The translations under genes were made by a program, and so were the position numbers. A stretch of 64,000 nt of DNA from an uncultured Bacteroidales bacterium (GTDB lineage Bacteria > Bacteroidota > Bacteroidia > Bacteroidales > G3-4614). The notes under the pieces were generated by a model. That model saw nothing but the letters and a program-made list of their open reading frames with translations. It did no database searches and was not told where the DNA came from. Shown here one piece after another: positions 1 to 64,000 of this stretch; position 1 is the first letter of the stretch, and the number at the start of each line of letters is the position of its first letter. The stretch spans positions 126,822 through 190,821 of the forward strand of contig CASFRS010000013.1 of the NCBI GenBank assembly GCA_949297125.1, written 5' to 3'.

Positions 1-21
1 AGGGTATATTCCAGCCCCGGC

Positions 22-1428
22 TTAACGGCCGAAGTTGAACATATCGGAATGGACATGCTCCCTGTCCATTATTTCTTTAAGTTCCTCTACCTTATCGGGA
101 TAAGCGGAAGCCACGTTGTTGTCCTCGTGCGGGTCGGTGGCTATGTTGTAAAGTTCGTGCGTGGGGTTGCCCGATCTTATATTCTGGCGGATCAGTTTCC
201 AGTCGCCTGCCCGTACAGCCTGACGGCCTCCCTCCTCGTGGAACTCCCAGTAGAGGAAGTCGTGCTCCTGCTGGGTCCCGTTACCGGTAAGGGTAGGAAG
301 TATTGAAAGCCCGTCCATCGCTTCTTCCCTCCAGTTTTCATCCTCTCCGAGCAGTTCTGCGAATGTAGGCATCATGTCCCAACCGGCAGCCTGCAGGTGG
401 CTTATCCCTTTAGGCTGTATCGTACCGGGCCAGTAGGCTATGAACGGCACACGCATTCCTCCTTCGTACAAAGCCCTTTTCAAGCCGCGGAGACGCTCTT
501 CGGTATTGAAGAATGTAGGATCTGCCCCGCCTTCATTGTGAGGGCCGTTGTCGCTTGTAAAGATGAAAAGGGTCTTGTCGTCTATACCCAAACGCTTCAG
601 TTCGGCTATTATCTGGCCTACGTAGGTGTCGAGGCGGGTTATCATGGCTGCAAACTGGGTACGGGGATTGAGAGCCGTTCCATAATCGCCGTTATCGTAC
701 CATGGATTTGGTTCGTGGAACTTCCCTTCGTACATCGCAACTATGCTGTCCTGCGGCTGCGTCAGTTCGGCATGGGGTATCGTGTACGTGAAATATCCGA
801 AGAATGCCTTGTCGGCATTATCGCGGATAAACTGCATGGCGTGCTGGTGTATGAGGTCCTGCGAATATTTCTGGCCGCCGAGCTGTTCTTTGGTCTTGTT
901 GTTCCAAAGGTACTGGGGATAGTACGAGTGTGCCTTGCGCTGGCAGTTGTATCCGTAGAATACGTCGAATCCCATATCGTTGGCTTCGCCGCCCGAACCG
1001 GGATACCCCATGCCCCATTTACCGAAACAGCCGGTTACGTAACCGTTCTCCTGGAAAAGATGGCCGAGCGTCTTGACGTTTTTGTCGAGAGGTTCCTGTC
1101 CCTCGGGCTGTATCTCCTTGTTGCCCCTTATCTTCGTATGCCCCGTATGCTGACCCGTCATGAGCGATGCACGGGAGGGTGCGCTCACTGCCGTACTTGC
1201 ATAGAACTGCGTGAAGCTCATCCCGTTGTTTACAAGATATGTAAGGTTGGGTGTGGATATCATCTGCTGCCCGTACGCTTCTATATCGCTGTATCCCATA
1301 TCGTCGCACAGCAGGTATATGACATTGGGACGTTCTTTCGTTGCTACTGCTTCTTGTCCTTGAACTGTACTGCCGAGCGATGCGAACAATAATCCTCCGG
1401 ACAAGTAAAGAAATCTATTTTTATCCAT
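22..1428 (-). CDS. Sulfatase (arylsulfatase A-like, Ser-type)
   Basis: A 468-residue exported sulfatase that should hydrolyse sulfate esters, probably on host or dietary glycans. An N-terminal hydrophobic signal (about residues 6-24) suggests export. The alkaline-phosphatase-fold core begins at RPNVIYLLCDDMGYSD, whose Asp pair at 42-43 binds metal. The modification motif is S82-A-P-S-R86 followed by SLMTGQHTGH, so the catalytic formylglycine would come from serine, which needs an anaerobic (radical SAM) maturase not seen in this window. A second metal-binding motif, FTSDNGPH, is present. Length is normal for the family. It lies 27 bp downstream of the large secreted protein on the same strand and is probably cotranscribed with it. 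The substrate cannot be read from the sequence. Confidence 0.95.
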   Translation of the reverse strand: MDKNRFLYLSGGLLFASLGSTVQGQEAVATKERPNVIYLLCDDMGYSDIEAYGQQMISTPNLTYLVNNGMSFTQFYASTAVSAPSRASLMTGQHTGHTKIRGNKEIQPEGQEPLDKNVKTLGHLFQENGYVTGCFGKWGMGYPGSGGEANDMGFDVFYGYNCQRKAHSYYPQYLWNNKTKEQLGGQKYSQDLIHQHAMQFIRDNADKAFFGYFTYTIPHAELTQPQDSIVAMYEGKFHEPNPWYDNGDYGTALNPRTQFAAMITRLDTYVGQIIAELKRLGIDDKTLFIFTSDNGPHNEGGADPTFFNTEERLRGLKRALYEGGMRVPFIAYWPGTIQPKGISHLQAAGWDMMPTFAELLGEDENWREEAMDGLSILPTLTGNGTQQEHDFLYWEFHEEGGRQAVRAGDWKLIRQNIRSGNPTHELYNIATDPHEDNNVASAYPDKVEELKEIMDREHVHSDMFNFGR

Positions 1429-1455
1429 ATTTTTTCTATTTACAGGTTTCAGTTT

Positions 1456-3612
1456 TTATTTATCGTAAAGTTTGAGAATTGTCTTCGCTCCGTTTTCATC
1501 TTCCACAACGACGATTACGAAACGCTCGGGGTATTTTATGTCATACTCGGAATATGCCGAGGTTACGGGATATGTACCGAGCAGCTGCCCTGAAAGCGAC
1601 ACGGCCGTTACCTTGCCCCCTTCGGGTGCATTGAACAGCGTTACCTTGCCGTTGTCGAGCGTCCCTTTTACAGTCGTTTCATCGGCAACCGCGTTTTCAA
1701 TGCCGGAGGGTTCGGAAACGTCCACCCTGTAAAAATACCAGCCCGAACCGGTTCCTATCCCTGCGTTGTAAATTACTATCGCCCACAGGCCGTCCTGTGC
1801 ATTCATATATTTCTCGTTCATCCCTTCGTAAACGATAGTATAGCTTCCGTTGGAGTTTCCGCTGGGTTGTATCAGGAACTTGCTGCCGGTTTCACTTACC
1901 GTGAACTGGGCGTTTATCTCGGTACTGTTGCACGATATCCTCAGGTCGCTGCCCCTGTTTATAAGGTATACATACCCGTTTCCTGCATCTTCAAGCCTCC
2001 AAAGGTACTTGTCGGTCGTATCGGCAGGCTTTTCGGCGCGGAGCACCGTGGAATACGTGGCATCAGTATTTACGTCGTATGCAATGCACCTTTCGCTCCT
2101 CTCGGCTGCAGTGTGCGCATTCATTATCTGATACCATACGGGATTGTCGGCAGTACTTACTACCGGGGCTTCCAATACCGGTTCGGGTATGGAGAAGCGC
2201 GCAATGAGGTATGTGCTTCCGCTCACTTCAAATGTATACTGGAGGTCCTCGCTTACCAGTTCGTCGCCGAGATACCACCCTTCAAACGTTACCGCGCCTG
2301 CTGCATCTTCGTTTATAACGGCTTCTACCGTTACTTCGGAACCTATCTCGTAACGTCCCGATTCATTTGCTTCAGTAACTATATATGCCGAGCCGAGATC
2401 GCTGTCGCTCGACGATACGCTTACGAATGCATCGGTACGGTCGCCGTCCCCTTCCATTACATATATTACAAAGTCATATACCCTGCCGCCGCTGACATTG
2501 GCATTGGCCGATGAGGACTCGGACGATTCGATACGGACACGGATACGGGTTTTGCCGAGTTTGGCATCGTCGGGGACATTGAACGTCTGCTTGATGCTTT
2601 TTGCCGACGCGTCTATAACCGGCTCGGTTGCGGCATCCTCGTATACCCCGTCCCTGTTCCAGTCGGTGTACATGGTTACCGTCTGCGAAGAGGGCGATAC
2701 GTTTTCGGTAATTACAAGGTCAAACGCTTCGCCCTGCGTTACGAGCGACGTTGCCTTCGATACTATTACGAAATGCTTGCCCGGTTGCGAACCCGCTACA
2801 TAGCCCAACGGATACATTACGCCGTTGCCGGTTGTTATGGCCGAAGTTATATAGGCCGACCCGCCGTTGCCGGAAGGCATGGTATATATGGGGTTGCTGT
2901 CGTTCATGCGGCCGAGGCGTATCATGGTTTCAAACGGATTCTCCACGATGTACTCGCCGGCCTCACCGCTGATTTCCTCATCGCCGCCTCCTTCTTCTTC
3001 ATCGAGGTGGGCTTCATAGAAGAACCAGCCGGATGCCTGATGCACGCCTGCCGCATATATGGTTACACCGTAGTCCGAGCCGAGGCCCATTGCATTGAAG
3101 TATGCGCGGGCGCCCGAATAACCGATATATTTAAAGCAGTACTGGTTTGCAGCGCAATCGGACGAAAGCCCGGTGGACGACGAAAGTTGCAAATCCCAAA
3201 CCGTACCCGTGCTGTTCATTACAAGCGGGGTATTGACATTGGAAGATCCGTCTTCCGCGGTAGCTCCTGACGGTACGGATATGCGTAATCCGCTCGACTT
3301 GTTTACCAGATAGACATGCGAATCTGTTCCGTCGCCTGCCGATTCCAGACGCCACATGTAATCGCCCGACAATACGGCCTGCGGAACGCCTGCTGAAAAC
3401 TGTTCGGTTACGATAGTCGTTCCGTTGTACTTCAAGAAACGGTTCTGCCTGTCTGTCTCCGTCATATGGGACGACATCAGCGTGTACCATACCGGGGCTT
3501 CCGAAGTGCTGACCTTCGGTGTTGTACTACCCGCAACGGGCGTTACGGCTGCCTGCGCGCCTGTAAATGCGCATACAACCGTCAGCATTAGTCCGAGTAT
3601 TTTCTTCATCAT
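1456..3612 (-). CDS. Large secreted protein with GEVED and InlB-type repeat domains
   Basis: A 718-residue protein with a clear signal peptide (MMKKILGLMLTVVCAFTGAQA). Two related segments of about 150 residues, each opening with VWY and containing YLWRLE or YMWRLE then VYLVN or VYLIN, lie near the N-terminus (from about residue 38) and near residue 490; this is an internal duplication. Between them lie a GEVED-type beta domain (DWNRDGVYEDAATEP) and an InlB/Listeria-Bacteroides repeat (FEGWYLGDELV). The C-terminal 60 residues resemble the beta-sandwich tail of secreted Bacteroidota proteins, possibly a sorting domain. No catalytic motif is recognised; carbohydrate binding is a reasonable inference given the sulfatase immediately downstream. 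Start: the first Met of a tandem MM. Confidence 0.85.
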   Translation of the reverse strand: MMKKILGLMLTVVCAFTGAQAAVTPVAGSTTPKVSTSEAPVWYTLMSSHMTETDRQNRFLKYNGTTIVTEQFSAGVPQAVLSGDYMWRLESAGDGTDSHVYLVNKSSGLRISVPSGATAEDGSSNVNTPLVMNSTGTVWDLQLSSSTGLSSDCAANQYCFKYIGYSGARAYFNAMGLGSDYGVTIYAAGVHQASGWFFYEAHLDEEEGGGDEEISGEAGEYIVENPFETMIRLGRMNDSNPIYTMPSGNGGSAYITSAITTGNGVMYPLGYVAGSQPGKHFVIVSKATSLVTQGEAFDLVITENVSPSSQTVTMYTDWNRDGVYEDAATEPVIDASAKSIKQTFNVPDDAKLGKTRIRVRIESSESSSANANVSGGRVYDFVIYVMEGDGDRTDAFVSVSSSDSDLGSAYIVTEANESGRYEIGSEVTVEAVINEDAAGAVTFEGWYLGDELVSEDLQYTFEVSGSTYLIARFSIPEPVLEAPVVSTADNPVWYQIMNAHTAAERSERCIAYDVNTDATYSTVLRAEKPADTTDKYLWRLEDAGNGYVYLINRGSDLRISCNSTEINAQFTVSETGSKFLIQPSGNSNGSYTIVYEGMNEKYMNAQDGLWAIVIYNAGIGTGSGWYFYRVDVSEPSGIENAVADETTVKGTLDNGKVTLFNAPEGGKVTAVSLSGQLLGTYPVTSAYSEYDIKYPERFVIVVVEDENGAKTILKLYDK

Positions 3613-3655
3613 AAATAAATTAATTGTGTTTTAATAAAAAATATGTATACAAACA

Positions 3656-3663
3656 CAAATATA
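3656..3663 (-). promoter_or_regulatory. -7 box for secreted protein/sulfatase operon
   Basis: Read leftward, this is TATATTTG, a match to the Bacteroidota -7 consensus TAnnTTTG, 44 bp upstream of the start codon. No TTG is visible at the usual 19-21 bp spacing, so the promoter may be weak or activated. Confidence 0.5.
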
Positions 3664-3862
3664 GCAAACATATGCAGTATAGGGGAATATTTTTAACAGC
3701 GCCAGCACCTTATTATATACATTTAACATAATTATATATATTTAACTCCGCACATATTTTAGGACCAGAACCTGAATCCTCCGCTTTTTTGAAACGTTTT
3801 TCCGTATGACGGTATCCCGCCGCACATTTACATGCCGTTGCAACCTGCATGTCATACACAAG

Positions 3863-3901
3863 AACCGGGGCGTTCCGAGAAAAAATCGGAACGCCCCGGT
3901 T
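3863..3901 (-). terminator. Terminator after GGGtGRT gene
   Basis: A perfect 16-bp inverted repeat (arms 3863-3878 and 3886-3901, 7-nt loop) starts 55 bp after the stop codon of the leftward gene. Only a weak T-rich tail follows on the minus strand. Confidence 0.7.
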
Positions 3902-3956
3902 TAAGTTACACGGGGATACGCGCCAGCGTTATCCTGTGTCCTTTTATGGCTTTCGC

Positions 3957-4967
3957 CTACTTGTTCAACGCTTGTGCTGCATCAACGGCGCATGCTACGG
4001 TACATCCTACCATCGGGTTGTTTCCGATGCCGAGGAATCCCATCATCTCAACGTGTGCGGGTACCGACGACGAACCTGCAAACTGTGCGTCGCTGTGCAT
4101 ACGTCCCATCGTGTCGGTCATACCGTACGATGCGGGCCCTGCTGCCATATTGTCGGGGTGAAGGGTACGGCCTGTCCCGCCTCCCGATGCTACCGAGAAA
4201 TAGGGCTTACCTGCGAGTACGCGCTCTTTTTTGTAGGTTCCTGCTACGGGGTGCTGGAATCGTGTGGGGTTGGTGGAGTTTCCTGTTATGGATACGTCAA
4301 CGCCTTCTTTCCACATTATTGCTACGCCTTCTCTTACGTCGTCGGCGCCGTAGCATTTTACTTTTGCACGGGGGCCGTTGGAGTATGCTATCTCGCGTAC
4401 TACCTTGAGTTCGCCTGTGTAGTAGTCGAATTGTGTCTGTACATAGGTGAATCCGTTGATACGGGAGATTATCTGTGCGGCGTCTTTTCCGAGTCCGTTA
4501 AGGATGCAACGCAACGGCTCCTTGCGTACTTTGTCGGCTTTGGCTGCTATTTTTATTGCTCCTTCGGCTGCTGCGAACGATTCGTGGCCTGCGAGGAAGG
4601 CGAAGCACTTGGTTTCTTCGCGCAACAGCATGGCTGCGAGGTTTCCGTGTCCGAGACCTACTTTACGGTCGTCGGCCACAGAGCCGGGGATACAGAATGC
4701 CTGAAGGCCTATTCCTATTGCTTCGGCTGCTTCGGCTGCTGTCTTGCACCCTTTTTTCAATGCTATGGCTGTTCCTACTACATAGGCCCATTTTGCGTTT
4801 TCAAAGCAGATGGGCTGTGTCTCTTCGCAGGTTTTGTAGGGGTCGAGACCATATTGTTCGCATATTGCGTTTGCTTCTTCGATATCTTTTATACCGTTTT
4901 CGTTCAGGGCTGCAAGAATCTGCTTGATCCGGCGGTCCTGGCTTTCGAATTTTACTTCTCTTATCAT
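3957..4967 (-). CDS. GGGtGRT family protein
   Basis: A 336-residue protein of the GGGtGRT family, named for a glycine-rich motif visible here as SGGGTGRTLHPDN near residue 282. The family occurs in anaerobic bacteria next to a NifU-like scaffold, as here, and has been linked only by context to iron-sulfur cluster or metal handling; its reaction is not known. A strong Shine-Dalgarno (AGGAGGAAAG) precedes the ATG, which is unusual for Bacteroidota and suggests high expression. The gene lies 17 bp after the NifU-like gene, so the two form an operon. Several conserved Cys are present (for example in ICEQYG, TCEETQPIC and VGCTVAC). Confidence 0.85.
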   Translation of the reverse strand: MIREVKFESQDRRIKQILAALNENGIKDIEEANAICEQYGLDPYKTCEETQPICFENAKWAYVVGTAIALKKGCKTAAEAAEAIGIGLQAFCIPGSVADDRKVGLGHGNLAAMLLREETKCFAFLAGHESFAAAEGAIKIAAKADKVRKEPLRCILNGLGKDAAQIISRINGFTYVQTQFDYYTGELKVVREIAYSNGPRAKVKCYGADDVREGVAIMWKEGVDVSITGNSTNPTRFQHPVAGTYKKERVLAGKPYFSVASGGGTGRTLHPDNMAAGPASYGMTDTMGRMHSDAQFAGSSSVPAHVEMMGFLGIGNNPMVGCTVACAVDAAQALNK

Positions 4968-4984
4968 AGTCTTTCCTCCTTTTT

Positions 4985-5686
4985 TTATTCCTGTCGTGGG
5001 TCAATGTATTTTACTGCACCGGCCTCTTTGGAAAAACGTCCGTATGTTCCGGTTACTTTCTTCAATGCTTCGTTGGCATCGGTTCCTTTTTTCACTTCGT
5101 CCATGAATTTGCCGAGGTGTACGAACTCGTAGCCGCATATCTCGTCGTTTTCATCGAGTGCGAGGGTTTTGATATACCCTTCGGCCATCTCCAGATAACG
5201 GGGACCTTTTGCCAATGTCCCGTAAAGGGTTCCTGTCTGGCTGCGCAAGCCTTTGCCCAAGTCTTCAAGCCCGGCGCCTATCATCAGGCCGCCTTCGGAG
5301 AAGGCCGACTGGGTACGTCCGTATACTATCTGGAGGAAGAGTTCGCGCATTGCGGTATTTATCGCATCGCATACCAGGTCGGTATTGAGCGCTTCAAGAA
5401 TGGTCTTGCCCGGCAATATCTCGGATGCCATGGCTGCCGAATGTGTCATACCTGAACAACCGAGAGTCTCTACAAGGGCTTCCTGTATCACTCCGTTCTT
5501 TACGTTGAGCGTGAGCTTGCAGGCTCCTTGCTGGGGTGCACACCATCCTACTCCGTGGGTCAAACCGGAAATATCGGTTATCTCTTTGGCTTTTACCCAT
5601 TTGCCCTCTTCGGGTATGGGAGCCGGTCCGTGATTGGGACCTTTTTTTACAACACACATGTGTTCTACTTCGTGCGAATAGATCAT
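4985..5686 (-). CDS. NifU/IscU-like iron-sulfur scaffold protein
   Basis: A 233-residue homologue of the N-terminal domain of NifU (IscU type), which holds nascent Fe-S clusters. The segment VGWCAPQQGACKLTLNVKNG and the later LGCSGMTHSA and DLVCDAINTAM supply cysteines in the family's order, though the spacing differs from E. coli IscU and the protein is longer. It is the first gene of a two-gene operon with the GGGtGRT protein. A complete suf system is also present in this window, so this pair probably has a specialised role. RBS AAAGGAG lies 8 nt before the ATG. Confidence 0.85.
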   Translation of the reverse strand: MIYSHEVEHMCVVKKGPNHGPAPIPEEGKWVKAKEITDISGLTHGVGWCAPQQGACKLTLNVKNGVIQEALVETLGCSGMTHSAAMASEILPGKTILEALNTDLVCDAINTAMRELFLQIVYGRTQSAFSEGGLMIGAGLEDLGKGLRSQTGTLYGTLAKGPRYLEMAEGYIKTLALDENDEICGYEFVHLGKFMDEVKKGTDANEALKKVTGTYGRFSKEAGAVKYIDPRQE

Positions 5687-5726
5687 AAGTTTTGCTCCTT
5701 TTGTGTTTAATATACTTTACAGTGTG

Positions 5727-5757
5727 CGAAGTTACTGATTATTCGCGGTTCCTACAA
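5727..5757 (-). promoter_or_regulatory. Promoter of NifU-like/GGGtGRT operon
   Basis: Leftward TTG (5755-5757), 20-bp spacer, then TAACTTCG (5727-5734), one mismatch from the Bacteroidota -7 consensus. It lies about 40 bp upstream of the start codon. Confidence 0.65.
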
Positions 5758-5827
5758 AATTTTAGGGTAACACTTTTTCTGTTGCGCATTTATTTTTCCT
5801 TATCGCCCTTTTTGATATTGCCCCGTT

Positions 5828-5857
5828 TTGCAATGTTGAAAAAAAAGACGAAATTTG
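5828..5857 (+). promoter_or_regulatory. Promoter of PPi-PFK gene
   Basis: TTG (5828-5830), 19-bp spacer, GAAATTTG (5850-5857), one mismatch from TAnnTTTG. The 5' UTR would be about 55 nt. Confidence 0.6.
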
Positions 5858-5921
5858 CATTGTTTTACCGGAACACATTGTGCGGAATATATTTTTCAAT
5901 TCTATAATTTTTAATTAGCTT

Positions 5922-7565
5922 ATGAAAAAAAGTGCATTGCAGGCGGCCCGCGCCGCTTATCAACCCAAGTTGCCCAAGGCGCTGAAAGGTTCTCTTACAG
6001 TGAAAGAGGGTGCCGCTACCCAGTCGGTAGCAGACCAGGAGGCTATAAAGGAGTTGTTCCCGAATACTTACGGGATGCCCGTGCTGACGTTTGAGCCTTG
6101 CAGCGAGAAGGCCAGTTACCCTGCCATAAACGTAGGGGTTATCCTGTCGGGCGGACAGGCTCCCGGCGGCCATAATGTCATTGCCGGCCTGTTCGACGGT
6201 ATCAAGGCGATGAATGCCGATTGCAAACTTTACGGTTTCCTGCTGGGCCCCGGCGGGCTTATAGACCACAAATATATGGAACTGACGGCCGATATCATAG
6301 ATGAATACCGCAATACGGGAGGTTTCGACATTATCGGTTCGGGACGTACCAAACTGGAAACCGTCGAGCAGTTCGACAAGGGCCTGCAGATTCTCAACCA
6401 GCTCGGCATAAAGGCTCTTGTAATAATAGGAGGAGACGACTCCAACACGAACGCATGCGTTCTGGCCGAATACTACAAACAGAAGAATACGGGCATTCAG
6501 GTTATAGGTTGTCCGAAAACGATAGACGGAGACCTCAAGAACGAGATGATAGAGACTTCGTTCGGCTTCGATACAGCCTGCAAGGTATACTCGGAGGTTA
6601 TAGGGAATATCCAGCGCGACTGCAACTCGGCAAAGAAATACTGGCACTTCATCAAACTTATGGGGCGTTCGGCTTCGCACATTGCTTTGGAGTGCGCACT
6701 GCAGACCCAGCCCAATATCTGCATCATATCGGAAGAGGTTGAGGCCAAAGGGCAGACCCTCAACGATATTGTAGACTACATTGCCGGTATCGTGGCTGCC
6801 CGTGCCGCCGACGGCAACAACTTCGGTACGGTATTGATTCCCGAAGGGCTTATCGAGTTCATACCGGCCATGAAGAAACTTATTGCCGAACTCAACGACT
6901 TCCTCGCAGCTAACGGCGACGAGTTTGCAAAAGTTCCGCAAAACGAGCAAATAAGCTTTATTGCCAGCAAATTGTCGAAGGAGAATGCTGCTATCTACAC
7001 AAGCCTCCCCGAAGGGGTTGCCCGCCAGCTTTCGCTCGACCGCGACCCGCACGGAAATGTTCAGGTTTCGCTTATCGAGACCGAGAAGCTTCTCAGCGAA
7101 ATGGTAGGCCGCCGTCTGGCTGAAATGAAGAAAGAGGGCAAGTATGTGGGCAAGTTCTCGCCGCAACACCACTTCTTCGGATACGAGGGCCGTTGCGCCG
7201 CTCCGTCGAACTTCGACGCAGACTACTGCTACTCGCTGGGATACAACGCCGCAATGCTTATAGGTTCGGGCAAGACCGGCTACATGTCGTCTATCAGGAA
7301 CACCACCGCTCCTGCCGACGAATGGGTTGCCGGCGGTATCCCCGTTACCATGATGATGAACATGGAGCGTCGACACGGCGAAATGAAACCTGTTATCCAG
7401 AAGGCTCTGGTAAAACTCGACGGCGCACCGTTCAAGCACTTTGCCGCACAGCGCGAAGAATGGGCCAAGAATACATGTTATGTATATCCCGGACCCATCC
7501 AGTACTTCGGCCCGTCGTCGGTTTGCGACCAGCCTACCGAAACTCTGAAACTGGAGCATCTTTAA
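5922..7565 (+). CDS. pfp: Diphosphate-fructose-6-phosphate 1-phosphotransferase
   Basis: A 547-residue PPi-dependent phosphofructokinase of the long (plant/Bacteroidota) type. It interconverts fructose 6-phosphate and fructose 1,6-bisphosphate in glycolysis using pyrophosphate instead of ATP. Diagnostic motifs are GGQAPGGHN (77-85), GGDDS (170-174, where Asp in place of Gly marks PPi over ATP use) and PKTIDGD (198-204) with the catalytic Asp. Length fits the family. The gene is monocistronic, has its own promoter, and ends in a strong terminator. It faces the phage terminase gene tail to tail. Confidence 0.97.
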
Positions 7566-7595
7566 CCGGTAAAGGAGAATACAGTCCATACGTAG

Positions 7596-7633
7596 CATGG
7601 CAGCCTGGGGTTTTCCCGGCTGCCATGTTTTTT
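7596..7633 (+). terminator. Terminator of pfp
   Basis: Inverted repeat CATGGCAGCC/GGCTGCCATG with additional inner pairing, followed by a run of T at 7628-7633. It overlaps the last codons of the convergent terminase gene by about two bases. Confidence 0.85.
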
Positions 7634-9620
7634 ACATGCTTGCCTCGCTCAACGTCTTTTTGCAGGTACGCCTGCCGCCGCCCGGGGGAGCGTTTGCGGG
7701 AAGAGGTTCGGTGTAGCAGATATACGTACCTATGCAGCGGGTTATAAGGATGTCGTCGTGATGCCCTTCCATAGCCCCGTACGAGCCGTTGGGCTTGCGT
7801 TCGTACACATCGTGCTCGTAACAGGCGTCCGGGTCGTGCTCTATATATCCGCCTTCGCGCAGCATCCGTACCTGGTGATTCACGAGCAATGCTTTCGTGG
7901 AACGGTTCATGTGAAAACCCCACCGTACGCCGGTGCTGCCGCGTATCATGCTGGCGGGCGGGCGGCTGTAAAGGTTTTTGTAGACGCCGGCTATCGTTTC
8001 AAGTATGTATTCGGTATCGCCTCCGGCATAATTCTCGGTTTCGAGGGTGTTGCTCTCTATTACGAGGAGAGCGTTGTTGTAGTATGCTGCTATCTGGGCG
8101 GCTTTCCACGCCAGCAGGTCATGGTCGCTGTGCCCGCGCCACTGAGCCGCTATCTCGGGGACGCCGCCGTACATCATCCAGTAACGGTCGAAGACGGCTA
8201 TTACGGAATAGTCGGCCTTTTCGGAACGCCCTCCGATGTCGACTACCGTTATGTAGCGGCCGCTTACTTTCTCGTCCGGCTCGGGGAAGTTCCATATTTT
8301 AAGTTTCCCTCCCGCCCCGGCATAAAATTTCAGGCCGGAGAGGGAGTCCTTGCCTGTCGGCGCCTTGCCGCAGACCTCGCCCGTACTTTCGGGCTCGCGG
8401 CATTCGCCGCGCATCTTCTCCACAAGGCGGGCGTCGAATACGCGGTTGCCGGAATGGGTGAACGCTTCCACGTCATCCGACGGATATTCGGCCATCATGT
8501 CGGCATGGTCGGCATACTCCTTCCGCTTCTGCCTGTACCACGATATGGCTTCGAGCGTAGCCCCTTTTTCCCAAAGGTATTTTTCGTAGTCGTCCATCGA
8601 TTCGACGAACTCCGCACAATCTTTTACAGGCAGGCGGTATATCTCTATCTCGTACCACGGCACGAACATGAACTTCTTGTCGCTTTCGCCCAGTTTTGCC
8701 CGCCGGCACTCCTTGTAAAAATAGTTGCCCGTCCCGTTGGCCGTACTCTCCATTACTATTACCGAACAGGGAAGCAACGCCACCGAGCCGCACACGGAAC
8801 GGACAAGCGATTCGGGGGTTTTCTGCGGAGTGGACGGCCAGAATGCGACTTCGGAGAGGTGCGCCATTACGGCATCGCTTCCGCGCACCGACTCGGGTGT
8901 CTCGGCCGATCCTATGGTTATGCGGCATTTGGTACTCTCTATTATGGAGGTCGAGGCCATTTTCTCGTACGGGCGGAAGCGCAACGGCGCATCGGACGAC
9001 AGAAGCCACGGAGGATAATTCTCCAGGAGTTTGGAATACATGCCTTTTATGTTCAGTGCGGCATCCCGGAGGTGGGCGCATATCACGCTGTTCCAGTTGC
9101 GCCGGTGCACAAGCTGTATCCACGCCATATATATCTGTATAAGCGTGGAGCCGCCCCACTGGCGGGCCTTAAGCAATATCAGCCTGATAGGGCGTCCGTT
9201 CCGGCGCATTTCTTCAAACTCGGAGAGGAGACGCCTTTGCGGGCGGTTGAGACGGAACGGCACGTCGCGCTCGCCGGTTTTGTCCTTTATCTTTACGAAC
9301 ATTACCGCCCAGAACTCGAAATCGAACCTTATCCGTATCTTCAGCCAGCGTTTCCATACTTCGTCGCGCAATTCCGCATCGGCCCTTTTCCCCAGTTCGC
9401 CTTTTATGAAGGCGTCTATCGAACCGTATTTCCGGAGCATGGACACCATCCCGACCGCATTCATCGGTGCGGGGATATACTGGACGGGTATCGGGGCATC
9501 GGGCAGCTCTATCCGTATCCTGTCCCCGATGTCGCTCCCCTCGCCCGTTTCGGGATGGTACGGCGTCTGTTCGGCAAGATTGCGTTCCCTGTTTATCGCT
9601 ATTATCTCCTCTACCTGCAT
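7632..9620 (-). CDS. terL: Phage terminase large subunit
   Basis: A 662-residue DNA-packaging motor with both domains intact. ATPase: Walker A KARQWGGST (151-159), Walker B VMAHLSEVAF with catalytic Glu257, and the coupling motif MESTANG (about 290-296). RNase H-like nuclease: Asp461 in VVDIGG, Glu522 in LLVIES, and Asp622/623 in GHHDDI, the usual acidic set. It stands alone between host genes; no small terminase, portal or integrase adjoins it. The upstream neighbour is closed by a terminator and the gene has its own promoter-like region sharing features with the other phage loci. Intact catalytic residues argue against a decaying remnant. Confidence 0.93.
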   Translation of the reverse strand: MQVEEIIAINRERNLAEQTPYHPETGEGSDIGDRIRIELPDAPIPVQYIPAPMNAVGMVSMLRKYGSIDAFIKGELGKRADAELRDEVWKRWLKIRIRFDFEFWAVMFVKIKDKTGERDVPFRLNRPQRRLLSEFEEMRRNGRPIRLILLKARQWGGSTLIQIYMAWIQLVHRRNWNSVICAHLRDAALNIKGMYSKLLENYPPWLLSSDAPLRFRPYEKMASTSIIESTKCRITIGSAETPESVRGSDAVMAHLSEVAFWPSTPQKTPESLVRSVCGSVALLPCSVIVMESTANGTGNYFYKECRRAKLGESDKKFMFVPWYEIEIYRLPVKDCAEFVESMDDYEKYLWEKGATLEAISWYRQKRKEYADHADMMAEYPSDDVEAFTHSGNRVFDARLVEKMRGECREPESTGEVCGKAPTGKDSLSGLKFYAGAGGKLKIWNFPEPDEKVSGRYITVVDIGGRSEKADYSVIAVFDRYWMMYGGVPEIAAQWRGHSDHDLLAWKAAQIAAYYNNALLVIESNTLETENYAGGDTEYILETIAGVYKNLYSRPPASMIRGSTGVRWGFHMNRSTKALLVNHQVRMLREGGYIEHDPDACYEHDVYERKPNGSYGAMEGHHDDILITRCIGTYICYTEPLPANAPPGGGRRTCKKTLSEASM

Positions 9621-9639
9621 CTCTGCCTTGTTTTTAGCC

Positions 9640-9682
9640 GAAAGTTACAGGGTTTCCTGCCTGTGTACGGATGAAATTTATA
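9640..9682 (-). promoter_or_regulatory. Putative phage-type promoter, terminase
   Basis: Leftward TATAAAT (9676-9682) lies exactly 35 bp (start to start) upstream of TAACTTTC (9640-9647), which ends 19 nt before the ATG. No -33 TTG is present. The same two boxes at the same spacing precede the portal, the 868-residue protein and the scaffold gene. The AT-rich box overlaps the T-tract of the upstream terminator, so part of the match could be coincidental. Confidence 0.5.
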
Positions 9683-9718
9683 AAAAGAGAAGCCCCGGGA
9701 TTTCTCTCCGGAGCTTCT
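9680..9718 (-). terminator. Terminator of the 180-residue membrane protein gene
   Basis: An 11-bp stem (9688-9698 with 9708-9718, one G-U pair) followed on the minus strand by a T-rich tract (CTTTTTATAAATTT). It isolates the terminase from the host transcript upstream. Confidence 0.85.
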
Positions 9719-9747
9719 GTTCAAGGTTAATGGTTATGTGCGGCGGG

Positions 9748-10290
9748 TCATTTACCGCGTATTGCGACAACAGGTACGGTCCCTTCCATATAATTCCGGT
9801 ATACCCCTATCTGTTTTATGCATTTCCCAGCAGGTATCCTGATTATCTGTCCGTCGTAATATGAATTTTCCCCCTCCTCGAGGAACATGACTTTCAGGTC
9901 GGTCGGGACAGGCACGTCGATGTCGCGCATCAATTCATTTGCCAGCGCATTGCCGGACGCGGTAACCCGGATGACCTGAAACCGCTTGTTGCTTACGAAG
10001 TCTCTCTCCTCGCTGAACAGTGTCATTCCTTTGTCTTGCGTCTTACCTGAAGAGTTTCCGTTTGCCGGTTTCCCCGAACCGGAAGATGTTCCGGTACCGC
10101 GGCCCCGGGATGCCGCCGTACTTGCATGGGTTTGCGCCTCCTGCACAACCCCGCTCTCCGCGTCTTTTCCGGTATTGCCGTCCTCGCGGTTAACGGCCGA
10201 TACAAGTTGCACGACAACCGCAAGGATAAAGGCCAGCGAGAATCCAGCACATAAACCCATTATAAATATAAATCCTTTCTCTTTATTCAT
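9748..10290 (-). CDS. Membrane-anchored protein of unknown function
   Basis: A 180-residue protein. The chosen ATG at 10290 gives MNKEKGF followed by one clear membrane segment (about residues 8-30); an upstream start would overlap the neighbouring ATPase gene and add unrelated sequence. After the membrane helix comes a Ser/Gly/Thr-rich low-complexity linker (about 35-85), then a small globular C-terminal domain (FQVIRVTASGNALANELM to the end). No family is recognised. It lies 44 bp downstream of the tandem-ATPase gene and may be cotranscribed with it. Topology suggests an inner-membrane anchor with an outside domain. Confidence 0.7.
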   Translation of the reverse strand: MNKEKGFIFIMGLCAGFSLAFILAVVVQLVSAVNREDGNTGKDAESGVVQEAQTHASTAASRGRGTGTSSGSGKPANGNSSGKTQDKGMTLFSEERDFVSNKRFQVIRVTASGNALANELMRDIDVPVPTDLKVMFLEEGENSYYDGQIIRIPAGKCIKQIGVYRNYMEGTVPVVAIRGK

Positions 10291-10334
10291 AGCCTTAAAA
10301 AATGTATTCCCGATATAAAGTACCGCAACTGCCG

Positions 10335-11783
10335 CTATTCCGCTTCCGTACGTTTCTTGAGGCGGAAAATCCTTGTTACCGACGGTGGCATTTCGTGCGT
10401 GTAGTGGGTAACGTATATAAGGGTCTTTCCCTCGCGACGGCAAAAGGCCTCAATGATGCCCGACGCAAGGCGTTTGCTGCTTATGTCGAGCCCGTGAAGA
10501 GGTTCGTCGAGAATAAGTAGGTCGGGGTCCTTTACGAATGCGCGCGCAAGCAGCGCCATACGCTGCTGCCCGGAGGAGAGCTTGAGGAACGAACGTTCGG
10601 CCAGCGACTCTATGCCGAATGTCTTCATCCACTGCATGACGGTTTCGGCCTGCTGCGGCGTACAACGGCGGAAAAGCCCTATGGAGTCGAAAAATCCCGA
10701 TGCGACGATTTGCAGGGCGGGAATGTCTTCCATATAGTAAAGGTGCATGTCGGGCGATACGTACCCGATACGCTCCTTTATTTCCCATATGCTTTCGCCC
10801 GTGCCACGGCGACGGTCGAACAGATATATGGTGTTGGCGTACGACTGCGGATTATCGGCATACACAAGGCTCAGCAGCGTGCTTTTACCCGAACCGTTGG
10901 GCCCGAGAAGACCCCATTTTTCGCCGTTGCGCACTTCCCAGTTTATATCTTTTACTATTTCGCGGTTGCCGTGCTTTACCTGCACGTTCTCCATGCGGAA
11001 TGTTACTTCGTGTCCCGACGGTTTACGGACTGCCGCCGGCAACTGCGGCGTCTGGCCGGGCATCGGGAAGAGTTTTTCCTGAAGGGCCGTATCGGCCATG
11101 AACTCGCTGCGCGTCATCTCGCCAAGGCACTCCATGCCGTATACGGGCAATACGTGTGTTACCATGGGGGGGATGTCTGCGGGATTGGCAAGGAGGAGAA
11201 TTACCTGCAGCCCGTCTATTGCCGCCATTTCGGCAAACATACCGTCGAGGCTGCGGCGGGATTCCTCGTCCAGTCCTATATAGGGATTGTCGACTATAAG
11301 CACCTTGGGGCGCGCAAGCAGCACGCGTATCAACAGGAACTTGCGCAGTTCACCGCTGGAAAGGCTTATTATCTTCTTGTCCAGTACCGATTCGACGCCG
11401 AAACGGCGGAACAACCCTTCGGCATATTTTTCGTTGTCGGCAAGCATCTCCCTTACGGTTGAAATTCCGTCCTGCTCGGTAGCATGCCACCTTTGCTGGT
11501 AATACGTGGTGCTGCTGTCGACTATGGAATATATATCCTTGAAGGCTATGGATTTTACGGCCTCCGATACGGGTGCGTCGAAACCGTAGCGTATCTCCCC
11601 GTCGATGTCGCGTATGGCTATGCGACCGAGTATCATGTCGGCGAGGAGGGTCTTGCCAGCCCCGTTAGGCCCTATTACACACCACTGCTGACCTTTGGAT
11701 ATGGTCCAGTTTACTGGTGTCCTGAAACGTAATTCGGGCATTCGCGGTACGGGGTTCTCCAGTGTTATTATATCGTTGTTCAT
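10335..11783 (-). CDS. Tandem ABC ATPase, ModF/PhrA-like
   Basis: A 482-residue soluble protein made of two ABC nucleotide-binding domains and no membrane segment, as in ModF/PhrA. Domain 1 has Walker A IGPNGAGKT (about 38-46), signature LSSGELRK and Walker B VLIVDNP, where the catalytic Glu is Asn. Domain 2 has LGPNGSGKST, signature LSSGQQR and LLILDEP, complete. One site is therefore probably degenerate, a common pattern in tandem ATPases. Start ATG 11783 (MNNDIITLEN) is preferred over the longer frame, whose extra residues look unrelated. Divergent from rpiB. Substrate and partner are unknown. Confidence 0.85.
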   Translation of the reverse strand: MNNDIITLENPVPRMPELRFRTPVNWTISKGQQWCVIGPNGAGKTLLADMILGRIAIRDIDGEIRYGFDAPVSEAVKSIAFKDIYSIVDSSTTYYQQRWHATEQDGISTVREMLADNEKYAEGLFRRFGVESVLDKKIISLSSGELRKFLLIRVLLARPKVLIVDNPYIGLDEESRRSLDGMFAEMAAIDGLQVILLLANPADIPPMVTHVLPVYGMECLGEMTRSEFMADTALQEKLFPMPGQTPQLPAAVRKPSGHEVTFRMENVQVKHGNREIVKDINWEVRNGEKWGLLGPNGSGKSTLLSLVYADNPQSYANTIYLFDRRRGTGESIWEIKERIGYVSPDMHLYYMEDIPALQIVASGFFDSIGLFRRCTPQQAETVMQWMKTFGIESLAERSFLKLSSGQQRMALLARAFVKDPDLLILDEPLHGLDISSKRLASGIIEAFCRREGKTLIYVTHYTHEMPPSVTRIFRLKKRTEAE

Positions 11784-11839
11784 GAAGTGTTCGTTTGTAT
11801 TTTTATTCTGCCTGCAAATGTAAAACATATAATCCAATA

Positions 11840-11870
11840 TTGTTTTAGTTGCCACGTTTTTATATATTCG
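11840..11870 (+). promoter_or_regulatory. Promoter of rpiB
   Basis: TTG (11840-11842), 20-bp spacer, TATATTCG (11863-11870). The 5' UTR would be about 20 nt. Confidence 0.6.
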
Positions 11871-11896
11871 CGTCTGTTTTTAAAGCATTTTGATTT

Positions 11897-12355
11897 ATGG
11901 GTATCTTGAGGAAAGGGACTCCGGTGGGGTTGGCTTGCGACCATGCCGGTTTTGAAATAAAGGAGTGCATCAAGCGGTTCCTTACGGAACTGGGTGCAGA
12001 AGTGAAGGATTTCGGTACTTATTCGACCGAGAGTGTGGATTATCCCGACTTTGCACACCCGCTGGCCGTTGCTGTGGAAAAGGGTGAATGTTATCCCGGC
12101 TTTGCCGTATGCGGCAGCGGTAACGGCATAAGCATGACACTGAACAAGCATCAGGGCATAAGGGCCGCTATCTGCTGGTGTACGGAAATTTCGGCACTGG
12201 CCAGGGAACATAACGACGCGAACGTGTGCGTCCTGCCGGGCAGATTCGTGGACGGGAAGAGCGCGAAAGAGATTGTGCGGGCGTTCATAGAATCGGACTT
12301 CGAGGGGGGACGGCATCAGCGCAGGATAGACAAGATTCCGGTTACAGGGGAGTAA
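11897..12355 (+). CDS. rpiB: Ribose-5-phosphate isomerase B
   Basis: A 152-residue RpiB/LacAB family enzyme interconverting ribose 5-phosphate and ribulose 5-phosphate in the pentose phosphate pathway. Family motifs are CDHAGFE (14-20), the catalytic Cys72 in VCGSGNGISM, and the phosphate-binding RAAICW and HNDANVCVLPGR segments. Length is typical. It has its own promoter and ends in a strong bidirectional terminator shared with the convergent exported-protein operon. Confidence 0.96.
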   Translation: MGILRKGTPVGLACDHAGFEIKECIKRFLTELGAEVKDFGTYSTESVDYPDFAHPLAVAVEKGECYPGFAVCGSGNGISMTLNKHQGIRAAICWCTEISALAREHNDANVCVLPGRFVDGKSAKEIVRAFIESDFEGGRHQRRIDKIPVTGE

Positions 12356-12380
12356 CTCCGCCCTGCCGCAACCAATGGCA

Positions 12381-12427
12381 AAGCAGGAAGCCGGTTTCGG
12401 AACAGTCCCGAAACCGGCTTCCTGCTT
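12381..12427. terminator. Bidirectional terminator
   Basis: A perfect 20-bp inverted repeat (12381-12400 and 12408-12427) with a 7-nt loop sits between the convergent rpiB and the six-gene exported operon. A short T run follows on the plus strand. Confidence 0.85.
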
Positions 12428-12484
12428 TTACTGTAACTTAACGTTCTTGCCGGGGTTGAGAGGGTGCCCCCTCTTTCAGGGAGG

Positions 12485-13711
12485 CTACTTTATGCGCATC
12501 TCCCTTATCAGCATCCCGGGATAGAATGTCCCGCCGCTTACCTTACGGAACGTGGTGCAGGTGAGTTCCGAACCGTACGAACGCTCTTCGGTCGCCATAT
12601 AACGGTTATCCCATATCTTCCCTGCTACGGGGGCTATTACCCCCACCCTTTTATAACTGACCGTCCCGTCCTGGTTCCTTACCCTTTCAAGGACTTCGTA
12701 CCGGGAGTCTTCCGTCATCCCTTCTTTCATCCCTATTTTTGCGGTTATGTCGGGGGCAACGGAGAATATAGGGGTCTTGACCTTGAACTCGTCGTACGTG
12801 CGCTGCAACTCCACGACCGATTTGTCTATCGCACGCTGGCAGACCTTACGTATCATCCCGACAGGCTCGAACACCCCGGCATAGGAGGTCTGGCCACTGT
12901 CTATCCTCTTTACCCCCACGTACCGGAGGTTGAATGTGGAGGTATCGGAAAGGAAAGCCATGCGCTTGCGCTCGTCCTTCGTCCCGGGCGCGATATAGTA
13001 GTCGTTGTAGAATTTCGCCGCTATGGTGTCATTCCACTCAAGCTGGTAGAGGTACGATGTTACTATCACCCTGAAACCGCGTATGTTTTCCACTATGTCG
13101 CCCACGCTGTTGGCCACATCGGTCAGGTCCGTCCCGAGGAACGCCCCTGCCAACGCGCCCAGTCCCCTTATGAACCCGGATGCCACGGCCGCCGATTTCT
13201 GCTTGTCGACGTAGCGGATGTCGTTTACCAACACGAAAGTGTTGCCTATCAGGTCCTCGCCGGCATCCTTGAGCATGGCCTCGCCGCGCAGCGACTGCCG
13301 GGAGAGTTCCACATCGAAGTAATCGGCGTCATACAACCCGCGCTCGGAAATAAGGTCGACAGAACATTCTCCGGTGGAGGGGTTGCGCATGAACCAGTAC
13401 CCTACAAGGCGACGCGCCACGTTGTTGTTTTTAAGGAATGCCGCAATCTCTTCATTATCGCCTTTCTTGTCGGCAGAGGTTAGTATCTTTATGTTCAGGT
13501 CGTGATTGTTGAACTTGTCCGGAACGGGCATGTTTACAAAAACATCGCTTATTTCCTTTGCATATGTGGCGTTCTCGTGGCTGATACAGAGCGAGTATAT
13601 TGAACTGCGCCGATATTTTTCTCCTTCCTGCTGGCCGTACGCCGTTATTGCCGGAACGGCGGCAATGGCGGCAATGGCAGTGATTATGATATATCGTTTC
13701 ATTTTTTGCAT
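12485..13711 (-). CDS. Exported protein of unknown function (last gene of six-gene operon)
   Basis: A 408-residue protein with a signal peptide (KRYIIITAIAAIAAVPAITAYG). Met4 at 13702, preceded by AGGATG at short distance, is an equally likely start. No catalytic motif is recognised. A Gly/Ala-rich helix-like stretch (about 175-195: VASGFIRGLGALAGAFLG) could be membrane-interacting. It is the distal gene of an operon of six exported proteins, 20 bp after the WG-repeat gene. I know of similar proteins only as uncharacterised Bacteroidales proteins. A cell-envelope location is inferred from the signal peptide. Confidence 0.75.
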   Translation of the reverse strand: MQKMKRYIIITAIAAIAAVPAITAYGQQEGEKYRRSSIYSLCISHENATYAKEISDVFVNMPVPDKFNNHDLNIKILTSADKKGDNEEIAAFLKNNNVARRLVGYWFMRNPSTGECSVDLISERGLYDADYFDVELSRQSLRGEAMLKDAGEDLIGNTFVLVNDIRYVDKQKSAAVASGFIRGLGALAGAFLGTDLTDVANSVGDIVENIRGFRVIVTSYLYQLEWNDTIAAKFYNDYYIAPGTKDERKRMAFLSDTSTFNLRYVGVKRIDSGQTSYAGVFEPVGMIRKVCQRAIDKSVVELQRTYDEFKVKTPIFSVAPDITAKIGMKEGMTEDSRYEVLERVRNQDGTVSYKRVGVIAPVAGKIWDNRYMATEERSYGSELTCTTFRKVSGGTFYPGMLIREMRIK

Positions 13712-13731
13712 CCTGTTTTCTCTGTTTTATA

Positions 13732-15426
13732 TCAATACCCCCACATCTCCTCGGGCAATACGTCGAGAATGGAACACTTTACCCGGTTCTTGTACAGGTT
13801 GTACAGCTCTATGTCGCGTTCGGCCAACGGGGCCTTCTTTTCGGCATATATGCTTTCAAGGAGTTCGTCCACGTCGTCTTTCCCGTCCAGTTCAAACGGG
13901 ACTATTACAGTTCCGTTTTTGTCGATGCACCCCCACTGCCTGTTGTCTTTTATTATGTACGCCAGCCCGTTGTTGAACTGCCCGCCGTAAAGTTCGCCGC
14001 CGGAGCAAGGAATTTCAAAGGCCTTGTTGCCGGATGTATCGATATAAGCATACTCCCCGGGTTTGCCGGCAAAGGCGAGTCCCTCGCTGAACGACCCTAC
14101 CGCCGTATATCCGCCGTCGAAACATTCATTGCCCTGCCGGTCCATCCAGCACCATGTACCGCCGGGCTTCTCGACGCAGAAATAACCGTCGGACAAGGCC
14201 CATACGTTTTCATACTTCGTATCGTTGAGCAGATGCCCCTCGCTGTCGAGCGCGTTGTTGTAAACGGGCGATGCTGCCTTGAAGCCGGAATCGAACGAAA
14301 CGCACACGTAACCTTCGTCCATTATTACGCTGAATCCGGTTATGTCGAACCCGGTCAGGGGCGTGCCGCGCTTATCGACGTAGGCCCATTTACCGCCGCT
14401 TTTTACAAACCCGTGGTTGTCGTTGCAATACACCCCTACCGACTCATATATGACAGGTACTACTTCCTGACCGGTTTCATCGATATAACCGAACTTGTCC
14501 TCGCCGTGCTGTCTGATCCCGACCGCAGCCATACCGCCGTGGAACGGGTATACCGTACTGTATTTTATTTCGGTAAGCGGCTCGCCGCTGCGGGTTATGT
14601 ACCCCCAAAGGTTACGGTCCTTTACGTAAGAGATATTCATGGAGAAGGTGTCCGCCACATCGTCGTACACGGGTTCTACTATCTCTTTACCGCTGCTGTC
14701 GATATATCCGAAACGGCCTTTCCCCTTGCTTACCCACGCCACGCCGTTGTGGAATTCGTTCCGCACGTTTACGTATGCGGGAGGTATTATCTCCTGCCCG
14801 CTGCGCGAGATGTATCCGTATTTGCCGCCTGTTATCGCGCCTTCGCCATCGACTTTCCCGCCGGTATTGACCCAACAGATATCGTTGTCGCCGAATGTTC
14901 CGTGCGCTGCATATTCGGCCGGGGTTATCAGCATACCGGTGGTGTCGATAAGGCCGTATTTGCTGCCGGCTTTTACCCACGCCGTATTGGTCCCGTCAAA
15001 AAAACCTATTTCTGTGAATTTGGGAGGGAGTATCTCTTCTCCTTTCCTGTTTATATGCCCGTACTTCCCGCCGGTTACAATGCCGGTCATGGACTCCGGG
15101 TCGTCGCAGGTCCCGCCTACGTTGACAAGGGCGTATCCGTACTTGTTGTACTCGCCTATACGGGCATACTTTACGGGTGCTACAAGTTTGCCGGCTGTAT
15201 CCACCAGCCCCCACCTGCTCCCTTTCCTTACGCGCGATATGCCGTCTTCAAAGGGGGTTGCGCTGTCATAGACCGGTTTTACGACGAATACTCCCGCCGT
15301 ATCGACAAACCCGTACTTCCCTTTCTGGTTCTGTGCAGGTTTCAGCCGGTCCGCCCCTGACGCCGACGTCCCCAAAGCCGTCAGCAGAAGCAGGACGGTT
15401 GCGAATGCTGTTTTTGTTCCGTTCAT
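13732..15426 (-). CDS. Exported WG-repeat protein
   Basis: A 564-residue protein with a signal peptide ending near SASG and about 12 WG-type repeats of 35-45 residues. Each carries a core such as GFVDTAGVFVV, GYIDSSGKEIV or GYISRSGQEII, so it should fold as a long repetitive beta structure. WG-repeat proteins are common and usually of unknown function; binding or scaffolding in the periplasm or on the surface is likely. It is the fifth gene of the six-gene exported operon, with 15 bp to the gene upstream and 20 bp to the gene downstream. Confidence 0.85.
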   Translation of the reverse strand: MNGTKTAFATVLLLLTALGTSASGADRLKPAQNQKGKYGFVDTAGVFVVKPVYDSATPFEDGISRVRKGSRWGLVDTAGKLVAPVKYARIGEYNKYGYALVNVGGTCDDPESMTGIVTGGKYGHINRKGEEILPPKFTEIGFFDGTNTAWVKAGSKYGLIDTTGMLITPAEYAAHGTFGDNDICWVNTGGKVDGEGAITGGKYGYISRSGQEIIPPAYVNVRNEFHNGVAWVSKGKGRFGYIDSSGKEIVEPVYDDVADTFSMNISYVKDRNLWGYITRSGEPLTEIKYSTVYPFHGGMAAVGIRQHGEDKFGYIDETGQEVVPVIYESVGVYCNDNHGFVKSGGKWAYVDKRGTPLTGFDITGFSVIMDEGYVCVSFDSGFKAASPVYNNALDSEGHLLNDTKYENVWALSDGYFCVEKPGGTWCWMDRQGNECFDGGYTAVGSFSEGLAFAGKPGEYAYIDTSGNKAFEIPCSGGELYGGQFNNGLAYIIKDNRQWGCIDKNGTVIVPFELDGKDDVDELLESIYAEKKAPLAERDIELYNLYKNRVKCSILDVLPEEMWGY

Positions 15427-15441
15427 CTGTTTTCCGTGCTT

Positions 15442-16368
15442 TTACCTCAACCCCAAGATATTGGTGGTACTGGGCTGCTGCCCTTTTCCGTATGCGACGC
15501 CTATCGCTTTCATTGCCGATATACGCTGCGATTCCAAATCTACGGCATCATCGTATTTTTTCATCTCGAAGCGAAGGTCTTCGTCTACCCGGGCCTTTAT
15601 CTCTTCATAGAGTTTCATGGCTTCTGGGTAACACCCTGCATCGGGAAGTATCTGCGACAGATAAACGCCGGCCGCCTCTGCCCCTTCGGCGCTCTGCCGG
15701 GAGAACCATGCGGTCCGCGCCTTGGCGAGGTTTACACGGCACATTTCATCGATATATGCCTGATAGGCCTCTTTTGCCGCCGCGAATGCCGCATCGTACC
15801 CTTTTGAGCATACCGGAACGGAAAGCAGGGCAAAAAGCGCCCCGTCGTAGTTTTTGAGCGCGGTGAGGCCTTCTGCTTTCTTTATTATGGAAGCATAATT
15901 GTCGTCGTAGTATTTTATGGCCTTGGACTTGCCCTCTTCCATGAACTTCTTAATGTCGGCATTGTTCCCTTTTATCTGCTTGAGTGCGGCTATCTGGCTC
16001 TTCGACTCGTTTTCGCCTATTCCCCTCAGCGTAAACGTGTGCGAAGAGTATATGCTGGAACTGTTCAGGTCGACCATATAGAGCGTAAACTCGAATTCCT
16101 GCGATACTTTTACCGGCGGGCCGGGCAATACGCTCTTGCTTATCGCCACTATCTTGGGTACTATAACCAGGTTGCTCCCGTCTATCATCATTATGTCGGC
16201 ATCGGAAGTGAGCTGTCCTACACGCGACGAGAAGAGCTCGGCGGCTGCCGGGGTAAGGTTGCTCTCCCGGGGTATGGACAGACTGGCCCCTATCTCGCAC
16301 TTCTGGGCTTCTGCCGGCATGGCCGCCATTATGACGGCCGCTGCGGCTATTGAGAGTATCTTTTTCAT
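15442..16368 (-). CDS. Exported helical protein of unknown function
   Basis: A 308-residue protein with a signal peptide (KKILSIAAAAVIMAAMPAEA). The N-terminal half (CEIGASLSIPRESN to the SHTFTLRGIGENES motif) looks like an alpha/beta fold. The C-terminal half is alpha-helical and repeat-like (ALKNYDGALFALLSVP, AKEAYQAYIDEM, AMKLYEEIKARV), suggesting TPR-like interaction helices. Fourth gene of the six-gene exported operon. No family name can be given with confidence. Confidence 0.75.
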   Translation of the reverse strand: MKKILSIAAAAVIMAAMPAEAQKCEIGASLSIPRESNLTPAAAELFSSRVGQLTSDADIMMIDGSNLVIVPKIVAISKSVLPGPPVKVSQEFEFTLYMVDLNSSSIYSSHTFTLRGIGENESKSQIAALKQIKGNNADIKKFMEEGKSKAIKYYDDNYASIIKKAEGLTALKNYDGALFALLSVPVCSKGYDAAFAAAKEAYQAYIDEMCRVNLAKARTAWFSRQSAEGAEAAGVYLSQILPDAGCYPEAMKLYEEIKARVDEDLRFEMKKYDDAVDLESQRISAMKAIGVAYGKGQQPSTTNILGLR

Positions 16369-16381
16369 TGTTATCGGTTTT

Positions 16382-17332
16382 TTATTTGTCCCCTAATATC
16401 AGTATTGCTTCTCCTAACCCGCGCATTACTACCTTCGACGGGATGTTATACGGCTCCTGCCGCAGATAGCGGGCAAGGTTGCGCACGAACATTTCGGTAT
16501 CCATTGCACGCCCTTTTTCGTTGTAAAGCGGGATGCGCACCTGGTTGTAGGCGATATAGTTTTCCGTTGCGTCGCTTTTACCAAAACGGCTGTTCACGGT
16601 ATTGTCGGCCATCCATTCGTCTATTATCTCGCTCAACAGGTATCCGTCGTCATACTCGCTGTCGAGATCGATACCCGCACTGTTTTCAAAAACGCGCACC
16701 GTTACGGCTACTTCACGCCCGTTAGCGAAAAGGTCGTCGAAATAATCCTGCAGACGGGCGGTGAAGTTGTCCATGTTCGACACCACGGCTTCTTCGAGCA
16801 GTACGGCCGTCTCGGCCGTCAGCGACGGATTGCCGGTTCCCTGTACCCCCGCTATTATTTTGTTGGTATAGGAATCTATCCCCTGGAGGTTGTATGTTAC
16901 GCTGCGCTTGGGCCCGTTTTCGTTCACTGTCCAGTCGAGCGACAGTATTATGTCGGCCCTTGCCGTACGCCGCAACTGGTCGAGCGGGCTTTCGGCTATT
17001 GCGGCCCCCTGCCGGGACGAAATAAGTTCGTCTTCCGCCTGGCGGCGTTCTATGGAGCTTATGGTTGCCGAAAGGTCTACCAGCGGGAATCCGCGGTCGG
17101 CCATCATGTTGGATATTTTCCCTATCATGTTGGAGAGTTCCTTGTCGGTTTTCACCGCTTTCCTGTAATCGGGTATCTGCTCTTCAAGCCCCTGGTTGTC
17201 ATACGTCTGGACATACCCTTTGGCATTACACCATACGTCGCTGGGTACTACCATTATCTGAGGCTTGCGCGCCTGTCCGTACATGCTTGCCGCAACTATT
17301 GCAAATGAAAATATCAATGCCAACTTTTTCAT
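16382..17332 (-). CDS. DUF6175-like exported protein
   Basis: A 316-residue exported protein (signal peptide KKLALIFSFAIVAASMYG) resembling the DUF6175 family from Bacteroidota. Segments such as MADRGFPLVDLSATISS followed by TARADIILSLDW recall the layout of CsgG/LpoB/TolB-N-like proteins, which sit in or near the outer membrane, but this is only a resemblance seen by eye. Third gene of the six-gene exported operon, 13 bp upstream of the helical protein. Its task is unknown. Confidence 0.7.
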   Translation of the reverse strand: MKKLALIFSFAIVAASMYGQARKPQIMVVPSDVWCNAKGYVQTYDNQGLEEQIPDYRKAVKTDKELSNMIGKISNMMADRGFPLVDLSATISSIERRQAEDELISSRQGAAIAESPLDQLRRTARADIILSLDWTVNENGPKRSVTYNLQGIDSYTNKIIAGVQGTGNPSLTAETAVLLEEAVVSNMDNFTARLQDYFDDLFANGREVAVTVRVFENSAGIDLDSEYDDGYLLSEIIDEWMADNTVNSRFGKSDATENYIAYNQVRIPLYNEKGRAMDTEMFVRNLARYLRQEPYNIPSKVVMRGLGEAILILGDK

Positions 17333-17370
17333 ATCGTACTTTTTTCTTGTATTTGTACTTGAGCTGTTCC

Positions 17371-17841
17371 TTATTTTATTATCCCGTCCGATTTCAAGTG
17401 TTCGCGGAGGGCTGTACGCTGAACTACCACTACTACCCCGAAGCGGCGTCCCGTGGAGTTGAATTCCTTTACCCTGCTGCGCAGCGGCGCGCCTTTAAGC
17501 GTCATATATCTGGTATAATCGCCGTTGTCGCTGAAGAACCGGTTGAAATAATCTTCATACTTGTCGCGTGCGTTTGCCGCGTACACCAAAGGTTTCACGT
17601 CGCATCCTCCGCTACCGCCGCGTATTCCCTTGAATATTACATCGGATATGGCGTTCTTGGCTGCCTGTTGCATGGCCTGTTGCCTGTGCCGCCCTTGCCC
17701 CCAGGCGCGCAACTTCTGCGAACCGTCCAGTTCTATTCCCAAACATTCGGTTTCATAACCCGCATATGACGAAGTGCTTGTCTGACACCCCGAGAACAGC
17801 AGCGCCGCTGCCGCCATTATGGTAACAAATGTCTTTTTCAT
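17371..17841 (-). CDS. Lipoprotein, paralogue of the next upstream gene
   Basis: A 156-residue probable lipoprotein: signal peptide with lipobox LLFSGC at about residues 15-19. The mature part shares a pattern with the 158-residue protein encoded just upstream: an EC-containing first strand, a VIFKGI/VLFRGV segment followed by a Cys, an EDYFNRFF/ADYFNAFF motif, and a C-terminal TALREHLKSDGII/DQLRRDLENAGII. The two are therefore tandem paralogues. Second gene of the six-gene operon. Confidence 0.8.
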   Translation of the reverse strand: MKKTFVTIMAAAALLFSGCQTSTSSYAGYETECLGIELDGSQKLRAWGQGRHRQQAMQQAAKNAISDVIFKGIRGGSGGCDVKPLVYAANARDKYEDYFNRFFSDNGDYTRYMTLKGAPLRSRVKEFNSTGRRFGVVVVVQRTALREHLKSDGIIK

Positions 17842-17854
17842 GTCTGTCTCCTTT

Positions 17855-18331
17855 TTAGAATCCTGTTGATAATCCGCGTATTATTCCGGCATTTTCAAGG
17901 TCGCGCCGCAACTGGTCCTTCGCAACCATGACTTTTGCGCCTATCCTGTAATTTTTCTTTTTCAGTTTCTCGATTTCGTAACTGCCCGAAATTATGGATG
18001 CATACGATTGGAATTTCTTCTCGGTATTGAAAAATGCGTTGAAATAATCGGCATGCTGGTCTTCGCTTGTCTGACTGCCTGCTATGGGACGGAGCGACTG
18101 GCATCCTTCGGACGGGGCTACCCCGCGGAACAGCACTCCGCGAACGGCCGCCTCGCGTATGGCCATGTCGTTGGGGGCCTTCTTTGAGGAATGAACCCAT
18201 ACTTTTACCAGATAATAACCTTCTTTGGCCGTTACTCCGCCGCATTCAATGTCGTATTGGGGGGAACCTGCCACGGCCGTGCCTGCTGCAAGGGCCAACG
18301 ATAATATCAGTACTGAAATCTTTCTGTTCAT
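17855..18331 (-). CDS. Exported protein, first gene of six-gene operon
   Basis: A 158-residue protein with a cleavable signal peptide (SVLILSLALAAGTAVAG) and no lipobox, so it is probably soluble in the periplasm while its paralogue downstream is lipid-anchored. Shared features with the paralogue include a Cys in the first strand, the VLFRGV segment followed by GC, and ADYFNAFF. As first gene of the operon it probably follows the promoter; none can be identified with certainty in the 231 bp upstream. Confidence 0.8.
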   Translation of the reverse strand: MNRKISVLILSLALAAGTAVAGSPQYDIECGGVTAKEGYYLVKVWVHSSKKAPNDMAIREAAVRGVLFRGVAPSEGCQSLRPIAGSQTSEDQHADYFNAFFNTEKKFQSYASIISGSYEIEKLKKKNYRIGAKVMVAKDQLRRDLENAGIIRGLSTGF

Positions 18332-18562
18332 CGCTTTATTGTTTTATATGGTTTCTGCTATTTTCCTATGGGGAGCGGTGTACGGTTCCGATGCATGCCG
18401 CCGCTCCTGCCGGGTGTTACCGTTTCCGGCACACAGGTGAGGCGCGGGGTAGTGCCGGCTGTCATATACCGTTCTTTGCAGGGGGACGCTACCCGTGAGG
18501 TATTGCCGGGGAAGGCATACGGCGCGGCATCTTTCCGCAGCATCCGGGTAACGGGAGCGCCC

Positions 18563-19561
18563 TTATCGCAACTCGCCTGCCAGTTGCTGTATTATGGAGT
18601 ATACGGGCATCCTGTTATACAGAATGTTGTATACGGCATCGAGTATCGGCATGTTTACGTGAAACCGCTGCTCGTTAATCTCTTTCATGCATTTAGTTCC
18701 GTAATACCCTTCGGCTATCATATCCATTTCTATCTGTGCCGTCTTCACCGAATACCCTTTGCCTATCATCGTACCGAACGTATGGTTGCGGCTGAATCGG
18801 GAATAGGCCGTTACAAGCAGGTCGCCGACATATACGGAATTGCATATTTCGCGTTCCATAGGGCTTGCCGCCGTAAGGAAACGCTTCAGCTCCTGTGCGG
18901 CGTTGGACATGAGTACCGCCTGGAAATTGTCGCCGAATTTCAAGCCGTTGCATATCCCGGCGGCTATGGCATATACATTCTTCAGCACTGCGCTGTATTC
19001 TATCCCCGCCACATCGGGGGAGGTACATGCTATCAGGAACCGGTTGCTGAGAAGGTGCGCCACTTTCTCGGCATTGTCGGGGTTGGCACACCCCACTGTA
19101 AGGTACGAGAGGCGTTCAAGTGCCACCTCCTCGGCATGGCAAGGGCCGCTTACAACTGCCATTTGCTCGTCCGGTACAGAATAGGTGTTTTTAAGATATT
19201 CCGTTACTATTATGTTGTCGTCCGGGACAATTCCCTTTATGGCCGATATTATGAACTTCCCGGAAAGCGGGGTACGCAACTTCTTGAGATGCTGCTTGAG
19301 AAACGGCGACGGGGTTACGAATATCAGCGTATCGGAACGTTTTACGATATCGTTCAGGTTGCTGCTGAAATAAATCCGGTTTATATCGAATTTGACGCTT
19401 GACAGATACACCGGATTCCGGCCCAATCTCTTGAAGTCGTCTATGCGGTCTTTCCTCCGCATATACCAGTTTATCTCTTCTACGTTGGTCAGCACCAGCT
19501 TTGCTATTGCGGTAGCCCATGTACCGCCTCCTATTATCGCTACTTTTCCGGGCATCTCCAT
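18563..19561 (-). CDS. gpsA: NAD(P)-dependent glycerol-3-phosphate dehydrogenase
   Basis: A 332-residue GpsA, which reduces dihydroxyacetone phosphate to sn-glycerol 3-phosphate for phospholipid synthesis. Nucleotide-binding GGGTWATA (11-18), a SAIKGI segment, SGPCHAEEVA and the catalytic Lys in YSAVLKNVYA are present. It lies 32 bp downstream of lysS, the usual order in Bacteroidales, and is probably cotranscribed with it. Met1 and Met3 are both possible starts. Confidence 0.95.
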   Translation of the reverse strand: MEMPGKVAIIGGGTWATAIAKLVLTNVEEINWYMRRKDRIDDFKRLGRNPVYLSSVKFDINRIYFSSNLNDIVKRSDTLIFVTPSPFLKQHLKKLRTPLSGKFIISAIKGIVPDDNIIVTEYLKNTYSVPDEQMAVVSGPCHAEEVALERLSYLTVGCANPDNAEKVAHLLSNRFLIACTSPDVAGIEYSAVLKNVYAIAAGICNGLKFGDNFQAVLMSNAAQELKRFLTAASPMEREICNSVYVGDLLVTAYSRFSRNHTFGTMIGKGYSVKTAQIEMDMIAEGYYGTKCMKEINEQRFHVNMPILDAVYNILYNRMPVYSIIQQLAGELR

Positions 19562-19593
19562 CTCTTTCTTTTACTTGTTTGATATAAAAACGC

Positions 19594-21147
19594 CTATTTC
19601 CCTTCCGTTTCCTTGTTTTCTTCTTCTTTCCGGGCTTTCTTCTCGGGCCGCATCTGCGGGAAGAATATGACTTCCTGTATTGTAGTCTGCCCTGTCATCA
19701 GCATCACCAGACGGTCCATGCCTATTCCCATTCCCGATGTGGGTGGCATGCCGTATTCCAGGGCGCGGAGGAAGTCGTTGTCGATGAACATCGCTTCGTC
19801 ATCCCCTTTTTCCGAGAGGCGCAACTGTTCTTCAAAGCGAAGCCGCTGGTCTATCGGGTCGTTAAGTTCGGAGTATGCGTTGCAAAGTTCTTTTCCGTTT
19901 ACCATAAGTTCAAAACGCTCGGTCAGCCGGGGATTGTTGCGGTGGCGTTTGGTCAACGGCGACATCTCTATGGGATAGTCGGTTATGAATGTGGGCTGGA
20001 TATATGTGCCTTCGCACTTTTCGCCGAATATTTCGTCTATAAGTTTCCCTTTCCCCATCGATTTGTCTGTGGGTATGCCGAACTTCTTGCAAACGTCGCG
20101 CAAGGCATCCTCGTCCATCCCCGTTATATCTATGCCGGTATGCTCCTTTATCGCATCGGTCATCGTTACCCTGCGGAACGGGGCCTTGAAACTTATCGTA
20201 TTGCCGCCGACCTTGAGCTCGGTGGTCCCGTTTACGTCGAGCGCTATCTTTTCGAGCATCTTCTCGGTAAATTCCATCATCCAGTTGTAGTCCTTGTACG
20301 ATACGTATATCTCCATACATGTGAATTCCGGATTATGGTTGCGGTCCATCCCTTCGTTGCGGAAATTCTTGGAGAACTCGTACACCCCTTCAAACCCTCC
20401 TACTATGAGGCGTTTAAGATAAAGTTCGTCTGCTATGCGGAGGTACAGGGGGATGTCAAGCGCATTGTGGTGGGTAATGAACGGCCTTGCCGCCGCTCCG
20501 CCCGGTATGCTTTGCAGAATAGGGGTCTCCACCTCCATATACCCTTTGCCGTTGAAATACCCGCGCATCGATTCGTAAACCTTGTTGCGCTTTACGAATA
20601 TCTCCTTTACCCCTTCGTTGACTATCAAATCGACGTAACGGCGGCGGTAACGGAGCTCGGGGTCGTCAAACGCATCGTATGCCACGCCGTCTTTCATCTT
20701 CACTATCGGCAGCGGGCGCAGAGACTTGGAAAGAAGCGTAAGGGTCTTGGCATGCACGGTTATTTCGCCCATCTGCGTACGGAAAACGAATCCTGTTACG
20801 CCTATTATGTCGCCTATATCGAGCAGTTTCTTGAAAACTACGTTGTAAAGATCCTTGTTCTCGCCGGGGCAGATATCGTCGCGCGATATGTATATCTGTA
20901 TCCTTCCGGTAGAATCCTTCAGTTCTATAAATGAGGCCTTCCCCATTATCCTGCGGCTCATTATCCTGCCGGCGACCGATACGTTGCGTATTTCGGCGGC
21001 ATCGTCCGCAAAATTTTCCTTTATCTCTTTTGCGTAAGCATCTACCTTATATTCTTGTGCCGGATATGGGTCTACTCCTATGCGCCTTAATTCTTCGAGC
21101 GAATTGCGCCGCACTACTTCCTGCTCACTCAATTCAATGTTACTCAT
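19594..21147 (-). CDS. lysS: Lysyl-tRNA synthetase, class II
   Basis: A 517-residue class II LysRS charging tRNA-Lys. The N-terminal OB-fold anticodon-binding domain is at about 55-150; the catalytic core has motif 2 (FRNEGMD), the [13 protein letters not shown] segment and motif 3 ([12 protein letters not shown]). A short charged tail of Lys/Glu ends the protein. The start codon lies in the context ACAGATATG, which also precedes asnS and the portal gene. A -7 box TAATTTTG lies at 21214-21221. Confidence 0.97.
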
Positions 21148-21213
21148 ATCTGTTTCCGTATTTTATTCGGGGGCACGGATTTGCCATGCGCGCAATCCGG
21201 CCTTTAACTTCCC

Positions 21214-21221
21214 CAAAATTA
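21214..21221 (-). promoter_or_regulatory. -7 box of lysS-gpsA
   Basis: Leftward TAATTTTG, a perfect TAnnTTTG match, 66 bp upstream of the lysS start. The -33 position reads ATG rather than TTG. Confidence 0.5.
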
Positions 21222-21254
21222 CATATTTTATTCCGATTTACATGTTCATGCGGC

Positions 21255-21295
21255 TAAAAAAAGAAAGCCTCCGCGTTTTTGCGTTTTCGGGAGGC
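21255..21295 (-). terminator. Terminator of DUF4919 gene
   Basis: Read leftward, a GCCTCC/GGAGGC stem (arms 21290-21295 and 21267-21272) around an A-rich loop is followed by TTTCTTTTTTT. It separates the DUF4919 gene from lysS. Confidence 0.75.
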
Positions 21296-21312
21296 CCGCA
21301 CCTTGCCGGGAT

Positions 21313-22005
21313 TTATTGCTTGCGGTAATATTCGCTCAGCATCCTGCTGACATTGAAATAATAGCCCTCTTCCTTTTTACCCGACCCGGGCTTTATATCG
21401 ATAAAGTCGTACATCGGTTCTACGAACGTGTACCCTGCAGGAAGCAGGCCGAGACAATATATTATGTCGTACTCGTGTACCGACGATATTACGTACCATG
21501 CCGTTTCGGGATTCAGGCCGTCTCCGGTGCGGAGTATTACGTTCAGCAACCGCCGCATACGGGTGTTCCAGAACGCGGACTTCTGCATATCCCCTTTCTG
21601 GGCGTATGCATAGGAGAGCATGTTCATTTGCCTGAACTCGAAGGGGAAATCGTCCAGTACGAGCCGGGCGTATTTTATTATGGTATCGCACTCGGCCGGG
21701 GTATGTCCGTCCTTGTTGTATATGCCGTCCACCTCGCTGGTATGGTACTTGACGTCGCGATAAGGGTCGTAATCCTCCTGATAGGTATATCCGTAATACA
21801 GGTACGTCAGTTCCTTGTCGGTAAAGGCCGTATCGCCACCGAGATAGCGGTCCATCATTCTCGGGTAGTAGTATTGCGAATCGAAATCCCTTGTCTCCCT
21901 TTCTATCGCATCGAAATCGGGGACGGCAAATTCAGCCCCGCCGGCCTGTACCGATACCGCCGTTACCGCGAGCAGCAGGATTATGATGTCTTTTATTCGC
22001 CGCAT
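21313..22005 (-). CDS. DUF4919 family exported protein
   Basis: A 230-residue protein of the DUF4919 family, found mainly in Bacteroidota, with no known function. The ATG at 22005 gives a normal signal peptide (MRRIKDIIILLLAVTAVSVQA); the longer frame would put a basic extension in front of it and overlap the phosphatase gene. Recognisable family segments include YLYYGYTYQEDYDPY and the C-terminal YYFNVSRMLSEYY. The gene has its own terminator and follows the tyrosine phosphatase by 59 bp. Confidence 0.8.
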   Translation of the reverse strand: MRRIKDIIILLLAVTAVSVQAGGAEFAVPDFDAIERETRDFDSQYYYPRMMDRYLGGDTAFTDKELTYLYYGYTYQEDYDPYRDVKYHTSEVDGIYNKDGHTPAECDTIIKYARLVLDDFPFEFRQMNMLSYAYAQKGDMQKSAFWNTRMRRLLNVILRTGDGLNPETAWYVISSVHEYDIIYCLGLLPAGYTFVEPMYDFIDIKPGSGKKEEGYYFNVSRMLSEYYRKQ

Positions 22006-22064
22006 TTCCTCTTTGTGTTTGCAGGATCTGTTTTTTCGCGAAGATACAGGTTTTCGATACCGGG

Positions 22065-22559
22065 TCAAAGCCCGCCTCCGTTTTTTAACTTTTTATAAAC
22101 CCCCTCGCAGGCATCTTCCAGGAGATTGAGCACATTCTCGAATCCCGACGCGCCGCCATAATAAGGATCCGGGATAGAGTCGGAAACGTAATGTTGCAGA
22201 AATTCCGACATGCGGCGCACTTTCCGTACGTCCTCCACCGTAGGGGCCATACGCCGCAACGCGTCGTAATTGGAGTCGTCCATGGCGAAGATATAATCGA
22301 ACCTGTCAAAATCCTTTTCTTCCACCCTGCGCGCCTTGTGCCGGAGCAGATAACCGCGGCGGGCGGCATGCGCCCGCATCCTGGAATCGGGCGAAGCTCC
22401 CGCATGGCCGCCGTAAAGGCCGGCCGAATCGAGCGCATATTCCGATTCGTCCCCGCCGCGCATGACTGCCTGTCGCATTATTTCCTCTGCTGCCGGCGAA
22501 CGGCAGATATTCCCGAGACAGACAAACAGCAATCTGTATTTCCTCTGTTGTTCTTCCAT
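22065..22559 (-). CDS. Low-molecular-weight protein-tyrosine phosphatase
   Basis: A 164-residue LMW-PTP. The P-loop is Cys14 to Arg20 in FVCLGNICRSP and the general-acid loop is SIPDPYYGG, both complete, so it should be active. In Bacteroidota such enzymes often reverse tyrosine phosphorylation linked to exopolysaccharide production, but no capsule genes are visible here. Start ATG 22559 (MEEQQRKYRLL) is chosen because the upstream extension of the frame has no family sequence. Confidence 0.9.
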   Translation of the reverse strand: MEEQQRKYRLLFVCLGNICRSPAAEEIMRQAVMRGGDESEYALDSAGLYGGHAGASPDSRMRAHAARRGYLLRHKARRVEEKDFDRFDYIFAMDDSNYDALRRMAPTVEDVRKVRRMSEFLQHYVSDSIPDPYYGGASGFENVLNLLEDACEGVYKKLKNGGGL

Positions 22560-22609
22560 ATGCAGGTTTGTTTTGTATGTTTGCTTTTTCAGGGCAATAC
22601 TCCCTGTTC

Positions 22610-22654
22610 TAAAAACCGAAAGCAAGGCCGCCCTTTTCTGTCCGACCTTGCTTT
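22610..22654 (-). terminator. Terminator of rplU-rpmA
   Basis: A 9-bp stem AAAGCAAGG/CCTTGCTTT (22619-22627 and 22646-22654) followed on the minus strand by CGGTTTTT. It lies 60 bp past the rpmA stop. Confidence 0.75.
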
Positions 22655-22714
22655 TGGTGCATTCTGTTTGCCGGGTATCCGCACCCGGACGCTTTTATGT
22701 CTGTCGTCTCCTTA

Positions 22715-22987
22715 TCAGTTCTGCCCGGCTGTTTCTGCGGGCTGAACGGATACGTACGAGCGGTCTTCTTTCTTTTTGCTGAAAACTACCGTGCCATCCA
22801 CAAGGGCGAAAAGAGTGTGGTCTTTTCCCATTCCGACGTTTTCTCCGGGATGGTGTACGGTACCCCTCTGACGTACTATTATATTGCCTGCTTTGGCGAA
22901 CTGTCCGCCGAACACTTTTACTCCAAGCCTTTTGCTTTCTGATTCACGGCCGTTCTTTGAACTGCCGACACCTTTCTTATGAGCCAT
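22715..22987 (-). CDS. rpmA: 50S ribosomal protein L27
   Basis: A 90-residue bL27 starting [19 protein letters not shown], with the GGQ-like [19 protein letters not shown] core. Its N-terminal tail reaches the peptidyl transferase centre. It lies 19 bp downstream of rplU in the usual two-gene operon. Confidence 0.98.
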
Positions 22988-23006
22988 TTCTTTATTGTTT
23001 TAACGG

Positions 23007-23318
23007 TTAGGCAACAATCTCTTTAATTAACACTTGCGAGAAACACTGACGGTGTCCGTTGCGTTTGCGGTATCCTTTTCTGCGCTTTTTCTTGAACACG
23101 ATTATCCTCTCCCCTTTCAGGTGGTCGAGAACCTCGCATACCACTTTTGCTCCGCTTACCGTGGGCTCGCCTATTTTCACATCGCCGTCGTTGTCTATCA
23201 ACAGCACCTTGTCCATCTCCACTACCGAACCCTTATCGGCGTTAAGACGGTGTACATACAGTTTTTTGCCGGCCTCGGCACGGAACTGCTGTCCTTGGAT
23301 TTCTACAATTGCGTACAT
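23007..23318 (-). CDS. rplU: 50S ribosomal protein L21
   Basis: A 103-residue bL21 ([19 protein letters not shown] at the start; [15 protein letters not shown] near the end), binding 23S rRNA. First gene of the rplU-rpmA operon, with a textbook Bacteroidota promoter about 90 bp upstream. Confidence 0.98.
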
Positions 23319-23405
23319 TAGTTATATGGTTTTTAACTGTACCTCCAGCGGGTGAACGGACACATGCCCGTTTCTTGTCTTACCCTGCAAGGAATTTTGA
23401 GCGTG

Positions 23406-23435
23406 CAAATGTAATACTTTTTTCCGATTTGTCAA
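23406..23435 (-). promoter_or_regulatory. Promoter of rplU-rpmA
   Basis: Leftward TTG (23433-23435), 19-bp spacer, TACATTTG (23406-23413). A useful reference for the host promoter class, because the phage units lack the TTG. Confidence 0.8.
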
Positions 23436-23534
23436 AATTTTATTATCGCTGTTTTTCAGGTGTGCCCATGTTTCCGCCCGTTCTCCTTATGCAGGGAATG
23501 GGAAGACGCCGCTTGCAAGGCCTGTGCCACTTTT

Positions 23535-25475
23535 TTATACCGGAAGTTCGGGCTGCATCTTTGCCGGAACGTGTATTGCCTGCCGGAGGCCCGCCCCGAC
23601 ACCCTCCTGTGCGGACATCTCGCTCCTGTTTTTTTCGAGACTTTGCAACAGTTTGTCGGAGAACGGGAACGAACCGTTTTCAAGCAGCATTTCAAGCGTT
23701 ATCTGCCCCATCCGGAAGAGTTCGAGCAGGAATTCGTTCGATACGGAACGGTACACCTGCGACGATGACGACTCGGTTATGGATATGTCGAAATCGGCAT
23801 TGCATACCGCTTCCTTCGTAATGTTCTCCAACCGCTCCTCGTCGCTTGCCCCGACTATTTGCAGATATTTTTCCTTATCGAAGAACTGCTGTATGGTTTT
23901 CATCAGTTTCGTATCCCTGTCCTGACGGAAGTTCTTGTAGCTTTCAAATACGTCCACAAGGTTAAGCGAAGAGTTCTGTATCTGCTGCGCATACAGGGCA
24001 TACGATGTTCCAGGGGCTGTCCCTTTTCCCTGCATCGCCCCGTGTACGCCCGAAATGTCTTCAAAGAGTTTCATTTGCAGGTTCAGCAGTTCGTATGCCC
24101 CAACATTGGTGGCGTTCACGGCTATCTGCTGCGGCAGCGGAGAACCGGGTTTGGGGCGGAACAGTATTACGCCGTTGTAGCGCGTCCATTCGTCGGCTAC
24201 GTCCTCTATGGTCATCCCGTCAGGTATCTGGTCTTCGGGAAAGAGCAGCACTCCCTTGGCGCTTGAGCCCATTATGAAGTCGACCATGGTTATCAGGCGG
24301 TTTATATACCGCTGCTGGTCTATCACATCCTCGACAAACGAGTGTATCTCCCCGTCGACAAGGGGGTACAGTTTGAATGCATACGGATGCGAACCGTGCC
24401 AGTACGGGGTCTCGCCCTCGGCAAGTATATGGCCGAGCGGCGACAGAAAACGGTAGTACCATACCGTATCGATGAACCATTCGGTTTTTATCAACGGGAC
24501 CTGTGAAGGGGGTATGCCGTTTTTTGCCGCCTCCTTTATGCGTCTGCGGTTTTCTTTTTCTATTGCCCCGGCCGCCGGAAGTGCAGCCTTGTAACTTATG
24601 CCTTTAAGCGTATCGTGGCACTGCAGCCGTTCGCGGCTTTCGTAACGCCATACCTCTATTACGCGGCACATGTTGCCGTCGGACGGCCGGAAAAAGTCGA
24701 GGTTGTCTATTCTCTCGTCGGTTATCGTATCGTATTGCCGGGCAAAGTCCGTATCGCGGACATCGGAATATATGTTGCGCAACTCTATCGCCCTGCTGCG
24801 GTCGCCCCCGGCAAAGCGCGAAAGGAGCGTGGAGACGGGGACGTCGTGTATCTCGCCTATAAGCGTGCAGTCCCAGTGCCGCGGGTCTTCCATTACATTG
24901 AAAAAGACCCTTGCCGGGTTTACTTCATCTATCCATACGTCGGTCTTCTCCCCGCGCTTTCCGTAAAGGACCTTATGGAAACAGCTGCCCGATATGAGAA
25001 ATTCCTCGAGCGTCCTCCCGTCGAGTTCCCACACCCTGTTGTGCTGGTACACGTACTCCATTGCGCTGCTTAGAATCTCGCCGAGGGGTTGTTCCCGCCT
25101 GTCGCGCGCCACGCATACGGGCTGCGTCTGCGTGCTGCGGAACTGTCCCACCACGTTTTTTACCAGCTGCCTTATGAGGTTGTTCTTCAACGGCACTTTG
25201 CCCTGCTCCTTAAGGTACTGTTCCTCCGTAACAGTACGTCCGTCGGCAAGGGTTATGCTGTCGTTCCACTGTTTGCCGAATGTATAGTCGCGGTTGCGCG
25301 ACCTCCCCCTGCGGTGCGATTCGAGTTCTTCCCACGCACGTCGGGCCATGTCCAGCGTACCGGAGTTGTCCATTTCGATTTTCCCTTTCTCTACTTTCCC
25401 GGTTCTCCTCCGTTTTTGCGGAAGCAGCGTTGCATTGTTGAACCGCCTGTAATCGGTCCTTCTCCTTTTTTCCAT
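23535..25475 (-). CDS. Phage portal protein (P22-like)
   Basis: A 646-residue portal, the dodecameric ring through which DNA is packaged and ejected. Portal-type features are the N-terminal GKQWND segment, the long wing/stem region, DVIDQQRYINRLITMVDF, and GVHGAMQGKGTAPGTSYALYAQQ, which I associate with portals of Bacteroides and P22-like short-tailed phages. The C-terminal residues are rich in Gln/Met helices as expected for the crown. The first ATG lies in the context ACAGATATG shared with lysS and asnS, which favours it over Met35 at 25373. It is complete, isolated from terminase by 14 kb of host genes, and divergent from the 868-residue protein. Confidence 0.88.
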   Translation of the reverse strand: MEKRRRTDYRRFNNATLLPQKRRRTGKVEKGKIEMDNSGTLDMARRAWEELESHRRGRSRNRDYTFGKQWNDSITLADGRTVTEEQYLKEQGKVPLKNNLIRQLVKNVVGQFRSTQTQPVCVARDRREQPLGEILSSAMEYVYQHNRVWELDGRTLEEFLISGSCFHKVLYGKRGEKTDVWIDEVNPARVFFNVMEDPRHWDCTLIGEIHDVPVSTLLSRFAGGDRSRAIELRNIYSDVRDTDFARQYDTITDERIDNLDFFRPSDGNMCRVIEVWRYESRERLQCHDTLKGISYKAALPAAGAIEKENRRRIKEAAKNGIPPSQVPLIKTEWFIDTVWYYRFLSPLGHILAEGETPYWHGSHPYAFKLYPLVDGEIHSFVEDVIDQQRYINRLITMVDFIMGSSAKGVLLFPEDQIPDGMTIEDVADEWTRYNGVILFRPKPGSPLPQQIAVNATNVGAYELLNLQMKLFEDISGVHGAMQGKGTAPGTSYALYAQQIQNSSLNLVDVFESYKNFRQDRDTKLMKTIQQFFDKEKYLQIVGASDEERLENITKEAVCNADFDISITESSSSQVYRSVSNEFLLELFRMGQITLEMLLENGSFPFSDKLLQSLEKNRSEMSAQEGVGAGLRQAIHVPAKMQPELPV

Positions 25476-25498
25476 ATCTGTTTCGGTTTTGCTTTGCG

Positions 25499-25541
25499 CA
25501 AATGAAACACTTTACGCAGGGCAGAATGCGGTAAATTTATA
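25499..25541 (-). promoter_or_regulatory. Putative phage-type promoter, portal
   Basis: Leftward TATAAATTTAC (25531-25541), 35 bp start to start, then TTCATTTG (25499-25506), which ends 23 nt before the ATG. No -33 TTG. Same architecture and spacing as the other phage loci. Confidence 0.5.
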
Positions 25542-25569
25542 TGTTCTCCCACCCCTCCTTTGCCGATTT

Positions 25570-25612
25570 GATATTTTTACCTGCCGGAACGCTACTCCAT
25601 GCGATATATTCG
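25570..25612 (+). promoter_or_regulatory. Putative phage-type promoter, 868-residue protein
   Basis: GATATTTTTAC (25570-25580), the weakest copy of the upstream box (8 of 11 match the portal copy), 35 bp start to start before TATATTCG (25605-25612), which ends 30 nt before the ATG. No -33 TTG. Confidence 0.4.
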
Positions 25613-25642
25613 CCCTGCATTTTCAATTTAAATTTCGTTTTT

Positions 25643-28249
25643 ATGGGAAAAGAACTGAAGGAGTTAAGGCTGGCGGGCATATCGGCTGCGCTCCCGCCGG
25701 GCGTCTCGCCCGACGGGGAGTGCTGCGACTTGGTGAACATGCGGAACGAAAACGGCGTATGGCATGTTTCGGGGTCGCCGCGGAAATTAATAGAATCGGA
25801 CAGCAGCAGAATGCAGCTTACCATGGTGCATTCAAACATGGGATACAAACATATAATCTGCTATGACGGCAAGTCGGTTTTCTGGGAGGCCGACATGAGC
25901 GGCGGCGGAGTTAAGGGGATAGGGAAAAAGATAGCCGATATAGAAAACGTTAAATCGCTCGCCCAGAACGGGAATTTCATAGTCGCCGTAACGGGATGCG
26001 AATGCAGATACCTGCTCTTTACCGACAACGATTATATTTACCTCGGGGGGTTGCATATGCCGGAACTGATGTTCAACCTGAAATATGAAGGGGATATAAA
26101 GTACGAGAACAAACTGTTTTTCTTTCCGGAAAGGGTATATAAGGACGACCTTGCGCTCTCGACAAACAACAACACTTACCTCACAGGGGTGATAAAGGCG
26201 TTGATAGACCAGGCTAAAAGCGATTTCAGAAACGACAACTGCTTTTTGCACCCCTTTCTTGTCCGCTATGCCATAAGGCTGTTCGACGGCTCGCACATAT
26301 TCCCCTCTCCGGCCATTCTGATGATGCCGATAAACAATTACGTTATCGGATACTACGAGGCTTTATTAAGCTATTCCGACAACAACACCTACGGTTCCCT
26401 TCTGTTGGGGCTGGACAAGTATTCCCTGCAGTTTTCCTGCTGCAATATACCGTTTGGAGAGTGGGACGAGATAATAGACGGGGTAGACGTTTTCATCTCC
26501 GACCAGAAGAGTTTCCTGCGGGACTCCTCCACATTTACATACTGGCTCGAGACTGCCGGCACCGACGGCGACAACTTCAGCAAGAACATATATTTCGGCT
26601 ACGATTTCCTGACTCAGGAAGAAAGAATCGCATGGGTCAGGGAAGAGTCGCTGTTTTTCAAGATAGCCTCCTACTCTCTTGCCGAACTCAGGGAGATGGA
26701 AGAAAACAACGGAGGCGCAGCCGTAAACATAAGAATCGACACCAGACTGGAGCATCTTGTCCAGCAAGAACACCTGGAGGTGGACAACTTCACGTTTTTC
26801 GACAACGGCGCAGATACTTCGTTCATATACAACTCGCACCTTCACCTCGGGGGAATATACCAATACTTTCCCAAGCCTTTTCCCTTGTACATATACGGCA
26901 TCAGGCAGGCTCTTTTCGGCGGGAATACGGGAGACACGGTTCCCGGGGGATGTTCTTGTTTCATAGATGTTACGCTCAAATGCAACGACGGGCTGAAAAA
27001 GGTTTCATCGGAAGTAAACGTTCCGGCCGGCTTCATGTTGTCGCCTTTCATTTCCTACCCCGACAGCAGGGCAACCGAAATGGAAATCAGGATGATCCGC
27101 GACGGAAAGGAAAGATGCATACATCTGCCGCTGGTTGCTTCGGATATGGAGAATTCCGCCATTTATGTAAACGAATCGTTGAAACCTCTTGCTTTCGGTG
27201 CGGAAACGGAGAGCAGCTATGTTTTTGAAGAAAAACGCGCATACGAATACTTCCCGAACAGGATAAAGGTCTCGGAAACGGACAATGTGCTGTTCTTTCC
27301 ACAGGAACAGACCTATACGGTTTCGGAGGGGAAAATACTGAAACTGGCGGCCGCTACCAAAGAAGTGTCGCAGGGACAATACGGGGAATACCCCCTTTAT
27401 GTGTTTACCGATGAGGGGATATGGGCCATGCAACAGGGCGAAGGGGATATCCTGTACGCCTCGCAACACCCTGTAAACAGAGATGTCCCGCTGTCGGGCA
27501 ATGTTATTTGCGGTATCGACAATGCGGTAGCTTACATATCGGAGCACGGACTTACTGTCCTGTCCGGTTCGGAAAGCAGGGTTATAAGCAACTCGCATGA
27601 CGGCAGAATGGAAGAGTTCGATGAAGTACAGGTTGAAGGGGAGGATTTCGATGCGGTCTGCAACAGCGATATCGCGAGAAATTTCAAAAGCTATCTGTCG
27701 GGGTCTTCAGCCGGATACGATTATGTAAACAACGAACTGCTGTTCCTGCTCGGAGGCGAAAGCTACTATTACGCCTACAACATGGCCTCCGACACATGGG
27801 GCAGGAGGATTATCGGCCACTCCCCGCTAAAGAGTTTCATCAATGTCTACCCGAATATATGGATTTGCGACGGGGCAGGGTCGGTTTTCAACCTGTCGGA
27901 CGAAGACGAAGACCAGGTAAGGCCTTTCGCCTTTATTTCAAGGAGTATCAAGGGAATTCCGTATTGCAGCAAGCAACTCAACGGGGCAGTACTGACTATC
28001 GGGAACTTTTCAGCGTCGGGGTGTTCCCTGCATCTGGAAATATCGGCCTCTGAACTTCCGGACTCGGGATTCCGGAATATCCTCGCGGCGAACATCCCGG
28101 CCTCTCCGCGCGACACATTGCGGTTTCCCGTCCATACGCGCCCGTTCAAATTTTTCCGGCTGACGGTTTATGGCAACGGTAACCGGATGTGCTGTTTCAA
28201 CAATATCTGCATGGAACTTACGCCCAAATACACCGGGAAGCTGCGCTGA
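25643..28249 (+). CDS. Large phage-like protein, possible P22 gp10-type tail/stabilisation protein
   Basis: An 868-residue protein starting MGKELKELRLAGISAALPPG. The frame is open further upstream, but the extra 34 residues look non-coding. The N-terminus has a D-x-VNMRNENGVWHVSGSPRK motif like the opening of tail-accessory proteins. The body is rich in beta strands with repeated YLYVFTDEGIWAM- and AYISEHGLTVLSG-type blades, consistent with a beta-propeller. In P22, gp10 plugs the portal and has such a fold; here the gene lies back to back with the portal. The assignment rests on context and by-eye fold only. It meets sufS tail to tail with 18 bp between stops and no visible terminator. Confidence 0.6.
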   Translation: MGKELKELRLAGISAALPPGVSPDGECCDLVNMRNENGVWHVSGSPRKLIESDSSRMQLTMVHSNMGYKHIICYDGKSVFWEADMSGGGVKGIGKKIADIENVKSLAQNGNFIVAVTGCECRYLLFTDNDYIYLGGLHMPELMFNLKYEGDIKYENKLFFFPERVYKDDLALSTNNNTYLTGVIKALIDQAKSDFRNDNCFLHPFLVRYAIRLFDGSHIFPSPAILMMPINNYVIGYYEALLSYSDNNTYGSLLLGLDKYSLQFSCCNIPFGEWDEIIDGVDVFISDQKSFLRDSSTFTYWLETAGTDGDNFSKNIYFGYDFLTQEERIAWVREESLFFKIASYSLAELREMEENNGGAAVNIRIDTRLEHLVQQEHLEVDNFTFFDNGADTSFIYNSHLHLGGIYQYFPKPFPLYIYGIRQALFGGNTGDTVPGGCSCFIDVTLKCNDGLKKVSSEVNVPAGFMLSPFISYPDSRATEMEIRMIRDGKERCIHLPLVASDMENSAIYVNESLKPLAFGAETESSYVFEEKRAYEYFPNRIKVSETDNVLFFPQEQTYTVSEGKILKLAAATKEVSQGQYGEYPLYVFTDEGIWAMQQGEGDILYASQHPVNRDVPLSGNVICGIDNAVAYISEHGLTVLSGSESRVISNSHDGRMEEFDEVQVEGEDFDAVCNSDIARNFKSYLSGSSAGYDYVNNELLFLLGGESYYYAYNMASDTWGRRIIGHSPLKSFINVYPNIWICDGAGSVFNLSDEDEDQVRPFAFISRSIKGIPYCSKQLNGAVLTIGNFSASGCSLHLEISASELPDSGFRNILAANIPASPRDTLRFPVHTRPFKFFRLTVYGNGNRMCCFNNICMELTPKYTGKLR

Positions 28250-28267
28250 TATTCCTGACGGGCTGCC

Positions 28268-29494
28268 TTAACGGCGAAGCATCTCAACGCTCTTTTTAAG
28301 TGCGGCTATATACGCATCGCACTCCTCCAGGGTATTGTACATGCCGAACGATACGCGGGCAACGCCCGGGACTCCGAGAATATCCATAAGCGGCTGTGCG
28401 CACAAATGTCCCGTGCGCACGGCCACTCCCTGTTTATCGAGAAGCATTCCCACATCGTAGGGGTGCGTCCCTTCTGCTACAAAAGAGATTACCCCTCCCT
28501 TTTCCGGGGCAGAGCCGAATATTTTCATCCCGGGTATCCCGTTCATCTTTTCCGTAGTATATTTCAACAGTTCTTCCTCGTGCCGACGGATATTGTCCAG
28601 GCCTACGGCATCGACGTAATCGAGGGCCGCAATCGTGGCTATGACTCCTATGTAGTCGGGAGTACCGGCCTCGAACTTGAACGGAAGTTCATTGAACGTG
28701 GTCTTCTGGAACGTAACATGCCCTATCATCTCCCCGCCGCCTTGATACGGAGGCATGGCATTGAGGTACTTTTCCTTGCCGTACAGTATCCCTATCCCTG
28801 TCGGACCGTATATTTTGTGGGCCGAGAAGGCATAGAAATCGGCATCCAGGTCGAGCACGTCGACCTTCCTGTGGGGAACACCCTGCGCACCGTCTACCAA
28901 TACTGGAATGCCGCGGCCGTGCGCCTCCGCTATTATCTCCTTTACGGGGTTTACCGTCCCGAGCACGTTTGAAACGTGCGCAACCGAAACGAGTTTGGTC
29001 TTTCCGTCCAACAGACCCTTGAACGCCTCCATATCCATTCCGCCCGACGGGGTGAGCGGCACGACCCTTATCTCTATCTCCTTGCGCATGGAGAGCAACT
29101 GCCACGGTACTATGTTGGCATGGTGCTCCATGGCGGTTATTACTATATTGTCGCCCGGGGCGATAAAAGCCTCGCCGAAAGACGAAGCCACAAGATTTAT
29201 CGATTCGGTCGTTCCCCGGGTAAATATTATCTCGCTGCTCTTGCCCGCGTTTATAAACCTGCGCACCCGTTCGCGGCCTGCTTCGTGCCCTTCGGTGGAG
29301 AGCTGGCTGAGACGGTGCACGCCGCGGTGTACGTTGGCGTTTATTTTTTTATACGAATCGGATATGGCTTCGATTACAGCGACAGGCTTCTGCGTAGTGG
29401 CTGCATTATCGAAGTATATCAGGTCTTTTCCGTATACCTTGGAAGCAAGTATGGGAAAATCTTTCCGGATGGAGAGTATATCGGACTTTTGCAT
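28268..29494 (-). CDS. sufS: Cysteine desulfurase SufS
   Basis: A 408-residue PLP-dependent class V aminotransferase-fold enzyme that removes sulfur from cysteine for Fe-S cluster assembly. The PLP-binding Lys227 is in SAHKIYGPTG and the persulfide-forming Cys365 in RTGHLCAQP, the layout of group II desulfurases. Last gene of sufBCDS, 8 bp after sufD. No SufE or SufU is seen in the window. Confidence 0.97.
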   Translation of the reverse strand: MQKSDILSIRKDFPILASKVYGKDLIYFDNAATTQKPVAVIEAISDSYKKINANVHRGVHRLSQLSTEGHEAGRERVRRFINAGKSSEIIFTRGTTESINLVASSFGEAFIAPGDNIVITAMEHHANIVPWQLLSMRKEIEIRVVPLTPSGGMDMEAFKGLLDGKTKLVSVAHVSNVLGTVNPVKEIIAEAHGRGIPVLVDGAQGVPHRKVDVLDLDADFYAFSAHKIYGPTGIGILYGKEKYLNAMPPYQGGGEMIGHVTFQKTTFNELPFKFEAGTPDYIGVIATIAALDYVDAVGLDNIRRHEEELLKYTTEKMNGIPGMKIFGSAPEKGGVISFVAEGTHPYDVGMLLDKQGVAVRTGHLCAQPLMDILGVPGVARVSFGMYNTLEECDAYIAALKKSVEMLRR

Positions 29495-29502
29495 GGTTTT
29501 CT

Positions 29503-30834
29503 CTATTTACACATTGCACACCCCTCGCAGCGGTCTATACCGCCGCGCAACCGGTTGTCGACAAGGCAGGCAAGGCGTTCCTTGAGCGGGAGGATGCGGA
29601 CCTTGTCTATTATGTCGCCTGTAAAGGCTAACATCAGCATCATGCGCGCCTCTGCCTCGGGGATACCGCGCTGGCGGAGATAAAAGAGAGCCGACTCGTC
29701 AAGTTGCCCCACGGTTGCCCCGTGGCCGCACTTCACATCGTCGGCGTATATCTCAAGTTGCGGCTCGGTATATATGTGCGACTCGGGAGAGAGACTTATG
29801 TTCTTGTTGGTCTGACGCGCCACGCTCTTGTCGGCCCGGTTTTCCACAACTATGCACCCTTTGAATGAAGCCGTAGCCTCACCGTCGAGGATGTATTTGA
29901 AGAGTTCGTTGCTCGTACAGCGCGGTGCTATGTGCCTTATGCGCGTGTAATTGTCTATCTGCTGGGTCTTGTCGGCTATCCCCATTCCCACGAGTTCTAT
30001 TTCCGCCCCTTCGCCGGCAAGGGCAATATCGTAGTTGTTCCGCGTCGTACCGTTGTGCAGGGTTATGGTGTCGAGCAGAAGCCGGGACGCCGCCTGTTGC
30101 ATGGCAAAAAGGGATGACACGCGGGCCGAGTCGGGCGTGGTTTCTTCCACTTCGTAGTACTGCAACGACGCTCCTTCGCCAGCGTATATCTCCGTTACCT
30201 GCGAAGAGAGGGTGGTGGCTGCGGAAAAGTTATGGTCGCATACCAGTATTTCACCTTCCGCCCCCCGTCCGGCCACAATCAGCAGCCTTCTGTTGGACAT
30301 TATCGACTCGGGACTCTGCATTACATTGACTATCTGCAAGGGGACGGGCATCTTCACTCCGTCGGGGATGTATATGAAAATCCCGTCCTGGGCAAGTGCC
30401 GTATTCAAGGCCACTGTCCCGTCGGCGGATTCGGACGACAGACGCCCGTAGTAGCGGGAAACTATCTCGGGATGCGTCCTGCTTGCCTCGCGGATTGTGG
30501 TTATTACCGCCTCGCCGCACCGTCCGGACACCTGCAATGACGGGACATCGCCCGTTACGCAGATTGTTGCGGACTTCATTCCCGGTACGCTGCACCGGTA
30601 CATATCGCCCGACACCCGCAGAGAAAGGCGTTTCAGGTTAAGCCCGTAATCGGGCGCATACAGCGACGGCAGGTCTATGTGCCTGAAATCTTCCAGTCGG
30701 CGCGAAGGTATACCGTTCTGCCTCAGGTTCTCTATCGCGGCATCCCTTACGGCGTTCATCTGCTCCGACGAGTTCTCGTCTATCAGCGCACGGTTTGCCG
30801 CAAGCAACTCCATGTATTGTTTTTCGACTCCCAT
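29503..30834 (-). CDS. sufD: Fe-S cluster assembly protein SufD
   Basis: A 443-residue SufD, partner of SufB and SufC in the scaffold complex. The beta-helix core is recognisable (NNYDIALAGEGAEIELVG; ASFKGCIVVENRADKS; CGHGATVGQLDESALFYLRQRG). It is contiguous with sufC: its ATG ends at 30834 and the sufC stop begins at 30835. The C-terminus carries an extra CEGCAMCK, four residues from a Cys-containing pair, possibly metal-binding. Confidence 0.95.
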   Translation of the reverse strand: MGVEKQYMELLAANRALIDENSSEQMNAVRDAAIENLRQNGIPSRRLEDFRHIDLPSLYAPDYGLNLKRLSLRVSGDMYRCSVPGMKSATICVTGDVPSLQVSGRCGEAVITTIREASRTHPEIVSRYYGRLSSESADGTVALNTALAQDGIFIYIPDGVKMPVPLQIVNVMQSPESIMSNRRLLIVAGRGAEGEILVCDHNFSAATTLSSQVTEIYAGEGASLQYYEVEETTPDSARVSSLFAMQQAASRLLLDTITLHNGTTRNNYDIALAGEGAEIELVGMGIADKTQQIDNYTRIRHIAPRCTSNELFKYILDGEATASFKGCIVVENRADKSVARQTNKNISLSPESHIYTEPQLEIYADDVKCGHGATVGQLDESALFYLRQRGIPEAEARMMLMLAFTGDIIDKVRILPLKERLACLVDNRLRGGIDRCEGCAMCK

Positions 30835-31593
30835 TTATTTTTCGTCTATTTCGCGTTTTATCCAGTCGTATCCGTTTTTCTCAAGTTCGAGCGCGAGTTC
30901 GGGCCCGCCCGATTTTACGATGCGCCCCTTGTAGAGCACATGTACATAGTCGGGGGCTATGTAGTCGAGCAACCGCTGGTAATGGGTTATTACTATTGTG
31001 GCGTTCTTGTCTGTACGCAGTTTGTTTACTCCTCCGGACACTATGCGGAGTGCGTCAATGTCGAGGCCGCTGTCGGTTTCGTCAAGTATCGACAACCGGG
31101 GTTGGAGCATGGCCATCTGGAATATTTCATTGCGCTTCTTTTCGCCCCCCGAGAACCCTTCGTTTACGGAACGTCCGGCAAGTTTGTTGTCGAGTTCGAC
31201 ATATTCGCGTTTCTCTCGCATTATCCTCAAAAAGTCCGTTGCCGACAAAGGTTCTTCTCCGCGATATTTACGCTGCTCGTTAAGTGCGGCGCGCATGAAA
31301 TTTACCATGCTGACACCGGGTATCTCAACAGGATACTGGAAACTCAGGAAAAGCCCTTCGTGCGAACGGTCCTCCGGCGAAAGGGCAAGCAGGTCCTTTC
31401 CGCAAAATTTTACTTCTCCGCCGGTATGGGTATAAAGGGGATTGCCTGCCAGCACCGAGGCGAACGTGCTTTTGCCTGACCCGTTCGGGCCCATTATAGC
31501 ATGCACTTCCCCCTCGTTTACTTCCAGATCTATCCCTTTCAGTATCTCCTTGTCTCCTATCTTGGCTCGCAGATTCTTTACTTCTAACAACAT
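30835..31593 (-). CDS. sufC: Fe-S cluster assembly ATPase SufC
   Basis: A 252-residue ABC-type ATPase that drives the SufBCD scaffold. Walker A GPNGSGKST (35-43), signature FSGGEKKRNEI and Walker B SILDETDSGLD are intact. Length is typical. It lies between sufB (107 bp upstream) and sufD (contiguous). Confidence 0.97.
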   Translation of the reverse strand: MLLEVKNLRAKIGDKEILKGIDLEVNEGEVHAIMGPNGSGKSTFASVLAGNPLYTHTGGEVKFCGKDLLALSPEDRSHEGLFLSFQYPVEIPGVSMVNFMRAALNEQRKYRGEEPLSATDFLRIMREKREYVELDNKLAGRSVNEGFSGGEKKRNEIFQMAMLQPRLSILDETDSGLDIDALRIVSGGVNKLRTDKNATIVITHYQRLLDYIAPDYVHVLYKGRIVKSGGPELALELEKNGYDWIKREIDEK

Positions 31594-31700
31594 GGCGTTT
31601 ATATTGATGTTTGTATTTTTCTGTTTTTTGCTATCGGCTTTTATTCTCTCCGTCGCCGACGGGTCGGGAATCCGCCCCCCCGGGATTGCGCACCCGGTCT

Positions 31701-33152
31701 CTACCCTACTCCCCCTTCAAGCGATATTTGCAGCAGTTTTTGTGCTTCTACGGCAAACTCCATAGGGAGTTTGTTCATTACTTCCTTTGCATACCCGTTT
31801 ACAATCAGGGCTATCGCCTCTTCCGTGGGGATACCCCTCTGGTTGCAGTAGAATATCTGCTCTTCGTTTATCTTGGATGTGGTAGCTTCGTGCTCCACCA
31901 CCGCCGTCTTGTTCTTTATATCGATATACGGGAATGTATGCGCACCGCAGTCGGGCGACAGGAGAAGGCTGTCGCACTGGGTGTAGTTGCGCGCGTTCTC
32001 CGCCGTAGGGGCTACGCGTATCAGCCCCCGGTAGCTGTTCTGGCTGCGCCCCGAGGAGATACCCTTGGAGACGACAGTACTGCGGGTATTGCGCCCGATG
32101 TGTATCATTTTGGTCCCGGTGTCGGCCTGCTGGAAGTTATTGGTTACGGCCACTGAATAAAACTCCCCTACGGCATTGTCGCCAGCAAGGATGCAACTCG
32201 GGTACTTCCACGTTATTGCCGACCCCGTTTCCACCTGCGTCCATGACAGTTTTGCATTGTCGCGGCATATCCCGCGCTTGGTTACGAAATTGTATACCCC
32301 GCCTTTACCTTCTTTATCGCCGGGAAACCAGTTCTGCACTGTCGAATATTTCACTTCGGCACGGTCGTTCACAACTATCTCCACTATTGCCGCATGCAAC
32401 TGGTTTTCATCTCGCATGGGGGCCGTACACCCTTCGAGGTAACTTACGTAGCTCTCTTCGTCGGCAACTATCAGCGTGCGCTCGAACTGCCCTGTCCCCA
32501 TTGCGTTGATGCGGAAATAAGTGGAGAGTTCCATAGGGCAACGCACGCCCTTCGGTATATAGACGAACGAACCGTCGCTGAATACTGCCGAATTGAGAGC
32601 GGCAAAGAAATTGTCGCGGTACGGGACCACACTGCCCAAATAGCGTCTTACCAAATCGGGATACTCTTTTACGGCTTCATTGAATGAGCAGAATATTACG
32701 CCCAGTTCGGCAAGTTTTTCACGGTACGTGGTGCGCACCGACACGCTGTCCATTACGGCATCGACGGCCACGCCGGTAAGTTTCAGGCGCTCTTCAAGCG
32801 GTATTCCAAGCTTGTCGAAGGTCTTTATTATTTCGGGGTCTACTTCATCGAGGCTTTTGGGTGCGTTCTTCGTCTTCGGCGCCGCATAGTAACTTATCGC
32901 CTGATAGTCTATATCGGGTATATCGAGGTGCGCCCACCGGGGCATTTCCATCTTTTTCCAGTATTCATAGGCCTTCAGCCTGAACCCCAGCAGCCATTCC
33001 GGTTCACCTTTTTTACGGGATATTTCCTCTATTACTTTCTCGTTCAGCCCTACGGGCAATATTTCGGTGTCGATCTGCGTGGTGAACCCGTACCGGTATT
33101 CCCCCGTGGTTACATCGCTAATTATATCTTTTTCCTTATTGTTCTTTTCCAT
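31701..33152 (-). CDS. sufB: Fe-S cluster assembly protein SufB
   Basis: A 483-residue SufB, the main scaffold subunit on which Fe-S clusters form. Typical segments are [39 protein letters not shown], and the C-terminal [19 protein letters not shown] and [10 protein letters not shown]. The chosen ATG (33152, [10 protein letters not shown]) drops 11 residues of the longer frame. First suf gene of the operon, 65 bp downstream of cvpA. Confidence 0.96.
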
Positions 33153-33217
33153 AACCGTATTGGCGTTTAACAATGCCGGATACAAAAAACGCCCTGCCCG
33201 AGCATTTGGTTTCAGCC

Positions 33218-33715
33218 CTATTCGGGAAACCGGATATCCGTTTCATCGGCATATCCCACTACGAGCGGGGCAAAACGGACTATTTTTGCATATGTTACCC
33301 CTGCCGGCGCAGGGGCTGCCTTGTCGCATACAAATTCGTACCCTATTTTGTATATGTTCAGAAGCAGGCTTATTATCAACAGATATTTTGCCACGCTGAA
33401 GAGCGTGCCGCAGAGCCTGTCGAGCCAGCCGACCTTGAGTGCTGATGCAGTTTTGTGGATGAGATGCCCTATGACGTATGTCAGCAGGAATATCACGACA
33501 AACGCCAGTATTGTGGCCGTGCGGAGACCTGCAACCCAGTTCCCTCCCGATATGAATGAGAGGAAATCGACAAGCAGCGGGGCAAGCATGGACGAAAATA
33601 CTATACCGAGTACTATTCCCAACAACACCCCCAACTGCCGTACCAGCCCGGTAATGTATCCGCGCACTGCCGCAAAGAGCAGTATTGCAACCATTATTAT
33701 ATCGAATACGCTCAT
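33218..33715 (-). CDS. CvpA family membrane protein
   Basis: A 165-residue CvpA-type inner-membrane protein with four predicted helices (about 3-20, 24-45, 63-85 and 100-122), preceded by the family opening [21 protein letters not shown]. Family members are linked to colicin V production and envelope stress; the molecular role is unclear. Its place between infB and sufB is common in Bacteroidales. Confidence 0.88.
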
Positions 33716-33778
33716 GTCGTGTCCGAAACAGATATTCCCTTTCCCGCCCGTCCCGACTTCCGGGCCGTGCCGGCACGG

Positions 33779-36625
33779 TTACAGGGTCTGTTTTACTTCT
33801 ACTTCTTCGTACGACTCTATTATGTCCCCTACCTTTATGTCGTTGTAGTTGGCAATGCTCAAACCGCACTCGTATCCGGTGGAGACCTCCTTTACGTCGT
33901 CCTTCATCCTCTTCAGCGAAGCCAGTTCGCCGGTATATATCACTATTCCGTCGCGTATCAGGCGGACCTTGTTGCCCCGCCTTATCTTTCCCTCCTTAAC
34001 GGCACACCCGGCTACCGTCCCTACTTTGGATATGTGGAACGTTTCGCGTACTTCTACCGTAGAGGTTATTTCTTCTTTTATTTCGGGCGACAACATACCT
34101 TCCATTGCCGCCTTTACTTCTTCTATCGCATCGTATATTACGGAATAGAGCCTGATGTCGACACCTTCCCGTTCGGCATCCTTGCGCGCAGCCATGGAGG
34201 GACGCACCTGGAATCCGATTATTATGGCATCGGATGCCGCCGCAAGCGTTACGTCCGACTCGGATATCTGCCCCACGCCCTGGTGTATTACGTTTACCTG
34301 TATATTCTCGGTAGAGAGACGTATGAGCGAATCGCTGAGCGCTTCTACCGAACCGTCTACATCGGCTTTTACCACCACGTTCAACTGTTGGAAATTGCCT
34401 ATCGCTATCCGGCGGCCTATATCGTCGAGCGTAAGGCGCTTATGTGTACGGAGACCCAGTTCACGCTGCAACTGCTCGCGTCTGTTTGCAAGTTCGCGCG
34501 CTTCCTGTTCGGTATCCAGCACATTGAACTCGTCGCCGGCCTGCGGGGCGCCGTTGAAACCGAGAACAAGCGCAGGGGCTGCCGGCCCGGCCTCGGTTAT
34601 CTTGGTGTTGCGCTCGTTGAACATGGCCCTTACCCTACCATAATGACGTCCGGCAAGGACTATGTCGCCTACGTGCAGCGTTCCGTTCTCCACAAGTACA
34701 GTGGCAACGTATCCGCGCCCCTTGTCGAGAGTGGACTCGATTATGGACCCCCGGGCCTTGCAGTCGGGGTTGGCCTTCAGGTCAAGCATCTCTGCTTCGA
34801 GCAGGACTTTTTCCATAAGCTCGTTTACGCCCGTTCCTTTCTTGGCCGATATATCCTGCGACTGGTATTTCCCTCCCCAGTCCTCTACAAGATAGTTCAT
34901 GTTTGCCAGCTCCTCCTTTATCTTTTCGGGATTGGCATTGGGTTTGTCTATCTTGTTTATTGCAAAGACTATGGGCACGCCCGCCGCGGCAGCATGGTTT
35001 ATTGCTTCTACGGTCTGCGGCATGACGTTGTCATCGGCCGCAACTATTATTATGGCTATGTCCGTTACTTTCGCCCCGCGGGCGCGCATTGCGGTAAACG
35101 CTTCGTGTCCCGGGGTATCGAGGAAAGTAATGCGGCGTCCGTCTTCAAGTTCGACGTTGTATGCGCCTATATGCTGTGTTATACCGCCCGCTTCTCCCGC
35201 TATCACGTTGGAGTTGCGGATATAGTCCAGCAACGAGGTCTTTCCGTGGTCTACATGCCCCATGACTGTTACGATTGGCGGACGGGGAAGGAGGTTCCTG
35301 GTGTCGTCTTCCGACCGTTCTATCGACGATACGACATCGGCGCTTACGTACTCGGTCTTGAAGCCGAATTCGTCGGCTACTATGTTTATCGTCTCCGCAT
35401 CCAGCCTCTGGTTTATGGAAACCATAATACCTATGCTCATGCACGTGGATATAACCTTGTTCACTTCCACGCCCATCATCACGGCCAAATCGTGAGCAGT
35501 AACGAACTCTGTAATCTTCAGTATCTTGCTCTCCAGACGTTCCTGTTCGGCAAGTTCCTGTTCCTTGATATTGTATGCCTCGCGTTTCTCCTTACGCCAC
35601 TTGGCGCTTTTCTTCTGCGCGTTTCCCTTTGATGTGAGCCTGGCGAGCGTCTCTTTTACCTGACGCTGTACGTCTTCTTCCGACACTTCCACTTTCAGCG
35701 GGCGCTGCGGTTTCCCCTTCTGCTGTTTGGCGAAGCGTTGCCGCCCGTCGCCCGACACTATGTTGGGATTGGTTATGTCTATCTTGTCTTTCTGTATACG
35801 CTTGCGTTTTTTGCGTTCTCCGTCGGGAGCGGTATTTATGCCTGCCGGGCGTTTGAACATTTCATTACGCTGTTTCTCTTTTTCCTCCCGCTCCTTTTGC
35901 CGCTCTTCCTTGCTCTTTTTTTGCGGGCGCGTTTTCTGGTTTATCGAATCGAGGTCTATCTTGCCGACAATATTGAAAGATGTTGCGGGCGAAGGTTTCC
36001 CGAGATTGAATACTTCTTCGGAGGTTTCTTTCGATTGTTCTCCGTCCGGTTGTCCTTTCTCCTCTTCCGCCTTGCCTGCCGCTTCGGGCTGACCGCCGTT
36101 TTCCGAAACGGCTGCTTCTCCCGTCCGGGATTCCTCACGGATTTCCGGCTCTGCCTGCAGGACAACGGGTTCTTTTTCTTCAACCTGCTGCACCGCCGCG
36201 GCTTTTTCCGGCGATGCGGAAGCCGCAGGTTTCTCTTCAACAGGTTTGGCCGTTTTTTTGTTTCCAAGGGCATCGAGGTCTATCTTGCCAACGGTCTTGA
36301 ACTGCAGTTTTACCGTATCTCCAGCCGTAGTTATTCCCTTTTCACCTTCATCCCCGGACGCCTTTGCCTGCTGTTCTTTAGCCGACTGCTCGCGCGAGGC
36401 GGATACACCCCTGTCCTTGTTATGACGGTCCTGGAATATCTTTTCCGACTCGAGTTTCAGGTTCTTGTCCGTACTGAATTCCGTTACCAGCAGATTGTAT
36501 TGCTCCTCGGTTATCTTGGTATTGGGACCGAAATCGTCGGTATTGTAGCCTTTTTTTTGCAAAAAGGCCACCAATGTCTGTATTCCTACGTTTAAATCGC
36601 GTGTTACTTTATTTAGTCTTATCAT
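33779..36625 (-). CDS. infB: Translation initiation factor IF-2
   Basis: A 948-residue IF-2, the GTPase that brings initiator tRNA to the ribosome. A long charged low-complexity N-terminal region (about 70-330, rich in Glu, Lys, Gln and Ala) is followed by the G domain ([30 protein letters not shown]) and the C-terminal beta-barrel domains. Length is usual for Bacteroidota. It lies 52 bp downstream of nusA. Confidence 0.98.
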
Positions 36626-36677
36626 ACTTTATTGTTTTTATTGAGGGAAAGAGGGGGTATCCGGTATTACTGCCCCG

Positions 36678-37934
36678 TTATTCAAACTCGGACGACAGTA
36701 TTCTTATTACTTCGTCTACCGTATCCTCTTCCAAATCGGTCTTTTCGAGCAATTCCTCGCGCGACATGGCCAATACTTCCTTTGCCGTGTTGCATCCAAT
36801 CTCCTTGAACGCGTCTATTATCCATGTCTCTATTTCGTCATCGAACTCGTCGAGGTATATATCTTCTTCGCCGGCTTCTTCCGTATCGCGGAATACGTCT
36901 ATGTTATAACCGGTAAGCATGTTTGCCAGACGGATATTGAAACCTTCCTTCCCTATCGCCAACGACATCTCTTCGGGGCGCAGCAGTACTTCGGCACGTT
37001 TCTCCTCTTCGTCTATGCGTATTGCGGAGGCTGCCACTTTCGCCGGGCTCAGTGCCCTTTGTATAAAGAGTATGGTGTTGTTCGTATAGCTTATGACATC
37101 GATATTTTCATTGCACAATTCGCGGACTACACCGTGTATGCGGGAGCCCTTGACCCCCACGCACGCCCCTACCGGGTCGATCCGCTCGTCGTACGACTCT
37201 ACTGCTATCTTTGCCCGTTCGCCCGGTATGCGGGCCACGCGGCGAATGGTTATCAAACCGTCGTGTATCTCCGGCACTTCAAGTTCAAACAGGCGTTTGA
37301 GGAACTCTTCCGACGTGCGCGACACGATTATCTTGGGCGTGTTGTTTATGTTTTCCACACGCGCCACGACGGCCCTCACCGTATCGCCCTTGTGAAAACG
37401 GTCGTTGGGTATCTGCTCCTCGCGCGGGAGGATAAGCTCTGTCCCTTCATCGTCTATCAGGAGTATCTCCTTCTTCCACTTCTGATATACTTCGCCGCTT
37501 ACTATATCGCCTATCTTGTCTTTATAGAGGTTGTATATGGCGTCTTTCTGCAGTTCAAGTATCTTGGACGACAGAGTCTGACGCAGGTTGAGAATGGTGC
37601 GGCGGTCAAAATCGGAGAAGAGCACCTCTTCAGCCACTTCCTCTCCCACTTCATAGTCGGCGTCTATCTTCTTCGCATCGGAAAGGGATATCTGAAGGCT
37701 CGGGTCCGTTACCTCGCCGTCCGGTACCACCTCGCGGTTGCGCCATATTTCGCAGTCGCCCTTGTCGGGGTTCACTATGACATCCAGGTTTTCATCGGTC
37801 CCATACATCTTGGCCAACACATTCCTGAACGACTCTTCGAGTACGCTTACGAGAGTTGTACGGTCTATGTTCTTCAACTCCTTGAACTCGGAGAAAGTCT
37901 CTATCATGCTGTTTATTGACTCTTTTTTTGCCAT
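36678..37934 (-). CDS. nusA: Transcription termination/antitermination protein NusA
   Basis: A 418-residue NusA with N-terminal RNA polymerase-binding domain, S1 domain (about 135-200), two KH domains (VGACVGVKGSRIHGVVREL; SLAIGKEGFNIRLANMLTG) and an acidic C-terminal helix-hairpin. Its ATG starts 2 bp after the rimP stop, suggesting translational coupling. Confidence 0.98.
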   Translation of the reverse strand: MAKKESINSMIETFSEFKELKNIDRTTLVSVLEESFRNVLAKMYGTDENLDVIVNPDKGDCEIWRNREVVPDGEVTDPSLQISLSDAKKIDADYEVGEEVAEEVLFSDFDRRTILNLRQTLSSKILELQKDAIYNLYKDKIGDIVSGEVYQKWKKEILLIDDEGTELILPREEQIPNDRFHKGDTVRAVVARVENINNTPKIIVSRTSEEFLKRLFELEVPEIHDGLITIRRVARIPGERAKIAVESYDERIDPVGACVGVKGSRIHGVVRELCNENIDVISYTNNTILFIQRALSPAKVAASAIRIDEEEKRAEVLLRPEEMSLAIGKEGFNIRLANMLTGYNIDVFRDTEEAGEEDIYLDEFDDEIETWIIDAFKEIGCNTAKEVLAMSREELLEKTDLEEDTVDEVIRILSSEFE

Positions 37935-37936
37935 TG

Positions 37937-38404
37937 CTACTTGAATATTATTGATTTTTTTACATATTTTACCTGACTGTATCCGTACGGCAACTCTTCT
38001 GTTACCTCTATCTTGCGCTTTGCCCCTTCCGGCTTTTCCTTGCGGGTTACCGATACCACAAAGCCTTCGTCGGTCGCCGACACGAGGTTTCCCCGGAATT
38101 TTTTTCCGTCCGCCGTAAGGACTTCCACCTCCTCACCTATATTTTTGCGGTACTGCCGCGGCAGCACAAACGGGGCGGTTATCCCGGCAGAACCCACTTC
38201 GAGGGAATAGTCCTCTTCGTCCCGGTTGAATCGCGATTCAATATAGCGGTGAAGTTTTTCGCACATCTCCACATCTACGTATTCATCGTCATCCACCGTT
38301 ACGACTATATCGTTTCCCGGCGTTACCTTTACATCTACAAGGTAAGTGCTCCCTTGCCCCAGGAACTCCTCTACCGTTTCTTTTACTTTTACCGCTTCTA
38401 TCAT
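37937..38404 (-). CDS. rimP: Ribosome maturation factor RimP
   Basis: A 155-residue RimP for 30S subunit maturation. The DVKVTPGNDIVVTVD strand, the YSLEVGSAGI segment (the usual LEVSSPG region, here with Ala-Gly-Ile) and the C-terminal SH3-like domain are present. First gene of the rimP-nusA-infB-cvpA-sufBCDS run, with a strong promoter upstream. Confidence 0.95.
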   Translation of the reverse strand: MIEAVKVKETVEEFLGQGSTYLVDVKVTPGNDIVVTVDDDEYVDVEMCEKLHRYIESRFNRDEEDYSLEVGSAGITAPFVLPRQYRKNIGEEVEVLTADGKKFRGNLVSATDEGFVVSVTRKEKPEGAKRKIEVTEELPYGYSQVKYVKKSIIFK

Positions 38405-38549
38405 ATTTGCCTGTTCCGGAGAAGTCTGAATTTTTGCACAAGCTGCTCCGGCTGCATGGGATAACCTTCAAGGTTTTCCGCCGTTTCGACTTTTACAGCC
38501 GGAGAAAAAACAAGGGGGCTCGCTGCCCCCTCCTCCTTTAATCTACGTG

Positions 38550-38580
38550 CAAAGATAGTGATTATATCCTATATATACAA
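38550..38580 (-). promoter_or_regulatory. Promoter of rimP-nusA-infB operon
   Basis: Leftward TTG (38578-38580), 20-bp spacer, TATCTTTG (38550-38557): a full consensus match. Confidence 0.8.
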
Positions 38581-38665
38581 CATATAGGCATTTTTTTATT
38601 TCTGCCGATATTGTTTAAGACGCATTTCCAGCCGATGCTAAGACATCTGCCGCAACCGGTTTCCG

Positions 38666-38702
38666 CACGGCAAACGATAAGACGGCCTTATCGTTTGCCG
38701 TG
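38666..38702. repeat. Perfect 16-bp inverted repeat
   Basis: CACGGCAAACGATAAG (38666-38681) and its exact complement (38687-38702), with a 5-nt loop. It lies in the divergent rimP/yeiH region, 108 bp before yeiH, and is downstream of no gene, so it is more likely an operator-like or structural element than a terminator. Function unknown. Confidence 0.7.
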
Positions 38703-38719
38703 TCTGTTATAACAAAATG

Positions 38720-38732
38720 TTATCTTGGATAA
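38720..38732. promoter_or_regulatory. Candidate LysR-type operator
   Basis: TTATC, 3 nt, GATAA: a perfect 5-bp dyad fitting the T-N11-A LysR box. It lies about 35 bp before the candidate yeiH -7 box, and the LysR gene sits in the same operon, so autoregulation is plausible. Confidence 0.4.
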
Positions 38733-38809
38733 TATTTGCTATTTCAGAAATACGGATTTTTAATTGTTCCTTTGCAGCCTGAAACCAAACTTGTTTAAAG
38801 ACAAATGCC

Positions 38810-39877
38810 ATGAGATTGAGCGAAAAAAGAGGGAGCATGCTTCACGGGGTCCTCCTTATTACATTGTTTTCGTGCGCTGCATTTTATATCGGCGACACGG
38901 CCGTCATGAAAAAACTGTCGTTAAGTCCCCTTATAATAGGGGTGTTCCTCGGTATGTTATATGCGAACAGCCTTCGGAACAGGCTTCCTGAGACATGGGT
39001 GCCGGGAATAAAGTTCTGTACCAAACAGATTCTGCGCGCCGGTATAGTGCTCTACGGATTCAGGCTTACACTTACCGAAGTTGCAGAAGTGGGCGCTCCC
39101 GCGGTCATGGTGGATGCAATTATAGTTACCGGTACGATTCTGCTCGGCATATGGCTGGGCAGAGTTCTAAGAATGGACAGGGACACGGCCATAATGACCT
39201 CTACCGGAAGCGCGATATGCGGCGCGGCAGCTGTTCTCGGGGCTGAACCTGTTGTCAAATGCGAAGGGCACAAGACCGCCATTGCCGTATCGACCGTAGT
39301 AATTTTCGGGACGGTGTCGATGTTCCTTTACCCGGTTATGTACCGCCTTGGCCTGCTGGACGGGCTGAGCAATACCGGCATTGCCATATATACCGGCAGC
39401 ACCCTGCATGAAGTTGCCCATGTGGCCGGGGCAGGGAACGCCATGAACCCTACCGACACCCTCGGCATAGCAGGGAAAGCCACCATAACCAAAATGATAC
39501 GGGTCATGATGCTTGCCCCGGTACTGGTTATAATGAGTTTTGCTTTGGCCAAAGGCCCGGAAAAGGGGAAAAAGAATAAAAAGGGTAAAATCACCATTCC
39601 GTGGTTTGCTTTCGGCTTCATAGGGATTATATGCCTCAACTCCCTGCTACAATATCTGCTTGGCGCAGACAGCGTAAAGGAGATTCCCCTTAACGGGACG
39701 ATAGAGTATATCGATACTTTCATGCTCACCATGGCAATGACGGCTCTCGGTGCGGACACAAGCATAGAAAAATTCCGGCAGGTCGGGGCAAAGCCTTTTG
39801 TTTTGGCCGGTTTGTTGTACATTTGGCTTGTCGTAGGCGGCTATCTGATTACCGATTATTTTACCGCCGCCATGTAA
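38810..39877 (+). CDS. YeiH/UPF0324 family putative exporter
   Basis: A 355-residue integral membrane protein with about ten helices, of the YeiH (UPF0324, putative sulfate exporter) family. Typical segments are SPLIIGVFLGMLYANSL, STGSAICGAAAVLGAEPV, TGSTLHEVAHVAGAGNAM and TLAMTALGADTSIEKFR (family form; here TMAMTALGADTSIEKF). The substrate is not firmly established for the family. The adjacent LysR gene, 18 bp downstream, matches the yeiH/yeiE pairing of E. coli, but here the two are in tandem rather than divergent. Confidence 0.88.
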   Translation: MRLSEKRGSMLHGVLLITLFSCAAFYIGDTAVMKKLSLSPLIIGVFLGMLYANSLRNRLPETWVPGIKFCTKQILRAGIVLYGFRLTLTEVAEVGAPAVMVDAIIVTGTILLGIWLGRVLRMDRDTAIMTSTGSAICGAAAVLGAEPVVKCEGHKTAIAVSTVVIFGTVSMFLYPVMYRLGLLDGLSNTGIAIYTGSTLHEVAHVAGAGNAMNPTDTLGIAGKATITKMIRVMMLAPVLVIMSFALAKGPEKGKKNKKGKITIPWFAFGFIGIICLNSLLQYLLGADSVKEIPLNGTIEYIDTFMLTMAMTALGADTSIEKFRQVGAKPFVLAGLLYIWLVVGGYLITDYFTAAM

Positions 39878-39895
39878 AACAATTTGACAAACCAC

Positions 39896-40825
39896 ATGAC
39901 CGAACTGTATGATTTCCGCCTTAGGGTTTTCCAAAGCGTTGCATGGAACTTGAGCTTTACCAAAGCGGCTGACGAACTGAACATATCGCAGCCCGCCGTT
40001 ACCCGCCATATCAAGGAACTGGAAGCGGCATACGCAACCAAGCTTTTCAACCGCACGGGGAACAAGATAACCCTTACGTCGGCCGGCAAAACCCTGCTGG
40101 GCGAATGCGGGGCTCTTCTTGAAGGGTACGAAAGGCTGAACTACAAGATGAATCTGCTCAACGGCAGACGCACCGGGCACATCAGGATAGGGGCAAGCCT
40201 GACAATAGCCCAATATATACTGCCGGAGCTCCTTGCCTTGTTCTGCAAGGAGTATCCCGACATTTCAACCGAACTTGCAATGCACAACACGGTTGAGATT
40301 GAGGAAATGATGCTTGCCCAGAAAATAGACATAGCCCTCGTTGAAGGGGTAACGAGAAGGCCAGAGTTGAAATACTCCCCGTTCCTGAAAGACGAGATTG
40401 TTGCCATAGCGCGCCCGGGACTGGCTACAGGGGAGGGAATCTTCCCTGTATGCAAGATAAAGGAGTACGACCTTATCCTGAGGGAGCGCACGTCGGGGAC
40501 CACGCAATTCGTCCTCGACGCCCTGAAAAGGGCTGGCATAGGGTATGCCGACCTGAAAATAAAGATGCACATGGGATCGACCGAAGGGATAAAGTCGTTT
40601 GTGGAACACTCCGACACAATAGGGCTGCTGTCGGTTTACTCCGTAGGGAAAGAACTGCTTGACGGGAGACTGAAGATTGTCGAATTCGGCACATTCTCTA
40701 TCGACAGGGATTTCTGCATAGCCCGCGGCCAGGGGGACACATCGGAACTCAACAGGCTGTTTCACGATTTCATAATCAGAAAGTCGGTTGAAAAATACGG
40801 GGCCAACGCCTGCTCCGGGAAATAG
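39896..40825 (+). CDS. LysR family transcriptional regulator
   Basis: A 309-residue LysR-type regulator with an N-terminal helix-turn-helix (FTKAADELNISQPAVTRHIKELE, about residues 20-43) and a C-terminal type 2 periplasmic-binding-like sensor domain (from about residue 90). The ATG at 39896 is preferred to an in-frame TTG at 39884. Cotranscribed with yeiH and probably regulates it, given the LysR-type palindrome upstream. The effector is unknown; YeiE-like or CysB-like sensing is a guess. Confidence 0.9.
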   Translation: MTELYDFRLRVFQSVAWNLSFTKAADELNISQPAVTRHIKELEAAYATKLFNRTGNKITLTSAGKTLLGECGALLEGYERLNYKMNLLNGRRTGHIRIGASLTIAQYILPELLALFCKEYPDISTELAMHNTVEIEEMMLAQKIDIALVEGVTRRPELKYSPFLKDEIVAIARPGLATGEGIFPVCKIKEYDLILRERTSGTTQFVLDALKRAGIGYADLKIKMHMGSTEGIKSFVEHSDTIGLLSVYSVGKELLDGRLKIVEFGTFSIDRDFCIARGQGDTSELNRLFHDFIIRKSVEKYGANACSGK

Positions 40826-40864
40826 CCGTACTCCGGGACCGGGGTGGTTTTCAGGCAACTCCGT

Positions 40865-41566
40865 TTACAGGGGCAGCGGAAATGCGCGCAAACGCCTGCG
40901 CAGTTCGGCTTCACGTCCGCCGCAGTACCTGTTGCAAAGTTCGTGGAATGCAGCCCCGTGATTCATGACGGCAAGGTGCGCCAGTTCGTGGCATATGACA
41001 TAGTCTATCAGTTCTTCGGGATAAAAAAGCAGGTAGCTGGAGAGTTTTATGTTGCGGCGAGAATCGCATTTCCCCAATATCCTCCGGCCGGACGACACCG
41101 AAAACGACCTGTACTCCGCACCCAACCGGCATGCCGCCATATCGAGCCGACTTTTCAGATAGGCTGGCGCACTCCTCCCCACAAAACGCATTATCCCCTT
41201 TTTAATCCGTTCCGACAACTGCGGATCGGCCATATCGGCATCGGCCGGGACAAATACGTCCAGACAGGCGGCTTTCAGCCTGTAAAGGAGTTTTTCTCCG
41301 CCATAAGAGTTCACATTTATTGTAAAACAGCGGGTTTCTATTATGCTGCCGACAGTGATCCGACTCTCGTGCCGGTGTTGAAAAAGCCGGCGCAAAGCGG
41401 TCCTTTTCGCCTCTATTACCGAAAGCAGTTCCTTACGGGAGACTCCTGGCGGGAGGGTTGCTTGAAGCCGGCCGTCCTTTATCCTGAAGATGCAGCGTAC
41501 AGCACGCGAATCGTACCGCACTCCTATTTCCCCGAATTCACCGTCTGCGATTGGTTCTCCAAGCAT
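40865..41566 (-). CDS. YgjP-type zinc metallopeptidase-like protein
   Basis: A 233-residue protein of the YgjP/DUF45 family. The zinc site is CHELAHLAVMNHGAAFHEL: His193, Glu194, His197 and a further His203. The N-terminal half is beta-rich with a SRAVRCIFRIKDGRLQ opening typical of the family. Family members are soluble; some have been suggested to act on nucleotides, so the true substrate is open. The start codon lies 1 bp after the nadK stop, suggesting cotranscription. Confidence 0.88.
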   Translation of the reverse strand: MLGEPIADGEFGEIGVRYDSRAVRCIFRIKDGRLQATLPPGVSRKELLSVIEAKRTALRRLFQHRHESRITVGSIIETRCFTINVNSYGGEKLLYRLKAACLDVFVPADADMADPQLSERIKKGIMRFVGRSAPAYLKSRLDMAACRLGAEYRSFSVSSGRRILGKCDSRRNIKLSSYLLFYPEELIDYVICHELAHLAVMNHGAAFHELCNRYCGGREAELRRRLRAFPLPL

Positions 41567-41567
41567 T

Positions 41568-42437
41568 TCAGTTTCTCTTGTCAGCGCCCCACATCAGTTT
41601 GTTGCGGAGCGTATCGAGGAAATTGTGGGTATGCCGTTTGAGCAATATGGTAGAGAACGGGGCTTTGCGGAGTTTTATCTCAACCTTGCACGGCATTACG
41701 ATGGAACGTCCGTCCAGACTCAACAGGAAATTACCGGTCCGGCTGCTCACGGAAAGCCTTATCTCTTCACTGTCGGAAACGACAAGCGGCCTTACGTTAA
41801 GCGAATGCGGGGCTACCGGCGATATGACGAAATTGGATGTCCGCGGCATTAATACCGGACCGCCCACGCTTAACGAATATCCCGTAGAACCGGTGGGGGT
41901 GGATATTATCAGTCCGTCGGCCTGATAAGAGTTCAGGAATTCATCCCCGAGGCGGGTATTTATGGTTATCATGGACGAACTCTCCTGCTTCAGTACGGCG
42001 ACCTCGTTCAACGCATAGGGCCAGTACCCTTCGGGCAACGGCGCACCGACAACTTCAAGCATGGAACGCGCCTCCTTCCGGTAATCGCCCGAGAAGAGTT
42101 CGGCGGCAAGGTCCGGAAGTTCGTCTTCCGATATATCGGCCAGGAAGCCCAGACGTCCCGCATTTATGCCTACTACAGGAATATCGCGCCCGTTTATCCG
42201 TTCGGCCGTTTTCAGGAATGTGCCGTCGCCCCCTATGCTTACTGCAATATCGGCATCGAAATCATTGCCGTCTATACGCCGGGCCCCGACGGGCAACACA
42301 TGCTGGGAACGCAAAAAATCCATAAATTCCCCGTCTATGTATATTTCCGCCCCGTGCTGACGTATCACCTCGAAGAACCTCCTGGCGGATACGCTCTTGC
42401 TGCTCTGATATATATTGCCGAATACTGCTATCTTCAT
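41568..42437 (-). CDS. nadK: NAD kinase
   Basis: A 289-residue NAD kinase phosphorylating NAD to NADP. GGDGT (69-73) and NAGRLGFLADIS, plus the C-terminal LSLDGRSIVM strand, mark the family. Divergent from pdxJ, an arrangement common in Bacteroidales. Confidence 0.97.
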   Translation of the reverse strand: MKIAVFGNIYQSSKSVSARRFFEVIRQHGAEIYIDGEFMDFLRSQHVLPVGARRIDGNDFDADIAVSIGGDGTFLKTAERINGRDIPVVGINAGRLGFLADISEDELPDLAAELFSGDYRKEARSMLEVVGAPLPEGYWPYALNEVAVLKQESSSMITINTRLGDEFLNSYQADGLIISTPTGSTGYSLSVGGPVLMPRTSNFVISPVAPHSLNVRPLVVSDSEEIRLSVSSRTGNFLLSLDGRSIVMPCKVEIKLRKAPFSTILLKRHTHNFLDTLRNKLMWGADKRN

Positions 42438-42697
42438 TATATTTGAATTTTTACTGCAAATATCAACGGTTTAATCTGTGAAATCCCGCAAAAGATATTA
42501 TTTTTGCACCGTGTTTTGCGGGGGTTTTTCCAACCCCGCGTTACGAATATTTTGATACGGATTACATTCTCGACACTAAATCTTTCATGTTTAACACGTT
42601 CATCTTGTAACGGGGACAAAGATACTTATTTTCCCAATATATCCGTTGAACATTAATCCTCAATAGAAAACGACAGTCTAAATCATCATATCGGAGT

Positions 42698-43417
42698 ATG
42701 ACAAAATTAAGCGTAAACATAAACAAGGTTGCCACTATCCGTAATGCCCGCGGCGGAAACCGCCCGGACATATTAAAAGTGGCGCTGGATTGCGAATCGT
42801 TCGGGGCTGACGGCATAACCGTCCACCCGAGACCGGATGAACGCCACATACGGTACGCCGACCTCGACGTGCTGCGGCCGCAGCTGAAGACGGAATTCAA
42901 TGTGGAAGGGAATCCGTCGCCCAGATTCGTGGAGAAAGTATTGCAGATACGCCCTACCCAGGTTACTCTGGTCCCGGACGCCCCGGACGCCATAACGTCC
43001 AATGCCGGCTGGAACACGAGGGACAACGCGGAATTCCTTACCGAAGTGGTAAACAGTTTCAAGGAAGCTGGAATAAGGACCTCGATATTCGTGGATGCCG
43101 TTCCCGAAATGGTGGAATGGGCAGCAAAATGCGGAACAGACAGGGTTGAACTCTATACCGAGCCGTACGCTTCGGGTTACGAGAAAGACAGGGAAAAGGC
43201 CATTGCCCCGTTTGTAGTCGCAGCCCAGAAAGCCCGTTCGCTGGGACTGGGGCTTAATGCCGGGCATGACCTCAGCCTTGAGAACCTGAAATATTTCATA
43301 GAGACCATCCCCTGGGTAAACGAAGTTTCGATTGGCCATGCCCTTATCTGCGACGCCCTTTACCTGGGACTCAGGAGCACGATAGAAAAATATAAAGAGT
43401 GTCTGAAACATAAATAA
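42698..43417 (+). CDS. pdxJ: Pyridoxine 5'-phosphate synthase
   Basis: A 239-residue TIM-barrel PdxJ joining 1-deoxy-xylulose 5-phosphate with 3-amino-2-oxopropyl phosphate to make pyridoxine 5'-phosphate. Motifs are [43 protein letters not shown] (here [11 protein letters not shown]), [14 protein letters not shown] and EVSIGHALI. First gene of the pdxJ-exbB-exbD-tonB run; the 260-bp leader region is long and has a -7 box TATTTTTG at about 42499. Confidence 0.97.
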
Positions 43418-43431
43418 AAACCGTATTGACC

Positions 43432-44142
43432 ATGTATCCGTTATCGACTATTCTTGCCGATGCCTCGATGATAGCCCCTGCAAGTGCGGCAACCGCAAGT
43501 GCTGCGACCCAAACCGCCAATGAAATGGACCTGTTGAGCCTTTCCATGAAAGGGGGTATTATAATGATACCGCTGCTGTTGTTATCGGTAATAGCCGTTT
43601 ATGTATTCATAGAGAGGTATTTTGCTATCCGCAAGGCTGCCCGGCAGGACGACACCTTCATGCTCAGGATAAAAGACTATATCCATGAAGGGGATATAGA
43701 CTCCGCAAAATCGCTCTGCAAAAAGAGCAACACCCCGTATGCACGCCTTATAGAGAAGGGCATATCCCGCCTCGGACGCCCGATGAACGATGTTCTCGTT
43801 GCAATAGAGAACACGGGCAACCTCGAAGTCGCCAAACTTGAACGCGGGTTTCCGTGGTTGGCTACGACGGCAGCCGGAGCTCCCATGTTGGGATTCCTCG
43901 GTACGGTAACAGGCATGGTAAGGGCTTTCTACAACATGTCCGAAGCAGGGACAAGCGCCAACATAACGGTTTTGTCGGCAGGCATATACGAAGCGTTGGT
44001 TACTACCGTTGCAGGCCTTGTAGTAGGCATCATAGCCCTGTTTGCCTACAACTACCTCGTTGCAAGAGTGGACGGCGTTGTCAACAGCCTCGAGGCCAAG
44101 ACCATGGAGTTTATGGATTTGTTGAACGAACCCGCAGGATAA
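43432..44142 (+). CDS. exbB: MotA/TolQ/ExbB proton channel
   Basis: A 236-residue ExbB/TolQ-type protein with three membrane segments (about 38-60, 140-160 and 180-200) and the family motif APMLGFLGTVTGMVRAF. With ExbD it forms the proton channel that energises TonB or Tol. The ATG at 43432 is preferred to an in-frame TTG at 43426. The first 30 residues are Ala/Thr-rich. It lies 14 bp after pdxJ and 6 bp before exbD. Confidence 0.93.
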   Translation: MYPLSTILADASMIAPASAATASAATQTANEMDLLSLSMKGGIIMIPLLLLSVIAVYVFIERYFAIRKAARQDDTFMLRIKDYIHEGDIDSAKSLCKKSNTPYARLIEKGISRLGRPMNDVLVAIENTGNLEVAKLERGFPWLATTAAGAPMLGFLGTVTGMVRAFYNMSEAGTSANITVLSAGIYEALVTTVAGLVVGIIALFAYNYLVARVDGVVNSLEAKTMEFMDLLNEPAG

Positions 44143-44148
44143 CCAACG

Positions 44149-44565
44149 ATGTCGCTTAAAAGGAAAACTCAAATAAACGCTTCGTTCAGCATGGCGTCGA
44201 TGACGGATGTCATATTCCTGCTGCTGATTTTCTTCATGGTTACATCAACGGTAGTTTTTCCGAACGCCATAAAGGTATTGCTGCCCCAAAGCAGCAATCA
44301 GGTTGCAGAAACCCCTACGGCGCGGATAACAATCGACGCGTCGCTCAACTACTATATCTCGTCTGCCGACGGAAAAGCCACCCCTGTAAGCCTGGACCAG
44401 TTGAATGCGGCAATAAGGGCATTGGCCGGCAACAACGGGAATGAGCCCTTTGTCGCACTGTACGCCGACGAATCCATTCCGTACGGAGAAGTAGTAAAGG
44501 TACTGAACATTGGCGTAGAGAACAATATCAGAATGGTGCTTGCCACAAGACCGGCAAATAACTGA
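44149..44565 (+). CDS. exbD: Biopolymer transport protein ExbD
   Basis: A 138-residue ExbD/TolR protein with a single N-terminal membrane helix containing the functional Asp (SMTDVIFLLLIFFMVTSTVV) and a periplasmic domain ending in IRMVLATRP. It pairs with the ExbB gene just upstream. Confidence 0.95.
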   Translation: MSLKRKTQINASFSMASMTDVIFLLLIFFMVTSTVVFPNAIKVLLPQSSNQVAETPTARITIDASLNYYISSADGKATPVSLDQLNAAIRALAGNNGNEPFVALYADESIPYGEVVKVLNIGVENNIRMVLATRPANN

Positions 44566-44582
44566 ACCAAACCCACCGACCG

Positions 44583-45332
44583 ATGCCCTCGACCAAAGAA
44601 ATACGCAGCAAAGTATACGGCATAACAGGGACCGTTATGCTGCATGCAGCTGTCATAGCCATGCTTTGGTTCGTAAGGATAGGTGCGGTTGAAACTCCGG
44701 AAAACGAGGAAGGCGGCGGCATATATGTAATATCGGGAGCAGGGAGTGCCGAGTGGAACTATACCGAAAGTATGCCGGCGGAAGCTCTGGAAGGAGGTAC
44801 GGAAGAAAACATAACGCAAGACCTGGACGAAAGCATCAGCCTGGACGATTCAGACAAGGAACAACAACAGGAAGAGGCACGCAGGGCGGCAGAAAGGAAA
44901 CGGGCCGAAGAGCTTCGCGAGATTGACAACCTGATATCGGGTGCCCTCGGCAAAACAAACGGACAGGACGGCAACCGTGGGAAGGAGGAAGGCGGTGTCG
45001 GGAACTCCGATAACGGAGCGGCATCGGGAAATCCCGGAAGAGGAAACTACGATTTGGGCGGAAGAGGCCTGAGACAGGGAGAGAGTCTCCCTGTCCCCCG
45101 ATACGACAACAGCAACGATGAAGGGGTAATTGTGGTTGCCATAACAGTCGACTCCTACGGCAAGGTTATAAAAGCCCAGGCTTCACCCATAGGGAGCAGC
45201 GGGGCGGCATATTCAAACAGCACGCTGAGAAGACGAGCAGTAGAGAGTGCAAAAAAGGCTCTGTTTGAAAAATCGGACAGCAAAAGCAACCAGCAGGGGA
45301 CAATTACCTACCGGTTTGTACAAAGGAATTAG
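44583..45332 (+). CDS. tonB: TonB family energy transducer
   Basis: A 249-residue TonB-like protein: one N-terminal membrane helix (about 13-32, containing the family His-Ala-Ala), a long acidic then Gly/Asn-rich periplasmic linker, and a C-terminal domain (EGVIVVAITVDSYGKVIKAQ ... GTITYRFVQRN). Completes an ExbB-ExbD-TonB unit for TonB-dependent outer-membrane receptors. Confidence 0.9.
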   Translation: MPSTKEIRSKVYGITGTVMLHAAVIAMLWFVRIGAVETPENEEGGGIYVISGAGSAEWNYTESMPAEALEGGTEENITQDLDESISLDDSDKEQQQEEARRAAERKRAEELREIDNLISGALGKTNGQDGNRGKEEGGVGNSDNGAASGNPGRGNYDLGGRGLRQGESLPVPRYDNSNDEGVIVVAITVDSYGKVIKAQASPIGSSGAAYSNSTLRRRAVESAKKALFEKSDSKSNQQGTITYRFVQRN

Positions 45333-45877
45333 GAGGAATATATGCCGCAAGATACATTGCCTTGTTGCCGAACCCGGCAACAAGGCAATGACAGAGACAC
45401 AGGAAAAGAGACGGCCGCACAGCAATTCATCAGCAACAGCCATAATGCCGGTATAAGCCGGAAGGCTGCACAGCAAGTAAACGACCGGGGCCAAAACTTA
45501 AAACAGTACGGCAGACACCCCATTATTCAGTCTCTTTTCGTATATTTGCACAGATGCAACATATATACCGTTTGCCGATATAAGCAGCGTCGCCAAACTA
45601 CCACACAAAAGGTTAAACAGGTATTGTTCTGCACCGTTTTTTATCCGACTATGCAAACAGACAAACGGCCCGGTTCTTACTGTTGGGCCGCACATGTTGC
45701 CGGGCAGGTCGGCCTATGGTGCATATGACGACGCAGGACGGCGGTTCTGCGCTTTTTTTGTCGGCAAGCTCTATCCGGAGCGTGTTTCCGTACAGAACAG
45801 CAACAGGTATCCATGCCGCAAGCAGATTCTGTTCCGGGCGGAAACGGCATTTGCGGAAACAGGAAAGGGGAACCGAC
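45333..45877. other. Region without confident gene, 545 bp
   Basis: After the tonB stop there is a perfect 16-bp hairpin (45355-45390), then a sequence with a good -7 box TATATTTG (45541-45548) about 330 bp before the small ORF at 45878. No ORF here has family sequence or a plausible start. A long 5' leader or an unrecognised small RNA is possible. Confidence 0.5.
45355..45390 (+). terminator. Hairpin after tonB
   Basis: Perfect 16-bp inverted repeat (45355-45370 and 45375-45390) with a 4-nt loop, 23 bp past the tonB stop. No T-run follows on the plus strand, so termination may be weak or need a factor. Confidence 0.6.
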
Positions 45878-46210
45878 ATGAAAAGGGAAAAACACAAGAA
45901 ACTGTATCATCAGGAACGTGAAAAACTGATGTCCGATATTGCAATAATGAGCCTCACGGAGTTTCTGGAGTCGTACGGATGTTCTGAAAAAGAGTATTGG
46001 TCGGTTTTCCGGCGTTTTGACATAAAAGAACTTATAGCCTGCCTGAAAGAGAGTATAAAACAGGCGGTATCGTATCGGGGGAGCGTTTCGGACGAGCTTT
46101 ACGACTTTACCGTTTCGCGTTTCAGGAAAAGGATAATTTCACTGCTTATGCTCGATATGGGCTATGACGAAGATGCCTGTATCTATTTAGACGACTCCGC
46201 CATATGCTGA
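45878..46210 (+). CDS. Small protein of unknown function
   Basis: A 110-residue, strongly charged protein (MKREKHKKLYHQEREKLMSD...). It looks mostly helical, with no signal peptide or membrane segment. The ATG at 45878 follows a purine-rich AGGAAAGGGG at good distance; the longer open frame lacks support. It lies between tonB and the pheA leader and is not recognisably phage-like. Function unknown. Confidence 0.55.
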   Translation: MKREKHKKLYHQEREKLMSDIAIMSLTEFLESYGCSEKEYWSVFRRFDIKELIACLKESIKQAVSYRGSVSDELYDFTVSRFRKRIISLLMLDMGYDEDACIYLDDSAIC

Positions 46211-46260
46211 CAGCGGAAACCGCTCTCGCCTGTACCCGTAAAAAAAGGAGGGATTTAATT

Positions 46261-46291
46261 TTGTATTTATTCCGCTTTTTACATACTTTTG
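46261..46291 (+). promoter_or_regulatory. Promoter of pheA leader
   Basis: TTG (46261-46263), 20-bp spacer, TACTTTTG (46284-46291): a full consensus Bacteroidota promoter about 29 bp before the leader-peptide ATG. Confidence 0.8.
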
Positions 46292-46319
46292 CTGCGGAAA
46301 TAATTTTATCCGAAGAAAT

Positions 46320-46403
46320 ATGAGACGTAATTCGTTCAGATTCTTTTTCTTTTTTGCATTCTTCTTTTGCAACGGGAGGAACGGGGTTTCGTATTTGTAT
46401 TGA
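46320..46403 (+). CDS. pheL: Phe-rich leader peptide of pheA attenuator
   Basis: A 27-codon reading frame beginning MRRNSF and ending SYLY, with nine Phe codons including FFFFF and FFF runs (codons 6, 8-12 and 14-16). Its stop (46401-46403) lies 23 nt before a terminator hairpin that precedes pheA. This is the classical layout of a phenylalanine attenuator: ribosome stalling at Phe codons when charged tRNA-Phe is low. The peptide itself has no expected activity. Confidence 0.85.
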   Translation: MRRNSFRFFFFFAFFFCNGRNGVSYLY

Positions 46404-46468
46404 AAAATCATGTAATGTTTAATAACGAATCCCGTTCCGGAAATTCCGAAACGGGATTCTTCTTTTTC
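46377..46468 (+). promoter_or_regulatory. Transcription attenuator of pheA
   Basis: The terminator stem is formed by CGAATCCCGTTCC (46426-46438) and the GGGATTC side (46446-46459), followed by TTCTTTTTC. The first arm can instead pair with GGAACGGGGTTTCG (46378-46391), which lies in the last third of the leader frame. A ribosome that reaches the leader stop would cover that segment and allow termination; one stalled at the Phe runs would leave it free to form the antiterminator. Confidence 0.8.
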
Positions 46469-46484
46469 AACTACAAGCATCAAG

Positions 46485-47330
46485 ATGAAAAGAGTTACTA
46501 TTCAAGGCGTAACGGGCTGCTTCCACGAAGCTGCCGCCAGGAATTATTTTAAGGGTGAAGAGATAGAGACTATTCCTTGCATGAGTTTTGCCGACCTCTT
46601 CAGCACCATGGCTAAAGAGAGCGACCTGTACGGCATTATGGCCATAGAAAACACAATAGCAGGTTCGCTGTTGCAGAACCACGAACTTCTGCGCTCAAGC
46701 GATTTGCAGATAATCGGGGAATACAAACTCAGGATTTCGCACGTCCTTGCCGTATTGCCGGGCCAGACAATGGACGATATAACGGAAGTCAACTCGCACC
46801 CCATAGCCCTTATGCAGTGCGGCGATTTCCTGAAACAGCATCCGTCGCTGAAAGTCGTCGAGAAGGACGATACGGCAGGTTCGGCAAAAGAGATTGCCGA
46901 AAAATCACTTACGGGACACGCGGCCATTTGCGGCGAACTTGCGGCGAAACTTTACGGTCTGGATATTCTGTACAAGGGAATAGAGACCAACAAAAGGAAC
47001 TCCACGCGTTTCCTTGTGCTCTGCGACGGCAACAGGATAGAAGGCGGCAGCCATATGAAAGACGTGAATAAAGCATCCCTTGTGTTGAGCCTTCCGCATA
47101 CTCACGGAAGCCTGTCGAAGATTCTCACCATATTCTCGTTCTACGATATCAATCTTACAAAAATCCAGTCCATGCCGATTATAGGGTGCGAATGGGAGTA
47201 CCGCTTCTACATCGATGTTACGTTCGACGATTACATCAGGTACAAACAGTCGCTTACGGCAATAATGCCGCTTACCAAATCGTTCAAGATACTCGGAGAA
47301 TACAAGGAGTATATCCCGGAAGAAAAATAG
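46485..47330 (+). CDS. pheA: Prephenate dehydratase
   Basis: A 281-residue monofunctional prephenate dehydratase converting prephenate to phenylpyruvate. The catalytic NSTRFLVL (TxxRF motif) is present, followed by a C-terminal ACT domain (HTHGSLSKILTIFSFYDINLTKIQS) for feedback by phenylalanine. No chorismate mutase domain. Controlled by the Phe attenuator directly upstream and ends in a strong terminator. Confidence 0.96.
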   Translation: MKRVTIQGVTGCFHEAAARNYFKGEEIETIPCMSFADLFSTMAKESDLYGIMAIENTIAGSLLQNHELLRSSDLQIIGEYKLRISHVLAVLPGQTMDDITEVNSHPIALMQCGDFLKQHPSLKVVEKDDTAGSAKEIAEKSLTGHAAICGELAAKLYGLDILYKGIETNKRNSTRFLVLCDGNRIEGGSHMKDVNKASLVLSLPHTHGSLSKILTIFSFYDINLTKIQSMPIIGCEWEYRFYIDVTFDDYIRYKQSLTAIMPLTKSFKILGEYKEYIPEEK

Positions 47331-47408
47331 CCGGCTGCACGAAAGTTGTACCGGATACCGCAAGGGCAATGCATCTGCGACATCGGATACTCCATAATAA
47401 TATACACG

Positions 47409-47454
47409 AGGCAAGCGCATTCCGGTTTTTCCAATGCGCTTGCCTGATTTTTGT
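47409..47454 (+). terminator. Terminator of pheA
   Basis: A 13-bp stem AGGCAAGCGCATT/AATGCGCTTGCCT (47409-47421 and 47433-47445) followed by GATTTTTGT. It separates pheA from the convergent phage block. Confidence 0.85.
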
Positions 47455-47582
47455 TTCGGGTTGTACGGGCATCCCCCTTTATCGCCGGACGCGGAGAGAA
47501 AATACAGCCAAATATTCCGCTCCCTGCATAACCGTACCTGCCGTAGGGGACGGATGAACCTGTTTGCGGCGGCAGCAAGAGT

Positions 47583-48026
47583 TCACCGTCTTTTAAGAAC
47601 CCTTGCCGTAAAATAGATCCCCACCAGGAACATGGCCATTGCAACCGCCCCGGCAAGGAAATACCGCCAGCGGGAGAAATTCTGCTGCTCCACGACTTCG
47701 GTATATTGTCCCTTCATGTCGGCCGATGCAGTTGATACTGTCGCTTCGGTTTCCGTTTCCGCTGAAAGACGCACGGCTACATCTTTTCCCTCGGTAACGC
47801 TGCGGCGGGCGGGTATCCAGTTCCCGGCCGTGTCGGGATAATATTCGGTTACGACCCGCTCGATAATCAGCGTGTCGCGGCCGTACTTGCCCGTTTGGAC
47901 TGAGCGTTCGACATATACCGTGTCCTTTACCGCAACGGAAACATTCTGTTCCGTCCGTTTCTTTACGGCGCACGAAGAGGCGGTTGCCGTAATCAGTATA
48001 AGCTGGAGTATGACAAATGGTTTCAT
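47583..48026 (-). CDS. Lipoprotein with C-terminal membrane helix, candidate unimolecular spanin
   Basis: A 147-residue protein: an N-terminal lipoprotein signal with Cys19 in TATASSC, a central beta-rich/extended periplasmic region (about 20-118), and a C-terminal membrane helix (YFLAGAVAMAMFLVGIYF, about 122-140) with a basic tail. This topology, outer-membrane lipid at one end and inner-membrane helix at the other, is that of u-spanins such as T1 gp11 (131 residues), which fuse the membranes in the last step of host lysis. It is the final gene of the phage block, straight after the endolysin candidate. Sequence similarity to a known spanin cannot be claimed. Confidence 0.55.
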   Translation of the reverse strand: MKPFVILQLILITATASSCAVKKRTEQNVSVAVKDTVYVERSVQTGKYGRDTLIIERVVTEYYPDTAGNWIPARRSVTEGKDVAVRLSAETETEATVSTASADMKGQYTEVVEQQNFSRWRYFLAGAVAMAMFLVGIYFTARVLKRR

Positions 48027-48067
48027 TTTGCTGTTTCGTTGAATCGCGTTTATAGCTTTCCCGTGTG

Positions 48068-48499
48068 TCAGGCCGAAAAGAGTGTTACCTTTTCTCCGTT
48101 GCCGCTGTCGTACACGTCTATGTGTACCCAGCCGACCCCCTTTTCAAGCCGTATCGGCCACGGCAGCAGGACCTGCGCCTTTATTATCTCGCCGCGCACC
48201 TCGTCGGCCGTCATGCCGGAGGCGTTGAAATCCACCCCCTTGCCGAGCACGTGTGCCGAAAGGTAAGGGGCGGTCTTTTCGCGGACTATCTGACAGCGGT
48301 TGCAGCGCAACCCGCGCTGGGAATACCCGCCCCCGTCCTTCCACGTGTTGATTATCATCGGTACGCCGAGTATCTTTTCACGCAACAGGTTCAGCGTTTC
48401 GATAAGGCTGTCGTCGATGAACATCCACGCCCTGTCGCCGAACTTTTCGTAAACATGCCGGCAGACCAGCTCTTCTATTTTGAAATATTTGCTCTTCAT
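48068..48499 (-). CDS. M15-type peptidoglycan peptidase (endolysin candidate)
   Basis: A 143-residue zinc peptidase of the M15/VanY-like group. The metal-binding pattern is visible: His83 and Asp90 in SAHVLGKGVDF, and His126 in WVHIDVY. There is no signal peptide, as expected for a phage endolysin released by a holin. A good SD (AAGGAGAGACAGG) precedes the ATG. It lies between a membrane-protein gene and the spanin candidate at the end of the phage block, a lysis-cassette order. Confidence 0.8.
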   Translation of the reverse strand: MKSKYFKIEELVCRHVYEKFGDRAWMFIDDSLIETLNLLREKILGVPMIINTWKDGGGYSQRGLRCNRCQIVREKTAPYLSAHVLGKGVDFNASGMTADEVRGEIIKAQVLLPWPIRLEKGVGWVHIDVYDSGNGEKVTLFSA

Positions 48500-48514
48500 C
48501 CTGTCTCTCCTTTC

Positions 48515-49117
48515 CTACTTGTATTCGGGCAATATGTACTGTATGTTCATCGCGGCCTCGTGCAGTATCTTGTGTGCCTCTTCCTCACTGCTTTTTATCG
48601 GGCGGGTGAACTCGCAGAAGATACTCCCCACCCAATCGTAGCGGTTGTCGTTGAGCCGCTTTATTACGGCCTGCTCGCATCCGCACGACGAGAGGATTGC
48701 CTTGGCGTATTTATCTTCTACCTGTGCGTCTATATCGGTTATGTACAGGAAGAGCCTCTTGCTCAGCATGGTTGCGAAGTTGGCCACTTCGGACATCCGC
48801 AGATTGTGTATCCTCTCCCTCATCCCCTCCACTCCTTTGCGCTTTACTTCGTAGAAGACCGACAGCATACAAGCATCGCCCAAGGGGTGGGGCTGCACTA
48901 TATACACCCTGTCGGCTTTCAGCCGGTACAGCACGTTCCACAACTCGCCGAACACCACGGCGGAGTTGTAGTTCCGCCGGATGTTCTTTTCCGTCTCTTC
49001 CTGTTTGAAGCGTTCTATCTTCAAGTCGGTCAGTTTGTTCTTCGTGTACTGGTTGTATGCGAACCACGCCGCCAGTATCGTCCCTATCGCACTTATTATC
49101 GCCGCTATGTATTCCAT
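48515..49117 (-). CDS. Membrane-anchored phage-block protein (holin position)
   Basis: A 200-residue protein with one N-terminal membrane helix (YIAAIISAIGTILAAWFAYNQ, about residues 3-23) followed by a long charged helical cytoplasmic domain. AAGGAG lies 8 nt before the ATG. It lies between the tail fibre gene and the endolysin, where holins are usually encoded, but one helix plus a large soluble domain is not a classical holin. Function is inferred from position only. Confidence 0.7.
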   Translation of the reverse strand: MEYIAAIISAIGTILAAWFAYNQYTKNKLTDLKIERFKQEETEKNIRRNYNSAVVFGELWNVLYRLKADRVYIVQPHPLGDACMLSVFYEVKRKGVEGMRERIHNLRMSEVANFATMLSKRLFLYITDIDAQVEDKYAKAILSSCGCEQAVIKRLNDNRYDWVGSIFCEFTRPIKSSEEEAHKILHEAAMNIQYILPEYK

Positions 49118-49140
49118 ATTGCCGTCTCCTTTTTTTGTTG

Positions 49141-52100
49141 TCAGTATTTGGGTATAAGGGTCATTGCCACCGTTTTTGCATCATGGTCTACCTCAAGCCA
49201 CAGTTCAAAGCAGGAGAGACCGCCAGAAGAAACCCCTCGGTTACCGTATACGTCCGAACTTACCTTTGTCGGAACAAGCGTTATATCCGACCCGCCGTTG
49301 ATAGAAAATTCGCTTATGGCAGATATTTTTGCACTGAAAGTGTACGATACGCCGTTTAAGATAATCGCAGACGAATCGCTCGGACCTTTCCAGCCGGGGT
49401 TTTTGAATATTATATTCTTCTTTAAAAGGACTATGCCACTGCTGCCTTGGGGAATTTTCCCTACTTTCCACTTTGACTTTGTATCCGTTTTAAAGCATAT
49501 GGTATCAAAGTCCGCGGTAAAATCAAGAGCATAGGTATCGCCCGTTCCGTAGCTTGCATCTGTTATGGTAAGCGTACCGTCTCTTTTACCGACCGGTTTA
49601 AGTTCTCCCCATGTTATGGTGTCTGCCCCCATGCCTGTACGCTGGTATATCTCCCCTTCTGTAATCTGCCCGTTTGTGCAGAGCGGTTGTACTATAAAGG
49701 TCTGCGTTACCTGCCGCCAACCTGCCAGTACCCCCATTGCCGATGCCGCTGCCGTGGCTGCATAGTTATTCACGACAACCATGGTAAAGGTGCTGTATGC
49801 CGACAGTATGCCGCTTTGGGATGCAACGCCGGAATATATCCCGTTATCGATTGCCGCGTTTATATCTGCATCCGTGCAGATTCCGCCGTTGCCGAGCATG
49901 GTTTGTGTTACGGCTTCGCGCCAGGCACTCCACGTATATGTGGTTTCTCCGTTCTTCTTGTCGCATATGGCATGGCGCAGATACTGCTTGTTCTCGCTTC
50001 CGATACGATTTGCAAGGGTAAGGTTCTGCCCGACAATAGACCTTTCGCTGCTGTCGCTAAAGGTTATCGGTTTCGATGCCGATACAAGCAGCGTAAAGGC
50101 CACGTTTACCGTCTCGCCCGTGTTGGTAATCGGCAAATTGGATGTATGATTATTAGTTCCCTTTACAAAGTAGATGCCCTCTTCTGTAAAATCGTTAAGG
50201 TCTTTAGAATAATAAGTCATATTATCCCAATCCCATGGATAACGTATAAAATTCGTCCACTCTTTGTTTCCTAACGCCTCGGTTGTATATCCCCTGCGAT
50301 ATGCCACACCTTGTTCACCAAATCTGATTTGTACATATGTGCTGCTTGACGTTGTCGCGCTTATATACATGGTGGCTCCGTAACCGGATTTTACCACATA
50401 TATGCCAGACGTATTGTTATAGTTGAGATTATTCAAATAGCTTTCATTCTCGATAATTTGTATGGGTTTATTCAACAACTCGTTGTAATCCGAAACGCCG
50501 AAATCGAGAGTCTGCCATTCGTTCCATGACGAGGAGCTTCCCGTGTATGACCCGGTTCGGCTTTTTATCGTCCCGTCCTGCAAAAGGTATTGCATAAGAC
50601 CGCCGTTGCCTGCTGTGGAGAAGGACAACAGACCTTGTGTCAGTCCGCCGTCTGTTACTATGTAAACTCCGTTTTGATAGGACTGGCACAGACTGTCGGC
50701 TGCATCGAACGATATACTCCCTTGCAACGGCTTGTTCGACAGACTTTCGTAGTTCCCCGATGTAGCGACGGAACTAAGCGAGGGGCGATTTTTAAGGTCA
50801 TTGTAACTTCCTGATGTTGCAACTGCAGCCAAAGAGGGGCGGCCTTTAAGGTCGTTGTAGCTGCCCGATGTTGCAACCGCGGCCAATCCGTTGGAAAGGT
50901 CTGCCAATACAGTCCACTCACCCCAGCCGTCCGCATCGCGGGTGCGGTATTTCAAAACATTTTCCAAGTACAATGTCTGCCGCTGGGCGTTGTTCCCAGT
51001 ATTCTCGAATATCAGCATACCTCTTTTCGAGCCGTCTTTTACAATAAACGTCCCGGATGCAGAAACATTCCCGAGAGTATCTATCGTTTCAAGTTCTATA
51101 TCCGATATGGACGGCAGAGCTGCGGCAATAGTCGTTTCAAGAGTGTCTAACGCTTCCTTATACTCTTGCGTGAAATTCTCCTGCGTCAGCAAGCCCACCT
51201 TGCGCCACTTGTATTGGCCGTCCGCTGAATCCTTGTACGATGTGTACACACCGCGCGGGTATGGAGTATCGGCAGGGTTGAGGCATATAAAGGTTTTGCT
51301 CTCATTGTCGGCAGACGCCGTAGGCAGATTCCATACAACCTCCGCCTTTGACGTGTCGCCGCCCCAGGTGTACCAGCCTCCGCCCCTTACTGCGAGAGGC
51401 GTACCGGCATTATATGTCGCATTTCCTATTGTAGTTGTCTTTAAAGGGATAACAACAGTACCCTCGGGCAAAGATGTGCCTCCGCTCCCAGTTATGCCGT
51501 CCGGAGCTATTATATACCCGTTAAGGCTTTCCCACCGGTAACTCCCGTTATAAGCCTTGCAGATATATTTGTTGCCTGTATAAAAAGTTCCCCCGCTGTC
51601 TGCACCTCCAGCATACAGGTATATCTTACCCGCGTTGTCGGCAGATGCCGTAGGCATGGTTGCCGTGAACCTTTCCACGCTGTTTCCCGGAATACCGCTG
51701 TCCGTAAGGCTGCCTCCCGAATCGAGCCCGGCAAGGTTTCCTGCTACGGCTCCGCCCGCCTTGTCTGCCTTGCCGCTTTCCAAACTGTCTATTTCTTCGG
51801 ATAGCCGCGTCTCCTGCTCGTAAAGCAACCCGGCAAGGGTCTCGGTATCGGTTATCCCCGACAGAAAACTTTCAAGTTCTTTCCATTTGTTTATTGCCGT
51901 ATCGGTGGCATCCGCCGATGTCAGGAAATCATCCAACCGGGATACGGCACTGTTCCACGCGCTTTTCTCCGCCTGCGTTACGGCGTATCTCTTAGGGTCG
52001 CTTTCCCAAACCCATTTCTCCTGTGCCGCATCCCACTTCCAGTGCAACAGGTAACCGGCATTGTGCGGATAGAGCGTGGCCTGCGTCCACCCCTGTATCA

Positions 52101-52923
52101 AGAGCCCTCTTATGTCTGAGCCACTTACATGCCATATACCCGCCCCGCCGGCATCGTGCAGCCTGTACTCCTGCTGCCGGGCCTCGTCGGTGTATAACGC
52201 AGTACTGTCGGACGAAAGATACAGCGTCCCTTTCAAAAGTTGCGGGGACAAGGCCGTTATGGCGGCCTCACGGGCAACGGTCTCCGATGCAATAGCCTCT
52301 GCATTGGCAGCTTCGGCCGCCTCGGCTCGCGACCGCTCTGCGGAAACGGCGGCCTCACGGGCGACGGTCTCCGATGCAATAGCCTCTGCATTGGCAGCTT
52401 CGGCCGCCTTTGCCCTCGTTATTTCGGCCTGTAAGGCTGCATCCTTGGCATAGAGCGACAAATCGACATTCATCGGCACTACGCTCGTCTCCCAGTAGTC
52501 GCCGTTCCAATACAGTATGATTATGGAGGTTTTCCTGACCTCTACGCTGACGGATACGTTGCCGTTTTTGAAGTGCGTAAACGTTATGTTCCGCGGCGAC
52601 GCAGCCTCGTCATTGTCGCAATCGGCATTTTCCGCCACATAAAAATACGCCTCCTTTATCCCTACCTCCGGCGACGGCACACAGTCTGCCGGAGAATTGC
52701 CGGTCTTGTCCGTCAACATACGCTGAAGCCCGGTATCTACCCGGTTCGTATCTATCCAAACCCTGTTCACGGTGTCCCACATCCACACCGATAGGGTTTC
52801 GCCGTTGAGGAACCAGTCGCCTGCACACCCTTCCGGGTTTACGGACAACACCGGCGCAGTACCGTAGTAAAACCCCAAAAACCTTCCTTTGGCGGGGTAA
52901 TGATTGTGTCTCATATATAACAT
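49141..52923 (-). CDS. Phage tail fibre with pyocin-knob modules
   Basis: A protein of about 1,260 residues. The N-terminus (HYPAKGRFLGFYYGTAPVLS) looks like the particle-attachment part, followed by an Ala/Glu-rich coiled-coil with two near-identical 29-residue repeats. The middle and C-terminal parts carry at least four knob-like beta modules (GTFIVKDG, GVYIVTDG, GIYVVKSG and GIYFVKG openings) joined by three 18-residue linkers of the type AVATSGSYNDLKGRPSL. Such modules bind cell-surface polysaccharide. ATG 52923 is chosen in the AACAGATG context; 52914 is nearly as likely. Longest gene of the phage block. Confidence 0.85.
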   Translation of the reverse strand: MLYMRHNHYPAKGRFLGFYYGTAPVLSVNPEGCAGDWFLNGETLSVWMWDTVNRVWIDTNRVDTGLQRMLTDKTGNSPADCVPSPEVGIKEAYFYVAENADCDNDEAASPRNITFTHFKNGNVSVSVEVRKTSIIILYWNGDYWETSVVPMNVDLSLYAKDAALQAEITRAKAAEAANAEAIASETVAREAAVSAERSRAEAAEAANAEAIASETVAREAAITALSPQLLKGTLYLSSDSTALYTDEARQQEYRLHDAGGAGIWHVSGSDIRGLLIQGWTQATLYPHNAGYLLHWKWDAAQEKWVWESDPKRYAVTQAEKSAWNSAVSRLDDFLTSADATDTAINKWKELESFLSGITDTETLAGLLYEQETRLSEEIDSLESGKADKAGGAVAGNLAGLDSGGSLTDSGIPGNSVERFTATMPTASADNAGKIYLYAGGADSGGTFYTGNKYICKAYNGSYRWESLNGYIIAPDGITGSGGTSLPEGTVVIPLKTTTIGNATYNAGTPLAVRGGGWYTWGGDTSKAEVVWNLPTASADNESKTFICLNPADTPYPRGVYTSYKDSADGQYKWRKVGLLTQENFTQEYKEALDTLETTIAAALPSISDIELETIDTLGNVSASGTFIVKDGSKRGMLIFENTGNNAQRQTLYLENVLKYRTRDADGWGEWTVLADLSNGLAAVATSGSYNDLKGRPSLAAVATSGSYNDLKNRPSLSSVATSGNYESLSNKPLQGSISFDAADSLCQSYQNGVYIVTDGGLTQGLLSFSTAGNGGLMQYLLQDGTIKSRTGSYTGSSSSWNEWQTLDFGVSDYNELLNKPIQIIENESYLNNLNYNNTSGIYVVKSGYGATMYISATTSSSTYVQIRFGEQGVAYRRGYTTEALGNKEWTNFIRYPWDWDNMTYYSKDLNDFTEEGIYFVKGTNNHTSNLPITNTGETVNVAFTLLVSASKPITFSDSSERSIVGQNLTLANRIGSENKQYLRHAICDKKNGETTYTWSAWREAVTQTMLGNGGICTDADINAAIDNGIYSGVASQSGILSAYSTFTMVVVNNYAATAAASAMGVLAGWRQVTQTFIVQPLCTNGQITEGEIYQRTGMGADTITWGELKPVGKRDGTLTITDASYGTGDTYALDFTADFDTICFKTDTKSKWKVGKIPQGSSGIVLLKKNIIFKNPGWKGPSDSSAIILNGVSYTFSAKISAISEFSINGGSDITLVPTKVSSDVYGNRGVSSGGLSCFELWLEVDHDAKTVAMTLIPKY
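50727..50888 (-). repeat. Three 54-bp tandem repeats in tail fibre gene
   Basis: Three in-frame copies of an 18-residue unit (AVATSGSYNDLKGRPSL, AVATSGSYNDLKNRPSL and a diverged third copy). They connect knob modules. Copy number could vary between strains. Confidence 0.75.
52261..52409 (-). repeat. 87-bp-period repeat in tail fibre coiled coil
   Basis: Segments 52261-52322 and 52348-52409 (62 bp each) are identical except for one base, with an 87-bp offset, so the unit is 29 residues. It encodes AEAANAEAIASETVAREAA-type heptads. Near identity at the DNA level implies a recent duplication or ongoing exchange. Confidence 0.85.
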
Positions 52924-52942
52924 CTGTTTTTTCGTTAATAAT

Positions 52943-53572
52943 TTATTGTACAACTACCCGCCGGTTCATTACGGAAGCGCGTTCATGCTCTCCCGTTATT
53001 TCGTATACCAGCGCCGCCGCACAATATGTAACCGACGGGAGCAGAACTTCATTTATTTCGACAGGGCCGGAAAAATCGGGCAACCTGACGTAAAGAGCCT
53101 CTTCTATTTTATGGTTGCGCACTTCGGGCGGCAACGAATAGTAGCGCAGTACCCTGTTCCCCGCACTGCCGTGCGTGATTACCGCAACGGGTTTCGATAC
53201 GCCGCCCATGGAATATATATTGTTCTGCAACTCCGCAGCCGGATGGTTTTCATCTATAAACCGCGAAACCGGACGCTCCCAGCCTTGCATGCGGAACAAC
53301 GTCATTTTCAACAGGTCGGATGGAAGCAGCACTTCGCCGCTGCCGTTCTGAAAACGTTTAAGCACCGCCCCGGGACGCATATCCGTTTGTTCGAGCAAAT
53401 AGGAGGGTGCTGCCATAAAGACTTTTACGACAGCCTCCGGAATCTTCTCCCTTATATAAAAATCTATTCCAACCGAGTCGACTTCGGGTAAAGTGGCGGA
53501 GCCGCAAGCCGGGCTGCTCTCCTCCATGTTTATCTTTACCAGTTCTGCAAGTGTATCCAAACTGTATTTCAT
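52943..53572 (-). CDS. Phage-block structural protein, possible head-tail adaptor
   Basis: A 209-residue protein with no signal peptide, beginning MKYSLDTLAELVKINMEES. The C-terminal part (LLPSVTYCAAALVYEITGEHERASVMNRR) is helical. In similar phage blocks the slot between capsid and tail fibre is held by head-completion or adaptor proteins; that is the only basis for this call. The stop lies 20 bp before the chosen tail fibre start. SD GGAG precedes the ATG. Confidence 0.65.
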   Translation of the reverse strand: MKYSLDTLAELVKINMEESSPACGSATLPEVDSVGIDFYIREKIPEAVVKVFMAAPSYLLEQTDMRPGAVLKRFQNGSGEVLLPSDLLKMTLFRMQGWERPVSRFIDENHPAAELQNNIYSMGGVSKPVAVITHGSAGNRVLRYYSLPPEVRNHKIEEALYVRLPDFSGPVEINEVLLPSVTYCAAALVYEITGEHERASVMNRRVVVQ

Positions 53573-53583
53573 ATCCAGACTCC

Positions 53584-53979
53584 TTATTCTGCCACGTTAG
53601 GAAAACTCAACCCGCACGATTGCGCGGCTTTTTTTATTTTTCCGGGGGTGGAAAGCTGCCGCAGCGGTATGCCGTAAGGTTCTGCTTTCAGCAGTTCTTT
53701 TGCCTGCTGCCATGTAGTTACGTTTTTTATTTCGGTATATACCGCCTGCTCGGGTTCGCCTTTATTTTCGGATTCATCCGACAATGAGAATTTGCTGCCG
53801 AACCCCCTGTCGTTCTCCAATGCTGCCTGCAAGAGCGCGTCGGAAGTAGTGAAGAATCCTTCTTTGTTGTCGCCCGACACGAATTTTACTCTCGCAGCCT
53901 TGCCGTTTATCAGGACATAAGTATTGAGGTTTCCCCTCGTAGTCCTGTATTTTTTCACTTTTCCGGTTTTATCTTCCAT
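53584..53979 (-). CDS. Small phage-block protein of unknown function
   Basis: A 131-residue protein: a basic beta-rich N-terminal half (KKYRTTRGNLNTYVLINGKAA; FFTTSDALLQAAL) and a C-terminal region (AKELLKAEPYGIPLRQLSTPGKIKKAAQSCGLSF) that resembles a small helical DNA- or protein-binding domain. It follows the capsid gene after a GC-rich hairpin. Possibly a head-decoration or completion protein by position; not recognised by sequence. Confidence 0.65.
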   Translation of the reverse strand: MEDKTGKVKKYRTTRGNLNTYVLINGKAARVKFVSGDNKEGFFTTSDALLQAALENDRGFGSKFSLSDESENKGEPEQAVYTEIKNVTTWQQAKELLKAEPYGIPLRQLSTPGKIKKAAQSCGLSFPNVAE

Positions 53980-53994
53980 ATCATGCTACATTAT

Positions 53995-54033
53995 CATAAA
54001 ATAATAAGGGCGGCAGCGGCGCCGCTGCCGCCC
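53995..54033 (-). terminator. Terminator-like palindrome after capsid gene
   Basis: A perfect 26-bp GC-rich palindrome (54008-54033) followed on the minus strand by TTATTATTTTATG. It lies 28 bp past the capsid stop and within the phage transcription unit, so it may act as a partial terminator that keeps capsid mRNA in excess, or protect its 3' end. Confidence 0.65.
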
Positions 54034-54061
54034 GAAGTGTTCCCTGTAAGACTGCCGCGCG

Positions 54062-55447
54062 CTACTGCTTGGGAACTATACGCATGTGCGCCGCCGGATA
54101 TCGGAGCGTAAGGCAGCTCGCTTCGGTCATTACAACCGCATCGGTATTACGGATACCTGCACTCTTCAAATCGAGTTTCTGGTGTCCGAACGGGACATGC
54201 GCCCACCTTGTTACGAACTCGGGGTCGAATACGAACCCGTAATCGCTCATGCCGCAATCATCGAATACCTCCGAGTAGAGGACATAGAATTTCCCGAACT
54301 TCGAGCGTATCTCGGAGAAATCTATACCCCATTTTACATACTCGTCATCGGCCGCAATAACCTTCGTTACTTCCAGCTTATTTATGCGCCCGATAAAATC
54401 GCTGCCGCCTATGAGCACCTTGCGTTTGTTCCCTCCGTTTCCGGTAAATGCCTCTTTCATTATATCGATAAGGTCATCCTGCGTGAGCTCTTTTGCCGGA
54501 TCGAACTCGTACTCCTTGCCTGCCTGCCACCAGATTCCGCCGGTCAGCAACACGTTCTCCTTCTTGCGCGAGTCGTACAGCGTACGCTTTACTCCGAACA
54601 TGAACGTCTTTTCCATACCAAGGCGCATATCGTATATGGCAGCCTCCTCCGAGTCGGAAAAATCCCACTGCACCTCTTTGGCGGCAATTTTCTGGAACGT
54701 AGACTGCTCTACCTGTATCTTGAATATCTGGCAGTTGTTCTGTTCCTTAACCGGCAATGCCTCGAACTGCGCCGTCTGGACATCCAGTTCGGTTGCCGCA
54801 CGCCCCATTCTGATAAGCGTTGCAGAACCCGGTATGGAGGGGACGCAGTTTTCTACGCTCCCTATCTTCTTCCCGTTTATTGCATACACGTTAAGGGTTC
54901 CGTTCTCTTCCTTGCTCGTAATGTAGAGGACAAGGTCGGACTTGGACCGGGTGGTCCCGTCGGGTTCGTACCCTTTTATACCCTGGACAAGGATGGTTTC
55001 GGATACCTCGAAAATATCGTTGTTGGAGGTATCGAGAGTCGCCTTCTGCGCCGCCGTGGTTGCATTGCCCGATTCGGGCTCGGTATAGGCCTTGCTCATG
55101 GTGGCTTTTGTCGGCTTTATATCTACCGAATAGTAATCGACCACCATAGAGTTTGCTTTTCTCGCCCCGGCCCAGCGCGACAACTGGTCTATGGGTGTGG
55201 ACATGGGGCGTATTTTGGTTATTCTGTCGTCAATCTCGTTCTTGATCAGGCCGTCGCTCTCGCGTAAAGCCAAATCGCGCGTAAGGGGTTCGCCCGATAT
55301 AATCTTGCCTCCGCCGGCCGCAGGTATTACGGCAGCCATTGCGCACGAGGCTTCGCATGAGACGAAACTCAACAATATGGCGATGACAACCAGCGACAAT
55401 ATTATCAAAACGGGATTCTCCTTTATATACTTTACAATTCCATTCAT
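54062..55447 (-). CDS. Phage major capsid protein with N-terminal membrane segment
   Basis: A 461-residue capsid protein that I place with HK97-fold coats of the SU10/DUF5309 type. The C-terminal two-thirds has MRLGMEKTFMFGVKRTLYD, LIGGSDFIGRINKLE, SKFGKFYVLYSEVFDDCGM, a RWAHVPFGHQ loop and the final LTLRYPAAHMRIV. The first 36 residues are odd: MNGIVKYIKENPVL then a strongly hydrophobic helix, followed by Ala/Gly-rich sequence. An internal Met37 start (55339) is possible but has no SD. The gene is complete, 71 bp downstream of the scaffold gene. Confidence 0.75.
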   Translation of the reverse strand: MNGIVKYIKENPVLIILSLVVIAILLSFVSCEASCAMAAVIPAAGGGKIISGEPLTRDLALRESDGLIKNEIDDRITKIRPMSTPIDQLSRWAGARKANSMVVDYYSVDIKPTKATMSKAYTEPESGNATTAAQKATLDTSNNDIFEVSETILVQGIKGYEPDGTTRSKSDLVLYITSKEENGTLNVYAINGKKIGSVENCVPSIPGSATLIRMGRAATELDVQTAQFEALPVKEQNNCQIFKIQVEQSTFQKIAAKEVQWDFSDSEEAAIYDMRLGMEKTFMFGVKRTLYDSRKKENVLLTGGIWWQAGKEYEFDPAKELTQDDLIDIMKEAFTGNGGNKRKVLIGGSDFIGRINKLEVTKVIAADDEYVKWGIDFSEIRSKFGKFYVLYSEVFDDCGMSDYGFVFDPEFVTRWAHVPFGHQKLDLKSAGIRNTDAVVMTEASCLTLRYPAAHMRIVPKQ

Positions 55448-55518
55448 AACTCTGACTTGTTTTTATTGTTTGCTAATCTGTTTTTGCTGATGTGAATTTT
55501 GTCGGGACAGATGCGCCA

Positions 55519-56310
55519 TTACATGTCCCAAACGCTTTTACGCCGGCGCAGGCCGAATATCGGCGTCAGGTTGGACGTATCCGACCCGCCTCGCGAGGCA
55601 GCCCCTTTCAATCCGGGGACATTGTCGCCTTCGTCCTTCTCCCTGTCGAACATTATCCTCATGTTGCGCCCCTTAACCTCGCCGGCTTCCTGTGCGGAGT
55701 CAATATCTTCATCGTAGTTGATTCCTTTATACAGCGTATCGAGAAGCTCGTACGTAAATTCGCTCATGAATACCTGCTCGCATATACGGCAAACCTTGCT
55801 CAGGAAGATTTCAAAATCCCCTTCGCTCATACCCTTGCTCTCCTTGAAACGCTCGATGGCCGTTTCGCTGCGTTTCCAGTTTTCATTTATCTCTTTTTCC
55901 GTTTCGCGCACCCTGTTCATGCGGGCAAGATATTCATCGTTCTCCTTGCGTATTTCCGCCATGCGCCTTTCGTCTCCGGCACATTCGAGCATATCTTTCC
56001 CGAAATAGCGGACACATGCGATAAGGGGGTCTTCTCCCTCGACCACATCCGATATGAAGCCGCCCATTTTAGGGTTCGACATAAACAGCGAAGCCAAAGA
56101 ACTCTGGTCCTTGCGCAGTTTGTCGTACTTTTCGTCCAGTTTGGCATCGTACTCTGCCAGGATATCGAACAGTTCCTCGTCCGTATCGAAAGACCTCTCG
56201 GGAAATAGCCTGGTCAGCCTCTTGATGACAATCTGACGCGAAGGCAACCCGTAACGCTTGTTTTCATTCTCATAATACCCTTTCATAAATAAAGATTTTA
56301 AATTAGACAT
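55519..56310 (-). CDS. Phage scaffolding-type protein
   Basis: A 263-residue, charged, mainly alpha-helical protein (coiled-coil stretches such as [16 protein letters not shown] and [16 protein letters not shown]) ending in a basic [10 protein letters not shown] tail. Immediate position upstream of the capsid gene, helical content and basic C-terminus fit a scaffolding protein, which shapes the procapsid and binds coat through its C-terminus in P22-like phages. The ATG at 56310 (MSNLKSLF) is chosen; the longer frame runs through the promoter region. First gene of the eight-gene block. Confidence 0.7.
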
Positions 56311-56340
56311 ATTGCCATACCGTATGGTGTTTCTACTCCG

Positions 56341-56383
56341 CAAAGAAAATACGGCAGAAAGGGGGCGGCGTGTTATATTTATA
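56341..56383 (-). promoter_or_regulatory. Putative phage-type promoter, scaffold/capsid block
   Basis: Leftward TATAAATATAA (56373-56383), 35 bp start to start, then TTTCTTTG (56341-56348), which ends 30 nt before the scaffold ATG. No -33 TTG. Preceding the TATAAAT box is CTCTTTT, also present at the terminase copy, giving a 14-bp identity between the two loci. Confidence 0.5.
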
Positions 56384-56415
56384 AAAAGAGTAGGACGGAT
56401 AAGAAATATATTTAC

Positions 56416-56423
56416 TACCTTTG
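56416..56423 (+). promoter_or_regulatory. -7 box of fumarase gene
   Basis: TACCTTTG, a full -7 consensus, about 180 bp before the fumarase ATG; no -33 TTG at normal spacing. It lies back to back with the phage-block promoter. Confidence 0.55.
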
Positions 56424-56605
56424 CTGTAAGAGACAAGGGGGTGTCGTGCGGTCGGGTACAACCCGGCCTGCAAGGCCCGGGGACGGCATTTCCAGCCTTC
56501 CCGCTGCCCTGCATCGGAACAGGGCAGGATGTGCGTCATGCCGGTTTTATCGGGGAGACCCGAAGGAGAAGAGAATACCAACAAACCATCAAAAAAATAA
56601 AAGTT

Positions 56606-58252
56606 ATGGCTACAAAACCTTTTAAATACCAGGAACCGTTTCCGCTGGAAGGAGACAATACCGAGTATTATCTGCTTACGAAAGAACATGTATCGGTGAA
56701 GGAATGCGACGGCGAGAAGTTCGTACACGTAACGCCCGAAGGACTGACGCTGCTTGCCAAAACGGCCATGCGCGACGTATCGTTCCTGCTTCGCCGCGAA
56801 CACAACCTTATGGTCGCCAAAATACTGAATGACCCCGAGGCCAGCGAGAACGACAAGTATGTTGCCCTTACGATGCTCCGCAATGCCGAAGTTGCGGCCA
56901 AAGGCCAGCTACCGTTCTGCCAGGATACCGGTACGGCAATAGTTATCGGGAAGAAAGGACAGAACATATACACCGGAGGAGGCGATGCCGAGGCTCTGTC
57001 GAAAGGGGTATACCTTACATATACCGAAGAGAACCTGAGATACTCGCAGAATGCGCCGCTGGACATGTACAACGAGGTCAACACGGGGTGCAACCTCCCC
57101 GCCCAGATAGACCTTTACGCCACGGACGGGGATGAGTACAAGTTCCTGTTTATCGCCAAAGGCGGCGGTTCGGCAAACAAGACGTATCTCTATCAGGAGA
57201 CGAAAGCCCTGCTTAACCCTGCAACGCTTGTAAAGTTCCTCGTCGAAAAGATGAAGACCCTCGGTACGGCCGCCTGCCCACCGTACCATATCGCATTCGT
57301 TATCGGCGGCACATCGGCCGAAGCCAACTTGAAGGCCGTTAAACTTGCATCGGCAAAATATTACGACAACCTGCCTACGACCGGCAATGAATACGGACGC
57401 TCGTTCCGCGACACGGAACTGGAGAAAGAGGTTCTCCGGGCAGCCCAGGAATCGGGTATAGGCGCACAGTTCGGTGGCAAGTATTTCGCACACGATATCC
57501 GCATAATAAGGATGTCGCGCCACGGTGCATCGTGCCCCGTAGGGTTGGGCGTATCATGCTCGGCCGACAGGAACATCAAGGCCAAAATAAACAAGGACGG
57601 TATATGGATTGAGAAGATGGACGACAACCCGGGTGAACTTATTCCCGAAGAATTGAGGAATGCAGGAGAAGGGAATGCCGTAAAGATAGACCTCAACCGC
57701 CCGATGGACGAGATTCTCGCTGAACTGACGAAATACCCCGTTGCCACACGCCTGTCGCTGAACGGGACGATAATCGTGGGTCGCGACATTGCCCACGCAA
57801 AACTTAAAGAGAGAATAGACCGCGGCGAAGGGTTGCCCGAATACATAAAGAAACACCCCATATATTATGCCGGCCCGGCAAAGACGCCGGCAGGGATGCC
57901 TTCGGGTTCGTTCGGACCGACCACTGCAGGGCGTATGGACTCGTACGTAGACCTTTTCCAGGAAAACGGCGGTTCGATGATAATGATTGCCAAAGGCAAC
58001 CGCAGCCAGCAGGTTACAGACGCATGCAAGAAGCACGGAGGTTTCTACCTCGGCAGTATAGGCGGGCCGGCTGCAATTCTGGCACAAAACAACATAAAGA
58101 GCGTAGAATGCCTCGAATATCCCGAACTCGGCATGGAGGCTATCTGGAAAATAGAAGTAGAGAACTTCCCCGCCTTCATCCTCGTAGATGACAAGGGGAA
58201 CGATTTCTTCAAACAGATAAAGCCGCTGTGCCTCGGCAGTTGCAAGAAATAA
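56606..58252 (+). CDS. fumA: Fumarate hydratase class I
   Basis: A 548-residue two-domain class I (4Fe-4S) fumarase interconverting fumarate and malate. Typical segments are [62 protein letters not shown] and [14 protein letters not shown]. Cys residues for the cluster are present. The ATG at 56606 (MATKPFKYQ) is chosen; the longer frame runs into the promoter region. Monocistronic with a strong terminator. Confidence 0.96.
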
Positions 58253-58280
58253 ACCCTCACCTTACAAGGAGGCCAAAATA

Positions 58281-58327
58281 GGTGAAGCCGGTCCGGAGTG
58301 CTGTTCCGGACCGGCTTCGCATTTTTC
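58281..58327 (+). terminator. Terminator of fumarase gene
   Basis: A 14-bp perfect stem GAAGCCGGTCCGGA/TCCGGACCGGCTTC (58284-58297 and 58305-58318) followed by GCATTTTT. Confidence 0.9.
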
Positions 58328-58414
58328 ATAAGCGTGCCGCAAGTCGGGGATTGCCGGAAATGCGGCACGCACAATACAAGCAACAATTCCGTGCGTAAGC
58401 GTGTTATCTGTTGC

Positions 58415-59137
58415 ATGAAAACTCTTCCTGACTATTTTATCGCCAGGCGTTGGGGCATATGCGGCATTCTGCATGTTGCGGTCCTCGTCCTTTCAATTGT
58501 TCTGGTAGTAGCCATTTCGGCCGACACCTTCAAAAGCGGGACGGGTGCGGTAAGCGACACTTACCTGAAGATTCAGTTCGCTATCTGCACCTTTTTCCTC
58601 GCGGACTTTTTCATTGAATGGGCCCTGTGCGGAGGCAGGCCATCTTATCTTGCCTCGCATGCCGTTTTCCTGATTATTTCCATACCTTACCTCAACATCT
58701 TCAAACTTGCCGGCATCCAGTTCCAGCCCGAAACCGAATACATGCTCCGCTTCATTCCGCTGGCAAGAGGCGGATACGCGCTTGTAATAGTAGTGGGAGG
58801 CCTTTTCTACGACAGGGCTTCGAGCCTTTTTGTTACCTATATGACATTGCTCGGAAGTACGGTTTATTTCTCGTCGCTCCTTTTTTACGTACTTGAACGC
58901 AATGCCAACCCTATGGTCGGATGCTACGGCGATGCACTATGGTGGGCACTTATGGATGTTACTACGGTAGGGTCGGACATATATGCAGTTACAGTAGTGG
59001 GGAAAGGGTTGTCGGTAGCTCTTGCCGCAGTAGGGATGATGATGTTCCCGGTTTTTACGGTCTTCATCACATCCCTTGTTCAGAACAGGGGCAAAGGCAA
59101 TGGCAACGGCTGTACGGCACCAAAGGCCAGGAAATAA
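58415..59137 (+). CDS. Ion channel of the two-pore-helix (Ion_trans_2) type
   Basis: A 240-residue membrane protein with about five or six helices and a pore loop DALWWALMDVTTVGSDIYAVT. The selectivity filter reads TTVGSD (183-188) where K+ channels have TVGYGD, so the usual Tyr-Gly is replaced by a single Ser. The N-terminal helices (about 13-35, 53-70 and 80-97) look like a reduced voltage-sensor region with few charges. Start ATG 58415 (MKTLPDYF). Selectivity cannot be predicted. Convergent with asnS. Confidence 0.8.
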   Translation: MKTLPDYFIARRWGICGILHVAVLVLSIVLVVAISADTFKSGTGAVSDTYLKIQFAICTFFLADFFIEWALCGGRPSYLASHAVFLIISIPYLNIFKLAGIQFQPETEYMLRFIPLARGGYALVIVVGGLFYDRASSLFVTYMTLLGSTVYFSSLLFYVLERNANPMVGCYGDALWWALMDVTTVGSDIYAVTVVGKGLSVALAAVGMMMFPVFTVFITSLVQNRGKGNGNGCTAPKARK

Positions 59138-59140
59138 TAA

Positions 59141-59237
59141 AAAAGGAGAGCCGTCCTTCTCCGCCATGCTCCTTTCCGGAGGAAGCCAGACTTCTCTCCT
59201 TCGGGAACACACAGGTCCTGACAGTTCTCCTTTTTTA
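59141..59237. terminator. Long-range stem between ion channel and asnS
   Basis: AAAAAAGGAGA (59141-59151) and TCTCCTTTTTT (59227-59237) form an 11-bp stem enclosing smaller hairpins between two convergent genes; the T-run at each end fits bidirectional termination. Confidence 0.5.
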
Positions 59238-59256
59238 AAACTGCGCCATTCAGACG

Positions 59257-60660
59257 TCAGAACTCGGCATTGCGCGGCGTACGCGGGAACGGTATTACGT
59301 CGCGGATGTTGCTCATACCTGTTACGAAAAGCATCAGCCTCTCGAATCCCAGACCGAAACCCGAATGGGGTGCCGTTCCGAAACGGCGCGTATCGAGATA
59401 CCACCATATGTCTTTGTGGGGTACATGCATTTCATCGGCTCGGCGCAACAGTTTGCCGTAGTCTTCCTCGCGCTGCGACCCGCCTATTATCTCCCCTATC
59501 TTCGGGAAAAGCACATCCATGGCACGGACAGTCTTCCCGTCGTCGTTCTGCTTCATATAGAACGACTTTATCTCCTTGGGGTAGTCCGTGAGTATTACCG
59601 GACGCTTGAAGTGTTCTTCTACCAGATAACGTTCATGCTCTGCCGCAAGGTCCGCTCCCCAATATATCGGGAACTCGAATTTGCGCCCGTCCTTTACGGC
59701 TTTTTCGAGAATCTCTACACCTTGCGTATATGTCAGCCTGACGAAATCGACTTTTATAACGCTGTTGAGCCGCTCTATCAGTTCCTTGTCGAACATGTCG
59801 TTCAGGAACTTCAAATCGTCATAACAGTTATCCAGCGCCCATTTGACGCAATATTTTATAAAGTCCTCGGCAAGTTGCATGTTATCTTCTATCTCGTTGA
59901 ATGCAACCTCGGGCTCTATCATCCAGAATTCGGCAAGGTGGCGCGGGGTATTGGAGTTTTCCGCCCGGAACGTGGGGCCGAACGTATAAACCGCCCCCAG
60001 GGCCATTGCCGCCAGTTCGGCCTCGAGCTGTCCCGAGACCGTGAGCGATGCCTGCTTGCCGAAAAAGTCGTCGTCGTACGATACGGCCCCGTTCCCGTCC
60101 TTTTTTATCTCGCCGAGATTCATTGTGGTTACCTGGAACATCTGTCCGGCCCCTTCACAGTCGGAAGCCGTAATTATAGGGGTGTGGAAATAGTAAAACC
60201 CTCTTTCGTGGAAGAACTTGTGTATGGCTATGGCCATGTTGTGGCGCAAACGGAACACCGCCCCGAAAGTGTTGGTGCGCGGGCGCAGGTGCGCTATCTC
60301 GCGCAGGTACTCCATTGTATGCCCTTTCTTCTGCAACGGATAAGACTGTGGGTCGGCCGTACCGTATACTGTCAGATTCTCGCATTGTATTTCTATCTCC
60401 TGCCCTCCTCCCTGCGAAGCGACAAGCTGGCCGGATACAGAAAGGCATGCTCCCGTCGTTACCGGTTTCAATGCCTCCTCTCCGAATCTGGCAATATCTA
60501 CGACCACCTGCATGTTCTTTATCGTAGAACCGTCATTGACGGCAATAAACCCTACCTGTCTGTTGCCTCTTTTGGTCCTGACCCAGCCTTTTATGTTTAC
60601 TTTTTCCCCTATCGGCTTGGATGTAAAGAGTTCGGATATTTTGCTTCTTTTTATTTCCAT
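59257..60660 (-). CDS. asnS: Asparaginyl-tRNA synthetase
   Basis: A 467-residue class IIb AsnRS: N-terminal OB fold ([21 protein letters not shown]), motif 2 ([25 protein letters not shown]) and motif 3 ([13 protein letters not shown]). Start in the ACAGATATG context. Charges tRNA-Asn. It lies 35 bp downstream of the pseudouridine synthase gene, so it may be cotranscribed with it. Confidence 0.97.
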
Positions 60661-60695
60661 ATCTGTTTTATGTTATCCTCTGTTTTATACCTCGT

Positions 60696-62054
60696 TTATT
60701 CAAATGCCCCCATGTGCAGCATGTTTACCTCTTCGCGCGTGAGATAACGCCAGCGGCCGCGCGGCAGGTCCTTTTTGGTCAACCCGGCAAAATAGACGCG
60801 GTCCAGTTTCTTGACCTTGTATCCGAGAGCCTCGAACATGCGCCTTATGACCCTGTTCCTGCCGGAATGTATCTCTATCCCCACCTGGTCGCGGTCAGTA
60901 TCGTTTACATAACTTACGGCATCGGCATGTATCGGGCCGTCGCTGAGTTCAACGCCATCGGCCATACGCTGCATGTCCTCTTCCGTTACATCGCGGTCGG
61001 TAAAGACGTGGTATATCTTTTTCTTCACGTACTGCGGGTGCGTAAGTTTCGATGCAAGTTCACCGTCGTTCGTAAGCAGGAGAACCCCGGTTGTGTTACG
61101 GTCGAGACGCCCTACGGGAAAAATCCTTTCGTTGCAGGCCCTTTTTATTATATCCATTACCGTAAGCCGCTGCTGGGGGTCCTTGGTTGTAGTAACACAG
61201 TTTTTAGGCTTGTTCAGCAACACGTACACCTTGTGCTCGGGCGTTACCACCTTGTCTTTCAGCATGACTTCATCGCCGAACAGTATTTTCGTACCCAACT
61301 CCGTTACTACGTTGCCGTTAACCTTGACCTCTCCGCGGACTATGTGTTCGTCAGCTTCGCGCCGCGAGCAGACTCCCGCCGTGGAAAGATATTTGTTGAG
61401 CCTTATGCTTTCATCAGCCTCGTACGGGGCCTTGTAAAGTATCGGCTCGGGTATTATGTATTTTTTCTTCTTGTTCTTCTTCTGCGCCGGACGCTGCGGC
61501 TTCTGCTGGTTGTACGGCTGCCGGGGATATTGGGGTTGCATGCGTTCGCCGTACTCGCCGGGATAACGCCGTTCGCCCTGCTGATACCTCCCGTACCGGG
61601 GCTGGTACTGTCTGGGCTGATCGGCCTGTCCGTATTCGTTACGGTACGGTATCTCCCCCCCGTCGTAATTCCGGTTCTGTCTCGGCACATAATTCTGATG
61701 CCGCTGCCTGTTCGCATTTCCTTCGCCCTGCCTGTACGGCTGGTTATAACGCCGCTGGTAATCCTTGTCGGCCCTGTTATAGGCGGCATTGCCTCCCCCG
61801 TACTGCTGCATTCCGTCCTGCTCCTGCCGGTTTGCGCGGTATGGCTGACGGCGGTAACCTTCATACTGGCGGTTTGCATCGTACTGACGGTTGCCGCCGT
61901 AGTAGTTGCCGCCCCTCCTTTCATTGCGGTAATTGTTTCCGCCTTCTTCCCTGCGGTAATTCATGTTTTCTGAACGCGGAGTCGCAAAGGAGTCTCCCGA
62001 TTCGTTGCGCCGCTCGCCTATTCTGGGGCGATGTGGTTTCTGTCCTTCTTCCAT
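60696..62054 (-). CDS. RluB-type pseudouridine synthase with long disordered N-terminus
   Basis: A 452-residue protein. Residues 1 to about 205 are low-complexity, rich in Arg, Tyr, Asn, Gln and Gly (many RRGG, NRQY and YRQ motifs), ending in a Lys-rich KKKKYIIPEP. An S4 RNA-binding domain follows (RLNKYLSTAGVCSRREADEHI), then the RluB/RsuA-type catalytic domain with VGRLDRNTTGVLLLTNDG, which holds the catalytic Asp. It modifies uridine in rRNA, probably 23S. ATG 62054 (MEEGQKPHRP) is chosen. Confidence 0.9.
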   Translation of the reverse strand: MEEGQKPHRPRIGERRNESGDSFATPRSENMNYRREEGGNNYRNERRGGNYYGGNRQYDANRQYEGYRRQPYRANRQEQDGMQQYGGGNAAYNRADKDYQRRYNQPYRQGEGNANRQRHQNYVPRQNRNYDGGEIPYRNEYGQADQPRQYQPRYGRYQQGERRYPGEYGERMQPQYPRQPYNQQKPQRPAQKKNKKKKYIIPEPILYKAPYEADESIRLNKYLSTAGVCSRREADEHIVRGEVKVNGNVVTELGTKILFGDEVMLKDKVVTPEHKVYVLLNKPKNCVTTTKDPQQRLTVMDIIKRACNERIFPVGRLDRNTTGVLLLTNDGELASKLTHPQYVKKKIYHVFTDRDVTEEDMQRMADGVELSDGPIHADAVSYVNDTDRDQVGIEIHSGRNRVIRRMFEALGYKVKKLDRVYFAGLTKKDLPRGRWRYLTREEVNMLHMGAFE

Positions 62055-62436
62055 ATTCAAAAATAGTATATATACTCGTATCCTGGCAAGCCTCTCGGTT
62101 TGCCGCAATGTATTTCCGTAAATATAATTGCCTTGCACAGGAGATGTGCCTTGCCGGCACTCCGGCCGCAACGGCTGTCCAGGCACGCGCAAAGTTATGC
62201 TTTTTTTTTTAGACTTAGCGGCTTTTTTATGCAAGGTTTCAATAAATTAACGCCATATATGTGCAAAGGTTTATCTCTGCGCGTTTTTTTGCCGCATACG
62301 CACTTTCCACGACCTTGTTCCGCAGAGGCTTCCTCCTGACCCGGCTGCCGCAGGTTACGGCATTCCTTTCTTGTCCGGCCCTGTAATTCGGGAGAGTTTT
62401 TGTACCTTAGCGCAAAATTTTAAAACTACGTGCGTT
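62055..62436. other. Intergenic region between rRNA-modification and slyD genes, 382 bp
   Basis: No gene is seen. Leftward TAACTTTG (62190-62197) is a good -7 box for the pseudouridine synthase gene. A 10-bp T run lies at 62201-62210. Rightward TACCTTAG (62403-62410) is a near-consensus -7 box for slyD. Confidence 0.55.
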
Positions 62437-63009
62437 ATGGAGTTCATTAAAGACGGAAAATATGTGGAAGCATGGTATGTGCTGACGGTAGGTGAAGAGG
62501 AAGAAATCATGGAGAGCGTTCCGAAAGAACGTCCCCTTGCTTTTGTCTTCGGAAGCGGGCAGATGCTGGAGGCTTTTGAAAAGAACATGAAAGGGCTGAA
62601 ACCGGGAGAGAGTTTCGATTTTCGCATTCCTTGCGGCGATGCTTTCGGCGAATACGACAAGAACCGCGTGCAGAAAGTGGAAAAGGAGATTTTTTCCGTC
62701 AACGGCAAATTCGACGAAGAACATGTATTGCCCGGCAGGACATTCCAGATGGTAAATTCGGAAGGGCAGCATTTCAACGGGTCTGTCCTTGAGGTACTGG
62801 ACGATTGCGTAATAATGGACTTCAACCACCCACTTGCCGGAGAAGACCTGCATTTTGCCGGAGGAGTGCTGCTGGTTCGCGATGCCACTGCCGAAGAGAT
62901 GAACCCGCACCATTGCGGGGGATGCTGCAGCGGTTGCCACGACGGGGAATGCGGCAGCCAGCATCACGAACACGAAGGCGGTTGTTGCGGCAGCGGTTGT
63001 TGTGAATAA
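62437..63009 (+). CDS. slyD: SlyD-type FKBP prolyl isomerase
   Basis: A 190-residue peptidyl-prolyl cis-trans isomerase of the SlyD type: FKBP core with the IF domain inserted (FGSGQMLEAFEKNMKGLKPGE; VEKEIFSVNGKFDEEHVLPG). The last 35 or so residues carry nine Cys and six His, a metal-binding tail like that of E. coli SlyD, which binds nickel. ATG 62437 (MEFIKDGKY) is chosen over the longer frame. Confidence 0.93.
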   Translation: MEFIKDGKYVEAWYVLTVGEEEEIMESVPKERPLAFVFGSGQMLEAFEKNMKGLKPGESFDFRIPCGDAFGEYDKNRVQKVEKEIFSVNGKFDEEHVLPGRTFQMVNSEGQHFNGSVLEVLDDCVIMDFNHPLAGEDLHFAGGVLLVRDATAEEMNPHHCGGCCSGCHDGECGSQHHEHEGGCCGSGCCE

Positions 63010-63064
63010 TGTGGCTCGACACTTTTTTACCGTTCTTGATGCGTAACGTATATATCCGTTCGCA

Positions 63065-64000
63065 TCAGAACGGATACCCTATGGCGAGGTGCAGTCCGAG
63101 GCTCTTCTTGAAACTCGTCATGTTGTAATAACCCGACTTGCCCGTGTCGTAGGGGGCATGTATGCCTATACCCAAATCGAGACGCAACACTATTACAGAC
63201 AGGTCGTACCTTATTCCGAACCCGGTCCCCAAAGCAATATCCCTGAAGAACGTGCTTCCGCGCAACCGGCCTCCCGGGCGCGCCGGGTCGTCCTGCAACA
63301 GCCAGATGTTGCCGGCATCGAGGAATACGGCGCAATGCAGGTTGCCGACAAGCTTGAAGCGCAGTTCAACATTGGCTTCAAGTTTGAAGTTTGCAGTCTG
63401 GTCGAAATAATAGTTCGGGTTGTCGAAATCGGGACGGTAGCTTCCCGGCCCGAGCGAACGTACCGTAAACGCCCTTATACTGTTGGCCCCCCCTATGTAG
63501 AACTGCTCGCTGTACGGGATTACGGACGAGTTGCCGTAGGCATGGCCTGCCCCTACAAGGAAACGCGATGCAAGCCAGTTATCCCCCCAGAGGCATCGGA
63601 AGTACTTGAACTCGGCCTCCCCTTTTACAAACTGCGAGAACTGGTTGCCCAAGAACTTGTAGGGCCCCTTCTTGTTGAACGCGGCCATTATCCCGTCCAG
63701 CAAATTTCCGGCCTGGGTAGCCTCTACCTTGAATGATATGCGGTTATAGGCATCGCGCCCTACAAACTTGTTGAAGTTGTAGGTATACTTCATCATGGGT
63801 ATGAACTGGTCGCGGAAACTGAGGGCTATCGCCGGATTATCGGCCAACGTCGCATCGAACGACGATGTCGTATTCAACAATCTGTTATATACCAGCTTGA
63901 ACGGGTTCAGCACATGTGAAGAGTAACGCGAAGTTGAGAAATTATACTCCATGGCTGCGCTGAACGACACGATTCGGAAATAGTTGGGACGGTTCATCAG
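63065..64000 (-). CDS. BamA/TamA-family outer-membrane protein, C-terminal part (partial)
   Basis: The C-terminal 310 or so residues of a BamA/TamA-type (Omp85, D15) protein; the frame is open to the window edge, so the start is outside. The beta-barrel motif GGANSIRAFTVRSLGPGSY is diagnostic, and the barrel ends in the usual aromatic (YPF). The gene is in the minus strand and ends 55 bp after slyD, convergent with it. Length and POTRA domains cannot be judged. Confidence 0.9.
   Translation of the reverse strand: MMNRPNYFRIVSFSAAMEYNFSTSRYSSHVLNPFKLVYNRLLNTTSSFDATLADNPAIALSFRDQFIPMMKYTYNFNKFVGRDAYNRISFKVEATQAGNLLDGIMAAFNKKGPYKFLGNQFSQFVKGEAEFKYFRCLWGDNWLASRFLVGAGHAYGNSSVIPYSEQFYIGGANSIRAFTVRSLGPGSYRPDFDNPNYYFDQTANFKLEANVELRFKLVGNLHCAVFLDAGNIWLLQDDPARPGGRLRGSTFFRDIALGTGFGIRYDLSVIVLRLDLGIGIHAPYDTGKSGYYNMTSFKKSLGLHLAIGYPF

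Follow-up and report, generated by a model that had tools for sequence, protein, structure and literature searches.

The phenylalanine-rich leader upstream of pheA in this Bacteroidales genome is very probably a ribosome-mediated transcription attenuator that responds to charged tRNA-Phe and that descends from the leader of an operon, with codons for both phenylalanine (Phe) and tyrosine (Tyr). The new part of this finding is evolutionary: pheA left the operon, and its leader became Phe-only. Attenuation by leader peptides is a classical mechanism, and attenuation itself was already known, Bacteroidota included. The reading draws on the observed anatomy of the locus, its conservation, the covariation of its alternative stems, its homology with the mixed leaders, and an association between the codons that leaders contain and the genes that they precede.

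The element lies in a window of 64,000 nucleotides, which is the whole stretch of DNA that was analysed (Table 1). A preliminary description of this DNA had proposed a consensus promoter, a 27-codon leader with nine Phe codons, alternative pairing segments and an intrinsic terminator ahead of pheA. Each of these is present, with the ends of the pairing segments shifted by one or two bases at most.

Table 1. Features of the pheA leader locus, in window positions.
Feature	Positions	Strand	Remarks
Promoter, Bacteroidota type	46260-46291	+	Exact pattern match to the Bacteroidota consensus
Segment 1, leader start region	46316-46337	+	Can pair with the A arm; putative protector, from the fold
Leader peptide gene	46320-46403	+	27 codons; product MRRNSFRFFFFFAFFFCNGRNGVSYLY; nine Phe
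Stall segment (putative)	46335-46367	+	Phe at 9 of 11 codons, no Tyr; 33/33 bases identical in sister species G003
A arm, antiterminator 5′ half	46377-46390	+	Inside the leader gene; pairs with the B arm
B arm	46427-46441	+	Common to antiterminator and terminator
Intrinsic terminator	46427-46469	+	Hairpin 46427-46459, -19.9 kcal/mol; T-rich tail 46460-46469
pheA, prephenate dehydratase	46485-47330	+	281 aa; Pfam PF00800, E 2.2e-53
Terminator-like hairpin 3′ of pheA	47410-47449	+	47410-47421 with 47433-47444, 12 perfect pairs, then T-rich

The promoter has the layout TTTG-N20-TANNTTTG, with TTTG at 46260-46263, a 20-nucleotide spacer and TACTTTTG at 46284-46291, as in the full consensus for Bacteroidota. 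The match alone is weak evidence, because the window contains two exact matches where 0.55 would be expected by chance; the other is at 23406-23436 on the reverse strand. A similar promoter occupies the same position in the alignment with the sister species (G003). The scan of the locus for promoters of the E. coli type gave no match, as expected for a host that belongs to the Bacteroidota. A TAnnTTTG box is also given in PMC9723704. The terminator hairpin ends about 25 bases, and its tail about 15 bases, before the pheA ATG. Since the second hairpin follows pheA and the next genes lie on the opposite strand, pheA is probably transcribed alone.

The Phe run and the pairings were compared with chance. 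The largest number of Phe residues per 11 codons in any short ATG reading frame is seven in 2000 dinucleotide shuffles of 46211-46484, compared with nine observed, and the run is matched in 0/2000. When short ATG reading frames on both strands are searched for runs of 12 residue classes, this is the sole leader-plus-terminator in the window. The entire leader RNA has a folding z of -3.7, and the A:B duplex (-19.8 kcal/mol) is better than those of 200 shuffles (p 0.005). A:B and the terminator are mutually exclusive, because both need the B arm. Segment 1 pairs with the A arm at -18.1 kcal/mol, more strongly than in all swaps (-19.9 kcal/mol in the sister species); across the order this pairing shows a weak trend, with a rank below 0.05 in 24 of 103 leaders, and protector pairing as an order-wide feature is not supported beyond that trend.

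In the proposed switch, the polymerase would start near 46298 and a ribosome would translate the leader behind it. When phenylalanine is plentiful, the ribosome would pass the Phe codons and the A arm, B would be left to its 3′ partner C, and the resulting B:C pairing, the terminator, would end transcription ahead of pheA. When phenylalanine is scarce, the ribosome would stall within the stall segment and leave open the A arm, which starts about ten bases past the run; the open A would capture newly made B, the terminator would be blocked, and pheA would be transcribed. If the leader is not translated, its start would pair with A and the terminator would form. We infer this stalling, its kinetics and the response of the leader to the amino acid. 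Folded with the RNA blocked to 46367 and ending at 46442, just past B, A:B is the best structure; with the RNA blocked to 46416, as by a ribosome on the stop codon, the terminator alone remains; with no ribosome, the fold contains both the terminator and a pairing of the leader start with A. For the complete leader with a stalled ribosome, the best fold at equilibrium is still the terminator, so antitermination must be kinetic, with the antiterminator made first. A ribosome on the stop codon would, by its presumed footprint, cover just the last few bases of A, so that protector pairing or the passage of the ribosome must contribute to termination.

Alternatively, the element could act mainly on the translation of pheA, with the hairpin hiding the start region, or the leader peptide could act in trans. 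The short distance from the hairpin and tail to the ATG is compatible with control of translation, which we nevertheless consider highly improbable, as we do a peptide in trans: the hairpin runs into a T-rich tail, and leader, hairpin and tail keep their order in 102 of 134 pheA upstream regions from across Bacteroidales. The leader gene is identical at 75 of 84 bases between the window's genome (G000) and the sister species, with one synonymous difference in leader codons 6-27, compared with 105 in the 281 codons of pheA (P 4.8e-4). So few synonymous differences indicate that the RNA itself is constrained, which speaks against a function of the peptide and is consistent with the attenuator; some role in trans may nevertheless exist.

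The distribution of such leaders was determined in two sets of loci. A first search of 41 genomes gave a pheA match in 23; the order-wide sample comprises 295 genomes, with a pheA match in 139 and an aroF match in 276. The upstream region was read for 134 of the 139, leaving out G013, G120 and G288, where contigs end, and G052 and G176. An automatic rule required a short reading frame in which five or more of ten residues are Phe or Tyr, followed by a terminator. It called 102 of the 134 regions, compared with one in the reverse complement, zero in shuffled sequence (mean of five rounds) and one in the region 300-600 bases upstream. The 32 uncalled regions were inspected by eye. They include that of the sister species, in which the leader is plain and the terminator failed the rule, and 21 that were classed as operons, 18 of which show such a reading frame, begun by ATG or GTG and in every case containing Tyr. 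The second set consists of 80 named loci from species genomes, to which the rule was applied with no terminator required; it found a leader in 70, every one with Tyr, and none in the other ten, some of which have little upstream sequence. Judged by the strict screen of sequences (102/134), attenuators appear to be the rule for pheA in Bacteroidales and not the exception. The preliminary description had called such leaders less widely documented in Bacteroidota; the kind of element that it named is supported, with the amendment that such attenuators are common in Bacteroidales.

The A arm starts 7-14 bases after the Phe/Tyr run (10-90% range, median 10, 103 loci), while its distance to the stop codon is variable, as would be expected if stalling within the run is what matters. 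In the window leader, too, the run is followed by A, B and then C, with A starting 9 bases past the run; it departs from the combination of Phe and Tyr that characterizes the group, since its 10-residue segment holds eight Phe and no Tyr. It is a specialised descendant, and an atypical member, of the Bacteroidales Phe/Tyr leaders of pheA.

The pairing of the two stems was evaluated in 103 leaders, which are the 102 called plus that of the sister species. The mean A:B energy is -13.6 kcal/mol, compared with -8.7 kcal/mol for A combined with the B of a different locus, and A:B is better than in shuffled sequence (p<=0.05) in 88 of the 103; it is no better in G251 (p 0.24) and marginal in G044 (0.055) and G221 (0.09). 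Covariation was assessed in 101 loci of fixed register, at the most variable inner column and with mismatches counted. A:B is paired at that column in 80 of the 101 (mean 37.8 and maximum 52 when the letters are shuffled) and B:C in 98 (mean 41.4, maximum 53), where the register, taken from the predicted duplex, somewhat favours pairing and the shuffles ignore relatedness. In a tally of the paired positions only, the triples at the variable column include all four Watson-Crick kinds. Both alternative stems, as predicted from the sequences, covary across the 101 loci. The comparison of pheA upstream regions in relatives, which had been proposed as a check, thus finds the Phe/Tyr run kept and the stems covarying, and it supports the original reading of the element as a Phe-responsive leader-peptide attenuator.

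These comparisons also bear on whether the structure might be just an intrinsic terminator, or else an RNA sensor such as a T-box or riboswitch, with a fortuitous reading frame. The terminator is indeed strong. We give this explanation almost no weight, because neither the window nor 11 related loci score at cut-off for any Rfam family, T-box included, a further conserved sensor fold was not observed, the Phe/Tyr run is kept order-wide, and the A arm lies at a fixed distance from it. The best permissive Rfam match, a plasmid antisense RNA (30.3 bits, cut-off 45), was dismissed; most of its alignment falls on the terminator hairpin.

Elsewhere in Bacteroidales, pheA heads the operon pheA-aminotransferase-aroF-tyrA, whose gene names we take mainly from similarity to the operon of B. 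fragilis; aroF is a DAHP synthase, presumably with a chorismate mutase. The 134 regions were classed by gene content, as 15 with a stand-alone pheA, 116 operons (including the doubtful G062, which has the aminotransferase) and three unclear (G152, G167, G175). In seven of the stand-alone genomes pheA lacks a leader (G004, G007, G108, G295, G238, G165, G075). Among the eight stand-alone leaders, six have a Tyr-free stall segment (G000, G003, G025, G044, G221, G280) and two have one Tyr each (G099, G251). Among the 95 called operon leaders, none is Tyr-free and two have a single Tyr. The difference (6/8 compared with 0/95) gives a Fisher P of 2e-8, and counting by family (3/4 compared with 0/43) gives P 2.5e-4. 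Family f19 contains both kinds: the segment is Tyr-free in the split genome G025, and it holds 4 Tyr in G129 and 5 in G210, which are operon members. The tyrA or aroF operons of split genomes carry mixed leaders in G025, G044, G099, G251, G238, G295 and G108; in G280 no leader is seen in the 168 bases that the contig has ahead of tyrA, in G221 tyrA was not found, and the reciprocal comparison leaves out G165 and G075. Mixed leaders also occur on operons with aroF and no tyrA nearby, for example in Alistipes, which fits an aroF that serves both amino acids.

If the Phe-only run of an otherwise classical attenuator were a product of drift or composition, then codon content would be uninformative about gene content. 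Just four families combine a stand-alone pheA with a leader, one Tyr persists in two of the eight leaders, and T-rich DNA favours Phe codons, all of which leave some room for such an account; it is unlikely, given that Tyr is present in every one of the 95 called operon leaders and of the 70 named loci with a leader, that the contrast recurs within family f19, and that the other half of split genomes retains Tyr. The more probable course is that, when the aromatic operon broke up, the attenuator was copied and the copies specialised, the one at pheA alone losing Tyr and the one at the aminotransferase, aroF and tyrA keeping both amino acids. This likely happened several times independently, in which case the codons of a leader would report the end products that it serves, and the element would have been re-tuned in nature by few codon changes. 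Here the splitting of an operon coincides with the loss of codons for an end product to which the detached gene does not lead, a natural experiment that provides comparative evidence, independent of any assay, on what leaders sense. The predicted responses can be tested in laboratory Bacteroides.

In the window's genus, pheA and the aminotransferase-aroF-tyrA operon lie on different contigs. The latter operon has a mixed leader and a terminator in all seven genomes read (of eight in the genus; G006 was left out), the leader in the window's genome being MIKNISVFAYFYYYFYFSKK. A pheA with a Phe-only leader occurs in the window's genome and the sister species. The other six of the seven congeners (G001, G002, G004-G007; loci L003-L008) show no leader upstream of pheA, which in them lies directly behind a gene that we take by eye to be truA (a full reading frame in two, similar sequence in all six), so that the DNA upstream of pheA is not orthologous there. 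Five of these (G001, G002, G004, G005, G007), all that were read, keep the mixed leader on the aminotransferase operon. The preliminary description had held that loss of the leader in close relatives would count against it; the leader is indeed absent from six of seven congeners and kept in the sister species, which tells in part against the description. The trees of pheA and of three operon proteins agree in placing the window's genome and the sister species together, sister to the rest, which indicates that pheA was inherited vertically. In the leaderless group the pheA leader may have been lost, or the operon may have split twice.

An alignment of the Phe-only leader with ordinary mixed leaders extends all the way from the promoter, through the run, A, B and C, to the end of the terminator, with the highest score (z 14) against G130. 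In the alignment with G211, TTTTTTTACTTTTACTTTAGC stands opposite TTTTTTGCATTCTTCTTTTGC, two Tyr codons being replaced by Ala and Phe. Because the alignment extends over the full length, an origin as a de novo reading frame was rejected; the leader would instead descend from a mixed Phe/Tyr operon leader, whose Tyr codons would have been lost once pheA had left the operon. Its similarity to the present aminotransferase leader is clear in the sister species (reached by 0/500 shuffles) and weak in the window's genome (9/500), and a direct copy of that present leader is less well supported.

Phage genes lie downstream of pheA. A prophage was rejected as the cause of the split, since every one of the seven genus members with a strong aroF match has pheA and aroF at separate places, those with pheA behind truA included, and capsid and portal genes are present in all eight members. 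In 18 searched genomes of other families the capsid gene was found in none. In the window, phage structural genes are scattered at 7635-9620 (-), 23538-25475 (-), 25541-28246 (+) and 47586-56514 (-) among what, named by eye, are presumably housekeeping genes; they include a terminase (PHROG 2), a P22-like portal (PF16510), an SU10-like capsid (PF17236), and endolysin-like and tail-fibre-like genes. The spacing of portal, pheA and capsid is nearly the same in the sister species. The set resembles a domesticated phage shared by the genus, and it may be a gene transfer agent.

Two further arrangements were observed. Two Phe/Tyr leaders stand in series before the aromatic operon in L023, L088, L091, L176 (G175), L281 (G251) and L284 (G099), and also upstream in G064, G071, G090 and G231; in several cases a terminator-like hairpin follows each leader, and these are possible tandem attenuators. 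In three genomes of one family (L163, L164 and L166, from G280, G221 and G044), a stand-alone pheA with a Phe-only leader is followed, at about 200-300 bases, by apparent branched-chain amino acid genes; by eye we take them to be ilvD and, if the contig extends far enough, ilvB and ilvN as well.

In the open-access literature searched, which leaves out most subscription papers, nothing was recognised on Phe or Phe/Tyr leaders of Bacteroidales, and specialisation after operon splitting was not found. A relevant comparative study by Lopatovskaya from 2010, cited in PMC4833913, may already hold such a prediction. The Bacteroid-trp motif (RF01692), which judging from its name presumably concerns trp genes, has no match at cut-off in the window. 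It is a candidate cis-regulatory RNA of Bacteroidetes according to PMC2864571, which also tabulates a Leu/phe leader of Lactococcus lactis (RF01743); the latter, by its name a Leu or Phe leader, belongs to another phylum and matches neither the window nor the related loci. According to PMC2965389 (Naville and Gautheret, 2010), leader-peptide attenuation had, to its authors' knowledge, been demonstrated only in Proteobacteria and Actinobacteria until they described a case in Firmicutes. Leader-like short reading frames in B. thetaiotaomicron are mentioned in PMC7366714. An expressed, structured 5′ element with no Rfam match lies upstream of pheA in Flavobacterium psychrophilum and is conserved in Flavobacteriaceae, according to the available sections of PMC9723704, which also report clues to leader-peptide attenuation ahead of amino acid operons in Bacteroidota. 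That element is likewise from Bacteroidota; those sections give neither a leader sequence nor codon content for it and do not compare operons.

The present work adds a family of Phe/Tyr leaders that spans most of Bacteroidales, has no Rfam match, and has two strongly covarying stems. The pheL-pheA attenuator of enterobacteria (Phe_leader, RF01859) resembles the window leader in its Phe-rich leader peptide, in an antiterminator that overlaps the leader, and in a terminator before pheA. Attenuation by pheL follows the same logic as is proposed here. The two do not match in sequence or structure (15.7 bits, cut-off 55); pheL-pheA belongs to a different phylum, while the window leader derives from a mixed Phe/Tyr leader. 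Another close counterpart is the Bacteroidales mixed leader, which has the same layout, with homology that spans the promoter, the run and all three of A, B and C, and which, unlike the leader in the window, has codons for two amino acids and heads an operon of four genes.
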